Assembly: GCA_003024785.1 (NCBI GenBank)
Contig: PUQB01000051.1
Coordinates: forward strand, 393,430-457,429
Reading direction: 5' to 3'
Length of the DNA: 64,000 nt
Source: Selaginella tamariscina
Lineage: Eukaryota; Streptophyta; Lycopodiopsida; Selaginellales; Selaginellaceae
The position numbers were made by a program, and so were the translations under genes. The notes beneath the pieces were generated by a model that saw only the letters and a program-made list of their open reading frames with translations, was not told the origin of the DNA and did no database searches. Positions within the stretch are counted from its first letter, which is position 1. Each line of letters begins with the position of its first letter. Shown here one piece after another: positions 1 through 64,000 of the stretch.

Positions 1-1606
1 TTCATTAGATGTATGAACAAACACCTTTGTTGAGAACATCAAATTTCAAAAAACGAAAAATGAAAAATGGCTAGTAAGTGGAACTTCATATACATGACTC
101 TATAATGTACTTAATTCCTAAAACAAGCGCTAGGGGTCAAAGAACTCTACCTTTCTTTTTATTAAAATCTTATTGACTCTAACAAAACTCAGTGATTACA
201 TCCTGAAACTTATTCATAGGTATTGGGAAAATGCTTTCGGTTGGGGTTGCAATGGAAAGGAATGTTTTTGGAGTGTATATGAACTAGGTAATTTGTAGCC
301 CAAAATCTGAAGATGACAACAATAATGAAAAATATGATAGCGACCATGAGCCAGAACCAGAACATTTAGATAAATATGCACCAAAGAGGCAGTCCACACG
401 CCATAAGGACTAGGAAGTAGAGCAAATTTGTGAAACTAAAAAGTCAAAAAGAAAAGCAAAAACAAGTGGAAACCTAGCACTCAACATGCTCTTCAATCTC
501 CAAAAATTGAGAAAGAAATTTCACACAAGAAGAAGAAAAAGAAAGTAGTACAGAGATTCTATGAAGAACACGAACAACAGACTAGTAATCAAATGTTATT
601 CTTCCACTAAAAATGAAAAAGATAAAAATGGTCACTAAAATGAAGAATAAATGAGGGATTGTTACACCTATTGTATTCTTTGTACAAATTTTGTCATTTA
701 ATGTATTTACTTTGCATTAATGCAATTTTACAATTCACTTTACAAGATTGTTTGAGTGCTTTTGCAAACATCATTCTAGAAGACAAATTAAAGAATAACA
801 ATGATAAAAAACTCTCCTTATTCAAAACAACTTTTCATAAATAAGAAAATAATGTGTCATATAACATTCCCCTCGGTGCTAATGACTTTAGTAGACATAA
901 ACAAATTGCTGTTTAATGTATGAAATTGTTTTCGAGTCTTGGTCCTCGGCATCGAAGGGTCTACAACGGGAATATTTAAAAGATCTTTGGTACACAGGCA
1001 TGCACTGGTCTGCACAAATTAGTCACTCCCGCACTAGATTAAATTCTCTACCGTTTAAATTCTTAATATGTATATATTTTTTTACATGTATGTCTTTGTA
1101 TAAAATAATTAAGATATTTTGCACTTTTATTATATGTGTTGTTTGTATTATTTAGATACTAGCATATCATTTAATATGTTAAAATTGCATTATAATAAAA
1201 AGTGTTGCAACTATTTATAACTAATTTAATATGTCAAAGTTACTTATACAAGAAAGAAGATTAAAATATATTTCACTATTTAAATCTGAATATGGATATA
1301 CAATTATACACTTAGCTATAATAGTATATGTGTATATGTATTAAAATGATATGTGTATGTGTTGTTTAAGAAATTCAAATATACACATATTTATAAAATA
1401 TGAATATTTTACATATAATTTAATTTATGTGTGAAACATAAAAAGTTTCAACAAGCTTGTTGTATAGTATGTTAAATTAATGTTTTTACACATTTATACA
1501 TGTTTACGGAGGGCCATCCCATTATTTGTACATTTGTAGTCCTAGTACTACACAAGACGACTAAATGTGTATGAATAAGTTAAGTTAGGTTAGCCATTTC
1601 CTGTGT
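1..1606. other. AT-rich intergenic stretch
   Basis: No convincing gene is seen. At about 300-410 the plus strand reads as an acidic then basic peptide-like patch (residues such as SEDDNNNEKYDSDHEPEPEH), followed by lysine-rich codons to about 560. This may be the remains of a coding exon, but I recognise no family. The rest is AT-rich with short TA/GT runs. Confidence 0.5.
1528..1548 (+). promoter_or_regulatory. Two GTAC cores upstream of the copper transporter
   Basis: GTAC occurs at 1528-1531 and 1545-1548, 60-80 bases before the COPT start codon. GTAC is the known core of copper-response elements bound by SPL7/CRR1 factors in plants and green algae. The motif is only four bases long, so two copies could be chance. 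The link rests on position and on the gene downstream. Confidence 0.3.
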
Positions 1607-2026
1607 GTGGATAATATGGATCACCAGGATCACAACATGATGAGTATGGATGATCATAACACGGGGGGAATGCAAATGAGCTTCTACTGGGGGAAGGATT
1701 TGGTGCTTCTGTTCTCTGGTTGGGTAACTAAAAAGCCTGCGGAGTATGTTCTCACTCTTCTTGCTGTTGTCTGCTTTTCTGTGCTTCATCAGCTGCTTGG
1801 ATCTCTCCATAAGAGATACTCGAGTTATTATTCCTCTGGTAAGATTGGCGATTTCAAGAAGAAGATTATATGTATTCTTCTATATGCTGCATATACATCA
1901 ACAAGTTATCTTCTCATGTTGATTGTGATGAGCTTCAATGTTGGCATCTTCATAGCAGTCGTGGTTGGTTTATGTGGGGGTTTGTCATTTTCCCAAAGAA
2001 ACACAGTGACAATGGCGGGGTTTTGA
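1607..2026 (+). CDS. COPT: COPT/Ctr high-affinity copper transporter
   Basis: A 139-residue, single-exon protein of the Ctr/COPT family, which forms trimers and moves Cu(I) across the plasma or an internal membrane. The N-terminus is Met/His-rich (MDNMDHQDHNMMSMDDHN) and ends in the MQM copper-binding pair before SFYWGKD, a family hallmark. Three membrane segments follow at roughly residues 46-66, 87-110 and 112-128. The second carries the MxxxM gate (MLIVM) and the third the GxxxG packing motif (GLCGG). Length fits plant COPTs (about 140-170 residues). The start codon sits directly before the Met/His block. It reads intact, with a polyadenylation-like signal about 70 bases downstream. Confidence 0.93.
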   Translation: MDNMDHQDHNMMSMDDHNTGGMQMSFYWGKDLVLLFSGWVTKKPAEYVLTLLAVVCFSVLHQLLGSLHKRYSSYYSSGKIGDFKKKIICILLYAAYTSTSYLLMLIVMSFNVGIFIAVVVGLCGGLSFSQRNTVTMAGF

Positions 2027-2092
2027 TTCACGATCAACAGGAACGCGCGGAACAACCGTGACTGTGAAATCCATGTTTAAGTTTCGTTTACA

Positions 2093-2098
2093 AATAAA
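2093..2098 (+). terminator. AATAAA polyadenylation-like signal
   Basis: AATAAA lies 67 bases after the COPT stop codon in otherwise AT-rich DNA. Position and sequence fit a near-upstream polyadenylation element, though such hexamers are frequent in AT-rich DNA. Confidence 0.35.
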
Positions 2099-2732
2099 AG
2101 TGATTCTTAAAATTGACTGAAAAAGATGCACATTTATTATTGTTGTCTGTTCACCAAAAGCATGAGAGAGTACATCACAAGTTTATATGTTATAATGGTC
2201 ATATTTAATTTATATAGTTTATAATGGTTAAAGCATTATTCATGTTTAATATAATGCTTAATTATAATTTAGAAAAAGTAAATAGTTATTATAAAATTTA
2301 AATATCTTTATTAAACTTTTAGTTAAAATATTAATATTGACCAATAACTATCATTTAAAATGTAAAGTTTTTTATTATTAAAATTAAAATTATTGAACTT
2401 GAATATTGAAGTTTTCTAGCATATTTTGAATTGAGATAATTAGAACACATTAATTCAGTGCATCTGTGATACACATGTCAATAACAGTGTGTGTGTGTGT
2501 GTGTATTGAAAACACATACTCATATAAATAATTGTATTAAACACTTTATGTATGTATATATTATAAATTTTTAGATAAATATATATATGTATATAAAATG
2601 TGTATGTGTAATATAGAAAACATATATATTCTGTATATACATGTCTTTATCAATACAATACATATAACTAGCACACGCACACGCACACGCACACGAGTAA
2701 CATGTCTATATTAAATTTATATATGTATAAAT

Positions 2733-2765
<33 letters not shown>

Positions 2766-3062
2766 ATAAATAGATAGGCACACACACAAATAACTATATT
2801 AAACACTTTGTGTACATATTTAACTACATATATCTTATGCAAACAATATTATAAAAAAACATATATACCCTATATATATACACGTCGTGCGTATATATTT
2901 ATAAATACAATACATACACGAGTCACCTTTCTTATTGGTTACAAATTTTAAATACTAAATTGTGTGCGTGTGTGTGTGTGTGTCGATGTTATTTTAAAGA
3001 TGCCAAAATTCTTGGTAAAAAAGAATATAGGAAATTAAAACTTTATTTACAGTTCACATTTA
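2099..3062. repeat. Intergenic DNA with microsatellites
   Basis: No gene seen. Simple repeats include a GT run near 2490-2505, CACACG repeats near 2673-2695, a GATA run at about 2732-2766 and another GT run near 2963-2983. TATATA tracts fill much of the rest. Confidence 0.7.
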
Positions 3063-3461
3063 CTAATCAAAGTAGCCATATCCATCATCTTCCTCTTTGA
3101 GAACACGGAGATTGAGCACCTGCTTGTCACCAATCCACATAGCATGTTCAGTGTGATCTTTCAGGGCATTTCCGGTGTTGGGATGAACAAGAACGGAGAA
3201 ATTCCTCCGGTTGAGACAGATCCATGGTACGATATCTGCGAAATCCTCTTTGTTTGTGACATTTACTTCAAAGTTCCCAATCCCGTGCGGACCAATTGGA
3301 TTCTCCCAGAACTTGTATACTTTCAGGCTGGAAAACTTACCGCGAATCTCCGCCTGCAGTTCTCTCGCCTGACGGACCTGTTCTTTGTCTGTCTGGAAGA
3401 AGTAGACATGGATGTCGTATGAACGGATGTTCAATGGGAACTTTTGAGCCATAGCCCTCAC
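3063..3461 (-). CDS. DOPA 4,5-dioxygenase-like protein, last exon
   Basis: The ORF gives 132 residues matching the DOPA_dioxygenase family, extradiol enzymes known from fungi (betalain/muscaflavin pathway) with relatives in bacteria and some plants. Family-like stretches are YDIHVYFFQT near residue 14, KVYKFWENPIGPHGIGNFEV in the middle, and SVLVHPNTGNALKDHTEHA then MWIG near residue 95, with the histidines expected for metal binding. On the minus strand the exon follows a T-rich acceptor (TTTTTTAG, then GTGAGGGCT). The ATG may therefore be internal and this is probably the last exon. I could not find the upstream exon. Fragments of this same exon recur at 27.0, 30.1, 35.5 and 48.8 kb. Confidence 0.72.
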   Translation of the reverse strand: MRAMAQKFPLNIRSYDIHVYFFQTDKEQVRQARELQAEIRGKFSSLKVYKFWENPIGPHGIGNFEVNVTNKEDFADIVPWICLNRRNFSVLVHPNTGNALKDHTEHAMWIGDKQVLNLRVLKEEDDGYGYFD

Positions 3462-3469
3462 CTAAAAAA

Positions 3470-4517
3470 TTTATATGTTTTAATCACTCTTAGTCTTATT
3501 AATTATATTAATTAAGACATGCAACTACTGAAGCTATTTCAAGCGACTTCTATGTAAACATATTTTCTATAATAAGCATATATACTAATTGAGAAATACA
3601 CGTGGCAATTTGATGTAAAGGATATATTGATAGATACTTAATACGACTTAACAGAGGCACAGGCGTCTCCCCATATATTAACAGATGTTTGAAACGTTCC
3701 CTGTTCCAAGCACACACACACATTCATATCTACGCGCACATATACGTGTATATATGCTACAAGAATATTCATAGGAAACAATGATCAAAGATGGTTCCAT
3801 GGTCTACTCTCTGAATCCAACCTGAGTTCAATTCTCGGTGGTACCTTCATTTAGTACCTTCTGCGTGTATAATAAGTATATAGTATGCATTCTATATATA
3901 GCCCCGCATTTTAATAAGTAAACAATCAAATCTTATTTTAAGTTTATCATAATACACTTACGATGCGTAAATACGTTTTCTTAGATATTATTTTAAAAAA
4001 CCATATATATACACAAGCACCGAAAGTAAATTTCAACATTAAAAAATCATCAATTTTTCATTGATAAATCAAGTTTAATTTCAGAGAAACTACCAGATAT
4101 ATATATATTCTATACAAAGCTATATTTTATAAAACGTATTCAGTATAAAAACCCCAAGGTTAACGTTTTCCTTTTATTTTGTATATGCATATGTTTTTAT
4201 TATCGAGCCATACACACATATTAACAATTTAACACATTAGTTATAATGAATTTGATATACCATATAATTATATATATAAGCCAATTTGCAAATCAAGTAA
4301 GGATTGCTTATAGACTATTCACATATGCAGCATTTTATCTTCTTTAACAGAAACATGGTTGTACGAATATACATATAACAACTAGCTAGTTCGTAGTCAA
4401 TTGATTGATTCACTTAACCAAACTGGTTCAGGTTAGTATAGCGGCCTGTTGAATTATATGTTTATCTTATACATTCACACACATTTTTTGAAATTAAATT
4501 ATATGAAGCATATGCAC
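3470..4517. other. AT-rich intergenic DNA up to the element boundary
   Basis: No gene is recognised apart from the tRNA-like sequence at 3793-3846. TATATA runs and short CA repeats are common. Any upstream exon of the dioxygenase-like gene should lie here on the minus strand, but I cannot identify one. Confidence 0.5.
3793..3846 (+). pseudogene. Shortened tRNA-Gln-like sequence
   Basis: The first bases (GGTTCCATGGT) and the 3' half (CTCTGAATCC, then GAGTTCAATTCTCGGTGG) match plant tRNA-Gln(CUG) in order. That half includes the CTG anticodon, the B-box and the closing acceptor strand. About 18 bases of the D arm and the 5' side of the anticodon stem are missing, so this should not fold as a working tRNA. 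It may be a decayed tRNA gene or a tRNA-derived SINE head. No clear SINE tail was identified. Confidence 0.55.
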
Positions 4518-4538
4518 GTTGTAACTAAAGTGGGCATG
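4518..4538 (+). repeat. Left terminal inverted repeat
   Basis: Begins GTTGTAACTAAAG and ends GGGCATG. Its reverse complement lies at 19435-19455 with one mismatch. The flank to the left reads TATGCAC. Confidence 0.7.
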
Positions 4539-4679
4539 ATACGTGAAAATGGGAATATAAAATAAATTACTAATTAATACTTAAGTTTTAATTATTAATT
4601 AATCATTTAATTAATATGTAATTAAGCCTTAAATATTAATTAATTAATTAATTAATCCTTCAATAACCTTACTTAATAA

Positions 4680-4712
4680 GGAATATTCCTAAAATATCTT
4701 AGAATATTCATA
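4680..4712. repeat. Left subterminal GAATATTC motifs
   Basis: The 8-bp palindrome GAATATTC occurs at 4681-4688 and 4702-4709, within 200 bases of the left inverted repeat. Three more copies lie within 140 bases of the right one. Paired subterminal motifs often bind transposase in DNA transposons; here that role is inferred from position only. The stretch 4540-4890 is otherwise very AT-rich and holds no gene. Confidence 0.45.
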
Positions 4713-4893
4713 TTATTCTAAAAATAGTTTACAATAATGAAGAAATACTATCAAACATAATTACAAATGAAATCATTTTCTTATCAACATGTTAATTTTT
4801 TTATAAATACTTTCTTTCTATCATACAAAGAAATCTTTTTATTTTGTCTAAATCATCACTCTCCGGATTAATCAAATCATTTTGGTCAATATC

Positions 4894-5976
4894 TTAATGT
4901 TGTTGCCACCACTTAACACTCTCACGAATGCAATTGGGAGTTGCCATCCTTGTTAATACATAAGATGTGATAAGAGAAGGTCTGCATAAAGGCTCATCTA
5001 AAAACTGACGTTCCTTAAGAATAATATTATAAAGCGCCCGGTTGCTATCCTTCATTTTATAAAATTCAATATCACGAGAAAGAAAAGCTTCAGGAAATGT
5101 ATGATACGGTGGATACTGCTCACAAAAATTTTCGAGATTCTTCTTTCTGAGGCACGTATCCAAGTAGTTCACTAGCTCATCCATGATATCGGTATCAGAA
5201 TATGGATCGAAAGTGATTGGATGAATACAAGCAATGTTTGGTTGGTTGAGCATAGCCTTCTGAGGAGAGTCGTCTACTACTAAGATATGTGCATTCTTCG
5301 TTATCCTTAAGCGACTGATCTCCCCATGAGTCCCAATTATTCTTTCATTCTTGAAGAAGTATGGCTTGCTTTCCTTTCTTATATTGTGAAATTCGAGAGG
5401 TTTATGACACATTCGCTGGTCAAAAATCCAATCTTTACGAATCACCTCTTCTGCAACACTACAATGTTTCTTAAGTAAACTCAACAGCGGTGTTAAGTTA
5501 TGAATCTGCATGCATGACCAAATCCCCACAAGCGCACCCATCTCCTTAAGCTTTTGAAAGAGACGATCCAACCCTGGACGAAAAATAATATCATATCGAA
5601 ATTTACCATGACAAGGAATGAAATCTCCTTGTTTGATTTCTGTTTTTCGATGAAGCAGAACACCATTGACATCCAACAACACAATATGGCCATGAGTAAC
5701 ATGAGATAGCGTTGCCTCTTGAATACTTTGCAAATCACTTGTTTGCTCCCTTTCACATTTATCCGTTGCCACTATTTCGTTGCCTATCCCTTCATCATTT
5801 AATTGTACATCATCCTTACAAGATTCAGATATTGCATGCGCTGAAGAAATTGATTTCGGAACTGAAGCCAATAAAAATGATGATGCAAAAACTGAAGTGG
5901 CCCCCATGGTAACGATGTTTTGAGCTGCATTATTATCCATTTCCTGCATGAACTCTGTCATTCTGACATGTGGCAC
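4894..5976 (-). CDS. FCP1/NLI-interacting-factor-like HAD protein
   Basis: A 360-residue open frame. The N-terminal ~90 residues are poorly conserved. From about residue 95 an FCP1-like HAD domain begins with HIVLLDVNGVLLHR (first catalytic Asp; the usual second Asp of DxDx is Asn, as in many plant DLNG-type relatives). It continues with FRPGLDRLFQKLKEMG and GIWSCM, and near residue 230 ILVVDDSPQK supplies the late acidic motif. HAD members of this group dephosphorylate Ser/Thr, for example on the RNA polymerase II tail, or act as TIM50-like factors. With DxN the activity here is uncertain. MTEFMQEMD, five codons in, is an alternative start, and a possible short leader exon lies near 6007-6046. 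It is the leftmost gene of the large element. Confidence 0.78.
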   Translation of the reverse strand: MPHVRMTEFMQEMDNNAAQNIVTMGATSVFASSFLLASVPKSISSAHAISESCKDDVQLNDEGIGNEIVATDKCEREQTSDLQSIQEATLSHVTHGHIVLLDVNGVLLHRKTEIKQGDFIPCHGKFRYDIIFRPGLDRLFQKLKEMGALVGIWSCMQIHNLTPLLSLLKKHCSVAEEVIRKDWIFDQRMCHKPLEFHNIRKESKPYFFKNERIIGTHGEISRLRITKNAHILVVDDSPQKAMLNQPNIACIHPITFDPYSDTDIMDELVNYLDTCLRKKNLENFCEQYPPYHTFPEAFLSRDIEFYKMKDSNRALYNIILKERQFLDEPLCRPSLITSYVLTRMATPNCIRESVKWWQQH

Positions 5977-6233
5977 AAGAAATTGTCGCCAAACCCCTCT
6001 CTTACCTCATGGCAATGCTGAAAATCCATGTTCTCAATTATTTCATTACATCTGCAAAATGATAATTAGCTGACCTTAAAATTATCAAGGTATATTATTT
6101 ACCTTGTTAATGTGTGACCCATGTTTGAACTAAAAGCTTCATTAATCCTTGAGAATTTATTTTCTGTACAAATATAAAAGAAATATACAAAAATGCCTTA
6201 TGTTACACTCATTTACAACTATTCATCACTCTA

Positions 6234-9200
6234 TCAATTCATTATCAATTCTTCTTCGCTATTACCTTCTGAATGAGGCGAAGAAGGTCTAAGCCGCTTG
6301 TGAGATGGTTCAAGATCTTCTGCATCTTCTATTGATGTTTCCATGGGTCCTGGAGTGTGCGAATGTTCTGTACTCCTCGAGATAACTTCCGGTCTAATAT
6401 CTGATTGATGTTCGTTCTCAGACTCCGAGATTGAACCAGATTCACCTTCAGAGCTATCGCACTTATCTGGAGGGAACTTTCTCAAATACGCCTTTATGGA
6501 TCGTTGGGGTACTCAGTTGAGACCCAATCTATCCACTTGTTCAGGTCCTCAACCATGGTCTTATCCTTCTCAACGGCAAACACACATGTATGCCGAAGGT
6601 AACACTCCTTCAAGACGGACCCCCTAGTGCAGTAGTCAAAAACCCACGCATCACTGTGAGGACCCCTGATCAAGTTGACGATGCTCCGTGCCGCTTGACT
6701 TGTAATGTTTGGATAACGTACATTGACGAATACGTCACTCATACCTATCGGTGTATGGATGGAGGTTCAGGGCCGTTGGAGTGCAAACAGATGCCTGGCC
6801 AGTCATTTGGAAGCTTGAAATTGTTTGGCGCATTCCTAACAACCAAGTGAACAACAGTATCAATGCACTTGGGATTAGCATCGTTCATATAAAATCCTGT
6901 CCAACGATGTCTATTCTTCTTGGCGAAGGCGAAGGCAAAAGTATCGGTGACATGAGCAAGAATCAAGAAATAAATACCTGAAAAAGTAGGTATCAGTGAA
7001 GAGCGCAAGCATGAATTCAATAATAAATACCTTCTATGTATATGCTTGCACGGCTAAGTTTCTCCACCAGATCCTCTAGTGCCCTATCTGTCGAAAGATT
7101 TTTTGACACCCGCCGATCCATCACGAACAATTGAAACGGTTTCCTACAAGCAGTGATGTTACCCCATAAAGTCTCCGAATCTAACAACAAACATCTGTAG
7201 GGCTTGTCGTGATTCGTAGCATCCTCCTTTATAAGGTTCAATTCGGTTCTCCGCTGCTGAAGGACTGCCATAAGAGAAGGCGTCATCCCAATGTTCTCCT
7301 TTTTGGCGTTGGCGTGCAATAGATTCTTGCCTAGATCTTCCGATTGGTTCACCCATTCGACAAGCATATCATCGTTCGTCACATGCAAATATTTGCTGAC
7401 CTCTTCATATGTTGAAGTCGAGGTCCAACCCAGTTTGTGGCAGTGTATTCCCAACCACTCCTTGAAATGCCTGACCGTCTTCAACTCCATTGCCTTGAGA
7501 TGAAAAGGAGAGGTTGGGCTGCTGTTATTAATTTGTAGTTTGCCATCGATCACCAAATCAGCCAAGACTTCCATCTCCTCCATCGTTGTTCCATTTAAAG
7601 GCTTCAACCATGTGAGCTTGAAATCGTTGTCTACATCCTTTGTAGATTGAACAGACTTAGCCTTCGGCGTCTTACTGGGTTTCTTTGCAGACTTTTCTGA
7701 GGGCTCCCTTCACTTGTCTGCTTCTTCTTCAGTGTTCCTTTTGAAAAGGATTCCATAATCCCCAACCATTTGGCAAAGATCCTATCTTCGGGGCAAGAAA
7801 TCAACATCATCAGAAAGGATGTTTCCTTCCCGCCCACCTGGGCAAAATCAACTGCTGCAATTTCTTCAACTCTCTGAGGAAAAAGACAGATTAATATACC
7901 GGCGAGATAAATCCCGCCCAAACAATTTGCTTACCCGGTATTCCGCAGATTGTGTATTCCCTGCGGTAGCTCTTTGTGGTCGCTGAAGAGATTCCCACAC
8001 GGCTCGCGTGTGTTTAAACTTCTCCCATATTTTGCTGTTGTAGTGGTTGGTGTCGGCAGCGTCCCATTCCGCCGATAACTTATGGTACTGCTCGATTGTG
8101 AGATTCGGCTTAGCTAAAAACGCCGATCTTTTTGTCAGCTTCTCACGGGTATGCTCGAAAGTTTTGTTGCCATCGTTCCTTTGTTGTGTTCATCGAGAAG
8201 TCGTTGGGCTGCCGTTATTGTGTGCTGGCCACTAATGATGTAGTACTTGATAGATCTTTTATTCTCCGTCTGAATCTTCATGAGTTGTTCTGGTGTTGTG
8301 ATCCAGACTTTGTCAGCACCCTTTCTTCTTTCATAGTATGGACACAAAACAGCATTATGTGGAACGGTATAAGAATTGTCGTCCTTCATCTTCTCCATGA
8401 GCTCAGCTACACGTTCCTGGTTGAGTGGCCTGTAATTGAAGTTTGGGTTGACGCTGCAATATTTAACCCTACAAGGATAAATCTTATCATCCAACATCAT
8501 TTCCTTGTGACTTATTGCAGCATGAGATGCCACAGGTGCAGCTGACAAAACGATTGATGATTTTCTTTTGCGATCCGAATCAACATGTGTGATCCCCGAC
8601 TGCAGCTGTTCTAGTGTTCTCGGCACACTCCTCCAGCTCCCGAAGCTTCCTAAGCAAATTGAACGTGATCTGTAGAGAACCTGAGACCGAGCCACCTTCT
8701 CAATCTCCCTTATGATGTCGCTGTGTTCTTCTTCAATGTCAAGAGGGAAGATTGCTCCACTTGCTGATTTTCTGTATTGTGAAACAATATCTCCTGACAA
8801 TACACCTACTCGATGAGTCTGAAGATCTTCGAAGTAGACATCCAGATGGATCCCCTCCATAGATGGGCTTTCGTTGAGTTGAAGAAGAAACTCCAAGGTC
8901 AACATCATTAGTGAACACGTGAACGTCATTATCCACAAGTCGACAAAACCACCCGAGATTAATGTTGTAACTGACGACCTCTGGATCCGAGAACGTGACA
9001 TTGGATGGAACAAGGCATATCTGTCGAGCATCGTCCAATCTGGGTTCGCAGCCTGCTTTCGGGTGCTTGACTAGCGAATCTACTTTCCATTGTTTTGCTT
9101 GTCCATGAGATGTGACAGAGGTTAATTTGACAGCAACCATGGTTGCTCCAATGCGCTTCCCATTTATCTTAAAATATGGCCAAGTTGATTCCAGAATCCC

Positions 9201-9336
9201 CCTGCCCATCTCTTCTCCTGCTCTTGTCTTTAATGTCACTTCAATTCCACATCTGAATACAAAAATGATTAGTTCAAGTATCCGAGTATAACAGATTTTA
9301 TTTTAATTCTTACCCAGAATTTGACGACGACTCCAT
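6234..9336 (-). CDS. ParB-like plus DNA-methyltransferase-like protein
   Basis: Multi-exon gene. A likely start is MESSSNSG at 9336, followed by an intron (about 9256-9313), a conserved N-terminal region (YFKINGKRIGATM, LGWFCRLVDNDVHVF), a charged linker, then a ParB/Srx-like domain near 8.45-8.19 kb (RPLNQERVAELMEKM; YYIISGQHTITAAQRLL). Clear introns follow near 7.87-7.93 and 6.98-7.03 kb. The C-terminal part (7.25-6.50 kb) has the order of beta-class N6/N4-methyltransferases: a strand with CLLLDSETLWG where DPPY would sit, later WVFDYCTRGSVLKECYLRH like the SAM-binding FxGxG strand, then AVEKDK. Both motifs depart from the active consensus. An acidic Ser/Glu-rich tail ends the protein. Coding sense shifts frame several times. 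ParB fused to such a methyltransferase is a phage and plasmid architecture. The role here is unknown. Confidence 0.6.
7901..7918. repeat. Lone GGCGGGATTAATCCCGCC-type palindrome in an intron
   Basis: GGCGAGATAAATCCCGCC sits inside the likely intron of the ParB/methyltransferase-like gene. It matches the array motif at 16 of 18 positions, lies about 1.8 kb from the nearest array, and is the only outlier I found. Confidence 0.6.
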
Positions 9337-9677
9337 ACTAATGACTCGATCTCCTTGTTTATCAAATCGTCCTTCTGCAAAATAATACACTATAAATATA
9401 AATTATATAAAAACGCACACACACTTGTATAAACCCGAATATACAAAAATAATACACAGAGAGAAGTAGACGTAATTAACTGTCCGAAGCTCACATTTGT
9501 TTAGTGCAAAAGAAAGATAACATTTCGTTTTAGAACCACCACAAATGTGAGCTCTGGACAGTTTTACATAGATTCCTAGCTTTTACTCGAAATATTATGA
9601 TAAGATGATAAAAGTAAATAAAATGAGATATGCAACTTATATATACTAATACACATATATATTCACATGGAAGGTGC
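9240..9677. other. Upstream region of the ParB-like gene
   Basis: Holds the short first coding exon (9314-9336), a good acceptor before it (TTTTGCAG near 9375), then AT-rich DNA with CACACA and TATATA runs up to the first palindrome. An inverted pair around 9487-9555 (CCGAAGCTCACATTTGT against ACAAATGTGAGCTCTGG) could form a long hairpin. No other gene seen. Confidence 0.5.
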
Positions 9678-11097
9678 GGCGGGATTAATCTCGCCACCCC
9701 TTCAATGCCTCCTGAAAGAGTGGGCGGGATTAATCTCGCCACCTTTCTGGAGGCCTTGAACGGGAGTGCGGAATTAATCTTGCCACCCTTCTCGGTCTCA
9801 GAGAGAACTGGGCAGGATTTATTTCTCACACCCCTTCAGTGACTCCAGAAAGGAGGCGGGATTAATCTCGCCCACCATGTAAGGGATGGTTAAATGAATC
9901 TCGCCACCCTTCCCAGTCCCCTCCATTGGTATGTTGTAAACCTTCTACGTCTTAGACAGAAACGTTTGGGATTGGTCCAACTCACCAATGGAGGAAAAAG
10001 GGAAGGGTGGCGAGATTCATTTCTCCAACAGGCATTGAAGACTCGGCGGGATTAATCCCGCCGCCCAGGGCCTTCACTCGATCCCTATGCGGCGGGATTA
10101 ATCCCGCCGGACGCCAATTCCCTGCGCGGAATCGGGCGGGATTAATTCCGACGCCTAGGCACTTCAGGCAGGCCAATGGCGGCGGGATAAATCCCGCCCG
10201 ATTTCGCACAGGGCATTGGCGTTCGGCGGGATTAATCCCGCCTCCCAGGCCTTCACTCGGGCCGATTCTGCGCAGGGCATGCGTACGCGGCGGGATTAAT
10301 CCCGCCCACCATGTAAGGGATGGTGAAATTAATCCCACCACCCTTCTCGGTTCCCTCCATTGGTATTTTGTAAACCTTCTCCGTCTCAGACAGAGTTAGG
10401 GGATTGATTCAACATACCAATGGGGTAATGAAGGTTCGGAGATTAATCTCGCCACCGGGTAATGAAGGTTCGGAGGCTAATCCCGCCGCCCTCTCGTAAA
10501 TCATGCGCTCACACATATATATTGGCTGCGGCATTTTTGAACAGGGATGGGTGGGGGCGGGATTAATCCCGCCCAGGGAATTCACGCAGGACATGAACGG
10601 CGGGATTAATCCCGCCGCCCTCCGCGAAGGGCATGAGCGTGGGGCCGGATTAATCCCGGCGTTCATGTCCTGCGTGAATTCCCTGGGCGGCGGGATTAAT
10701 CCCGCCGCTGTACGACAAACCGAAGAGCGGCGGGATTAATCCCGCCGCCCATGGCCTGCGTGAGGGGCCTCGGCGGCGGGATTAATCCCGCCGCCCATTC
10801 CCTGTAAATGCCCTGCGCGGAAACCGGCGGGATTAATCCCGCCCATTAGAACTTCACACAGCCCATTGCGGCGAGATAAATCCCGCCGCATTCCGCGCAG
10901 GGCATGGATGAGCGGCGGGATTAATCCCGCCGCCCATAGCCTGCGTGAAGGGCCTCGGCGGCGGGATTAATCCCGCCGCTCACCATGCCTGAAGGGCCTC
11001 GGCGGCGGATTAATCCCGCCGCCATGGCCCCATATATAGCGGCGGGATTAATCCCGCCGCCAGGCTATAAACCTATAGCGGCGGGATTAATCCCGCC
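9678..11097. repeat. Palindrome array A (GGCGGGATTAATCCCGCC)
   Basis: About 29 copies of an 18-bp perfect palindrome or close variants at roughly 45-bp spacing. Fourteen are perfect, starting at 10045, 10091, 10225, 10289, 10556, 10599, 10689, 10729, 10775, 10826, 10914, 10960, 11041 and 11080. Variants (for example ...ATTAATCTCGCC, ...ATAAATCCCGCC) dominate at the left edge, as if older. Spacers of about 25-28 bases are related to one another and appear in both orientations (CCTGCGTGAAGGGCCT, GCGCAGGGCAT types). Each half-site GGCGGGA resembles an E2F core and the centre contains ATTAAT. It is not a CRISPR: the unit is a palindrome with related, flipping spacers, and no cas genes are present. 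Confidence 0.92.
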
Positions 11098-11099
11098 GC

Positions 11100-11795
11100 T
11101 CGAGGGGCTTAGCGAGATAAAAACACACACATATATATATGTGTGTGTGTATATATATGTATGTATGTATGTATGTATAGGAGTGTACGTGTGTGTGCAA
11201 GAGATAGATAAATAAATAAAATTATACAGTACTGGTACACCTAATATATGTGTACATAGGTATATATATGTGTGTATATGTATATCGTGTGTATGCGTGT
11301 GAGCGAAACAAATAAAATCATACAGATAAACAAACACACACACACACACATATATATACACAGGAGTGTGCGTGTGTGTGCGAAAGATAAAACTAATAAA
11401 TAAATAAAATTATACAGATAAACACACACATATATATGTGTGTATATATATAATCTATAGAGAAAGAGAGAGAGTCTGTGAATATATAAGCATATATATA
11501 AACTAGTGTTGTATGTATGTATATATGTATATAGGTATATATATATGTGTATATGTATATTGTGTGTATGCGTGTGTGAGCGAAACAAATAAAATCATAC
11601 AGATAAACAAACACACACACACATATACATACACAGGAGTGTGCGTGTGTGTGCGAGAGATAAAACTAATAAATAAATAAAATTATACAGAAAAACACAC
11701 ACATATATATATGTGTGTATATAGATATATAACCCATATGAATATATAAGCATATATATAAACTAGTGTTGTATACTATTTGTTAATATGCATTG

Positions 11796-11865
<70 letters not shown>

Positions 11866-11947
11866 GCAGTGCGCGTGTGTGTGGAGAGATAGATCAATAA
11901 AAAAAAATTTACAGATACTGGTACACATAATATATATATATATATAT

Positions 11948-11985
<38 letters not shown>

Positions 11986-12270
11986 GCAAGATCAATAAAA
12001 AAAAATTTACAGATACTGGTACACATAATATATGTATGTATATATGTATATAGGTATATATATATATATGTGTATATGTATATCGTGTGTATGCGTGTGT
12101 GAGCGAAACAAATAAAATCATACAGATAAACAAACACACACCCACACACACATATACATACACAGGAGTGTGCGTGTGTGTGCGAGAGATAAAACTAATA
12201 AATAAAATTATACGCACACTCCTATACATATATACATACATACACACACACACACACATCTCACCTGTGT
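11100..12270. repeat. Microsatellite block (CA/GT/TA)
   Basis: Dense TATATG/GTGTGT and CACACA tracts, including GT runs of over 30 bases at about 11826-11862 and 11950-11982. A longer unit recurs about four times (GTGTGTATGCGTGTGAGCGA, then AAACAAATAAAATCATACAG), near 11290, 11567, 12085 and in part elsewhere, so the block grew by duplication. The Tyr/His-rich open frames here are artefacts of the repeats. Confidence 0.85.
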
Positions 12271-13161
12271 GCACAGCCGCCGCCGCCGATTTCACAGCCG
12301 CCGCCTCTTGAAACCCTAAGAATATACCTAAACCCTAAAGGAATTAAATATATATATCAACCCTAATAGAATATTCCTTCTGAGAATATACTTAAACCCT
12401 AAAAAGAATAAAATATAGATTCGCCCTAAACGAATATTCTTTCATTATATTATTAGCGCGTGCGTGTGTGGGTGTATCACATACACCTCAAAAATATAAA
12501 TCATGCAGGGATTTAACATGTGTGTGTCCATGAGAGTGTTAAAGTTTCATGTGTATCAATACATACATACACATTGCATATATTAATACACATAATATAT
12601 ACATACACACGTGTATACACACAGACATACACACATATTACATGGGTTTAGGGTTTAGGGTTTAGGGTTTTGGATTTAGGATGGATCATGCATGGTGTGT
12701 ATGTATGAGAGAAGAGAGAGTGTTGAAAAATTATTTTTGTACACATTGCATATATTAGTACACATATATACTTACACATATTATACACAGATATACATAC
12801 ATAGTATATGAGAGAAGAGAGACAGTACATATTAATATGGATCATGCATGGTGTGTATTATACACACAGACATACATACATATTAGTACATAATATTAGA
12901 GAGACCGAGTACATATTATAGATCATGCATGGTGTGTATGTTTGAGAGAAGAGAGACAGTACATATTAACATGGATCATGCATGGTGTGTATGTATGAGA
13001 GAAGACAGAAAGTACACATATATACATACAGAGTACACATATATACATACAGAGTACACATATATACATGCACACGTGTATACACACAGACATACATACA
13101 TATTACATGAGTAAATTCATTGTGTTACATATTAGGGTTTAGGGTTTAGGGTTTAGGGTTT
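12271..13161. repeat. Telobox-like and TTTAGGG repeats with a tandem unit
   Basis: AAACCCTA teloboxes lie near 12310, 12332, 12397 and 12425. Direct TTTAGGG tracts of about four units are at 12644-12680 and 13132-13161. Between them a unit built on GGATCATGCATGGTGTGTATG plus GAGAGAAGAGAGACAGTACA recurs about four times (near 12682, 12838, 12920, 12972). Plant-type telomeric repeats at internal sites mark the host as a plant and may reflect repair or regulatory teloboxes. Confidence 0.75.
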
Positions 13162-14282
13162 GCTCCCAACAAGCTTAATATAAATATTACACATGTAAAT
13201 TCAATGTGTTACATACAGTCACACAGATTGAGTACATATATCATACATGCGTTGAACATGATGTTTTCAATAAAGAAGCAACCTATTTCTTCAGTTTGGT
13301 TTAGGGTTGTGCATGTGTGTGCATATGTGTTTTTGTAAGTTCTTGTAATGCGTGTGTAAATTTATGATTGTGTTTATATATGTGTGCAAAACAAACATCG
13401 AATAATTAAGAAAATAAAATTAATAAACACACTAGGAACATATTTTAAATTATACATAATAATATATGATTTTATCTAATATATAGCCATATATAGTTTT
13501 AATAATATATATTAATTTAATATTGATAAAAAGGTTTAACATTGAAATATTCTTGAAATAATAAGAAATTAATTGAGAAAATCCCATTAATATATACAAA
13601 TGTAAATTAAGTACTCAAATAATTAACTAAATTAATTATCATAATCATGTTTAATATTGGAATATTCTTGGAATAATAAGAAAATAATAAAGAATATCCC
13701 ATTAATATAAAGAAGATTAATTACTCAAGTAATTAAGGAAATGATATTAATATATATATTATTAAAACTATATATGACTATATATTAGATAAAATGATGT
13801 ATTATTATGTATAATTTAAAATATGTTCATAGTGTGTATTAATTTAATATTGATAATAAGGTTTAACACATGAATATTCTTGAAATAATAACAAATTAAT
13901 TGAGAAAATCCCATTAATATATACAAATGTAGAATAATTACTGCAATAATTAAGAACAAGACTAATTTAATTATGATAATCAGGTTTAATATTAGAATAT
14001 TCTTCAAATATTAATAAAATATTAAAGAATATCCCATTGATACTAGGAAATGAAAACTAAATACTCGAGTAATTAAGAAAATAATAATAATAAACAGACT
14101 ATGAATATATTTTAAATGATACATAATAATATATCAATTTATTTATTGTATAAGTATATATTTATATATATATATAATATAAATATACTTGAATACTAAG
14201 AATGTAGAATATAGTCTAAAATTTCGTAATATTAAACAGCTTGAATCACTTGAATAACATTAAATGCAATTTTAAAATACTC
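13162..14282. repeat. AT-rich inverted repeat and ~120-bp tandem repeats
   Basis: Arms of about 95 bases at 13422-13515 and 13744-13848 are inverted copies with only a few mismatches and a loop of about 230 bases. A third partial arm lies near 14093-14140. Interleaved are four direct copies of a unit of roughly 115-130 bases, beginning near 13530, 13648, 13860 and 13981, with GAATATTC or a near match, then ATCCCATTAATAT and CTCAAGTAATT. No coding sense seen. It sits between the two palindrome arrays. Confidence 0.75.
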
Positions 14283-14600
14283 ATTGGAACTGGAGAGTAT
14301 ATATGTCAGAGTGTCGGATATTTGTGTCAACTCATCTTAAATTTTATTTTCTGTTCTTTTTAAAAAATTTGAATTTCTGACATATGTATTGTCGGTCTGA
14401 CATGTAAATTTGAAAATGCATTTAATTTCCCACTCAAATTCAGATCTGGTTCTTTCTCCGGCAAGGGTTTCTTCATTTCTGTATTTTTCACTCTTTAGAT
14501 CTTCTTTTTTCTTCATAGTGATCATCTCAGGAGCGAGATTAAATTGGGTGCTATTCTTTATAGGAAAGCACGGCGCCTTCAGTGCTGTTTACAAGTAAGT
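14283..14600 (+). promoter_or_regulatory. Possible leader exon of the DUF7869-type gene
   Basis: A pyrimidine-rich stretch (TTCTTTCTCC, CTTCTTTTTTCTTCATAG) leads to a segment ending GTTTACAAGTAAGT, a good splice donor at 14594. The next acceptor that makes sense is GTGCAG at about 15827, which would place palindrome array B inside the leader intron. Weak evidence: splice signals and gene order only. Confidence 0.35.
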
Positions 14601-14763
14601 ATTATAAACAAATTTAAAAATACTTATTAAGATTCACTCTCTTACATTCTCTCTTAAAATTACAATTTAGGGGTTTAGAAATGCATTAGGATTATAATAT
14701 ATTCCGTTAGGGATTTATCACGTTTAAATATCCTTTTAACTTAATATTCTAGGTTAACCGGGG

Positions 14764-15678
14764 CGGCGGGATTAATCCGGCCATTTCTTTTTCGCCTCTT
14801 TGAAGAAGTGGCGGGATTAATCCCGCCACCATCTCCCGGGCAATGCTTCTCCGCCACTGAAAAAGAGTGGCGGGATTAATCCCGTCGATAACCTTCTCAA
14901 CTGATGAAGAGTTACCAGAATTTATTAGAAAGAGTTGTCGGCGGGATTAATCCCGCCAACCATTTTAGGAGGCAGGGAAGGGGTGGCGGGATTAATCTCG
15001 CCACCACTTCCTGTTTTAAAGATTTGGGGACAGGATTTATCCCGAGATCTCTTTGAAATCATAGTTTTGGAGAGAGTTATGTGCGGGTTTAATCCCGCCA
15101 CCCATTCCCCGTCGTAAGAATTGTGGGCGGGATTAATCCCGCCTTGGACTCCCTCCGACAAGGAAGAGCCGGCGGGATTAATCCCGCCGCCTCTTCCTCC
15201 GACGAGGAAGGGAGTCCGGCGGGATTAATCCCGCCGACTCTCTCCGGCGAGGATGAGTCGGCGGGATTAATCCCGCCGGACTCCCTTCCTCGTCGGAGAG
15301 AGTCGGCGGGATTAATCCCGCCGGACTCCCCCCGAGGAGGAAGAGGCGGCGGGATTAATCCCGCCGGCTCTTCCTTGTCGGAGGGAGTCCAAGGCGGGAT
15401 TAATCCCGCCGACTCTCTCCGAAGGGGTTGAGTCGGCGGCGGGATTAATCCCGCCGGACTCCCTTCCTCGTCGGAGAGAGTCGGCGGGATTAATCCCGCC
15501 GGACTCCCCCCGAGGAGGAAGAGGCGGCGGGATTAATCCCGCCGGCTCTTCCTTGTCGGAGGGAGTCCAAGGCGGGATTAATCCCGCCGACTCTCTCCGA
15601 AGGGGTTGAGTCGGCGGCGGGATTAATCCCGCCGACCGTTCCTCGTCGGAGGGATTCGTGGGCGGGATTAATCCCGCC
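14764..15678. repeat. Palindrome array B (GGCGGGATTAATCCCGCC)
   Basis: About 20 copies of the same 18-bp palindrome as array A. Fifteen are perfect, starting at 14810, 14940, 15126, 15171, 15218, 15260, 15305, 15348, 15393, 15438, 15483, 15526, 15571, 15616 and 15661. From 15126 onward start-to-start spacing is 42-47 bases, mostly 45. Spacers are variants of GACTCCCTCCGACAAGGAAG and its reverse complement, so neighbouring units face either way. A 178-bp block with four palindromes is duplicated in tandem (sites 15305-15438 repeat at 15483-15616). Left-edge copies are more degenerate. Confidence 0.92.
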
Positions 15679-15820
15679 CATCAGTTGTATTAATCAAACA
15701 TGAGATATTATCTCTAAACATAATTATGTATTATTGCATATGCATATTATTAAGTAACCGTAATTCAGATTTCTTAAAAATATTGCATAAACAGATATCA
15801 TAAATAATACAATTATTTAT

Positions 15821-18800
15821 GTGCAGGACAATATGTTTAATACTGGAGATAAAGTATGTCTTCTTCGGAACAACGAGATAGTTGGCACTGGAACTGTGGA
15901 AGTTCGAGATAATAATGCATCATGTCACAATATTTCCCAAGGATCTTGTGTGTACGTATGGGTGAACACCATTTTCAAGCATGTTGAGGTTCTGGGAATG
16001 GAATTTGAGGAGGGTTCTCCTGTATTGTGGAATTTGGATGAAGTCAAGGCTGACACAAAATATGCAGAGTCACAAACAAATAGTAGCACGAGTTTACCAG
16101 ATGATGGCTTGCCTGCTGTGATGGATGAGGTGATTCTCTTTCTTCGTGAGATTGAAGTCGGAAGAGGCATCATCACAGCTATAAATCCAATGGAAGCAGT
16201 GTCAGAAGAGAAACTAGGGTCCGACTTCGTGGGTGTAGTTGTGACAGAGGTTTCACCTAATGGCACATTGTATCCTGGATCCCTTCGTGAGGTGGCGAAC
16301 ATCTGAATTAAGACGGCAAGATGGTTCAACATATTCTGGGTTGGATTTCAATAATAACAACCCGGAAGAAACAACTCATATTTAAGAGGTTCCTTGCATT
16401 GGTCCTATTGTAAGAAAAAGGCGATTCATGGGTTGTAGATCTTCCCCTGCAAGTTTCAGCAAGAGGGTAAAGATGGATCCTACATCTTCCGAAAGTGTTA
16501 CGAGCATTTCCACGATTGACTGTTGCAAGAAGAAGTGTTGTCAGATGGCAGACCGGAATGAAATTACCCAATGTAGACATGTCTTTCGTATGCTCACCCA
16601 AAAGCAAAGGCATGAGTTTGTATATGCTGCACTAACTGGGTGTATTGATGGAATGGCCTCGGACACAGGTTATCAGAGTACATCCATGGTATTTAATAAG
16701 GTGGCCATCTGCTTCAAAGCTTGGTACAGTATATACGGGATCCCAAAGACCACGTTCTACCGTCGGAGGGATGAGTGGCTAGATGGAGCGCGAACCTCAG
16801 TTCATGGGAACACTGGCTTGGTCAAAACCCGCTCTCACATCATGGCAGCCATAGAGATACTCAAGGCTTTTGTGGAAGCAAATGCAGACAGGATGCCTCA
16901 CAAATGCCGAACCACAAATGCAGGGGTCAGGGAAAATCTCAAGGTTTTACCTTCAATCTACACTCAATTGAAACTGTGTGAACATGTGAACAAGTGCCTC
17001 AGTTTGATGGGGCTCCAAGCAATCTGCACTGGTACCTTCAACAACATATGGAATACTCATTTTAAGGATGTGGAGATTGCAAAACACTCTAGCTTTTCTA
17101 AGTGTGACACTTGTACATCATTGAAGGCTGCAGAGGCTTGTGCAAAAACCTTGGTGGAGATCACTACCATTCAAAGGAAGATGGAGGCCCACATGATTGC
17201 ACAACAAACTTGTCGGTCTCAGTACTATGCACACCGCATGCTTTCTGTGTCACGCCCATCAGAGTACCTGTGCTTGATCCATGACAAGATGGATCATTCA
17301 AAGACCAGCATTCCAAAGCTCTTTGCAACACCAAAGTGCCTTGGAAATGTCATGAAACTTCCGATTTCTTTAACAGGTGTGCTAACACATGGACACGGTT
17401 GTGAGTCATATGGACACTTTTCACTTCCACATTGGTCTAGCGACTCCAATTTCACTATTGGGTCGTTAGCCATGTGTTTCAGAAACCTTGAAGCCCACTC
17501 AAGACAAAGTCCTATCAGTGATCTCAAAGTGAAGAAACACACCTTCACCTTCAATCCTTTACTAATGCTCTCATGAACACGTCTGCACTTGAGGCTACTT
17601 GGGAATATGAGAGGCATTGTCAGCAACCTGCACAAAAAACAGATGGCCCTGTTGAGAGTTCAGGTTCAGTGGAGGGATCTAGCTCAAATAGTGTACATGT
17701 GTCCTCAACATCAAATAAGCTTCCTCGTCATTTGCTTTTACAGATGGATAATTGTGCAGGCGAGAACAAAAATAGGTAAATCATTTTACTTAAGGGTTTC
17801 TCAAGCTCATACTTACTTTTATTTTCTAGATATGTGCTAGCATACTTGTCAATGCTTGTTGCCAAAGGTGTGTTTGAAACAATCACGCTCAGTTTCCTTA
17901 TGGTTGGTCACACTCATGAAGATATTGATGCGTTCTTCAGCAAGGTCTCCAACTCTACAAAAAGGACAAGTGCACTTACCTTACCGCATATGATGAATCT
18001 TTTTGAAAATTGCATCTCCAAAAAAAGTTGTGCTTTGCTTGTGACTGAGGTGCCAGACTTCAAAAAATTTCTCAAGGAGTATATAAAAGAAGGGAGTGAT
18101 TCTTTAGTTGGTCACCTTGTGCCGCTACAATTCTTTTTCTCCATACGAGATGGTATACCTATTATGCAGTACAAGTTACGGCCATCAGAGCAGGAGTGGT
18201 TACCGAAAGAGGGCTTAATGCTCTTCAAAAGTGGAGAGGATGGAAAGCCACTTCTCCCAGAAGGACAACCAGACCCTATTCCATTGAGTGCCCAGCTCAA
18301 GGAACAAGAGGTTATTATTGATGGCATCAAAAAATATGTGGCATGGGTTCAAAAATCGATGCCAAAGAATTCTGATAAGGCAACTGGTTACTCAGAACTA
18401 TATAAGCATGTGGTCAACTATTGGGAGACTGTTGTTCGAGAGTTGGAAGGGCCTACTGTCACAAGTACAGAATTGCAACACCCTTTCTGGCCTAAAACAA
18501 GGTGGCGAGAGGAGATTGAAATGACATCACTGAGCACAGACGACATAGAAGCCAGTAGTGATGTGGAAGTGCAAACCCCACACTTTGTTGGACAAAGGAA
18601 CCAAAAACCTAAAGCATACTTTGATTGCTGCAAGGATCTTCAAAAACTAATGATGGTTCTCATTACTCCAGATGCGTCATATAATCAGCCTATTTGGATG
18701 GGTCAAATTATCGACACACCTGAAGTAATCACAAAAAAGTATTGTTAAGGTTGCATGGTTCAAACCACAAAAAAGGCGACACGAGAAGGAGAGCGAAAGA

Positions 18801-18956
18801 TATAATGGATGCCTAGAGAAAACATGGTCTCCCAATCAAAAAGACCCAGCATGTTTTATAAATGTTAAATCCATTCGATATGGGTGGATGTCAAGAAGCG
18901 TTGATAAAGTCACGATTAACAAAACTGCAAGGGAATGTATGTTTTCTGAAGCTTAA
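15821..18956 (+). CDS. DUF7869-type transposase-like protein
   Basis: After acceptor GTGCAG the frame from MFNTGDKVCLL gives about 155 residues resembling N-terminal domains of plant En/Spm-like transposon proteins (GTGTVEVRDNNASCHNISQG). A second block (16428-17576) has a Cys-rich patch, YGIPKTTFYRRRDEW, and LCLIHDKMDHSKT. A third has LLQMDNCAGENKNR, an intron (17776-17829), then SFLMVGHTHEDIDAFFSKV, the DUF7869 signature. The D, E and H/D residues in these motifs are plausible RNase H-fold catalytic positions (inferred). The last ~70 residues (WFKPQKRRHEKES to FSEA, stop at 18954) continue in a neighbouring frame after 18735. Blocks one to three also change frame near 16.3 and 17.55 kb. It is the best candidate for the element's transposase. 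Confidence 0.68.
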
Positions 18957-19434
18957 AGCAATTACAAAATTATAAAATATCATATATTTAATATTCATAA
19001 TTATTATAAACTCTTTAATAATAGTACCAAATTGTATACTTAACTATATAAATTTAAAAAATGATATGGAAGATTGACTATATTATTATAGGATTTATAT
19101 ATATATTATTACTACTACAAATTTTTAATTAATAATGTTATATTTAAATATTAATATTTTAATAACAACATCAATATTTATATAATGTACCTCTTATGCT
19201 CTTCCTTAATTGTTATATTAGGCAATATATTATATAATTTAATACATTCTACTTTTATAATGTTATTAATTTTTGTTCAATGAATGCTATAATTTATTAA
19301 AGGGTAGAATACAAAATAGAATATTCTAAAGAATATTCTCTTTTCAAACATATATTCTAAAGAATATTCCTTTAATATTAGAAAATGCTAATTAAATAGC
19401 TAAAATTGTAATTATTAGGAAATGGGACTATAGC
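18957..19434. repeat. Right subterminal AT-rich region with GAATATTC motifs
   Basis: No gene. GAATATTC lies at 19319-19326, 19331-19338 and 19362-19369, within 140 bases of the right inverted repeat, mirroring the left end. The rest is TA-rich. Confidence 0.5.
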
Positions 19435-19455
19435 CATGCCCATTTTAGTTACAAC
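19435..19455 (-). repeat. Right terminal inverted repeat
   Basis: Reads CATGCCCATTTTAGTT then ACAAC, the reverse complement of 4518-4538 apart from one base. TTGCATGCATG follows outside. Confidence 0.7.
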
Positions 19456-19776
19456 TTGCATGCATGACAAAGATCATTTTGTCCCTTTATTCTGAATTAA
19501 GAACCAAGTGATGCCTTCAGTTCTAATGATTTTCAGCCATCAAGCTCTGCCATGTCCTTGTAATATAAGTGCATATAAATATCTATTTATGATACCAAGA
19601 TTGGAGTTCAAAGGATTCCACTAGAATGAATAGCTTGAACGACCCAAAGTGTGCATGTGGGCGTGCTTGTTGCATATGTAGATAATTAATTATTTCAGAA
19701 AAGAAAAAGAATAAAAAAGAACTTTCACATTTCAATTAGGATTTCAATACAGAAACATTTCAATACTTTTGTCAGC

Positions 19777-21700
19777 TTAGAGAGACCTGCAAGTGATGTC
19801 CTCGTTCCATTTCTCACTTCCAACACAGTGGTGACAAGCCAAGAGCTGCTCCGGATCAAGTGCATGTTTAATCCTCTCAAGCTTCTCGTAATGCTCTCCA
19901 AAGAATGACTTTTGCCAGTTTGGTTCATTATAATCCGCTTCATTGAAGTAACTACCTGATTCTGGTGCAAGATCCCGAAAGATCTCATTGGCATCTGTTA
20001 AATCCCTGTAACAATGTTCATTAGTTAGATATACGCGTCTGCATAATGTATTCACTTACTTGAACTTGTAGGCCTTCAATTCCTCAGAAGCGTTGTCCTC
20101 AAATACGCTCTGAATCACCACATGCCATGAAGCTTTCCTCCAAGCTGGGTTTACACCATTATCATGTGGTTTTGACACTTCCCCTCCTGCAACGTGAAGA
20201 CCCAACATGGCATTTCTTGTACCGTTGTTGATTTCCTAGTTAGAATCTTCTCAATTGCTTCCACCACCTTTATAATGCACAAGTTAATATTATACACATC
20301 TATAATTATCACTATAGTACCTTATCAGGTTCATCGCAACAACTGATGAAGGTATGAGTCTGGAAGCAAGGATTTCATTAAGACCAGTCTGTCCAGAAGC
20401 TGGATCTATAATGGGAAGAGTACTGAGGAAGTAGTCATAGAAGCTTGGATTGCAGTAATACTTTGATACTCCACCTTAAGACCAGGGTGCTGATTTGCAA
20501 AATCAAGAAGCGGCTTCCATATCTGCTCTGCATCGGACACAGTCCCATTCGGAAGCATATAAGTCAGCCTCACGCTCTCCGGCCTCACACTGAAAAAACC
20601 TCCCCATTTTGCAGCACTCAGAGAGGGATTAATCTTCACAAACTGGGAGAGAAACTCAACTATTTGTGATGTATTCTCAAAGCTGACAAGAACGAACACG
20701 CCAATATATGATCTTGGAGCATCGTGTGTTGTATGTGTTGTGCTTAGTACCACACCATAATTCCACCACCACCCCTCGCAGCGCCCAGAAAAGCTCCTTG
20801 TTCTGGCAGCGGTTGGCAACCCGGTAACGGCCATCCGGAGTCACCACCTCAAAACTGCAGTACGTTGTCTACGTTTAACCCGTAAGTTGGTGACATATAC
20901 TGTGACCTCCGCCTTGTGTGAATCCTCCAGACGCACCAACTGTGGGACTGAACCCACCAATCACGATCTTGCCATGTAAATCCTGGGCTTTGTAAAGCTC
21001 TGCCCACTGTACTCCTGCTCCAACAGTAACTGCAGACTTATATACAGCACCATCTTTAGGGCAGTTGTTCTCTAAGAACTATCATGGAATGTAATATTTT
21101 TCAGGTTGTGTGTCCAAATGCTGAGCGATCCGCGACCCAGGCTACGTCCGAGATAATCATGTCCGGTGTTCTTGATCACCAAGCGGAGGTTGTGTTTGGA
21201 AGCAAACTGGAGGGCTTTTATGACATGCTCAGCCTTTGTCACGTTGACTGCATACACAGATACGGAACCTTGGGAGCATATACCAGTGACGTTGAGAGGG
21301 CATGCATCCTGAAGGTAAATCTCCCATAAGTTGTGTTGTGATGAACCGACTTGATCAGATCTCCAAAATGATTACCCCAGTTGTCCTTCACAGTTTGACA
21401 TTGTATAGGTCATAATCCGGGCTGCTAGTGTAGCATGGAGATGCTGTTGGCCTGTAAACAACATATTTCAGGTATATATACAATGTAAGCACACCAGACG
21501 TGTACATGTGTGCGTGTGTTTATAAACATACCTTGGACGAAGAAGTTGGCCGTCTATTTGCGTGTTGAATTCACTCCATGTTTTGGAGTCCGGGAAACAA
21601 GATTGGTGTGGTAAACATCTACAAATTTTGTGAGGACGGGATTGTGAGATGCCCAAGAACAAGAAAGAGATAAACAAAAGAAGACTTTGGAAATCATCCT
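19777..21700 (-). pseudogene. FAD-linked (PCMH/BBE-like) oxidase, frame-interrupted
   Basis: Exons read toward lower coordinates. The N-terminus near 21.66-21.53 kb has CRCLPHQSCFPDSKTWSEF then INGQLL-like DGQLLRPR. The FAD-binding region near 21.3-20.9 kb has VYAVNVTKAEHV, KNTGHDYLGRSLGRGSLSIW and GGFSPTVGASGGFTQGGGHS. The substrate region lies at 20.83-20.30 kb, and the BBE-type C-terminus near 20.0-19.78 kb (GSYFNEADYNEPNWQKSFFG; LLACHHCVGSEKWNED). This matches the 'fungal-type' FAD-linked oxidases rather than classic plant berberine-bridge enzymes. Introns at 20006-20060 and 21440-21529 have proper ends. Reading sense shifts frame at several points (for example near 20.87, 20.80 and 21.35 kb), so it is a decayed gene or carries sequence errors. 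Substrate unknown. Confidence 0.72.
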
Positions 21701-24700
21701 TGACAGAAGTAGATGAAACTCAAGTGCTTAACCCCTGTTTTTATACTCACATACACAGAAGCATTTCTAGCTACTACAATACTTTAATTAAATCACTTGC
21801 ATTTCTAGCTACGGAAACACTATAATTAAGTCACTTTTAATCAATTTTATTGCTTTAAAGTCATATACATATATATAAGTGACACCTCCAAAACACATGC
21901 ATAAATACATACATTGTGTCCCATAACTTGTGCACGATATAATAATCCAACTTAAGACATTGGCTACTCAGTATTTATAAAGATGGACAAAGAATGGATA
22001 TTTATATAAATCGTTTTCTAGTGAAAAATCCATTTCTCATGTTCGAATATTCTATTAGCCAGTCAAATAAGAAAAGAAGATTTAACCAGGTTGTGAAACG
22101 ACTCTACACGTATAAATATAAGTCCCTGGTGTTTTATTATCTCATACTTTATTCCATGCATATGATATAATGCCTAGTCTAATTCCAGATTAACTGTCTA
22201 GATTTATTTGAAGTTGAAAAGTGAAGTTTACTTATCAAATGTATAATATATTACATGTGTCTACTTATATTACCGATTTAAGTTCCTGAAAATATTGATT
22301 AAAGAATTCACCTAAAAAAAAGTATATATATATTACTTCATTATACAAAGGATCAAATAAACTGTATGCTAATTCCATTGAAGAACTTATAAATAATTCG
22401 GTTTATCACGCTTCAGACCTTGACCGGTCTTGTTATATGCACGGTATGTGGCACGCCGGTCACGAGCTATTTCACATACGGCAAATATTCTTAAAGAGTG
22501 TCTAGTTTTGCCATTTAATTGACATGGCATGCTGACTCAGCGTTGTTTTGTCTAGTAAAGGTTTAGTATAAAGGAAAAATTTAAAATAAAAGATAAAAAG
22601 AAATTTTATTTACTAAAAGATTTATAAGAAGAAAGTATATTAAGGAGAAAAGCATTTTTATCTTAAAAAAAAAAGATAAACAAAAGAATATAGGTATGCT
22701 TAAAGTCGTAATTTAAAATTAAGAATAACTTATAAACACGAATAAGAAAATATAAAGAACGAAAAGAGAGACTAATTAAATTAAACACAAGAATAATTCA
22801 CAATTTCAAAACGTTAAAAACTTAATTATAACTTGCTTTACTAAGAATATTTTTAGTATTGAATATTTTAAAAATTTATATAAACCATTAATTCCAATGT
22901 GTGATTTTGAGTACCACTCCTCAAAATACTTTAGTATGTTCCTTGTTAATGACTATATATATGTATTAAATGTTTTTTTTTAATATTCTAATGCACATTA
23001 AGATATCGTATCAACATATGTTAAAACATATTTTGGCATCAATATTAATACCATATTAATAATATTGGAATATATAAATAAAACTTGTCTAAATTATATT
23101 GTTAAGACCAAAGAATTATATTAATTTAGACAGGTTATTTTTATATAGGTTAATTAAATAAAAATTAAAGTCTAGACCTATTCATTTAGACATGTTATTA
23201 ATTTAAACAATATTAATTTAGATAGGTATTATATGAGGATTGGTAGTTCATGCATGAAAATTATTAATTAATTAATTTCTTTGTAATGATTAAATATTAA
23301 TATTTGGCTCTAAAAATGTATTAAAACCACATTGTTAATTTTAAAATTAAATTTATAAACTGTAAATTTAAATATTTTTATTTAATTTAAATTAAAAATA
23401 AGATTTTTATGTTCAAACATAAATCTCACTTATGATTAAAATATTAAAAAAAATATATTAAAATTAATAAGCTTACATTTTTGTTGGAATTAATATTGTA
23501 TTTATTTATAAACAATAAACACATTTAAGCTACAGAATATAATTTTTTTAAAAAATATAAAGGTTTATAAGAAGATTTTTAAATTTTCTAGAAAATTAAA
23601 ATTATGAATATTCAAATGATTACAATTAATCTAAGTGACTACCCTCCAAAACAATAAAAAGAATACAGGATCCAATCAAATGTAAAAAACAAAGAGTCCT
23701 TATATGTAATAATAATTTAATAATTAACTATTTTTTTAATTATATAAACAAATGTTATTTAAAGTAATACCCTTCTCTTACATTGAGTTTTTCTTGTATT
23801 TTTTTATTCTTTTTTAACTAGTACATACATTATTTATTAATAATAATTCCTTGAATAAATCAAATTAAATTTTATTTTCACCTTTATAAAGGTAAACCAT
23901 TTCCTTTCATTGTCTCAATTATCTCAATTGCTTGAAATATAAATTAACCAATGTTTACATTTTAAAATTCTAACTTGTTCTACATAATACAAGTCGCTCG
24001 CTCTCATGCACACTTATAATATAAAATGATTACATAGTTTAGATATGTCCATTGTATTTTATATACATTATATATATTTTGATGCATATATATACATAAA
24101 TGTATAATATACAATTTACATAAACAAATATTGGCTAGGGAACTTTTAGCAAGCCTTAAACTTAAGCTATCTTGCTTGATAAACTATTTGGAAAAAATTA
24201 TTTAATGCCTAAAAAAGATTTAATATGTTTTGAACCTTGCATATTTAAATACTTATTTAAAATTTACCCTCAATTACAATGCCACATAAATTCTCTATAC
24301 ACTTAATATATGAATAAAATATTCTCAATATTCTCTCTATATTACGTGTCAAGTTTTTCCATTTTATATATAAATAATATGCCTTAGATATGCTACATTT
24401 TATATCTATGATTCATGATGAACTGCAAAAATTAAACAATTGAATTAAGGTATTCATGGGTAATAAAAAGAAGCTAAATAAGCAACAGTTGAATATATTT
24501 TAAATTTTTTTTAAAAATTTAATATGTAATAAACATAATATCAATACTAATATATGTATAAAGATTAAAATGGAGAATATTTTTTAAGAAGGCTTTTAAA
24601 TAGGGCAATGTGTAATGAAGAAGGCAATGAGGAACTAAATCAATATTATTTATAAAAAATAATTCAAACTAGATCATTAAATAGAAGAAACAATGTAATT

Positions 24701-26749
24701 ATGATTTTCAAATAAAATGGAAATATAAATGTCTGTGCACACACTTTATTTATGTAAATGAAAACTAAAAATAAAATTGAATTTTAAGTAACAAAATCCA
24801 TTTGTAAATAATGTCATAAAACTGTCTAGGTGCAACGAACGAGCACAAAGATGTTGAATATTTTTGTAAAGATAAAAAGAAACAAGTCATGCTTCTCATT
24901 CTTAAACATATAAAATATATTTTATTTAAAGAGATTAAAATAATCATTATAGTTATGCAATATAATTTTATATAAAACGAAGTTCTCTCATGAAGTTGTT
25001 TACTCCTTTTTGTAAGTTCAACATGTATTTAAGAATTCTTATAATATTTATTTTAATGATGAGTATGGAAGTTATGTTTGCACAAGTAGTGACATGAAAT
25101 TTCCAAAAGTTTTAATGCAAACACTTTGAAAGAAGTCCATTTAGTTTATTTGTGCCAACCCATCCTTCTTTTTAGTTATAAATGATAATTTAATAAAGTA
25201 TAGAACCACATATGATTAATATGTTATTTTATTTAGATGATGATAAAAGAGGTGTTGTTAAATCTACATTTTGCTCTTTATTTAAGATTAATGATGATGA
25301 TTTAATAACTAAACATAAAATGATTAAAAACTAATAGTTGAAATGGAATTTTTAGTTGATATATGTGTTGGTTCAAAATGCAAGTGTCATGATTTGTTTG
25401 TAACATTTAATTGATAACTAAGATGAAAAAATGATTCTAGTTATATTTTAAGTTGTTGTTTAGCTCATATAAATAATTTTACAATTGGCAAAATTGTGAA
25501 AATTTTCATAATAATTGATAGTAGAAAACTTGTCGATAAAATATATAAATTTATTATTAATTTAGCTCAATAGTTAAACCAATAAAGCATCTTAAAAAAA
25601 AATTTAACATTAACAAATAAGTATATTACAAATTCATAAGGTTTGTTAATTATTTTGTGACTTAATTATGCAATAATAATGGAGATTATGTCTACTTTGC
25701 TTTTCATATTTCAAGTTGATCCTCACACAATGCTATATATAGTGCTCTGTGGTTCAATGAGATATTCATATATTAATTGATATTTTTGGAGAATTGAATA
25801 ATCTCAATCCAAAGTTACATTAGAATTTAATTAATATGACTAATGTATTTGGATTTTTTGTGGCTTTAAAACAACATCTCTTAGAAATTTCTAAGGATTT
25901 TAATTATGGGAACAAGATATCTTTACTCTTTTGTCTAACAAAGATTAAAGAAATTATCATTTTCATGAACAAGTACAATTAAGGCTAAACTCACGTTCTC
26001 ACTTATACAATACAAGAAAAACTAGCAATAGCTTTATTCAACAAGTACAAGACATTTTAGATGTTAGAGTAACTCAAGATATGTCATTCTTCAATGTTAT
26101 AAAATTCTTTTTTCCAAATAAGCACCTAGCTAAGAATGATTCATAAGTATATAAATATGCTTCTTGGTTGGTTGAGAATTTGAACGAGTCAATTTAAAGG
26201 TTTGGTGAATGACACCAAGTGTATGGGAGAGTCCATAGGGTTTGTTTGTTAATTAGATATTAATTCTCCCACTAAAAAGGGTTTATAATCATGGGCTATT
26301 TACAAAGATTTAGTAAGCAAAAATAGGTTTTTCTACACAAAACTTCATTAAAAATGCACTTATAGATTCCACGAAGGTTTTCATTTTAAACATGCATAGG
26401 ATCATTTACTTGAATAGATAAGAATATAAAAACATGGATTAGGAAGCTACTTACAATGAACGAGTGCAATGAAAAATTATCATTGTGGTGGTGAAATGTA
26501 ATTTAATTTTGCATTACATAAGGAATGACCAATATTATTTTTGCCATGCATTATCAGAGGTCACACTTAAAAGTTGCCTTGCACATTTGAAATGTGACAA
26601 TACCTGTAAAAGCCATAATATAGAGTCATCAAAACTTGTTAAAAAGAACTGAGGAGATAAGGAAAGCCCTGCCCTAATAATTATATAAACCAAAATAATA
26701 ACGTTTAATTTATTTCTTGTAGTTTTTAATTAAAAATAAAAATAGTACA
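21701..26749. other. Long AT-rich intergenic region
   Basis: No gene is recognised over about 5 kb. The stretch at 25.0-26.3 kb on the plus strand keeps longer, less repetitive sequence and may be a decayed coding element, but no motif is firm enough to name. Motifs shared with other inter-extensin spacers, such as CATGTTCAAACATAAATCTCA and TTAATTTTAAAATTAAATTATAAA, are near 23.3-23.4 kb. This ties the region to the duplicated units to the right (compare 31.85, 33.9 and 38.4 kb). Confidence 0.5.
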
Positions 26750-26999
26750 TACATTATATATAATAATAATTTCTCATAAGTACACCCTTAAATAAATCCA
26801 ATAAAATTTCTTCAGTCTTTGACCTTCTATCTCTGTTCACTTGCATTTTGAAATATAAGTTAATCCTAATGTTTCCATTTTGAAATTCTACCCGTTTTAC
26901 GTAATGCACACGCACCTTATATATATATTCTTTCATATACATACATACATACATACATAATATGTATGTGTGTGTGTGTGTATAATATGCAATTTACAT

Positions 27000-27133
27000 A
27001 AATATAAGCTACCAATATCAAGTAGTCGTCTTGACTTGTAGCGAACCTCGGACTGGAGTTCTCTTGTTTGACGGACCTGTTTTCTGACTGTCTGGAAAAA
27101 GTAGACATGGATCTCGGAACTTTTGAGCCAAAT
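27000..27133 (-). pseudogene. Dioxygenase-exon fragment 1
   Basis: Minus strand reads IHVYFFQTVRKQVRQTRELQ, matching the dioxygenase-like exon at 3063-3461 over its start only. Nothing of the catalytic core is left. Confidence 0.75.
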
Positions 27134-27145
27134 TAATGTTAAAAA

Positions 27146-27168
27146 GATGTCGTAACTGCTACGACATC
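27146..27168. promoter_or_regulatory. Unit hairpin 1
   Basis: GATGTCGTAAC and its inverted copy are separated by a single base, with one mismatched position. Recurs at the same place in other units. Confidence 0.5.
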
Positions 27169-27761
27169 TGTAAATTCTTGTTTGACAATAATGCACTTCT
27201 TTTGTATGTAATATAGCATAGGTCCAACGACTAGTGAAGTCCATTTGCAACTTTGAATGCTTTTATCGATACATTTGTCTTTGGTCTGATTATGACATTT
27301 GCATGTTTGCATTCTTGTACTGTCAATTCAAAGTTGTAAGGACATGCCTGACATGCACGACATTCAAGTTGTAAGTACAAGCCACTCCACAGAAATAGAC
27401 CAACGCGCTTTAGCTCACGGGTCACTGGGACCTATCCAGCCAACTAATGCAACAACAGCGACCTGCACATCGCGAGAAGCTTGACCTCTCTCTCACACAT
27501 ACACAAACACAATTTTTTCAACTTTGAATGCTTCTAGTGATGTATTTGTCAATTGAAAGTCCACATTGCGTAGCACACAAGATACCAACCAGCAGAAGCT
27601 CTCTCTCTCTCTCTCATACAAACACATTTTTTGCAAATTTGAATGCTTCTACACCAGATGCTAACATATGCAACATCTCACCAGAAGCGCTCTCTCTCTC
27701 ACACACACACACGCACACAGACACGGTTACTGTTAAAAGAAGAAAACGCTTTATTACTCTA

Positions 27762-28671
27762 TCAAGCCGAGCGACATCTCATGTGGCCTGGAGTCGGATA
27801 CACAACTGGCGGGTTCGTCACGGTAGGAGTCCTTGGAGCAGTCAGGTAAGGCACCTGCGTATTCTTGTAAACAAGCGGCGACTTGTACTCCGGAGAAGGC
27901 TTGTACACAGGCGAGACAGGAGCCGGTTGGTGATGTGAGTACGGAGGTGAACCCTTGAACTTGGGCGGAGGTGGTGACACGTAGTACACTGGTGGAGGGC
28001 CAGGCTGGTGGTACGGAGGAGGACTCTTTTTATGGTGGACAGGTGGGGACTTGTAAACAGGTGATGGTACATGAACAGGGGGTGGGTTAGTGTAAACCGG
28101 AGGGGGTTTAGTGTAAACTGGTGGTGGTGCAGGAGATGGAACATACGGAGGTGGTGACACGTAGTGGTACGGAGGAGGACTCTTTTATGGTGGACAGGTG
28201 GGGACTTGGAAACAGGTGATGGTGGGTTAGTGTAAACCGGAGGGGGTTTAGTGTAAACTGGTGGTGGTGCAGGAGATGGAACATACGGAGGTGGTGACAC
28301 GTAGTGGTACGGAGGAGGACTCTTTTATGGTGGACAGGTGGGGACTTGGAAACAGGTGGGTACATGAACAGGGGGTGGGTTAGTGTAAACCGGAGGGGTT
28401 TAGTGTAAACTGGTGGTGGTGCAGGAGATGGAACATACGGAGGTGGTGACATGTAGTGGTACGGAGGAGGACTCTTTTTATGGTGGACAGGTGGGGACTT
28501 GGAACAGGTGATGGTACATGAACAGGGGTGGATTAGTGTAAACCGGAGGGGGTTTAGTGTAAACTGGTGGTGGAGGAGATGGAACATACTGGTGAGGGGA
28601 GCTTTGTAGTCAGTAGCCCCACATTGTACGATTATTGCTAGTAGTAAGAGCGAGAAGACCTTCATCTTCAT
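27762..28671 (-). pseudogene. Extensin-like hydroxyproline-rich protein 1
   Basis: Starts with a signal peptide (MKMKVFSLLLLAIIVQCGAT) and continues with extensin-type blocks: SPPPYVPSPAPPPVYTKPPP, SPPVHHKKSPPPYH, GSPPYSHHQPAPV, PSPEYKSP. Such proteins are secreted, hydroxylated, glycosylated and cross-linked in the cell wall. A unit of about 140 bases is repeated three times in the coding part (from about 28142, 28282 and 28434). The signal peptide and the long C-terminal block (27762-28160, 132 residues) are in different frames, with several shifts inside the repeats. So it is damaged or carries sequence errors in GC-rich repeats. Confidence 0.7.
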
Positions 28672-28699
28672 GATGTGAAACTACACAAATGTGAAACTA

Positions 28700-29990
28700 A
28701 AATGCTTGATGTGAAACTTACCTGCTCTGCACTGGAGTCTCTGAAGCTTTCCAATGTATGAGTGGTCATATATATACTCGTGTGTGAACGTGTTGGATGG
28801 TTCAACAACACAAAACAGCGTTTAATTAAATTAATTACTTTCAAGTATCTATTTTTTTCTTGAGGTTATTTTGTCTTCACTAAGGTATGATTCAAAGTCA
28901 AGTTTTTGTTGTGCTGACTGACATGACTAGAAGCGTGTTTGTAAACAATTAAACTTTTTAGGTTGTAAAAAGATTTAATATTAATCACAAATGCCCATCG
29001 CATCGAATGGCCAATTAATAATTAAGTAGTCTAAATTATTATAACCATTGTTAAAATGTCAAAGACAGAATTTGAATTAAAATATTAATTCTTTATGAAT
29101 TAAGAGTTAAATAATAATAAAAAAGCTAAACTAAACACAAAAACAACTCATAACTTGTATTACACTGGCAATGTTAAAAAACTTAATAGTAACTTCTTTT
29201 TATTGAAAATATTTTCAACATAAAACCTTCTAATGTATAATCTGGAGTTTAAAATTTTTGAAAATATTATAGTATTTACTTTAGTGTAAGATAACTACAG
29301 TAAATACATAGGTTACCTTAGTAATTAAGGTATATACGAAGCTAATTTTATAATATAGGATAATGTATTATGAATTTATAAGATTAATCCTGTATATACT
29401 TTAATTACTAGGGTAACTTACGTATTATCATAATTACATTACACTAGTCTTTATTCAATAATTATTAATCTTTGCTGAGTAGTTTTTTTTTTTTATCTTA
29501 GCCTATGAGTCTAACTGATTAAGAGACTGCACTATGTACTTCATTTAAACTGTCCATCGTGATTGCAGAGACATCAAAACCATTAAAATGATCTTGTGAC
29601 TAGGAAGATTAATTAATTCAATAGTTGCGATTATAGATGGTGACTTGGCAATATCTTTACATTTAAATTAGGGTCTATAAATTATTTGTAAAATGTATTC
29701 CATCCCACCAAAGAAACTCTACACCATCTAATGTTGTAAACAAATGTTAGTCAAGAGATGATGTCATGGTATATTCTTAATGTTTATACTGGAAAGTTGC
29801 ATCTAGTGAACAAACTCCTTGTGCATGCTTTGGTGGAAACTGCAGCTTGGTGGTATTGGTGGTATGGAAGAGACTTCATCGAATATGATAGTATAGAGGA
29901 GACTTCATCGAGGGCCAAGCTAATAGTATGGAGGACTCTTTTTATGGTGAACAGGTGGGGACTTGTAAACTGGTGATGGCATTGTTATTT
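28700..29990. other. Inter-unit spacer with an extensin remnant
   Basis: AT-rich spacer. Near 29800-29985 the minus strand keeps extensin-like scraps (TATGGAGGACTCTTTTTATGG followed by a GTGGGGACTTGTAAAC match), so a further unit has almost vanished here. Confidence 0.5.
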
Positions 29991-30061
29991 TATATACATT
30001 ATATATATTCAGATACATATATATACATAAATGTATAGTATACAATTACATAAACATATAT

Positions 30062-30160
30062 CTGAGTGAGCCTCGGACTGGAGTTGTCTCGCTTGACGGA
30101 CCTGTCTTTATCTCTCGAGGAAGTACACATGGATGTCGTATGATGGGAACTTTTGAGCAT
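30062..30160 (-). pseudogene. Dioxygenase-exon fragment 2
   Basis: Keeps the DNA behind HVYFL-like and VRQARQLQSEAH-like sense of the 3063-3461 exon, ending near GGAACTTTTGAGC. Too short to function. Confidence 0.65.
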
Positions 30161-30190
30161 TACATTAAGCTCTTAAGATTAATGTTAAAA

Positions 30191-30215
30191 AGATGTCGTA
30201 ACTGTTACGACATCT
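30191..30215. promoter_or_regulatory. Unit hairpin 2
   Basis: Perfect inverted repeat: AGATGTCGTAAC, one base, GTTACGACATCT. Confidence 0.55.
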
Positions 30216-30716
30216 GTAAGTTTTTGTTTGACAATATATACACTTCTCATATGTGTGTGTGTGTAGTATAGCTCTAACGACTATTGAAGTTCATTTGCAA
30301 CTTTGGTCTTTGGTCTGATTATGACATTTGCATGTTTGAATTCTTGTACTGTCAATTCAAAGTTGTAAGGATATGCTTAACATGCAGGACATTCAAGTTG
30401 TAAAGACAACATCTCACTAGAAGCTTGACGGATTGGCTCTCTCTCTCTCTCACGCACTGCTTCTAGTGATATATTTGTCAATACAAAGTCCACATTGCAT
30501 AGCACACAAGACGCCAACCAGCAGAAGCTCTCTCTCTCACACACGCACACACAAAAACACAAAGACAAACACAAAGTTTTGCTTCTAGTGATATTTTGTC
30601 AATTTAAGTTACAAGTGCACACCAGATGCTAAGTAGAAGCTCTCTCACACAGTTATTGCTAAAAGAAGAAAAGGCTTTATTACTCTACCAAGCCGACCAA
30701 ATCATTTATATATACA

Positions 30717-31061
30717 CGGCAGAAATCATCTCATCTAGTAGACTGGTGACGAATAGACAACTGGCGGGAGGAGCAGTCGGGTAAACAGTTGACGGCTTGT
30801 GCTTGTAAAAAGGCGGCCACTTGTACTCCGGTTGGTAATGTGAGTACGGAGGTGAACCTTGAACATGGGCGGAGGTGGTGACACGCAGTACACTGGTGGA
30901 GACTTCATTCCCGGACCAGGCTGGTGGCATGGAGGACTCTTTTTATGGTGGACAGGTGGGGACTTGTAAACAGGTGATGGTACATGAACTTAGTGTAAAC
31001 TGAAGGTGGTTTAGTGTAAACTGGTGGTGATTAGTAAGAGCGAGAAGACCTTCATCTCATG
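30717..31061 (-). pseudogene. Extensin-like remnant 2
   Basis: The start region survives (minus ATGAGATGAAGGTCTTCTCGC near 31.06 kb). Part of the proline-rich body also survives (GSPPYSHYQPEYKWPPFYKH near 30.8 kb), but most of the VYTKPPP repeats and the full signal peptide are lost. Confidence 0.65.
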
Positions 31062-31069
31062 ATGTGAAA

Positions 31070-32340
31070 CTGCCTGAACAAATGGAAAACTAAAATGCTT
31101 GAATGTGAAACTTACTTGCTTGCTCTGCACTGGGGTCTGAAGCTTTCGAGTGGTTATGAACAGTAAACAGCGTACATTGTAAAGCGTTGGTTCTCACATA
31201 TCTATTTTGTATTTAGTAGCCCTAACCCTAGGTAGGGCAGGGTTGTATTAGAAATTTTAATGTTCACTTGGTAATTACGTGTAGACCAGTCGCGGTCAAA
31301 ATGTCAAAATTAAAATTTAATAAAATATTAAATTTTAATGAATTGAATAGAAGAATAATAAAAGAGTTAAACACGAATAAATAAAGAGAATATAATAAAT
31401 AAAAGAGATTAATTAAATTAAACACAAGGATGATTTAAAACTTTACAATGTTAAAAACTTAATTGTAGCATGCTTTATTACAATTATTTTCAATATAGAT
31501 CATTTTAAAATTTATGAATCATTATTTTCAATATAATTTGAGTACCAATCCTAAAATACTTTACTATGTTCCTTGTTTTCGTGGCCAACGAGTGTGTATA
31601 TGTATAAAATGTATTTTTGAATATTGAATGCACATTTTAATATGGTATGTTAAGACATATTTTAGCATAGATATTAATATCGTATTAATATGCTTCATGA
31701 TATATAATAGATAATGTATGAAAATAATTTCTTTGCAAAGATTAATATTACGATTCATAGTTTCTTCTTTATGTTTGGCTTTGAAATGTATTAAAACCAC
31801 ATTGTTATATTTTTATAAATTATAAATTTAAATATTCTAATTTTATTTTTAAAATTAAAATAAAATTTTCATGTTCAAACATAAATCTCATTGATGATTT
31901 AAATATTAAAATAAAAATATAAAATTAATAAACTTACATTTGGTTGGAATTAACATTAGTAATGAATTCATTGCGTTACTGTAATTATTATGCGATAATA
32001 ATTTATTAATGTTATTTTTATTTACTTTTGCTTTATATATTATAAAATTTTTAATCCTTCTTAGTGATATAATATTTTTGACTTGCTCTTCAATGATACA
32101 ATATTATAAACTAATAAACATATTTAAGCTGCAGAATATAAAAATTATTTAAAACTATAAAGGTCTATAAACAGATTATCCTAAATTTATGAAAAACAAC
32201 TAAAATTATGAATATCAAAGATTATTGTTAACTTAAAAACAAACAACAGGAAGAATATGTAATAATAATATATAATTTAAGTTTTTAATTAATAAACAAA
32301 TGTTTAATTTATTTTAAAAGTAATACCCTTCTCTTACATT
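31070..32340. other. AT-rich spacer
   Basis: No gene seen. Shares spacer motifs with 23.3, 33.9 and 38.4 kb (CATGTTCAAACATAAATCTCA type). Confidence 0.5.
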
Positions 32341-32584
32341 TGAGTTTTTTGAATGCTCCTAGTGATATATCTGTCAATTCAAGTTACAAGGACTCCAAAC
32401 TGCAGTGCACACCAGATGCTAACGTCTGCAACATCTCAGCAGAAGCTTAATGAACTCTCTTGCTCTCCTCTCACACACAGGCCGCACACACGCACACACA
32501 GTGTTAAGAGAAGACGCTTTATTACTCTATCAAGCGAGCGAATCAAACCATATATATACGGCAGAAATCATCTCATTAATAGCT

Positions 32585-32890
32585 GGTGGCGGGGGCACCT
32601 TATACTCGTGAACAGGGGACTCTTGTATTCCGGAGAGGAAGACGGCTTATACACAGGGGGACAGGAGCCGGTTGGTATGCGAGTACGGAGGTGAACACTT
32701 GAACATGTGCGAGGTGGTGACACGTAGTATGGTGGAGACTCCATTCCCGGGCCAGGCTGGTAGTACGGAGGACTCTTTTGATGGTGGACAGGTGGGGACT
32801 TGTAAACAGGTGATGGTACATGAACAGGAGCTGCTGGTTTACTGTAAACCGGGGGTTTAGTGTAAACTGGTGGACAAGAGGTGGAACATA
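32585..32890 (-). pseudogene. Extensin-like remnant 3
   Basis: The minus strand holds scrambled SPPVHHKK-, YYQPGPG- and GSPPYS-like codons in several frames. No signal peptide is recognised upstream of 32.9 kb. The dioxygenase fragment and hairpin seen in other units are absent to its left. Confidence 0.6.
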
Positions 32891-33009
32891 CTGGGGAACA
32901 TTGTGCAGTTACTGCCTGTAATGTTTTTGCTTCAATGTGAAACTTACCTTCTCTGCTATGGAGCTCTGAAGCTTTCTATTGTACGAGTGGGTTATGTATA
33001 TACTCGTGT

Positions 33010-35270
33010 GAGTGTGTTGGGTGGTTCAATAACACTGATAGCATTTAATATAAATAAGATTATTTTGAGATGCAAAGTAAAATTTTTATTGCTGATAATT
33101 ATTAAAAACTTACTGACATATTAATAAGGACATTACGGTGAGGTAGGATACTGATTATTTTCTGCTGTCCTAAAAGGTAGTCACTTAAAACAGAGCGGAC
33201 CCTTGTAAGTTTCTTATTACTTAGACGCCGCGAGTTTAAGGTATATGAAATATTTAAAAAATATTTCAGGGTGATATAGGAATATAAAATATAAATTTTG
33301 TATTTTGTTTTCTTGGTTTTTAATTCAATTATCATTTGATATTTAAGGCCAAAATGCTAGGAATATATATAAATTAAAATATCAAATTTTTATGAATTAA
33401 AGAGAAATAAAAAAATAATAAAAAAGATTAATTAAACATAAGAACTGCTTATAACTTTATGTTGAACCGGAATGTTAAAATTATTTTTAACATAAAACTT
33501 TTTGAAAACTTAAATATTGCACATTAATATTTAAATAATAATATAGTTTTTACTTGTGTAATTGCTTACTAGACGATTGTGTAATGCTTGTTGTATAATT
33601 TTGTTATACATGAATGTTTTTAATAGTATTTTGAAGGTGCATCTTGGCATGAACATCATTATTAACAACATAATTTAATTATATTTGACATTGTATTAAT
33701 ATATTTTGATGGTTTTAATTTTCAAGTCATGCATAGGGATTAATAGTAATTAATTAGTTTTTTTTAATTGATATTTTGATTTATATTTTATTTTTATCCT
33801 CGACCTTGAATATATTTACATTGTATTAAAATCACATTGTTAATTTTAAAATTAAATTATAAATTATAAATTTAAATAATTTAATTTAAAAATCAAAAAT
33901 AAGATTTTCATGTTCAAATATAAATCTCATTAATGATTTTAAGCAAACACTCGCCCTCTTATTAGTTTATAAATATTTTATAGCATTTTAAAAGATAAAT
34001 TAATAAAATGCTATAAAATATTTTTGGGTTAATAGATTTTATTTACACTTATAATTTATTTTAAATAAACTTTGTTAAATTACATGTTTTTACATATTTT
34101 TTAAAACATTTTATTCATTAATTAAGTAATATTAATTAAATTACTACAAAGGGGTGTTTAAATAAAGAAGGGGTGGGTGTACACTTAGCAAACCTTTTTA
34201 ATTATTCAAATTAAAACATATTAAAATTTATAAATTTATATTTTAATTAGAATTAATCTTATTAATAATGAATTCACTATGTTATCATAATTATTTTGCA
34301 ATATCATGTAATTAATTCATTAATGCTGTTTTAAATCTAATTTAGTTTTATCTTAATTTTTTTTGTTATTACATAATATTTTTAAATTGCTCTTCACTGA
34401 TATTTTATTTATAATTATTAAAATATATTTAAGCTATAGAATATAAAGATTTTTTTAAAATATATAACTTTTATAAAACTTTATAAAATGATTATCTTAA
34501 ATTTATGAAAAGTAATTCAAATGACAAATAATTATTGTTGTTCTTTTCAAGCATAGTTACTTAAATTAATGTATGAAATTGATAAAAAAGAATTTGAGAA
34601 CATTAATTTAAAGAATTACATTTTATTTAAAAATAACATTAATAATTGTTATCATAATTGTTTTGCAATATTATGTAATTAATTTATTAATGCTATTTTT
34701 AACCTAATTTAGTTTTTCTTAATCTTATTACTCTTTAATGATAAAATATTGTATTTTATTTATAAATTATTAAAACATATTTAAGTTGTAGAATATAAAG
34801 ATTCTTTAAGAATATATAACTTTTATAAAACCTTATAAAAAATTTATTTTAATCTTATAAAAGTATTTCAAATGATGAATATTCAAAATATTAATAGTAA
34901 TTTAAATAACACTCTCGAAAAGAACAACAAGAATATGGAACTGGTAAAAAAAATTTTGGAACATTAATTTAAGGAACTAAGGCCCTTTAAATGGTATATA
35001 TGTAATTATAATATAATATAATATTTATTTTTTTATATAAACAAACGTTTAATTTATTTAAAAGTAATACCCTTCTTGTAATTTTTTTCTTTTCTAATTA
35101 GTACATACATTATATATTAATAATAATTTCTCATAAAACACAACCTTTCTTTACTTGAATAAATAGAATTAAATTTTTTTATTGCCTTTGTAAATATAAA
35201 CCATTTCATTTCATTCTCTCAATTATGCCCGTTTTGAAAAAATAAATTAACCTAATGTTTGCATTTTAAA
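33010..35270. other. AT-rich spacer with an internal duplication
   Basis: No gene. About 34.26-34.50 kb and 34.63-34.86 kb are related to each other (TTATCATAATTATTTTGCAATAT; then TTTAAGCTATAGAATATAAAGATT), and to 38.50-38.72 kb, showing local duplication of spacer DNA. Confidence 0.55.
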
Positions 35271-35425
35271 ATTCTAATCCGTTATGCGTAACGCACAATC
35301 GCACACGCACGTACACCTTATATTATATAATAGTATAAAATGATGATATAAGATATATCCCTTAGATAATATGCACATTGTTATTTATATACATTACACA
35401 CAACACACACAACCACACACACACA

Positions 35426-35475
<50 letters not shown>

Positions 35476-35483
35476 CATAGAGT

Positions 35484-35565
35484 TGTCTTGCTTGACAGAT
35501 CTGTTCTTTGACTGTATGGAGAAAGTACACATGGACGTATTATGATGGGAACTTTTGAGGCATAT
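35484..35565 (-). pseudogene. Dioxygenase-exon fragment 3
   Basis: Short match to the N-terminal part of the 3063-3461 exon (GTCTTGCTTGACAGATCTGTT and the CATGGACGTATTATGATGG region), with an adjacent GT/TA microsatellite. Confidence 0.6.
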
Positions 35566-35595
35566 ACATAATGCTCTCAAAATCAATGTTAAAAA

Positions 35596-35618
35596 GATGT
35601 CGTAACTGTTATGACGTC
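35596..35618. promoter_or_regulatory. Unit hairpin 3
   Basis: GATGTCGTAAC, one base, GTTATGACGTC: the same hairpin with two decayed positions. Confidence 0.45.
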
Positions 35619-36338
35619 TGTGAGTTTTTGTTTGACAATATATACACTTCTTTTATATATATATATATATATATGCGAGCATAGGTCCAACGACTATTGA
35701 AGTTCTTGAATGTTTTAGTAATACATTTTCTTATTATGACGTTTGCAAGTTTGAATTCTTACATTCAAGTGACAACATTTCACTAGAAGCTTGACGGACT
35801 GGATCTCTCTCCCACACACACGTTGCTTCAGTGATATATTTGTCAATACAAAGTCGACATTGCATAGCACACAAGATGCCAACCAGCAGACGTTCTCTCT
35901 CTTCCACACACACCAAACACAAACACGCAAACCCACCACAAACACAATTTTTTTAACTTTGAATAATTCTAGTGTCAATTCAAAGTCCACATGGCAAAGC
36001 CCACCAGATGCCTCTCTCTCTCTCACACCACACACACACACACGCACACTCACTCTCTCTCTCACACACACACTTTTATCAATTTTGAATGCTTCTAGTG
36101 ATATATTTGTCAATTCAAGCTACAAGGACTCCAAACTGCCCAGTGCTAACATATGCAACATCTCAGAAGCTTGATGAACTCTCTCTCTCTCTCTCACACC
36201 ACACACACACAACACACACACCACACACACACACAGGCACAGGCACAGGCACACACACACAGTGTTAAGAGAAGAAAACGTTTTATTACTCTATCCCGCC
36301 GAGCGAATCAAAAAAATATATATACGGCAGAAATCATC

Positions 36339-36744
36339 TCATCTAGTAGACTGGTGGCGGTGGCACCTTATACTCGTGAACAGGCGGAAGACTCTTGTAG
36401 TAAGGCGGCGACTTGTACTCCGGAGACGGCTTGTGCACAGGCGGGACAGGAACCGGCTGGTAATGTGAGTACGGAGATGAACCCTTGTGCGGAGGTGGTG
36501 AACGTGGTACACTGCTAGAGACTTAATTCCCGGGCCGGGCTGATAGTACGGAAGACTCTTTTTATGGTGAACAGGTGGGAACAGGTGATGGTACATGAAC
36601 AGGCGGTGGCTTAGCGTAAACCGGAGGGGGTTTAGCGTAAACTGGTGGTGATTTATAAACAGGAGATGGGAGGCGGAGATTTGTCAGTAGCCCACACTGT
36701 AAGATTATTGCCAGTAGTAAGAGCGAGAAGACCTTCATCTCCAC
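36339..36744 (-). pseudogene. Extensin-like protein 4
   Basis: Signal peptide MEMKVFSLLLLAIILQCG leads into LPSPVYKSPPVYAKPPPVY and KPPPVHVPSPV. The remaining body (SPYSHYQPVPVPPVHKPSPE-like, ending in a VPPPPPVY-like stretch) lies in another frame. The gene is about 135 codons overall, shorter than unit 1 because it has fewer repeats. At least one frame change is present. Confidence 0.68.
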
Positions 36745-36884
36745 AATGTGAAACTAAAATGCTTCAATGCAAAACTCACCTTCTTGCACTGGATCTATGA
36801 AGCTATATATATATCGTGTATTAGGTGGCGTTTAATTAAATTAAGTTACTTTACTCACGTATCATTTTATTTCTCAAGGTTGAC

Positions 36885-37700
36885 ATCCAGGGTGATAACA
36901 AATTTCAACCTTGGCCTGAGGTTGTGCAATAGTGTCCATGATATGTGTATTAATATTCATGATATGCTTTCTTCAATGTAGTACATTGATGTGCCCTTGC
37001 TCTGATGGATTTCAAAAGTCTACTTTTAACTCACTGAACATATGGACTAATGCAATAGTAAAAAATATTATAGTGATGTAATAAAAATATTAATATTTCA
37101 AAAGTTAAATAATATTGCTTCTCTTCTTTAACTTAAACACTTTTTAGAAGGCGTTCTTGCTTGACAAAATCTATTTCACTAGTTATAATATTGTTTAGCA
37201 ATCTCACTATACTAGGCAAGTATGTTTTGGAAATGTCATTTGTAGTTGCATTAATGGAGGACATGTATTGGGAGTAAACATGGATGCTGTACTTTGTTTG
37301 CATGTGAAAAAACAGTTCTAACAAACTTACTTGAGCTATTGCATTCCATAAAAATGTAAAACCCAACGTAACATTAATTACTGATTATATAAAGAAAGAA
37401 GAAGAAGACAATGACAAGGGCTAAAAATCATAATGAACATGAGGACAAATCATTGTTATATAATAAATTAATTCCAAAGTAGAAATTTGTATTTAAAAAG
37501 AATAAGCGTGTAGAAGTTGGTAAACTTTATTTAATCTAAAAGTCCTCATTTAGAAAAGGAGAGAAGCGAAGACATATAGAAACACATGAGATGAACACCT
37601 CATGTGATATAGAGGTTAAAGAATATCCTTAAAGAACTTGTTTTAATAAATAAAATTCCAAAGGTAAAAGATGAAAAGAAAAAGGGTGATGTAGTTATAA
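36885..37700. repeat. Dispersed repeat, left copy (mate at 63.35-64 kb)
   Basis: Aligns along its length with 63350-64000: shared GGTGATAACAAATT, GAGGTTGTGCAATA, TTCATGATATGCTTTCTTC-type sequence, then AACATGAGGACAAA and ATTCCAAAG. In the right copy the last part reads as an acidic/lysine-rich peptide. Here that sense is broken. No family recognised. Confidence 0.65.
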
Positions 37701-38731
37701 AAATACAAAATAAAGTCATATTAATTAATATAGAGTAGTTTTTTGTAAAAAAAAATTCTAAACAATTACAAATTAAACTTAAGCACATGTTGGTATAAGA
37801 TTTTTTATAACATTCTTGACATTGTCAATTATTATTATTTTATATCTTATATGCGATAAAGAAATCGATGGTAAGATTCTTTCTCATTAACATAACTGAA
37901 ATATACTTGCATTATTGTTTCAAATAAATATAATCTTTATTAAAACAATATAATTATTGTTTATAGGAAATGAATTTTACCTTGGCACTAAGGGAAAATA
38001 TTTTTATTTACCAAACAATATATTTAAAGATATCTTTATATAGGGGTAGAACGTCAATGACAAAGGAGGAATATTCAATAAATATTTTGTATTGTTATGT
38101 AAACGTGCATATGGATGAGTACATAAATTAATCATCCTGTAATTATATAACATTTGCTACATGCATAGCATGTTTTATGAATATTTTAATTACATTTTGT
38201 ATTTAGCATTGATATTAATATCATATTAACATATCCTAATGGGGATGATATATATAATATATGACGATGACTAGTAAATATTTCAATTCATATTTTAATC
38301 TTGATTTTTTAGTCATGACATATACATTATATTGTTAATTTTAAAATTTAATTTATAAATTAATATTTAAAAAATTAATTTTTAATTATAAAACTAAATG
38401 TAGGATTTCATGTTCAAATATAAATCTCACTAATGATAAATTAAAATATTAAAATTAATAAACTTACATTTTAGTTAAAATTAACACTAGTAATGGATTT
38501 AGTATGTTATTGTAATTATTTTGCAATATTATGTAATTAAAGAATTAATAATATTATTTTTAACTTAATTTGCTTTTGCTTTTCTCTTATTTAAATGTTT
38601 TTTAATCTTTCTTTACCAGATATAATATTTTTTGAATCGCTGTTCAATGATAGTATTTTATATATAAACCCATAAACATATTTAAAAATATATAGATTCT
38701 TTAAGAATATATAGTTTTTATAAAAACCTTA
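37701..38731. other. AT-rich spacer left of the Harbinger element
   Basis: No gene. Spacer motifs as at 23.3, 31.9 and 33.9 kb. The last three bases (TTA) are the left target-site copy of the Harbinger insertion. Confidence 0.5.
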
Positions 38732-39028
38732 GGCCCACTTTCCACTAGCGGGTGGTTAATTGCCCCGACCAATCAAATTTTAATTTTTTATTCTACCGAT
38801 AGTTTGGATTTCCATTGTAGGGATATAAAATTACATGGCACTTACGTGGACATATATAAAATCTACATGCACCTACGTGGCACCTATGTGGCGCCTACAT
38901 GGCTTTTTCGGTGGTAGCCAAATAACCGGGCAATTTTGCCCGGTTATACGGCTACCATGCATAAAATAGCAACACGTGTATAATAATTTAACCTGCAGGT
39001 TATTATTAGGCTTTCCTTAATCATCGGA

Positions 39029-39883
39029 ATGGATTCAACATTTGCGGAGGTGCATGATCTTGTGGAGACTTCTCTAGGGTTATCGACGGTACTGCCATTC
39101 AATGCGCCACAGCCTGTGGTGGCTGTCAATCGATCTCCTTTGCCGCTTGTTTTTGATGAATCCGATGTGCAGGTTCTCTCTTTTTTATTTTTATTACTTC
39201 TTTTTTATTTGTGTTGCAGGAGATCCCGAATGAGAACTTTAAGAAAAGACGTGGTAGACCTCTCAAGGCTGAAGGAGGGTTCAAGAAGGTAAAGAAAGAT
39301 CCTGATGAAATGAAAGCATCAAGATGGGAGGATAAACATGTGGAGCTCCTCATTTGTTTTAGGGAAGAGCTGCTGGAAGAATTTAGCAAACCCCCAAAAC
39401 AAGGAGTCAATCTGTGGCAAATTGTGCAGACGAAAATTGTTGGTAAGCTGTCTTTTTTTATTTTTTTAAACCTTTTTAATATTGAATTTTGTACAGCACA
39501 ATCTCCAGATTTCAAAAAGGATGCAGAGGCATGTCGTAATAAGTGGAAAGCAGAATATGCAGAATACAAAAAGCTAAAGGCATACAATGAAGTCTCTGGC
39601 AACAACAGGGAAACAAACAAATGGTATTATCTTATTGATAAGTTCATGAGTAACAAAAGGACATGGTGGTGCTATTGACAATGAAGGCATTGGACTACCT
39701 GCAACTAATGAGGATGCACAAGAGACAAAGAAAGGACAAGGAAATAAAGCTTCAAAACTTGGTAATGAACTCAAGGAAACAAGGACTGCCATTTTAAACA
39801 CAGTTAACCAATGGGAAGAACGTAAAGTTGTTGTTCTGGAACGTCTTGAGGGGATTTTGCAGCAGCTTGTGGACAAGCTATAA
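39029..39883 (+). CDS. Myb/SANT-like protein of the Harbinger element
   Basis: Three exons with proper splice sites: 39029-39172, 39220-39442 and 39497 onward. The central part is a trihelix-type Myb/SANT domain (RWEDKHVELLICFREELLEE, NLWQIV, ACRNKWKAEYAEYKKLK, KWYYLIDKF). Such proteins help Harbinger transposase enter the nucleus and bind the element's ends. The region after KWYYLIDKFMSNK reads best in a second frame (GAIDNEGIGLPATNEDAQE ... LERLEGILQQLVDKL, stop at 39881), so one frame change near 39.66 kb is likely. The C-terminal end looks like a coiled coil. Confidence 0.75.
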
Positions 39884-39953
39884 AATTGTATTTTATTTTG
39901 TAATGTATGTATTTGGACACACACTTTATTCTGCAGACACTGTTGATAATTAG

Positions 39954-40072
39954 GTTCGAATTATGCTGTCCATGAAGCTGCGGTGAGCTACTTGATTATA
40001 CTTGGCAAGGACAAGCCTCTGTGTAAGCTTGATATGGTGAAAGCTGGTGTCATCGACAATGTCCTTGAGAGG
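39954..40072 (+). pseudogene. Captured exon piece, CSI1-like armadillo protein
   Basis: Reads [19 protein letters not shown] then [17 protein letters not shown], ending at a donor-like AG|GTAGCT. This resembles armadillo repeats of plant CELLULOSE SYNTHASE-INTERACTIVE (CSI1) proteins, from memory of the family. Only one short exon is present, with no start or stop, so it is a captured fragment. The family call is moderate; that it is a foreign exon within the transposon is firmer. Confidence 0.5.
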
Positions 40073-40155
40073 TAGCTCTCTCTGTCTCTTACTATACTCA
40101 AACAGTACTTCAGTTAAACTAAGTTATTAAATATTATAATACATATTTGCTCAAG

Positions 40156-40598
40156 GTTTTATTGCTCGGTGCCACGTATTTTACTGCGTTGGAGACCATG
40201 GACGTGGTTGAACACGTGGGACGTATTGATGAGCTCTCCAACAGGGCTAGGCTCTTGCTTGTCCTGCTTGTTGCTGTGCTTGATGCCTTCTTTATCCTCT
40301 GGATATTCTCTTCCCTCTCTAGAACTCTGGAGAAACTCACTGTATGTCTCTCTCTTGTTCATACATATATGTGTGCGTGTGTGTGTTGATACGTATATGT
40401 GTGTGTGTGTATTATATGGACAGACCTTGTTTTGCAGGCGATGAAGCTAGCTGTAAAGCTATACAGAAGATTCACAAACGCGTTGACGTTTGCAGTTATT
40501 GCTTCTGTTGGATGGATTGGCTATGAGGTACAGATATTTATAACACAGACACACACACACACATGTGTGTGTGTGTTTATATATATATATATATATAT

Positions 40599-40639
<41 letters not shown>

Positions 40640-41016
40640 CTTATAACATATGTGTTGTTTGAGTGCAGTTATACTTCAAAGCTTCGGATCCATTTGGTGA
40701 GAATTGGCAGAACGCATGGGTAATTGCTGCATTCTGGAATGTGGTCTCCTTCTTACTTCTTTGTGTATTGTGCTTGCTCTGGGCTCCTTCACAGAACTCC
40801 ATGAGGTGTGCGTGTGCGTGTGTGTACATTCTTGGAATATGCTGACTTGTTATAAACAGATACACATATTCTGAAGAATCTACGGAGAAGTTTGATAAGG
40901 ATGAAGTTGGATTAACATGTGGGACTGTGAAGAATACATTTGATATTGAGAAAGCAGCAATGAAGCCGGATAATAAGAAGTTTAATATGGAGGATAATGT
41001 AGATAAACGGGAGTAA
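40156..41016 (+). pseudogene. Captured 3' exons of a GOST/TMEM87-like seven-TM protein
   Basis: Four exons with intact splice sites and matching phases: 40156-40341, 40438-40527, 40669-40805 and 40860-41016. The protein sense is VLLLGATYFTALETM, then LDAFFILWIFSSLSRTLEKL, LYRRFTNALTF, SVGWIGYE, LYFKASDPFGENWQNAW, LLWAPSQNSMRYTYSEE and an acidic tail to a stop. This matches the last membrane segments and tail of plant GOST (lung seven-transmembrane receptor/TMEM87) proteins of the Golgi and endomembrane system. The 5' half is missing. Introns are kept, so capture was from genomic DNA, not a processed transcript. Confidence 0.8.
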
Positions 41017-41183
41017 AAAACAGGTAATTTTGTTAAGAGTTTTTTATGAACATACGAGAAGACTCTTATAAGCTTAAGATGAAATAATTATGTGTGGAGA
41101 TTCATCAGAGTCTTGTACCTGATGGATTATTCTTTATAAACCTGTAATAACAGTCTTAATCCAGGCGTGCGTGCGTACGTGTG

Positions 41184-41422
41184 TTACCAGTCTGGTTTGT
41201 CAAGCCCTTCCTCAATGTAAGTCGCTTTGTACTGAATATTCTTCTCTGCAAAAAAAAACCAGTATCAAAACCGCAAATTGTATGATTAATAGAAGCTTAC
41301 CTTCTAGCACCATGTATATGCGTTGAGAATATGTATAAATATGTATTGATACTTACAGTCTCCATGCTGGTTGCTAGGACTCCCAGTACCCCTTCAAGTT
41401 GGTAATTGGATACGTCAGCCAT
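41184..41422 (-). pseudogene. Small two-exon coding fragment, origin unknown
   Basis: On the minus strand MADVSNYQLEGVLGVLATSM and ET run to a good donor (GTAAGT at 41356). After an intron with a T-rich acceptor (TTTTTTTTGCAG) come KNIQYKATYIEEGLDKPDW and a stop at 41184. The open frame also continues upstream of the Met to 41539. The splice signals look real. I do not recognise the family. It may be a third captured host fragment or a small element gene. Confidence 0.45.
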
Positions 41423-41731
41423 GGCACAAATTCTACAACGTCTTAATCTCTCAAACTTTGTTTGTTTAATAAATGTCACCGAAGTTGCAGAAGAAGCAGC
41501 ACCTATAATATACACACAAAAGTACCAGCTTGCATTCACTCAAACTAATTCAGCCTAAACATAATTTTAAAAGATTTAAATTTTAAAAGCAGTTGAGCCG
41601 CTGTTTCTGGTAGAACTCAAACATATAAATTAAATTATACATAAACACACACGCTGTAATATTTAAGTTTTAAAAACAAAAAATAATTGACTATATCACT
41701 CTAACACCAAACAAACTAGTTCTTACTCTTC

Positions 41732-43229
41732 TTACTCACTAAAGTCATTTTCTCCAAACACTTGCCTCACAAGGTTTATGCTTGCATTCTCAAACAACAC
41801 TTTTGCCAAAGCATCCCTCCTTTCTGAGTCTGAATAGCTACTCATGGCCTGACATATATTACTTATTGTTGCATTGTCATCGTGCTCTTCAAGACTTCTT
41901 GCTAAAGCTTCCATAGGAGTCAATCCTATTGCTTTCGCCCGATGTAAACTATAAGATGATGCTTTTGCTACCTCACTTTCATCAAGCTTACATCGCTTAA
42001 AGGTATCTCTCACCCTTTGAAAAGCCAATGTACTCTCCTCCTCAGTTTTTATTGTATCTTCTAACTCTTTTTCAGCTTCAACCATCCAAGCATCATTAAA
42101 ACTATCACCATGTAGAATACATAAGTTGTGAAGAACACAACATGTAGCCACTTGATCAGGCACATACTTTAACTTGCTATCATTCCTCTTCATAAGAATT
42201 CTGAAACGAGCTTTCAGTTCACCAATTGCACACTCCACTGGCATACGAGTGCTAGATTGAATGAAGTTCCAATAGTACTTCATTCGATCTAAACCTTGCT
42301 TGCTTCCTTTGTAAGGAGACAACATCCAAGGTTTAATAGCATATGCAGCATCTTCAACTAAACAATACGATCCAAGATATCCATCTTAATTCTCAAATCA
42401 GCTGCTGACATGTTAAAAACATTGGAGTCATGTAAACTACCTGTCCATTCAATGTCATAATTCCATATATACTTCTTTGCTGAAAAATCAACTGAAGTAT
42501 AATAGAATGAAAACCCTTCCTATTATAATAATCTTGTGGATGAAGTTTTGACACAATCACTTGTAAATAACTTCCATCAATAGCTCCAACAACACTAGGA
42601 ATGCCTCTGATCCTCTCAAACTCTTTAGATAGTTTTTCTAACCTTTGTGGTGATGGCCAAGCAATGCATTTATCTCGAAGCTTTATTTTTATTGCATTAC
42701 AAAACTCCTTAACTATCTTGTGCACCGTTGTCATTCCAATACCGTACTTATCTGCAATATTCTTAATGAGATTACCAGTGCCTAACCTGGTAAGGGCAAC
42801 ACACACTCGCTTCTCGAGTGGAATGGCTTGCCGTAAATGAGTGTCATGCCGCTGTAAATATGGGACAAGTTCTGTACATAGAAATGAGAAGGTATCTCGT
42901 GATACACGCATCCTTGACTTGAACATAACATCATTATAAGAAGCAAGAAGTGTTCTTTCAACATACACATTAGGCCTATCATACATCCAAATAAATGGAG
43001 AATTCCGCCTTGTCATGCCATCACATTTAATGGCCAATTCAAAGGCCTTAAGAAGCAACTCAATTGCCAACATGCCTGTGATGCTAGTAGTTTCTTTTAA
43101 CATACCTCGAATGGAGATCACAATCGCAATTACAACTCGAATGAGTTGTTTACAATCCATTTCTCTATGTCCAGAATCCATAGCCAAATGCCGCCAAACC
43201 TCTCCTTGCACAAATCTAGGGTAACTCAA
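41732..43229 (-). CDS. HARBI1-like DDE transposase (interrupted)
   Basis: The N-terminal part (42393-43229) has the HTH-like region (LALTRLGTGN-type, NIADKYGIGMTTVHKIVKEF) and the first catalytic Asp in VVGAIDGSYLQV. The second part (41732-42325 and just upstream) has the second Asp region (DAAYAIKPWMLSPYKG) and the Glu of ECAIGELKARFRIL, then a helical tail. The stretch linking them (about 42.33-42.45 kb) changes frame, so the enzyme as read is split in two. Order D-D-E and neighbours match PIF/Harbinger. It lies opposite in strand to the Myb-like gene, as usual. Confidence 0.85.
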
Positions 43230-43420
43230 TAACCCTAAATTATAATTAATTAAAAGAACCTTCTTAACACGGTTAAATGGAAATTATTCAATGGTAGTTT
43301 AATTTTTAATTCAATTAACCACTCTAGTGTAAAACCACAGTGGTAGTTATTATTAATGATGTGGCATTTTTTTAAATTACCAGGGACCAAATAACCACCA
43401 CTAATGAAAAGTGGGCCTTA

Positions 43421-43782
43421 GTCTAAATTTTAAAAATGCAATTAAAAAATGCAAAATATTACCATTAATTTAAGCGACTACCCTGGGGAAGAACGTAAAG
43501 AATACGGAGTTCAACAAAAAAAAATTAAGAACATTAAGGAGATGAATAAAAACCAAGGCCCTTTGCATGGTATATGTAATAATTAATATTTTTTTTTAAT
43601 TATATAAACAAATGTTTTATTTAAAGGTAATACCCTTCTCTTACATTTGAGTTTTTCTTGTATTTTAATTCTTTATTAATTATTACATACATTATATATT
43701 AATATATAAACATCACCTAAATAAATCGAATTAAATTTTCTTCCCATTCCATTTCATTCTCTCAATTATGCATGCATGCACC
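43421..43782. other. AT-rich spacer between Harbinger and gypsy elements
   Basis: No gene. Continues the spacer sequence interrupted at 38731 and runs to GCATGCACC just before the left LTR. Confidence 0.55.
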
Positions 43783-46700
43783 TGAAAGAGCAGATATATT
43801 AAATGAAAATCTGATATCTTAGTTTACACAAAACCCTGTGTATATACAGGAGGTCTCCTGCCACGTGGCACACATGCGACACGTGGCGCTGACACATGGG
43901 GGCCAGATCACCACCCATGTGTCACTACGCATGTGCGTATATACACATGCGTATATACGGTACGTTACTGTATATTAGTATCTTACACTATCCTCCCCTC
44001 TGCGGTGTGTAGATGGTGATGGATCTGATGGTCCTGGATCCGTGTGAGCTGGGCCATCTAAGGTATGACCAAATGTACTCAACGAGTCTCGAACGACAAA
44101 CCGTTTCATTCGAACCACGTGAACTATCTCAACCTCATGAGATCCCACCAACTTTACTTGATATACCTGAGGACCAACCTTTCGGAGTACTCGGTAGGGA
44201 CCAAGCCACTTGTGTAATAAACCAGTTGCAAGCCCAGGTGCAGTCAGCTTGGGAAAACGTACCAGGACTAAGTCACCGTCAGCAAAATCTGGTGGAATTT
44301 GATGTCGTGCATTGTAAGAAGATTGCTGCCGCATTTGAGCTCGACCAAGATGTTCAGCAGACTCTGCACGCAGAAGAGGCAAAACAGCATCCAAATGTCG
44401 AGCCCACATCTTTGCATCCTCGGCACGTGGCAGATTCGATGATAACCCCAATTCACTAGGCAACTTAGGATCATATCCATACAATGCCTTGAATGGAGAG
44501 ATACCAATCGAACTCTGAATGCCTGTTACATAAGCAAATCTCAAACATCGCAAATACCAATCCCAGTCCGTGTGATTGAAGTTCACATACTTCGAGATCA
44601 TACCCTTGAAGGTCCGATTCAATCGCTCCACCAAACCATCAGTTTGTGGATGATACGGAGAGGCAAATGAATGTTTTACCCCTAACCTCTCACACAACAC
44701 TCGGAATACCTCTGCAATGAAAGCGGGGCCATTGTCTGATAACATCCGCTCTGGACAAGAATGCTGCAAAACCACATTATCGAACAGAAACAAAGCTGTT
44801 GACATGGCAGTTGCATCCGGAAGAGCACCAACCTCTACCCATCGAGTTAAATAATCGATACAACAATGATGTACTGGTTACCTTGAGAAGAACGTGGAAA
44901 AGGTCCCATTAAATCCACTGCAATTAACTCAAAAGGGCGAGAGACATTGATGGATTCCAACACTCCCATGGCCCGAGTCGTAGAGGAATTCCGAGTTTGA
45001 CAAGTGGGACAACTTTGAATATACCTGATCACATCACCACGCATGCTTGGCCAATAAAATGATCGGCGCAGCTTCTCCAACACTCGTTGATGACCAAGAT
45101 GACCTCCAACAATAGGTGAATCATGATATGCTCGAAGAAGGTGTGGAACATATGTAGAGGGTACAGCCAAACGCCATCTGTCCTCTGGATTTGTCCCAAT
45201 AAAATACAATAAACCATCCTGAAGTCGAAACTGAGCATGATATTGTCGAAACCGAGGTTCGGAAGACGGAATTGCAAACGCATCGCGTAATTGCCTCGTC
45301 CATGGTTCATGTTTTTGAGCATCCTGCCACTGTTCCAAGGATGGTAAGTCGGCATCGAATACCTGAGGGGCTTGTATCAAACCGAATGCTGCAGCTACTG
45401 CATGAGCAGGCAAAGTGGAATCGGAGAGGGTGCTCGAGAAAGTGCATCCGCATCCACCATTGTTCGCCCAGGCCTGTGCACCACCTTAAAGTTATATACC
45501 TGGAGACGTAATGCCCATCTGGCTACGCGACCCACTAAATTCTTCCGTTTTAATAAGGAAGTGACAGCAGCATGATCACACTCCAAAAGCGTTTCACTCC
45601 CATGTAAGTAGGCATGAAGTCGTTCAAAACCCCAAACAGCAGCAAGGCATTCTTTTTCAGTAGTGGAATAATTCCGCTCAGCCGGCGTGAGTACTCGACT
45701 AATGTAAGCCACCGGGTGTCGAATTGAAGAATCCACAGCATCAGTTTGCATCAATACACCACCAATACCAACATCTGAGGCATCTACTCGTAAAATGAAC
45801 GGACGAGTAAAATCTGGGTATTGAAGCAATGGTGGAGTTGTCAGGAACTCTTTTAACTGGTCAAATGCCTGCTGACACCTGCGAGTCCACCTGAAAGATA
45901 CCTGTGGACTAACTCCCGAAGAGGGGCAGTTCGATCAGTGAGATGATCGATAATCGACCCAAGTACTGCACCGTGCCCAAGAAACGTTGGACTTCCTGTA
46001 CTGTACGGGACGAGGGAACTCTCGAACAGCTCGCAACTTCATTGGATCCACCTGTAAACCCTCTCGAGATATACGGTAACCCAAGTAAGTGGTGTCGGTC
46101 GAACCAAACACACACTTTTCAAGTTTCAACTTCAGGCCAACTTCTCGAAATCGATCAAGAACGCGCCGTACATCACGAATGTGATCCTCCCAAGAACCAG
46201 ACCCATGAATGAGCACATCGTCGATAAAATCGGCAGTGATATCAGGCATATCGGAAAGAAGCTCATCCATCATGCGTTGAAAGGTGGCAGGAGCTGAAGT
46301 CAATCCAAAAGGCATGACCAAAAACTCGTAAAGACCAAATGGTGTCCGGAAGGCCGTTTTTGGAATATCCTCCTCAGTCATAGGAACCTGCCAATATCCT
46401 GATGCCAAATCCAACTTAGTAAACCATCGACTCTGACCCAAACGATCTAATAGATCGGCAGAGTTCGGAAGTGGATAGACATCTTTGATGGTAACATCGT
46501 TAAGAGGTCGGTAATCCACACAAAATCGGAGAGATCCATCAGGCTTGGGAACCAAATGAGGTTCACATGCCCATGGACTCCGTGACGGACGACACACTCG
46601 TTTACCAATCATAGTAACAGCTGTTCGCATGGCTGATAACTCCTTTGGTGACCTGCGTCGAACCGGGACTTTGAAAGGCTTTGCATTGCCGGTGGGTATA

Positions 46701-48715
46701 CAGTGTCGAGTCTTCACACGTGCACCTTGGGACAGATCAAATTTGAACAAACTTGCATACTGTTTCTTAAGTTGTTCGATGCAGTGTGCTCGACACTCAG
46801 GTGACGGATCCGGCATTTGAACCTGTTGAGATGAACACCATCCCAAGACCGGAATCAAAGGAGCTGTATGCGTGATACAAACAGCAACAAACTTCTCTGG
46901 ACGTAAAGGAACAGACTGCAAAGACACAGACTCCAAGCGTAATACAGGAGGAGAGAGTGAAAAATCACATGTACCTTTCGACTGCTTTAACCAATCACAT
47001 CCCAGAATGATGTCAAAGACCTGGGAAGGGACAACCCTAAGAGACCCAGAGGGAAACTTACAGTTGGCACCCATAACTAGTGTAGTCGAAGTGGTGTACT
47101 GTGATACTGCACGAGACTGCCCATTACCATATAAAATGTGCAAGACCTTATCTGCTCGTCTCAAGGGTAATGAGCACCGATGCGCCAGAGAAGTAGTTAT
47201 GGAAGACATGCTAGATCCTGTATCCACAAGTACTGTGACTGAAACATCATTCACTCGTGCAGAAAATGTGAAAACTGGATGATTTGGTGGAACTTGCAAC
47301 CCTTGATATGCATAGCGAAAAAAACATGGAGGTGGAGTTTCCATCGCACGGGATCCCTCCGTCGCCCGTACGATTACTGGTTTTCCGCAACAGATCCACC
47401 CGCAAGAGAAGCGTCATCATCTGGAAGCTCATCATCAGACATAATGGCCGCCACAGGTACACCATCCGGAACATATGGTCGCCAGCCTGGATGTGGTGGA
47501 CGCCAATCAGGATACACATCGCATGCCCGCCAAGTATGTCCAGGTGCCCAACAGGCCCAGCAGTGAACTTGATTGGGTTGACCTGCATTGTTCCGATTCC
47601 TCCTGTCACGAATCCGTGGATTTTGACCACCACGGGCAGGAACTGGAGCAGGTGCAGGACGATTTCGTGGAGGTGGTCTACGGGGTGGGCCCCGAGGTCG
47701 ACCACGAAAGGCTTGTCGTGCGGGCACATATGCAGCAGCATCAACCTCCATTGGATCAGCACGCTGAACAAGAGGAGCAGGTAACCCAAGGGGAACACGG
47801 CCCTCACCAGGCACCAACTCAAAACGTTGAGCTAGTGCAAAAGCTTCCTCCAATGTGGTAGGACGAAGAGCCCGAACGAATCGAACAAGTTCGGGTCGCA
47901 TAGTTGGCCATAACATACCGAGCTTAATAGGCTCAGGCATGTTAGGATACGCACGCCGAACTAAATCCCCGAACCTAATACTAAACCGCATAACAGACTC
48001 ACCAGGATGTTGTCGTATCGCATGCAGTTGTTGGAAAGCATCATCTGAATCCTCAACTTTGCCAAACGTACGTTTGAGACATTCCGTTAACCGATTACTA
48101 TTGGCTTGAATCTCCGCAGCCAATCCATTATACCACTTGAGCGCAGGGCCTTCCAAACATGTAGGGAATTCTCTGAGAGCACGGGCCTCATCCCAACCAT
48201 GGTAACGAACAATGACTTGGAAATGATCAAACCAGTGGTATACATCATCTCCCGGATCACCACAAAAAGATCGGGGTCGAACCCTCGGATTTGTGGCCTG
48301 TGAAGAAGATGAAGGAGTACTAGAAGCAGATCCCCCGGCATGAGGCTCAGACGGGGAAGAGGAGGACGGACCCTCAACGAAGCGCTCCAACAACTTAGTT
48401 TGTGCATCAATAGCAGTAGCAATAATGCTAAAAGCCGTCTCCATGTTCATTGTCATGGAAACAAGAAAAAGAAAATGCGGAAGAAAGGAATACCCAACTT
48501 CTCCACCAATGAAAGAGCAGATATATTAAATGAAAATCTGATATCTTAGTTTACAAAAACCCTGCTTATATACAGGAGGTCTCCTGCCACGTGGCACACA
48601 TGCGACACGTGGCGCTGACACATGGGGGCCAGATCACCACCCATGTGTCACTACGCATGTGCGTATATACACATGCGTATATACGGTACGTTTACTGTAT
48701 ATTAGGTATCTTACA
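43783..48715 (-). mobile_element. Ty3/gypsy LTR retrotransposon (fossil, broken)
   Basis: Two LTRs of about 205 bases (43783-43987 and 48510-48715) begin and end TG/CA on the coding (minus) strand. They differ by only a few substitutions and small indels, suggesting a young insertion. Parts in coding order: Gag at about 48.46-47.37 kb with a CCHC knuckle (CWACWAPGHTWRAC); protease (VLVDTGSSMS) and reverse transcriptase (LDLASGYWQV, FIDDVLIHG) at 47.3-45.9 kb; RNase H (FILRVDASDVG) at 45.8-45.4 kb; integrase with zinc-binding HHCC and DNGPAF at 45.4-44.0 kb. A purine tract (AGAGGGGAGGATAG) precedes the 3' LTR. PR-RT-RH-INT order defines Ty3/gypsy; no chromodomain is seen. It is broken, with roughly three or four breaks. 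The target duplication is not clean. Confidence 0.93.
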
Positions 48716-48809
48716 CACACGCACACCTTATATTATATATAATAAAATGATGATATAAGATAATTCCTTGGATATGCACAATGTATAATATACAGTTTAC
48801 ATCAATACA

Positions 48810-48895
48810 TAAAGTTGTCTTGCTTGACGGACCTGTTCCTTGACTGTATGGAGAAAGTACACATGGACGTAGTATGATGGGAACTTTTGAGGCAT
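48810..48895 (-). pseudogene. Dioxygenase-exon fragment 4
   Basis: Short match to the start of the 3063-3461 exon (GTCTTGCTTGACGGACCTGTT, then ACATGGACGTAGTATGATGG), close to fragment 3 in sequence. Confidence 0.6.
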
Positions 48896-48927
48896 ATACA
48901 TAAAGCTCTCAAAATCAATGTTAAAAA

Positions 48928-48951
48928 GATGTCGTAACTGTTTACGACATC
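48928..48951. promoter_or_regulatory. Unit hairpin 4
   Basis: GATGTCGTAAC, two bases, TTACGACATC: the same conserved hairpin. Confidence 0.5.
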
Positions 48952-49189
48952 TGTAAGTTTTTGTTTGACAATATATATTCTTCTTTTATATATATATATA
49001 TATATATATGCGAACATAGCATAGGTCCAATGACTATTGAAGTTCTTGAATGTTTATAGTAATACGTTTGGTCTTATTATGACATTTGCAAGTTTGAATT
49101 CGTGTTGTAAAGGACGTGCGTGACATGCAGCACATTCAAGTTGTAAGGACAACATCTCACTAGAAGCTTGACGGACTGGATTCTCTCCC

Positions 49190-49935
49190 ACACACGCTGC
49201 TTCTAGTGAGATATTTGTCAATACAAAGTCGACATTGCATAGAACACAGAATTCCAACCAGCAGAATTCTCTCTCTCTCTCACACACACACAAACACAAA
49301 CACAAATACCACTAGAAGCTTCACACGCAAACCCACACACAAACACAAACACAAAAACAAAAACATTGTTTCAACTTTGAATGATTCCAGTGTCAATTAA
49401 AAGTCCACATGGCATAGCCCACCGGATGCCTCTCTCTCTCTCACACACACACAAAACACTTGAATGCTTCTAATGATATATGTCAATTCAAAGTTACAAG
49501 GACCCCAAATTCATTGTACACCAGATGCTAACATATGCACAACATTTCAGCAGAAGATTGATGAACTCTCTCTCTCTCTCTCGCAACACACACACATACA
49601 ATTTATTCAAATTTATTTACAACTTCGAATGCGTCTAGTGATGCATTTGTCTATTTAAGTTACAAGGACTCCAAACTGCATTACACACCAGATGCTAACA
49701 TATGCACAACATTTCAGCAGGAGATGATAATCTATCTCTTTTCACACAGCACAATTTATTCAAGTTTGTTTACAACTTCGAATGCTTCTAGTGATACATT
49801 TGTCAATTCAAGTTACAAGGACTCCAAACTGCATTACACACCAGATGCTTAACATATGCACATCGTAGAAGAGCTTGATGAAACTCTCTCTCTCTCACAC
49901 ACACACACACGCGCGCGCGCGCACACACACACAGT
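49190..49935. repeat. CT/CA minisatellite of unit 5
   Basis: About five copies of a unit built on GAATGCTTCTAGTGATA, TTTGTCAATTCAAGTTACAAG, CACACCAGATGCTAACATATG and a CT/CA run. The same unit, in one to three copies, lies in front of every extensin gene of the array (27.5, 30.45, 32.35, 36.08, 54.15 kb). Because the genes are minus strand, this is their 3' flank. Confidence 0.7.
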
Positions 49936-49991
49936 GTTAAGAGACGAAAACGCTTTATTACTCTATCATATATACGGCAGAATCATCTCAT

Positions 49992-50632
49992 CTAGTAGAC
50001 TGGTGGCGGGTGGCACCTTATACTCGTGAATAGGCGGAGGACTCTTGTAGTAAGGCGGCGACTTGTGCTCCGGAGACGGCTCAGGATTGTAAACAGGTGG
50101 CGACTTGTGCTCCGGAGACGGCTCAGGATTGTAAACTGGCGGGGACTTGTGTCCGGGAGGCTCAGGATTGTAAACTGGCGGGGACTTGTGCTCCGGAGAC
50201 GGCTCAGGATTGTAAACTGGCGGGACTTGTACTCCGGAGACGGCTTGTACACAGGCGGGACAGGAGCCGGTTGGTCATGTGAGTACGGAGGTGAACCCTT
50301 GTACGGAGGTGGTGACACGTGGTACACTGGTGGAGACTTAATTCCCGGGCCAGGCTGATAGTATGGAGGACTCTTTTTATGATGAACAGGTGGAGACTTG
50401 TAAACAGGTGATGGCACATCAACAGGCGGTGGCTTAGTGTAAAGCGGAGGGGTTTTAATGTAAACCGGTGGTGGTTTAGCGTAAACGGGAGGGGTTTAGT
50501 GTAAACCGGTGGGGGTTTAGTGTAAACTGGTGGGACAGGGGATGGAACATACTCGGGAGGCGGAGATTTTTCGGTAGCCCCGCATTGTACGATTATTGCC
50601 AGTAGTAAGAGCCAGAAGACCTTCATCTCCAT
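49992..50632 (-). pseudogene. Extensin-like protein 5
   Basis: Signal peptide MEMKVFWLLLLAIIVQCGAT, then EKSPPPEYVPSPVPPVYTKP and KPPPVYTKP, several more VY(T/A)KPPP units in shifted frames, SPPVHHKKSPPYYQPGPGIK, SPPYSHDQPAPVPPVYKPSP, and four or five CPEHKSPPVYNPEPSPEHKS-like repeats near 50.06-50.23 kb. It is the longest and best-kept copy with unit 1, but still changes frame more than once. Confidence 0.7.
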
Positions 50633-50779
50633 GATGTGAAACTGCCTGTATAGAATGTGAAACTCAATGTGAATTCAGTGTGAAACTTACCTTCTTGCAC
50701 TGGATCTATGAAGCTTTCCAATGTACGAGTGATATATATACTGGTGTATTAGGTGGCATTTAATTAAATTAAGCTACTT

Positions 50780-51200
50780 TACTCAAGTATCTTTTTTCTT
50801 TCTTGAGGTTATTTTGTCTTATGGTTCAAAGTCAAGGTTTTTTTCTGACTTACATTATAAATAATAATATTAGTTAGGTAGGGCGTTTGAGTAAAACTTT
50901 TTGGGCTGTTTTAGAAAATTTAGTGTCATTCACACGTGGCAATGACATGGAATAACCACGTGTTGGTTTTTTAGTCAAAACTTTAATAGCCATGGAAAAA
51001 TAAAATATGAGTTAAAATATCAATTCCTTTTTATAGATTGAAGAGAAATAAAAGAATCACAATGAGAAATAAACATGAATTAAAAATAAATAATAGATAC
51101 TAACTAAATTAAACATAAGAAAAACTTAATCATAGTCTTTTTACTAAGAAGATTTAGAAATTTCATTAATGTGAATGTATGGCTTGGAGCACTTTAAATA
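50780..51200. other. AT-rich spacer
   Basis: No gene. Matches the sequence flanking the Tourist-like insertion at 57.3 and 58.6 kb (TTTTAGAAAATTTAGTGTCATT), giving the empty-site comparison for that element. Confidence 0.55.
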
Positions 51201-53105
51201 TTCCTTACTTACGGGTCAATGACTAATTTGTGCGCTTAGTTGTATGCACATTGCATGTGATTTTATATAGAATATACCCATAATCTTTCTTTAAAGAATC
51301 CTTAGCGTCGAGGATATCCTTCACAGAATGTTTTATTGGACTTGCCAAATGCATGGTAGATAAATTATTATGACCAATAATTAATCAAAAAGATTCAAAA
51401 CAGTGTCACATGACGGTTAGAGAGAGCATGGTGTATATTCATGTATCATTAGTCTAGTGTATGCTAAATATAACTTCGTAATAATTAACCTTTAAAAGTT
51501 GCCTTAGAGAAAAGTGCATTAACTTCATACTTTGAAAGTGTTAACATGTGTATAAATATGTCTGCATTTGGATTCATGAATAGTATTTGTATGAAAACAT
51601 AATACATATGCATATAAGGCATGTAACTGTGACTAGGGTATGTTCTTTCTATCTGGAACTTGTCGCACAAACATGTGAGGTATTACACATTCCTCATAGA
51701 TATTTGTCATTGTAAACCAAATAAAAGCCTTCTTCAGTAGTCCGTTTACCTCGTGCCTGACTAGCTCACCATTCATTAAATTCCACAAGCGACATTCTTA
51801 GTAGCCTTGTCAGAGACTTTTCACTTGCTTACTCTCATTCCAAAGATGCATAGTTGTTAAATTTGACCCGGTGCCCATGGGGTGGTCTTGGTGGGTGTTT
51901 GAGTAGAAGAACTAGACACTATACAAAGAGAGAACCCTGCTCCCTTCAAAAAAATCTATTTCTTTTGAAGTCAAGTTTGTTTTTTTGTAGGGTCATACAA
52001 TTCCTTAGGAATTTTCTCCATACATTTTTCAAAACGGTACGCATGGATGAGAAATGTGTTATAAGGAATTGGAATAAGTAGACAATGAATATCACAATAG
52101 GAATGCCATATATATATATGGAGATAAACATTTATGCTGATGTTCCCAGTGCCCTCTCTCCACACAATGAGTAGCCCCTTTGGCATCGAGGCTTGTCAAG
52201 GAAAACAATGTAGAACACAATGCCTTTTTTTAACATTTTTAAGTACCTCAATGTTGAGGGGTATTAACAATTTTTATGCACATGTGTTAGGAATGTATGT
52301 GTAAAACGGGGAACCTTGGCCCAAGGTATCGAAATTTCATGCATCCAAGTTATCAGTGGCAATAGCAAAAGATGATCCAGTCCTTAACAATGAGGTCTTA
52401 ACCATAGCAATTATTAAATAGCTCTCTAGGGCTTAATATCAGGGACCTCAGCATTGAGGTTATGAGACAAGTTCACATAAGTTTGAAATATTTATATAGA
52501 ACATGTCTACACAAGTTAGATACTCTTGTTATGTTCGTCTATTGAACAAAATTCATAACATTGGGCATGTACATCACACAAACTGATAGGATAAATCAGT
52601 GCTTCACATGTCATGTTGGATGTTGGACTAATACCCCCTAGCATTTGGCTCTCCGGGTGGAATGCCTTATTGCCCAATCTTTGTCATGCACAACTTGCTC
52701 CTTTATCACCATTTTCTACCCTAAATTAGAATGGTCAAAACTTAGTTTTATTCTTGTAGAAAACTAATTTCTCCTTGCGTGGTTCGCCCATTTGGTACAG
52801 TATCGGTTTGTGAGAGTCGTTATATTTCATTGGAGAGGACAGAATTCTTTTAGCAATCTAGTTTCATTCTCAATCACCTGACAGTTGAGTGGTATACCAA
52901 TTCCAGAAGAAATGTCTTTGATCAAGTTGATTATGTCAATTGCTGTCAACTTGATGTTAATTTGTGTTCAATATCTTGTAATCATATCATTATTTGGAAA
53001 TACACCTTGGCGCTAAAGATTCTTTATTAATTATGAGCTCAGCATTGAGGAATGTTTAATATTGTCCAGGGTGGCATTAACATTCCTTCGTGCCGAGGGT
53101 AGGAG
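51200..53105. repeat. Dispersed repeat, first copy (mate at 58.98-59.27 and 61.74-63.35 kb)
   Basis: Runs parallel with the right-hand region along its full length: shared AGAATATACCCATAATCTTTC, GGTGTATATTCATGTATCATT, CCCATGGGGTGGT, AGGAAAACAATG and GAGGAATGTTTAATATTGTC. No protein family recognised. CCTC(A/G)-N4-(C/T)GAGG palindromes recur inside both copies. Confidence 0.7.
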
Positions 53106-53109
53106 TTAG

Positions 53110-54155
53110 CATTCCTTGGTTGTTAGAGCTAAGTGTTCCAAGAGAGTCTGACTTAGATGCCTAAATAAGCATGAGACCTAAGGTACTATCCTAAGTCTCA
53201 TAAAATGACTTCTCTTAAACCTTAAAGAATAATCTAAATAGACTTTAGAATTTTGTTGCAAGAGACCTAGACATGCTCATGCCTTAACCACTAAGGAGAC
53301 ATGCCTTGCACATACCCTGTGACAGAGTTAAGACATCATGATTTATTCCTTGATGAATCACCCTCATTTAGGATTACAACCCTTTTAGGGCAACAAGGGG
53401 TACCTTAACTCATGACTAACCCGGCCAAGTCATACCTTAGACCATGGCTAGTACTTAATAGGAACAAGTGTGCACCATAAGTGTTCTGCTAAGTAAACTC
53501 CTTAAGACTATGTTTGAATAACCCTAAATACACAATCTTGCAGAGGGTTTCCTGCTTAACCAAGCTTAGGTTGTTCAACCCCTAAATCCCAATGAGAACA
53601 TCTCCTAGCCAAATGTGTCAATAGCACACCCAGTTATAAAATGTAACCTCCTTGAGCGGATGCCCAAGGCTTAGTACCTTAATGTGAGCACAAGCACGCA
53701 TGTTTGCTAAAGTATACAACCCCTCGGTGTTAAACCCATGAACACTGCAAATGGCGTGCCTTCAACATTGTACCATGTGCCATATAGCTTAGTGTACATG
53801 TTTCATGTGACATTGTTTTTAAGATGTGGTTATCTTGCTATAACCCTTTAGACTAAGGTTACACTTAATGCTGCAAATGTGACTTGCAAATGTCAACTTT
53901 AGAACTCTTTTATGACCCTCAAGAACTTGGTAAAGAGAACATATCAGTCAAAATCCCACGTTCACAATTGGACAAGAACATGAATTAATCATGAGTGATG
54001 CTCTTAACTTGATGTGGAGGAGGGAGTGGAGACAAGCTTTCACACATGGATTTAACGAAACGTGTTCTTTGACAAGACCTGAAGGGTAGGCTACCCTAAG
54101 GTGGAACTCCTCATGGTTTAGAAGTTTGAGGTAACACAATAAAGAGTTATTTTTA
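53110..54155. mobile_element. Old, truncated LTR copy of the TGTCAGAG family
   Basis: Follows the inner part of the solo LTRs at 54738 and 59967 in the same order (GACCTAGACATGCTCATGCC, ATCACCCTCAT, AAGGGGTACCTT, GTGTGC, GACAAGACCT, AACGACAC) but is heavily diverged and lacks both ends. It is clearly older than the two intact solo LTRs. It abuts the minisatellite of extensin unit 6. Confidence 0.65.
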
Positions 54156-54159
54156 ACGA

Positions 54160-54400
54160 CACTAGATGCTAACATATGCACAACATTTCAGTAGGAGATT
54201 GATAATCTCACTCTCTCTCACACACAATACACAATTTATTTAAGCTACTTCGAATGATTCTAGTGATATTCTTTTGTCAATTCAGGTTACAAGGGCATTA
54301 CCACTAGATGCTAACATATGCAACATCTCAGCATAAGCTTATGAACTTTCTCTCTCTCTCTCTCACTACAACACACACAGATCAAGCTGAGCGAATCAAA
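54160..54400. repeat. Minisatellite of unit 6
   Basis: Two degenerate copies of the GATGCTAACATATGCA ... CTCTCTCTC unit seen before the other extensin genes. No dioxygenase fragment or hairpin is left of it; the old LTR copy lies there instead. Confidence 0.6.
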
Positions 54401-54737
54401 CCATATATATATGGCAGAAATCATCTCATCTAGTAGATGGTGGGCGGTGGCACCTTATACTCGTGAACAGGGGGGGACTCTTGTAAGTAAGGCAGCAACT
54501 TGTACTTCGGAGACAGCATAAGCTGGTAAACATTGGTGACTTGTACTTCGAAGACAGCTTAGGATTGTAAACTAGCAGGGACTTGTACTTTAAGACTGGG
54601 ACAGGAGCGGTTGGGTAATGTGAGTATGGAGGTGAAATCCTTGTACAAAGGTGGTGACACGTGGTACACTAGTGGAGACTTAATTCCCAGGCCAGGATGA
54701 TAGTATGGAGGACTCTTTTTATGGTGAACAGGTAAAC

Positions 54738-56569
54738 TGTCAGAGTTTTAACCCAAAGGGCTTAACACGTGGCAACACGTGGTTGCTAGGTGGCCATTCG
54801 GCGTCATCACCATGTGTGAGCACGCTAAGTTTCCCAGAACAACCTCAACAACCCCTAAGGTTAGACCCTAATGCCCAAGTGGACAGGGACTTAGGGTTTT
54901 AGCCTAAGTCTCCCTAGGTGTCTACCACCAAAACCCTTGAGGGATAACCCTAGTTGACTTAGGGTTTAGCCTAAGCTCCCTAAAGTGTCTGCCCCCAAAA
55001 CCCTTGGGGATAACCCTAGTTGACTTAGGGTCTTGCCCTAGAAGACCTAGACAGGCTCATGCCCTAACCCCCATCAAGGAGACGTGTATTCCACACATAC
55101 CCCAGACAGAGCTAAGGCATCATCACTTACCCCTTGAGAAATCACCCTCATCCGGGAGTACAACCCCTTTAAGGCGACAAGGGGTACCTTGAACCACGAC
55201 TAACCCCTAAGGGTTTGAGTGGCCAAGTTATACCCTAGACCTAGGGCTAGTACTTAGTGAAGACACGAGTGTGCGCCGTAGGCGGACACGAGTGTTCTAC
55301 TAAACAAACTCCCTAAGGCTAAGTTTAGGATAACCCTAAGCACATGACCTTGCGAGTGCCTTACAAAAGGGCTTCTCCTAATGAGCTTAGGTTGTTCAAC
55401 CCCTGGATTCCAAGGAGAACACTCCCCTAGCCAAGTGTGCCAAAGCACACCTAGTTACGAGACCTAACCTCCCTTGAGTGGATGCCCAAGGCTTAGCACC
55501 CTAGTGCAAGCACAAGCATGCATGTTTGCTAGAGTATCCAACCCCTTAGCGACAAGCCCATGACATAACCCCAAAGGGCGTGCCTCGGGCGTTGTACCAT
55601 GTGACGTTTAGCCTAGTGTCACATCTCCATGTGACACTGCCTTTCATGATGTGGGCTATCATGCCATAGCCCTTAGATTCAAGAGTTGCACCAAGTACAC
55701 AAACGTGGTTCCTAAATGCCAACTCTAGAACCCCTCAATGAACCCTCAGGAACCAAGTAACGTGAACCTGTCAAACAAGATCCCACGTTCACAATTGAAC
55801 AAGGACACGGATGTGCCTTGCTTGGCCATGAGTGCTGCACCTAGCTTGACGTGGAGGAGAGGCTGGAGACAAGCCTCAACCTCTGCCTCTTGGAACGTGC
55901 ATTCCGACAAGACCTCCCAGGCATAGATTTGCCAACGTTAAGGTAAGCTACCCCGAAGGTGGGACGTACCCCTGGCATCTGGAAGTTAGGGCGACACAAC
56001 AGAGGGTTTGTACCTTAACGACACAAGCTGAAGCTTGCACCGGCAGAAGAGCAACGAACTCATTCATGAACCCAGGAACTCTCCTACGTATACTCTACTT
56101 TATTTATGTGACGGAGCCCCCTCCCCTCTTTTCCTATATGTGTTAGTGGGCTGGCACTGAAGTTTAGCCCCTTAGACAAATTAGCAATATGAGCTTATAA
56201 CTCACCCTTACTCCTACCCTAAACCCTACCCAAGGGGTGGGGGTTTTAGGGCGTGGGTTAGGGCAACCCTAGGGTTAGGTCAACCCTAGGGATGTTCCTA
56301 ACCCTACTTAACACGCCGAACTCATCTGCAAAGACCAATCAGCCTATTCAGGACGTCAAAATTGGGGGTGGGTTTCTAGAAAGTAAGTTCTAGCTTCGCT
56401 TAGAGTTTCCTGCAAATACCTAATGACACCCGGCCGGACCATCACCAGATACCCAAGTGCACTAAGCGGGCCTGTTTCCTACTACATCTAGGGTCCATCA
56501 ACATAGTACAGTAGGTAACAACAGTCAACGTACAAAGTAAAGGGACGAGTCATAGTAAAAACTATGACA
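54738..56569. mobile_element. Solo LTR, TGTCAGAG family, copy 1 (fossil)
   Basis: 1,832 bases starting TGTCAGAG and ending CTATGACA, flanked by the 5-base target duplication TAAAC (54733-54737 and 56570-56574), inside an extensin remnant. TG...CA ends, a 5-base duplication and no internal genes fit a solo LTR left by recombination. Near its start are tandem copies of a unit of about 70 bases (CCTAGTTGACTTAGGGTTTAG). The retrotransposon family cannot be told without an internal region. Confidence 0.8.
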
Positions 56570-56692
56570 TAAACAAGTGATGGCACATCAACATGCGATG
56601 GCTTAGTGTAAATTGGACGGGCTTTAGCGTAAACAGGTGGGGGTTTAGTGTAAACTGGTGGTGATTTATAGACGAGAAAAAGGCTAGAATGC

Positions 56693-57026
56693 ATAATACC
56701 GTCCCCCCTCCTAATTATTCACTAATTTGGGGGTGCTGCCCAAATATGGCGATTCCCTAATTCCGCCCAATGTAGCCAGATGTGTATGTGTGTGTATAAT
56801 CAATTCTTTTAAATTAAAATTTCATAATTAATCTCTAATGTGTGTGTATATCACATGCACACATATATTGTCCTGCCCACATTTATTGCGCATGTGTGTG
56901 CATATGTATATCACATGCACATATATTGTCCTGCCCATGTGTATATTATCATCTTAGGGCACCGCCATATTTGGGTGGCGCCCCAAATTAGTGACTAATG
57001 GGGGGGGGGGGGGGGGGCGGTATTAT
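56693..57026. mobile_element. MITE-like foldback element
   Basis: 334 bases with long inverted ends: ATAATACCGTCCCCCC ... CCCAAATATGGCG on the left against CGCCATATTTGGG ... GGCGGTATTAT on the right, about 57 bases per arm with mismatches. The centre has two copies of a TGTATATCACATGCACA ... ATATTGTCCTGCCCA repeat. A run of 18 G lies at 57000-57017, in the right arm. No ORF. A TA target duplication is possible but cannot be separated from the palindromic ends. Confidence 0.75.
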
Positions 57027-57382
57027 GTAGGTGACCCGAGAAAGATTTGTCAATAGCCCCACATTGTACGATTATTGCCAATAGTAAGAGCGAGAAGGAC
57101 CATCTTCATGATGTGAAACTGCCTGTATAGAATGTGAAACTAAAATGCATCAATGTGAAACTTACCTTTTTGCATTGGATCTATGAAGCTTTCCAATGTA
57201 CAAGTGCTATATATATACTCGTGTGTTAGGTGTGTTACTTTACTCATGTATCTTTTTTTTTTCTCGAGGTTATTTTATCTTTACTAAGAGTTAAGTTTCT
57301 TTGCTGACTTACATTATAAATAATAATATTAGGTAGGTAAGAAGTTTATTTAGGTTATTATGTAGTCACTTTATTGGACTTA

Positions 57383-58592
57383 GGGTCGTTTCACACCACC
57401 CTTAACTTAACTTAGCATGCTAATTAAGGGTTAAGGGTGCATTGATTTGCACCAAAGAAGAAAAATTGTTCTAACCCTTAACTTAATTAAGGGATTGTGT
57501 TAAAGGTAATTAATTCGCACTCATCAACCCTTAACTTTTTAATTTAAATTAGGGATTGTATAGATTCACATAGATACTTATAATAAAAATTAAGGGCAAT
57601 GAATTTAAATAATACCCTTAATATAATATATTTTTATATTTATATTTAAGTTAAGATTATTAATTTAATTATTTTTAATGAACTTAACATATTACATTTA
57701 ATTTAACATTATTATGTCAAGTTATAAAAATATTTTTAAAATAATTTTCAATTTGTAATAAACATTTATTTTCAATTTGTAATAAATATTTTTAACCACT
57801 TTACAATATATTTATAGTATCCATGATCTAATAATATGTGCATTCTTAATTTTTTATTAACATTTAAAGTGTTTAGTTATTATAAAAAATATAAAATATG
57901 GTGAGATGAAATTTATATACTTACATATAATATTGTATATAGGTAATTCTATAGATAATTAAATTATATATATTCTGGATATGTTTAGACAAGTAAAAAC
58001 TTCATGAAAAATATTATATATACATATGCATGTGTGTTAATGTGTGTGTATACACAATCCAAAGGTGCAGGAGAAACCTCACAAAAATTAGGCAAAATGA
58101 GAATATATTGAGAATGATGAGAATACTTAAAAAATTCACATGTATAATTTTTTAATTTTAATTATATAATAAAATAAAAGTATAAAAATATAAAATATAA
58201 AATATCAAAATATATTTTTACATATAAAAATAAACATTAAGTATGAAAAATATAAATTTTTATTTTATTTTAAAAAGGTTGTGAAAAAGGTGGCTGAGCT
58301 CGTGGGTCGTTAAGGGTGGCTAAGGGAACCCCCTCCTTTAAATTTTCTTTATAATTTTGTGTTGTTCCCTTAAAATAAGTTAAGAGAATATTGCGAAATC
58401 ACTGCCCTTAACGGTTAAACCCTTAAAAAATCTTAAGTGGTTTCTTAAGTTAAGGGCTGGTGCAAATTCAATACCCTTAGCAATCAAACCCTTAAAAAAG
58501 TTAAGTGGTTACTCAACTTAAGGGTGAGTACGAATTCATTTTCCCTTACTTAAGCCCACTTAAGTTAAGTTAAGGGTGGTGTGAAACCACAC
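57383..58592. mobile_element. Non-autonomous Tourist/PIF-Harbinger-like element
   Basis: 1,210 bases with inverted ends sharing TTTCACACCACCCTTAACTT after a less conserved GGGTCG/GTGTGG start, flanked by TTA on both sides (57380-57382 and 58593-58595). TAAGGGT/ACCCTTA motifs are repeated near both ends. The inside is AT-rich and non-coding. The flanks join to the spacer seen uninterrupted at 50.9 kb, confirming an insertion. Confidence 0.82.
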
Positions 58593-58595
58593 TTA

Positions 58596-59269
58596 ATGTG
58601 AGACCATAAATCTTTGGGCGGCTTTCAAAGTAGGTTGTTTTAGAAGATTTAGTGTCATTTACGCACGGTGATAACATCAATAATCACTTTATAACCACAT
58701 GCCAATTTTTTTTTGTCAAACCTTTAATAGTCATGGTAAAAAGAAATAGAATATAAATTAAAATATTAAATTGAAGAGAAATAAAAGAATAACAATGAGA
58801 ACTAAACATGAATTGAAAATAAATCAAAAAATAATGAGAGATACCAATTAAATTAAACACAAGAAAAACTTAATCATAGTCTTTTTTAACTAAGAATATT
58901 TAGAACTTCTAATTCTAGTGTATGGCATGGAGCACTTTAAATATTCCTTGTTTGTGTGGTCAGTGATTGTGGAGAGCAACTAATTTGTACACTCGGTTGT
59001 TCACACTGCACGCCAAGAACATGCTTCTATACAGAATATACCCATAATCTTTCCTTAGGAATCCTCGACACCGAGGATATCTTAATTCACATGGTGTCCA
59101 TCAGAGTTGCCAAATGCATAGTAGATAAACTATTACGGCCGATAATTAACCATAAAGTCAAAAAAAGGGAGTTGTCACATGATAGTTACAGAGAACATGG
59201 TGTATATTCATGTATCATTAGTTTATTATATGCTGAATAAAACTTTCATAATTAACCCTCAATAGTTGC
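58596..59269. repeat. Spacer and start of the second dispersed-repeat copy
   Basis: Continues the spacer after the Tourist-like insertion. From about 58980 it follows 51200-51490 (AGAATATACCCATAATCTTTC; CATGTATCATTAGT) up to the LTR junction at 59269. No gene. Confidence 0.6.
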
Positions 59270-59962
59270 TGGTTGATGATCAGTTGACCATTGTCAAACC
59301 GCCAGCCAATGAGAATGAGCAACGGGGCGAGGCGGCCAAGTGGGAAGGTACAACAGGTACTGACCGATAAAGACAACTATCAGGCGGTGCTTAACCCATG
59401 CATAGATCCGATCGTCCGGATCAACTACCAAGGTACTCGGAACAACATGCATGAGGGAGGCTCTTAAATGCTACATGTAGGATGCTATCACAGGGCAACA
59501 GACTAGTGAGAGAGTGCCACCTGGAACTAGGGTCTAGCACTAGCCAACCCACTAATAAGCAGGAAGGTTGATAGTGGGTTGGGTGCTTCTAGTCAGTCTT
59601 CTTCTTTGTATCTTTCTCCACCTTCTCTAGGGCCACACTGTATCCAGCTAGGCAATATATGTATATCTCTAGATTCCTTCTGTCCCCCATCTCTCCCCAT
59701 TACTCTCCTCTTGCTCCGCTCCCATCCCAACGCGATACCAACAAGGGGGCAATAGCACTACGCATAGTGGTACTCCTCTTACCTATACACAGGCCCTCAC
59801 AACGTCCGAGTAAAGGCCATCACATCACCTTCCAATGCTCCCGAGGTAAAGGCCGACTCACTAGTGCGGACCCCTGAAACTAGACGTTGGTAATAGTGTC
59901 CTGGCGACCACCAAGGCTTTGTAAGTCACCCCACATTTGGCCTACAGAGTCCCCAATGACCA
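59270..59962. mobile_element. Candidate solo LTR of a second family (fossil)
   Basis: 693 bases absent from the paralogous copy at 51.49 kb, starting TGGTTGAT and ending AATGACCA, so TG...CA with a short TGGT/ACCA inverted end. Flanks are GTTGC and TTTGC (after removing the next insertion), a 5-base duplication with one mismatch. It contains a TATA-like tract near 59.66 kb and C-rich sequence. A solo LTR is the simplest reading, but no internal part or second copy is present to prove it. Confidence 0.5.
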
Positions 59963-59966
59963 TTTG

Positions 59967-61730
59967 TGTCAGAGTTTTAACCCAAAGGGCCAACACGTGG
60001 CTGCCAGGTGGCCATTCGGCGTCATCACCCTGTGTGAGCAACGCTAAGTTTCCCAGAACAACCCCAACGACCCCTAGGGTTAGACTCTAATGCCCAAGTG
60101 GACAGGAGACTTAGGGTTTAGCCTAAATCTCCCTAGAATGTCTGCCCCCAGAACCCTTGAGGGATAACCCTAGTTGACTTAGGGTTTAGCCTAAGTCTCC
60201 CTAGAGTGTCTGCCCCAAAACCCTTGAAGGATAACCCTAGTTGACTTAGGGTCTTGCCCTAGAAGACCTAGACAGGCTCATGCCCTAACCCCCATCAAGG
60301 AGATGTGTGTTCCACACTTACCCCTAGACAGAGCTAAGGCATTGTCACTTATCCCTTGAGGAATCACCCTCATCCGGGAGTACAACCCTTTAGGGTGACA
60401 AGGGGTACCCTGAACCATGACTAACCCCTAAGGGTTTGAGTGGCCAAGTTATACCCTAGACCTAGGGCTAGTACTTAGTGAGGACACGAGTGTGCGCCGT
60501 AGGCGGACACGAGTGTTCTGCTAAGCAAACTCCTTAAGGTTAAGTTTGGGATAACCCTAAGCACATGACCTTGTGAGTGCCTCACGAAAGGGCTCCTGCT
60601 AACATGTTTAGGTTGTTCAACCCTTGAATTCCAAGGAGAACACTCCCCTAGCCAAGTGTGCCAAAGCACACCTAGTTACGAGACCTAACCTCCCTTGAGT
60701 GGATGCCCAAGGCTTAGCACCCTAGTGCAAGCACAAGCATGCATGTTTGCTAGAGTATCCAACCCCTTAGCGACAAGCCCATGACATAACCCCAAAGGGC
60801 GTGCCTCGGGCGTTGTACCATGTGACGTTTAGCCTAGTGTCACATCTCCATGTGACACTGCCTTCCATGATGTGGGCTATCATGCCATAGCTCGTAGATT
60901 TAAGAGTTGCACAAAGTGCCACAAACGTGGCTCCTAAATGCCGACTCTAGAACCCCTCAATGAACCCTCAGGAACCAAGTAGCATGAACCTGTCAAACAA
61001 GATCCCACGTTCACAATTGAACAAGGACACGGATGTGCCTTGCTTGGCCGTGAGTGCTACACCTAGCTTGACGTGGAGGAGGAGCTGGAGACAAGCCTCA
61101 ACCTCTGCCTCTTGTAACGTGCATTCTGACAAGACCTCCCAGGCATGGATTCGCCAACGTTAAGGGTAAGCTACCCCGAAGGTGGACGTACCCCTGGCAT
61201 CTGGAAGTTAGGGCGGCACAACAGGGTTGTGCCTTGACGACACAAGCTAGAGCTTGCACCGGGAGAAGAGTAACAAGCTCAGTCATGAACCCAGGAACCC
61301 TCACTCCTATATACTACCTTATTTATGTGACAGAGGCCCCCCCCCTGTTTTCCTGTTTACATAAGTGGGCTAGCACTGAAATCTCATTCCCAGAGGGAAC
61401 ATACTTGGTGAGTTATCCATCAACCCCTAAACCCTAACCTGTCAAACCTGGGGTATTTCTAAGCATATTCGACATGCCGAACTCACCGGAACTAGCCATT
61501 AATCCAACCGGGACATGAAAAACCAAGGTAAGAGTTTTCTAGATGGAAGTGCTAGCTTCGCCCAGAGTTTCTTGCAAATACCTAATGACACCCGGCCGGA
61601 CCATCACAAGATATCCAAGTGCACTAAGCGGGCCTGTTTCTTCTACACCTAGGGCTTATCAACATAGTATAGTAGGTAACAACAGTCAACGTCCAAAGTA
61701 AAGGGTCGAGTCATAGTAAAAACTATGACA
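59967..61730. mobile_element. Solo LTR, TGTCAGAG family, copy 2 (fossil)
   Basis: 1,764 bases colinear with 54738-56569 and with the same TGTCAGAG and CTATGACA ends. The target duplication ATTTG is at 59962-59966 and 61731-61735. The insertion point lies at the right edge of the 693-base candidate LTR, so it came later. No internal region. It differs from copy 1 by scattered substitutions and small indels. Confidence 0.82.
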
Positions 61731-61735
61731 ATTTG

Positions 61736-63349
61736 CCCTAAACTTCATACTCTAAAATTGCCGGCATGTGTATGAATATATTTGCATCTGCATCCATGGA
61801 TAGTATTCATATGAAAATGTAACACATATGTATGCAAGGTGTGTAAGTGTATGTTCTTTCCATCTGGAACTTATCACACGAACATGTGGGTTACTAGGAG
61901 ATTGTGACACTACACTTTCTCGTAGACCTTTGTCATTGTAAAGCAAATAAAAGACATGCTTCAGTGGTCCTTTTACCTTGTTCCTGATTAGCTTGCCATT
62001 CATCAAATTCCCACAAGCAACGTTCTTACTATCCTTGTTGGAGACTTTTTGCATGCTTACCATTTCTTGTTGTAGGGACGTCTTTAGAAAGGGGTGTAGT
62101 TGATATGTTCAACTCGGTGCCCATGGGGTGGTTTTGATGGTGTTTGAGCAAAAAAGCCAGACACCATATAAAGAGATAAAAAAATCCATTTTCTTTGATG
62201 TCAAGTTTGTTGTTTTTGCAGGGTTAGGCAATTCCATAGGAACTTTCTTCACATGTTTTCCAAAATGGTAGCCTGCACAAGAAACATGTTATAAGAAACT
62301 GCATTAAGCATACAATGATTATCACAATAGGGCTGCCATAGAACATATATGGAGATAGACATTGTGCTAATGTTCCTAGTGCCCTCTTCTCCACGCACTA
62401 AGTATCCCCCCATTGGTAAGGCTTATAAAGGAAAACAATGCAGAAAACAATGCCTTTTTTTTAATATATTTTTAGGAGTATTAACAATTTTTATGCACAT
62501 TTTTTAGGACTATATGTGTAAAATAGGGAACCTCATCCCCGAGGTATTGAAATTTCATGCGTCCAAGTTATTGGTGGGTGATAGCAAAAGATAATTTAGT
62601 CCTTGGTGTTGAGATCCCAACCATAACAATTTTTAGACAGCTCCTCTGGGGCTTAATATTTGGGACCTCGATGTCGAGGGTTGTGAGACAAGTTCACCTA
62701 AATTTAAAATATTATCAATACATAGACATGTCTACACAAGCTAAATAAATATTCTTGTTATGTTTGTTGACCCATAAATCCTGGAGCATGTACATCATGC
62801 AAATTGGCATGACAAATTAGTGCTCCACATGTCGTGTTGGAACTAATACCCTAGCATTTGGCTCTTTGGGTGTAATGCCTTATTGCCTAATCTTTGTTGT
62901 GCATATCTTGCTCTTTTATTGTCAGTTTTTAGACTGAATTAGAATGCTCAAAAATTAATTTTGTTCTTATAGAAAACTAATTTCTCCCTGCTTGGTTGGT
63001 CTGTTTGGGTATAGTATTGTATTCATACTCCAATATGTGAGAGTTGTTTTATTTCATTGAAGAGGACGAATTTCTTTTACAACAACTAATTTCATTCTCA
63101 ATCACTTGATTGCTGAGTGGGATACCTATTCAAGAAGAAACATATTTGATCAAGTTGATTATGTCGAATGATGTCAGCATGCTATTAATTCATGTTCAAT
63201 ATCTTGCAATTAGATCATTCTTTGGAAATACACCTCAATGTCGAGGAATCCTTATTGATTAAGACTTCAGCATCGAGGAATGTTTAATATTGTCTAAGTG
63301 TGGCATTAGACATTCCTCGACATCGAGGGTAAGAGCCTCAACACTAATG
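61736..63349. repeat. Second dispersed-repeat copy, continuation
   Basis: Resumes the match to 51.49-53.1 kb right after the solo LTR (ACTTCATACT; CATCTGGAACTT; CCCATGGGGTGGT; GAGGAATGTTTAATATTGTC). No gene recognised. Confidence 0.65.
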
Positions 63350-64000
63350 GTGATAACAAATTACAACCTCAATGTCGAGGTTGTGCAATATTGTCAATGT
63401 TATGTGTATTGATATTCATAATATGCTTTCTTCATTGTAGTGCGTTGATGCGTGCACGCTCATGATGGTTCAAGGTTTACTTCCAACCCACTAGATTTAT
63501 AGACTAATGCAGTAGAAAATATCAAGTACCAGAAATGGAAAACTATTGAGCTAGTTATAACGCTACTCAACAATCTCACTAAATCGAGTGATTATGTCAT
63601 GGACTTGTGAGAAATATAGTTCTAGTAAACCTACTTGAGCCATTGCATTCCATGGAAAATGTAAAGCCTAGGCATAACATCAACTAGTGGTGATGATATA
63701 GAGGAGGAAGAGAAAGACAATGACATGGGAAAAAATCAAAGTGAACATGAGGACAAACCATCACTACATGATAAACCAATTCCAAAGTGGAAGTCTACAT
63801 TTGAAAAGAATAAGGTGCAAAAGTTGGTGAACTTCATTTGACCAAAAGTCTTTATCTCAAAAGAATTCACAAAAATTGAAGAAGTTTCACTAAGGAAGAA
63901 GAAGAATAGCTCCCGTGATATAGAGGTTGAAGAACATCTTAAAAAAACTCATTTAACAAATCAAATTTCGGAGGTTCTTGAGACACATAAGACTAAGGGA
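63350..64000. repeat. Dispersed repeat, right copy, with coding-like end
   Basis: Matches 36885-37700. From about 63.69 kb the plus strand reads SGDDIEEEEKDNDMGKNQSE, then PKWKSTFEKNKVQKLVNFI. After a stop it continues KKKNSSRDIEVEEHLKKT to the window end, a better-kept form of the decayed sense in the left copy. It may be part of an unknown gene or transposon running off the window. Confidence 0.5.

Follow-up and report, generated by a model that had tools for sequence, protein, structure and literature searches.

Gene content of the element

The window, that is, the whole stretch of 64,000 nucleotides of Selaginella tamariscina DNA analysed here, contains at positions 4512–19461 one copy of a family of 14–15 kb DNA transposons with terminal inverted repeats (TIRs). 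Two genes, for a HAD/NIF phosphatase-like and a ParB-like protein, lie on the minus strand in its left part, and a transposase gene lies on the plus strand in its right part.

The transposase gene (15833–18956, plus strand) codes for a product of ca. 1,020 aa and has an intron at 17776–17829, as well as a predicted first intron at 14595–15826 whose donor site is present in 10 of 10 copies and whose acceptor site is present in nine of them. A first reading, made from the sequence only, had designated it a transposase-like gene with a DUF7869 domain, and Pfam searches agree: the second ORF of the window alone matches DUF7869 (PF25273) with 94.6 bits (E 7.5e-27), and the read-through protein reaches 159.5 bits against a gathering score of 26. 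Three acidic motifs are found on the plus strand: HDKMD (17280–17294), the first and of catalytic type, LQMDNC (17738–17755) and GHTHEDID (17906–17929), the G, H, D and D of which do not vary across the alignment. The relative P0003 has a predicted RNase H-like fold bearing the same acidic motifs, and modelling on this relative predicts such a fold for the transposase, for which we infer a catalysis of the DDE type. The model is weak at the third motif, with residues 205–207 below pLDDT 50, and retrieved no Foldseek match at E ≤ 0.001. A full-length relative, 28% over 849 columns, is encoded in contig L116, the one short relative contig found in genome contigs; it is labelled cyanobacterial, possibly owing to contamination. 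The N-terminus of the transposase is weakly TNP1-like (Transposase_23; E 0.03–0.04, under the Pfam cut-off).

The ParB-like gene (6234–9336, minus strand) has four predicted coding exons. Its predicted introns, at ca. 9313–9253, 7934–7874 and 7030–6978, have splice sites in the aligning copies, and for a predicted first intron at 12264–9375 the acceptor is present in all seven copies aligning there and the donor in four; the predicted introns would thus far be putatively spliced. As to the initial label of ParB/methyltransferase-like, a PHROG ParB profile matches weakly (E 0.055), but the protein has no match to the Pfam ParB profile, nor to any methyltransferase profile in Pfam, NCBIfam or PHROGs. 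A degenerate methyltransferase-like region can be discerned by eye, with a motif-I-like FDYCTRGSVL, and a DPPY motif was not seen in the gene. There was no firm match in a PDB sequence search, in phage tblastn or in two protein-database searches, one of which used the 311-aa window ORF alone, and the single-sequence fold of the ORF has a pLDDT of 31.7. We discarded as chance matches a P-type ATPase (best in NCBIfam; E 0.0019, 16 bits where the cut-off is 431) and Herpes_UL95 (Pfam, E 0.078). The N-termini of the ParB-like and transposase proteins are partly alike in a two-sequence comparison (37 residues, 32% identical, E 3e-5).

The third gene (4894–5961, minus strand; motif DVNGVLL) had been called HAD from the outset, as Pfam confirmed with a NIF/HAD match (PF03031, E 3.8e-12; 46.6 bits against a gathering score of 21.8). 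Its motif I departs from the catalytic DxD, because the second Asp is replaced by Asn; the window ORF has DVN here, and so does copy E2.

Comparisons among copies revealed a deficit of shared amino-acid changes in the transposase and in slices of the two other genes, with w values of 0.27 for the ParB-like slice (24 sequences, p 6e-6) and 0.32 for the HAD slice (26 sequences, p 6.4e-3; both raw p values, with five segments tested). With nine sequences, constraint was not significant for the HAD gene (w 0.81, p 0.49). Nor was it significant for the N- and C-termini of the transposase, or for the tail and the MT_c2 part of the ParB-like protein. The ParB-like region contains 21 shared synonymous variants in 251 codons and the HAD region three in 369 codons. 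In the window copy, the frames of the ParB-like and transposase genes are both broken; the breaks are not the same in all copies, and they may reflect assembly errors or decay.

Limits of the element and distribution in the genome

Inverted ends with 20 of 21 equal bases occur at 4518–4538 and 19435–19455, as the sequence-only reading had noted, and are the sole pair in the window lacking a palindrome core when 21-mers with up to one mismatch, separated by more than 2 kb and passing a complexity filter, are considered. The element itself is larger than this match. A copy nested within another copy provides an empty site, which reveals a 4-bp target duplication and ends reading ATGCAC...TTGCAT, and thereby places the limits six bases farther out on both sides. 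Consequently, we rejected both the initial limits of 4518–19455 and a target that would always be ATGCAT with a TGCA duplication. The full inverted repeat is of 27 bp, 25 of them equal, with the left repeat ATGCACGTTGTAACTAAAGTGGGCATG at 4512–4538 (plus strand) and the right one at 19435–19461 (minus strand). Following the 4-bp rule from the nested empty site, the element is flanked by GCAT at 4508–4511 and at 19462–19465. In the end pairs compared, the ends of the family read ATGCA(C/A)GTTGTAAC. The 4-bp duplication is perfect in 11 of 23 end pairs tested and, among the remaining 12, three fit when a slack of 1 bp is allowed.

When up to two mismatches are allowed, the host assembly of 300.7 Mb contains 4,715 occurrences of the 21-bp end and none of its reversed control. 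We estimate that end-paired copies number well over a thousand and, roughly, that the family makes up ca. 6–7% of the 300-Mb genome. The unity and mobility of the element, originally only proposed, are borne out by the alignment of copies, which display sharp, common ends with flanks that differ at each site, in addition to the duplications and the empty site. Likewise, the three genes do form a coherent set, since they occupy the same places in 16 of the 17 other end-paired copies from which slices were sampled, the remaining one having an internal deletion; all three were also detected in seven of ten element pieces read at length. Some copy slices are at least 99% identical to the window copy. 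Divergence is unequal between the inner and outer parts of the copies, a sequence pattern that suggests recombination or conversion between them.

Palindrome arrays and subterminal motifs

The 18-bp palindrome GGCGGGATTAATCCCGCC occurs 29 times exactly in the window, always between 10045 and 15678; with up to two mismatches there are 41 occurrences within the element and none elsewhere in the window, so that its confinement to the element, noted at first sight, holds. Most palindromes are grouped in two arrays, each located in the first intron predicted for one of the divergent genes: the left array (9678–11097) in that of the ParB-like gene, and the right array (14765–15678), with a spacing of mostly 42–47 bp, in that of the transposase gene. 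A single diverged palindrome (7901–7918) lies in an intron within the coding part of the ParB-like gene, and is found at the equivalent place in copies E3, E4, E5, E7, E8, E9 and E10.

Both ends share the subterminal motif GAATATTC, as initially described, with two instances on the left (4681 and 4702; 4681–4709) and three on the right (19319, 19331 and 19362; 19319–19369). The element contains ten, compared with a mean of 0.56 and a maximum of two in 100 Markov simulations. The central region between the divergent genes (11100–14400) is AT-rich and contains GAATATTC and TTTAGGG motifs.

A model for the element and its alternatives

We are highly confident that 4512–19461 is a copy of a recently active giant DNA transposon of the autonomous type, which would operate as follows. 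The plus-strand gene would produce a large transposase with a weakly TNP1-like N-terminus, a central DUF7869 domain of predicted RNase H fold and a C-terminal tail. This protein would act on the 27-bp ends, probably aided by the subterminal GAATATTC motifs, and would move the element by DDE-type cut-and-paste, with insertion generating staggered 4-bp target duplications. The ParB-like and phosphatase-like proteins would be helpers whose genes are retained by selection. For the former, recognition of the element itself appears as the most likely role, and the arrays of palindromes in the two first introns offer obvious candidate sites, binding to which might determine whether the element is expressed or silenced. 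A more specific version is a self-recognition system analogous to the ParB-parS of bacteria, but in a eukaryotic transposon, in which the ParB-like protein binds the perfect 18-bp palindromes in both introns and marks or spreads over the DNA of the element, thus controlling its expression or escaping silencing, and which helped the family to expand to well over a thousand copies of 15 kb; we put it forward tentatively and deem it, as a whole, rather unlikely. The putative binding of the ParB-like protein to the arrays is, in any case, testable.

The arrays could instead be intronic enhancers or accessory sites for a host factor or for the N-terminal domain of the transposase, a possibility whose chances we consider evenly balanced. 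It agrees with their position, distant from the ends and within the first intron predicted for each divergent gene, with the partial similarity between the N-termini of the two proteins, and with the half-site GGCGGGA, which resembles an E2F site; against it, a ParB-like protein encoded next to dense palindromes is, by analogy, a suggestive pair. It is also conceivable, though we find it quite improbable, that the HAD and ParB-like genes are captured host or foreign DNA, as in Pack-type elements, carried along passively by an ordinary two-ended transposon to which they are of no use. The lack of significant constraint on the HAD gene in nine sequences and its replaced motif-I Asp would fit this, and its fewer shared synonymous variants compared with the ParB-like region would fit a younger acquisition. 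Nevertheless, the w values in the larger samples and the presence of both genes in 16 of 17 sampled copies speak against it.

Regarding the element as a whole, the unequal divergence of inner and outer parts might be expected if it were a repeat of the segmental or satellite-like kind that spread through recombination. We give this hardly any credence, because the copies have sharp common ends, differing flanks, 4-bp duplications and a DDE-type gene, and because the nested empty site contradicts it. ParB- and methyltransferase-like genes are frequent in large DNA viruses and, together with its size and gene cargo, could evoke an endogenous virus or a virus-derived Polinton-like element. This origin is extremely improbable: there are no polymerase, capsid or packaging domains in Pfam searches of the seven element ORFs of at least 150 codons and the two read-through proteins, no relatives of the transposase were found in the viral contigs searched, and the genes carry introns and are enclosed by 27-bp ends with 4-bp duplications. 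The preferred reading of a transposon moving by cut-and-paste is consistent with the common terminal repeats, the 4-bp duplication with its empty site, and the predicted RNase H-like domain with three acidic residues.

Comparison with known transposons

Two superfamilies were considered and rejected. CACTA/EnSpm elements are evoked by the weak TNP1-like match, but they produce target duplications of 2–3 bp, whereas here the duplication is of 4 bp and the ends start with ATGCA instead of CACTA. Kyakuja-Dileera-Zisupton (KDZ) elements generate 8-bp duplications, again different from those of this family.

DUF7869 relatives occur in liverworts (Calypogeia, Riccia) and in many JGI/ENA contigs, besides contig L116. 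Pfam gives no function for the domain, and we found no paper on it in the literature searched, nor a report of this transposon family among the matches listed; the element now links DUF7869 to a mapped transposon with defined ends, duplications and a predicted fold.

The 4-bp duplication agrees with Sola elements as stated for Sola2, which, in the accessible text of its description, has AT-rich 4-bp duplications, TIRs of 12–21 bp and an 888-aa transposase (PMC3627910). The Sola superfamily resembles our family in its 4-bp duplications, short TIRs, large transposase and, in some families, accessory genes, whereas assignment to the superfamily rests on transposase homology. According to the accessible text of its report, Sola1-1_Ec32 from the brown alga Ectocarpus is a giant DNA transposon of 21.5 kb that encodes, on the strand opposite to the transposase, a ParB-like protein bearing a domain of DNA methyltransferase, an arrangement said to be known also from transposons of green and red algae (PMC12477816). 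Hence, there is a precedent for the gene pairing, which qualifies the initial statement that no described plant transposon family with this gene set was known; a HAD gene and palindrome arrays are not mentioned for Sola1-1_Ec32 in that text. The two families also differ in abundance: only two of 1,989 copies of Sola1-1_Ec32, which occupies 0.17% of its genome, are intact (PMC12477816, accessible text), whereas the end-paired copies of the multi-gene, 15-kb element here are estimated at well over a thousand. This family makes testable the question of why some transposons retain helper genes for DNA binding or DNA modification, with the intronic arrays as a concrete candidate binding target. Together, our results extend the ParB-carrying transposons reported in algae to a land plant, with two added features: a phosphatase-like gene of the HAD type that shows fewer amino-acid changes than expected, and introns holding arrays of a perfect palindrome.

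Copy number and limits of the element

The host assembly searched comprised 300,702,823 bp in 1,391 contigs, with the window located at G000:C849:393430-457429. The inverted ends that the sequence-only reading had proposed for a mobile unit are borne out at 4518-4538 and 19435-19455, the sole such pair in the window passing the filter. Across the assembly, the 21-bp end GTTGTAACTAAANTGGGCATG occurs at 2,403 forward and 2,312 reverse sites with up to two mismatches, and the same sequence read backwards, as a control at that threshold in the host assembly, at none. Likewise, the right-end motif pair GAATATTCNNNNGAATATTC occurs at 1,697 sites in the assembly, versus one for its control. A variant right-end-like motif, GAATATTCTTGAGAATATTC, is present at several sites (e.g. 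G000:C14:29725), perhaps corresponding to a related transposon family.

We chose ten right ends among the GAATATTCNNNNGAATATTC sites listed on contigs C1 and C2 and read them as copies E1-E10. A left end was located no more than 20 kb away in eight of them, identified via the terminal inverted repeat itself with up to four mismatches (E2, E4, E5, E7, E9 and E10) or via the alignment beginning there (E3 and E8); E1 and E6 had no left end within 20 kb of the right end. The main left block aligning to the window was 94.5–98.5% identical. The first 100 perfect GTTGTAACTAAANTGGGCATG ends listed yielded 20 distinct pairs of opposite type, spaced 10.2–18.1 kb (median ca. 14.5 kb), after entering the element on C80 once despite its two rows of 21 and omitting two like-end pairs. 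Extrapolated roughly from this small and non-randomly chosen sample, which may include allelic duplicates, the family would occupy ca. 20 Mb, or 6–7% of the assembly (1,697 right ends × 8/10 two-ended × 14.5 kb).

The exact limits were deduced from C80:563986-578788, an element nested within another copy of its own family. Its flanks, joined after removing one ATAA, were continuous with the window copy and with eight of the ten other pieces, showing 93–98.8% identity and small gaps only, over 335 columns for E3 and ca. 400 for the remaining copies. This empty site therefore indicates a 4-bp duplication and an element that starts with ATGCAC and finishes with TTGCAT. Perfect 4-bp duplications were found in 11 out of 23 end pairs (ATTA, ACTT, TAGA, CGTT, CTAT, ATAA twice, TATC, ATGT, TCTT and GCAT, the latter on each side of the window copy), none of them longer than 4 bp, with ca. 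0.1 of 23 expected by chance from our own arithmetic. Three further pairs had the duplication with 1-bp slack, and nine had none even with this slack. These 23 pairs were the window copy, E2, E4, E5, E9 and 18 of the 20 fetched pairs; L061/L062 and L063/L064 were left out, having no right end within three mismatches, as were E1, E3, E6, E7, E8 and E10, where both ends were not detected within three mismatches.

Gene content

The left minus-strand ORF has a Pfam match to NIF/HAD, and the right plus-strand ORFs to DUF7869. As to the earlier label of ParB/methyltransferase-like, a ParB-type motif, YYIISGQHTITAAQ, and, on the C-terminal side of the protein, a methyltransferase-motif-I-like FDYCTRGSVL were read by eye, and the sole profile support is PHROG ParB with an E value of 0.055. 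The N-terminal parts of the ParB-like protein and the transposase are alike over 37 residues (E 3e-5, two-sequence comparison). The HAD protein has DVNG instead of the expected DxDG, both in the window and in E2. A full-length DUF7869 gene was also found in L116; this 4.3-kb contig bears the label of a cyanobacterial metagenome-assembled genome but may be contaminating eukaryotic DNA.

The unity of the gene set, previously inferred from one copy, was supported by 17 further elements (the 20 end pairs minus E2, E5 and E9), each examined in three slices placed where the HAD, ParB-like and transposase genes were expected from the window: all three matched in place in 16 of them. In the 17th, C42:16455-26606, a 10.2-kb copy whose two 21-bp ends are both perfect, the ParB-like region is absent at the expected place and the corresponding slice lands in the central region; this copy is therefore an internal-deletion derivative. 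Among E1-E10, the transposase was present in all ten, HAD in eight, the ParB-like gene in seven and all three in seven; E2 lacks the ParB-like core.

E2 (L008+L007) has lost an internal part of the element, whose place is taken at ca. 10236-13250 by a stretch in which several frames of both strands are open, as would be expected of a tandem repeat. E6 (L015) carries within the transposase gene, at the window equivalent of 17065-17072, a Ty3/Gypsy-type retrotransposon with RT, RNase H and integrase domains. The window itself contains another Ty3/Gypsy-type retrotransposon at 43975-48525 (minus strand), whose gag, protease, RT, RNase H and integrase frames are broken, and at 39160-43283 a Myb/SANT-like ORF and one of the DDE_Tnp_4 type that probably make up a PIF/Harbinger element.

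Selection between copies

For each segment of the element genes we counted every variable codon once, using variants shared by at least two copies among 8 to 11 sequences; p values, here and in the larger set below, are nominal and per segment, and sites are assumed independent, though the copies are related. Low w values were obtained for the transposase middle (w 0.14, p 4e-7), DUFb (0.20, 6e-3), ParB_mid (0.22, 7e-6), MTmid (0.15, 8e-6), ParB_N (0.35, 0.03), ParB_C (0, 0.01), linker (0.21, 0.05) and MT_c1 (0.27, 0.04). Results were not significant in this set for HAD (0.81, 0.49), MT_c2 (0.42, 0.3), MT_tail (no synonymous and five non-synonymous shared variants), DUFa (one and none) and the transposase N-terminus (p 0.12), and the transposase C-terminus had zero shared variants. 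Including singletons weakened DUFb (w 0.58, p 0.09).

Adding the 17 extra copies for five slices gave w 0.32 for HAD (p 6.4e-3, 26 sequences), 0.27 for ParB_mid (p 6e-6, 24), 0.17 for ParB_C (p 0.02, 24), 0.12 for DUFb (p 1.5e-3, 28) and 0 for DUFa (p 6e-4, 28). Singleton variants in this set showed w 0.6 to 2.0, the pattern expected of assembly errors. In-frame stops were rare in these slices (12 of 18,498 codons, excluding those adjacent to indels); frame breaks come mainly from small indels, at positions varying from copy to copy. Synonymous divergence across E1-E10 and the window is uneven, low in HAD and the last transposase exon and high in the ParB-like middle, which suggests recombination or gene conversion between copies.

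Palindrome arrays

The palindrome GGCGGGATTAATCCCGCC, described from the window as confined to the element, indeed has all its 29 window occurrences there. In eight sampled copies, with up to two mismatches, 244 palindromes were inside versus 10 outside the elements, all ten adjoining E5 in a stretch resembling the left array; the palindromes therefore belong to the element, where they lie in regions predicted to be intronic. The right array (14765-15678, spacing mostly 42–47 bp) is bracketed by a predicted donor at 14595 in 10/10 copies and, in 9/10, by a predicted acceptor ending at 15826, and the left array (9678-11097) by a predicted donor at 12264 and an acceptor ending at 9375. The latter is present in all seven aligned copies and the former in four, the alignment of the others stopping short of it. 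A single further palindrome, at 7901, lies within a predicted coding-region intron.

Comparison with known transposons

The ends, the duplications and the predicted fold point to a putative DDE cut-and-paste mechanism, and the helper genes, together with the arrays, suggest an element that recognizes or regulates itself. Sola1-1_Ec32 from Ectocarpus has a gene for a ParB-like/methyltransferase protein on the strand opposite its transposase (PMC12477816); the authors of that study, who also refer to cases in green and red algae, propose that proteins of this kind may bind the transposon that encodes them and modify it. Sola2 elements are described with AT-rich 4-bp duplications (PMC3627910), and a review table enters Sola1 for Physcomitrella (PMC9033089). 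The passages on Sola1-1_Ec32 or Sola in these three sources make no mention of palindrome arrays or of a HAD gene. Sola1-1_Ec32 is the nearest published case in this material, and the window element may function like a giant Sola1 element, and perhaps be kin to it, by a likeness of description and not as an assignment to Sola1.
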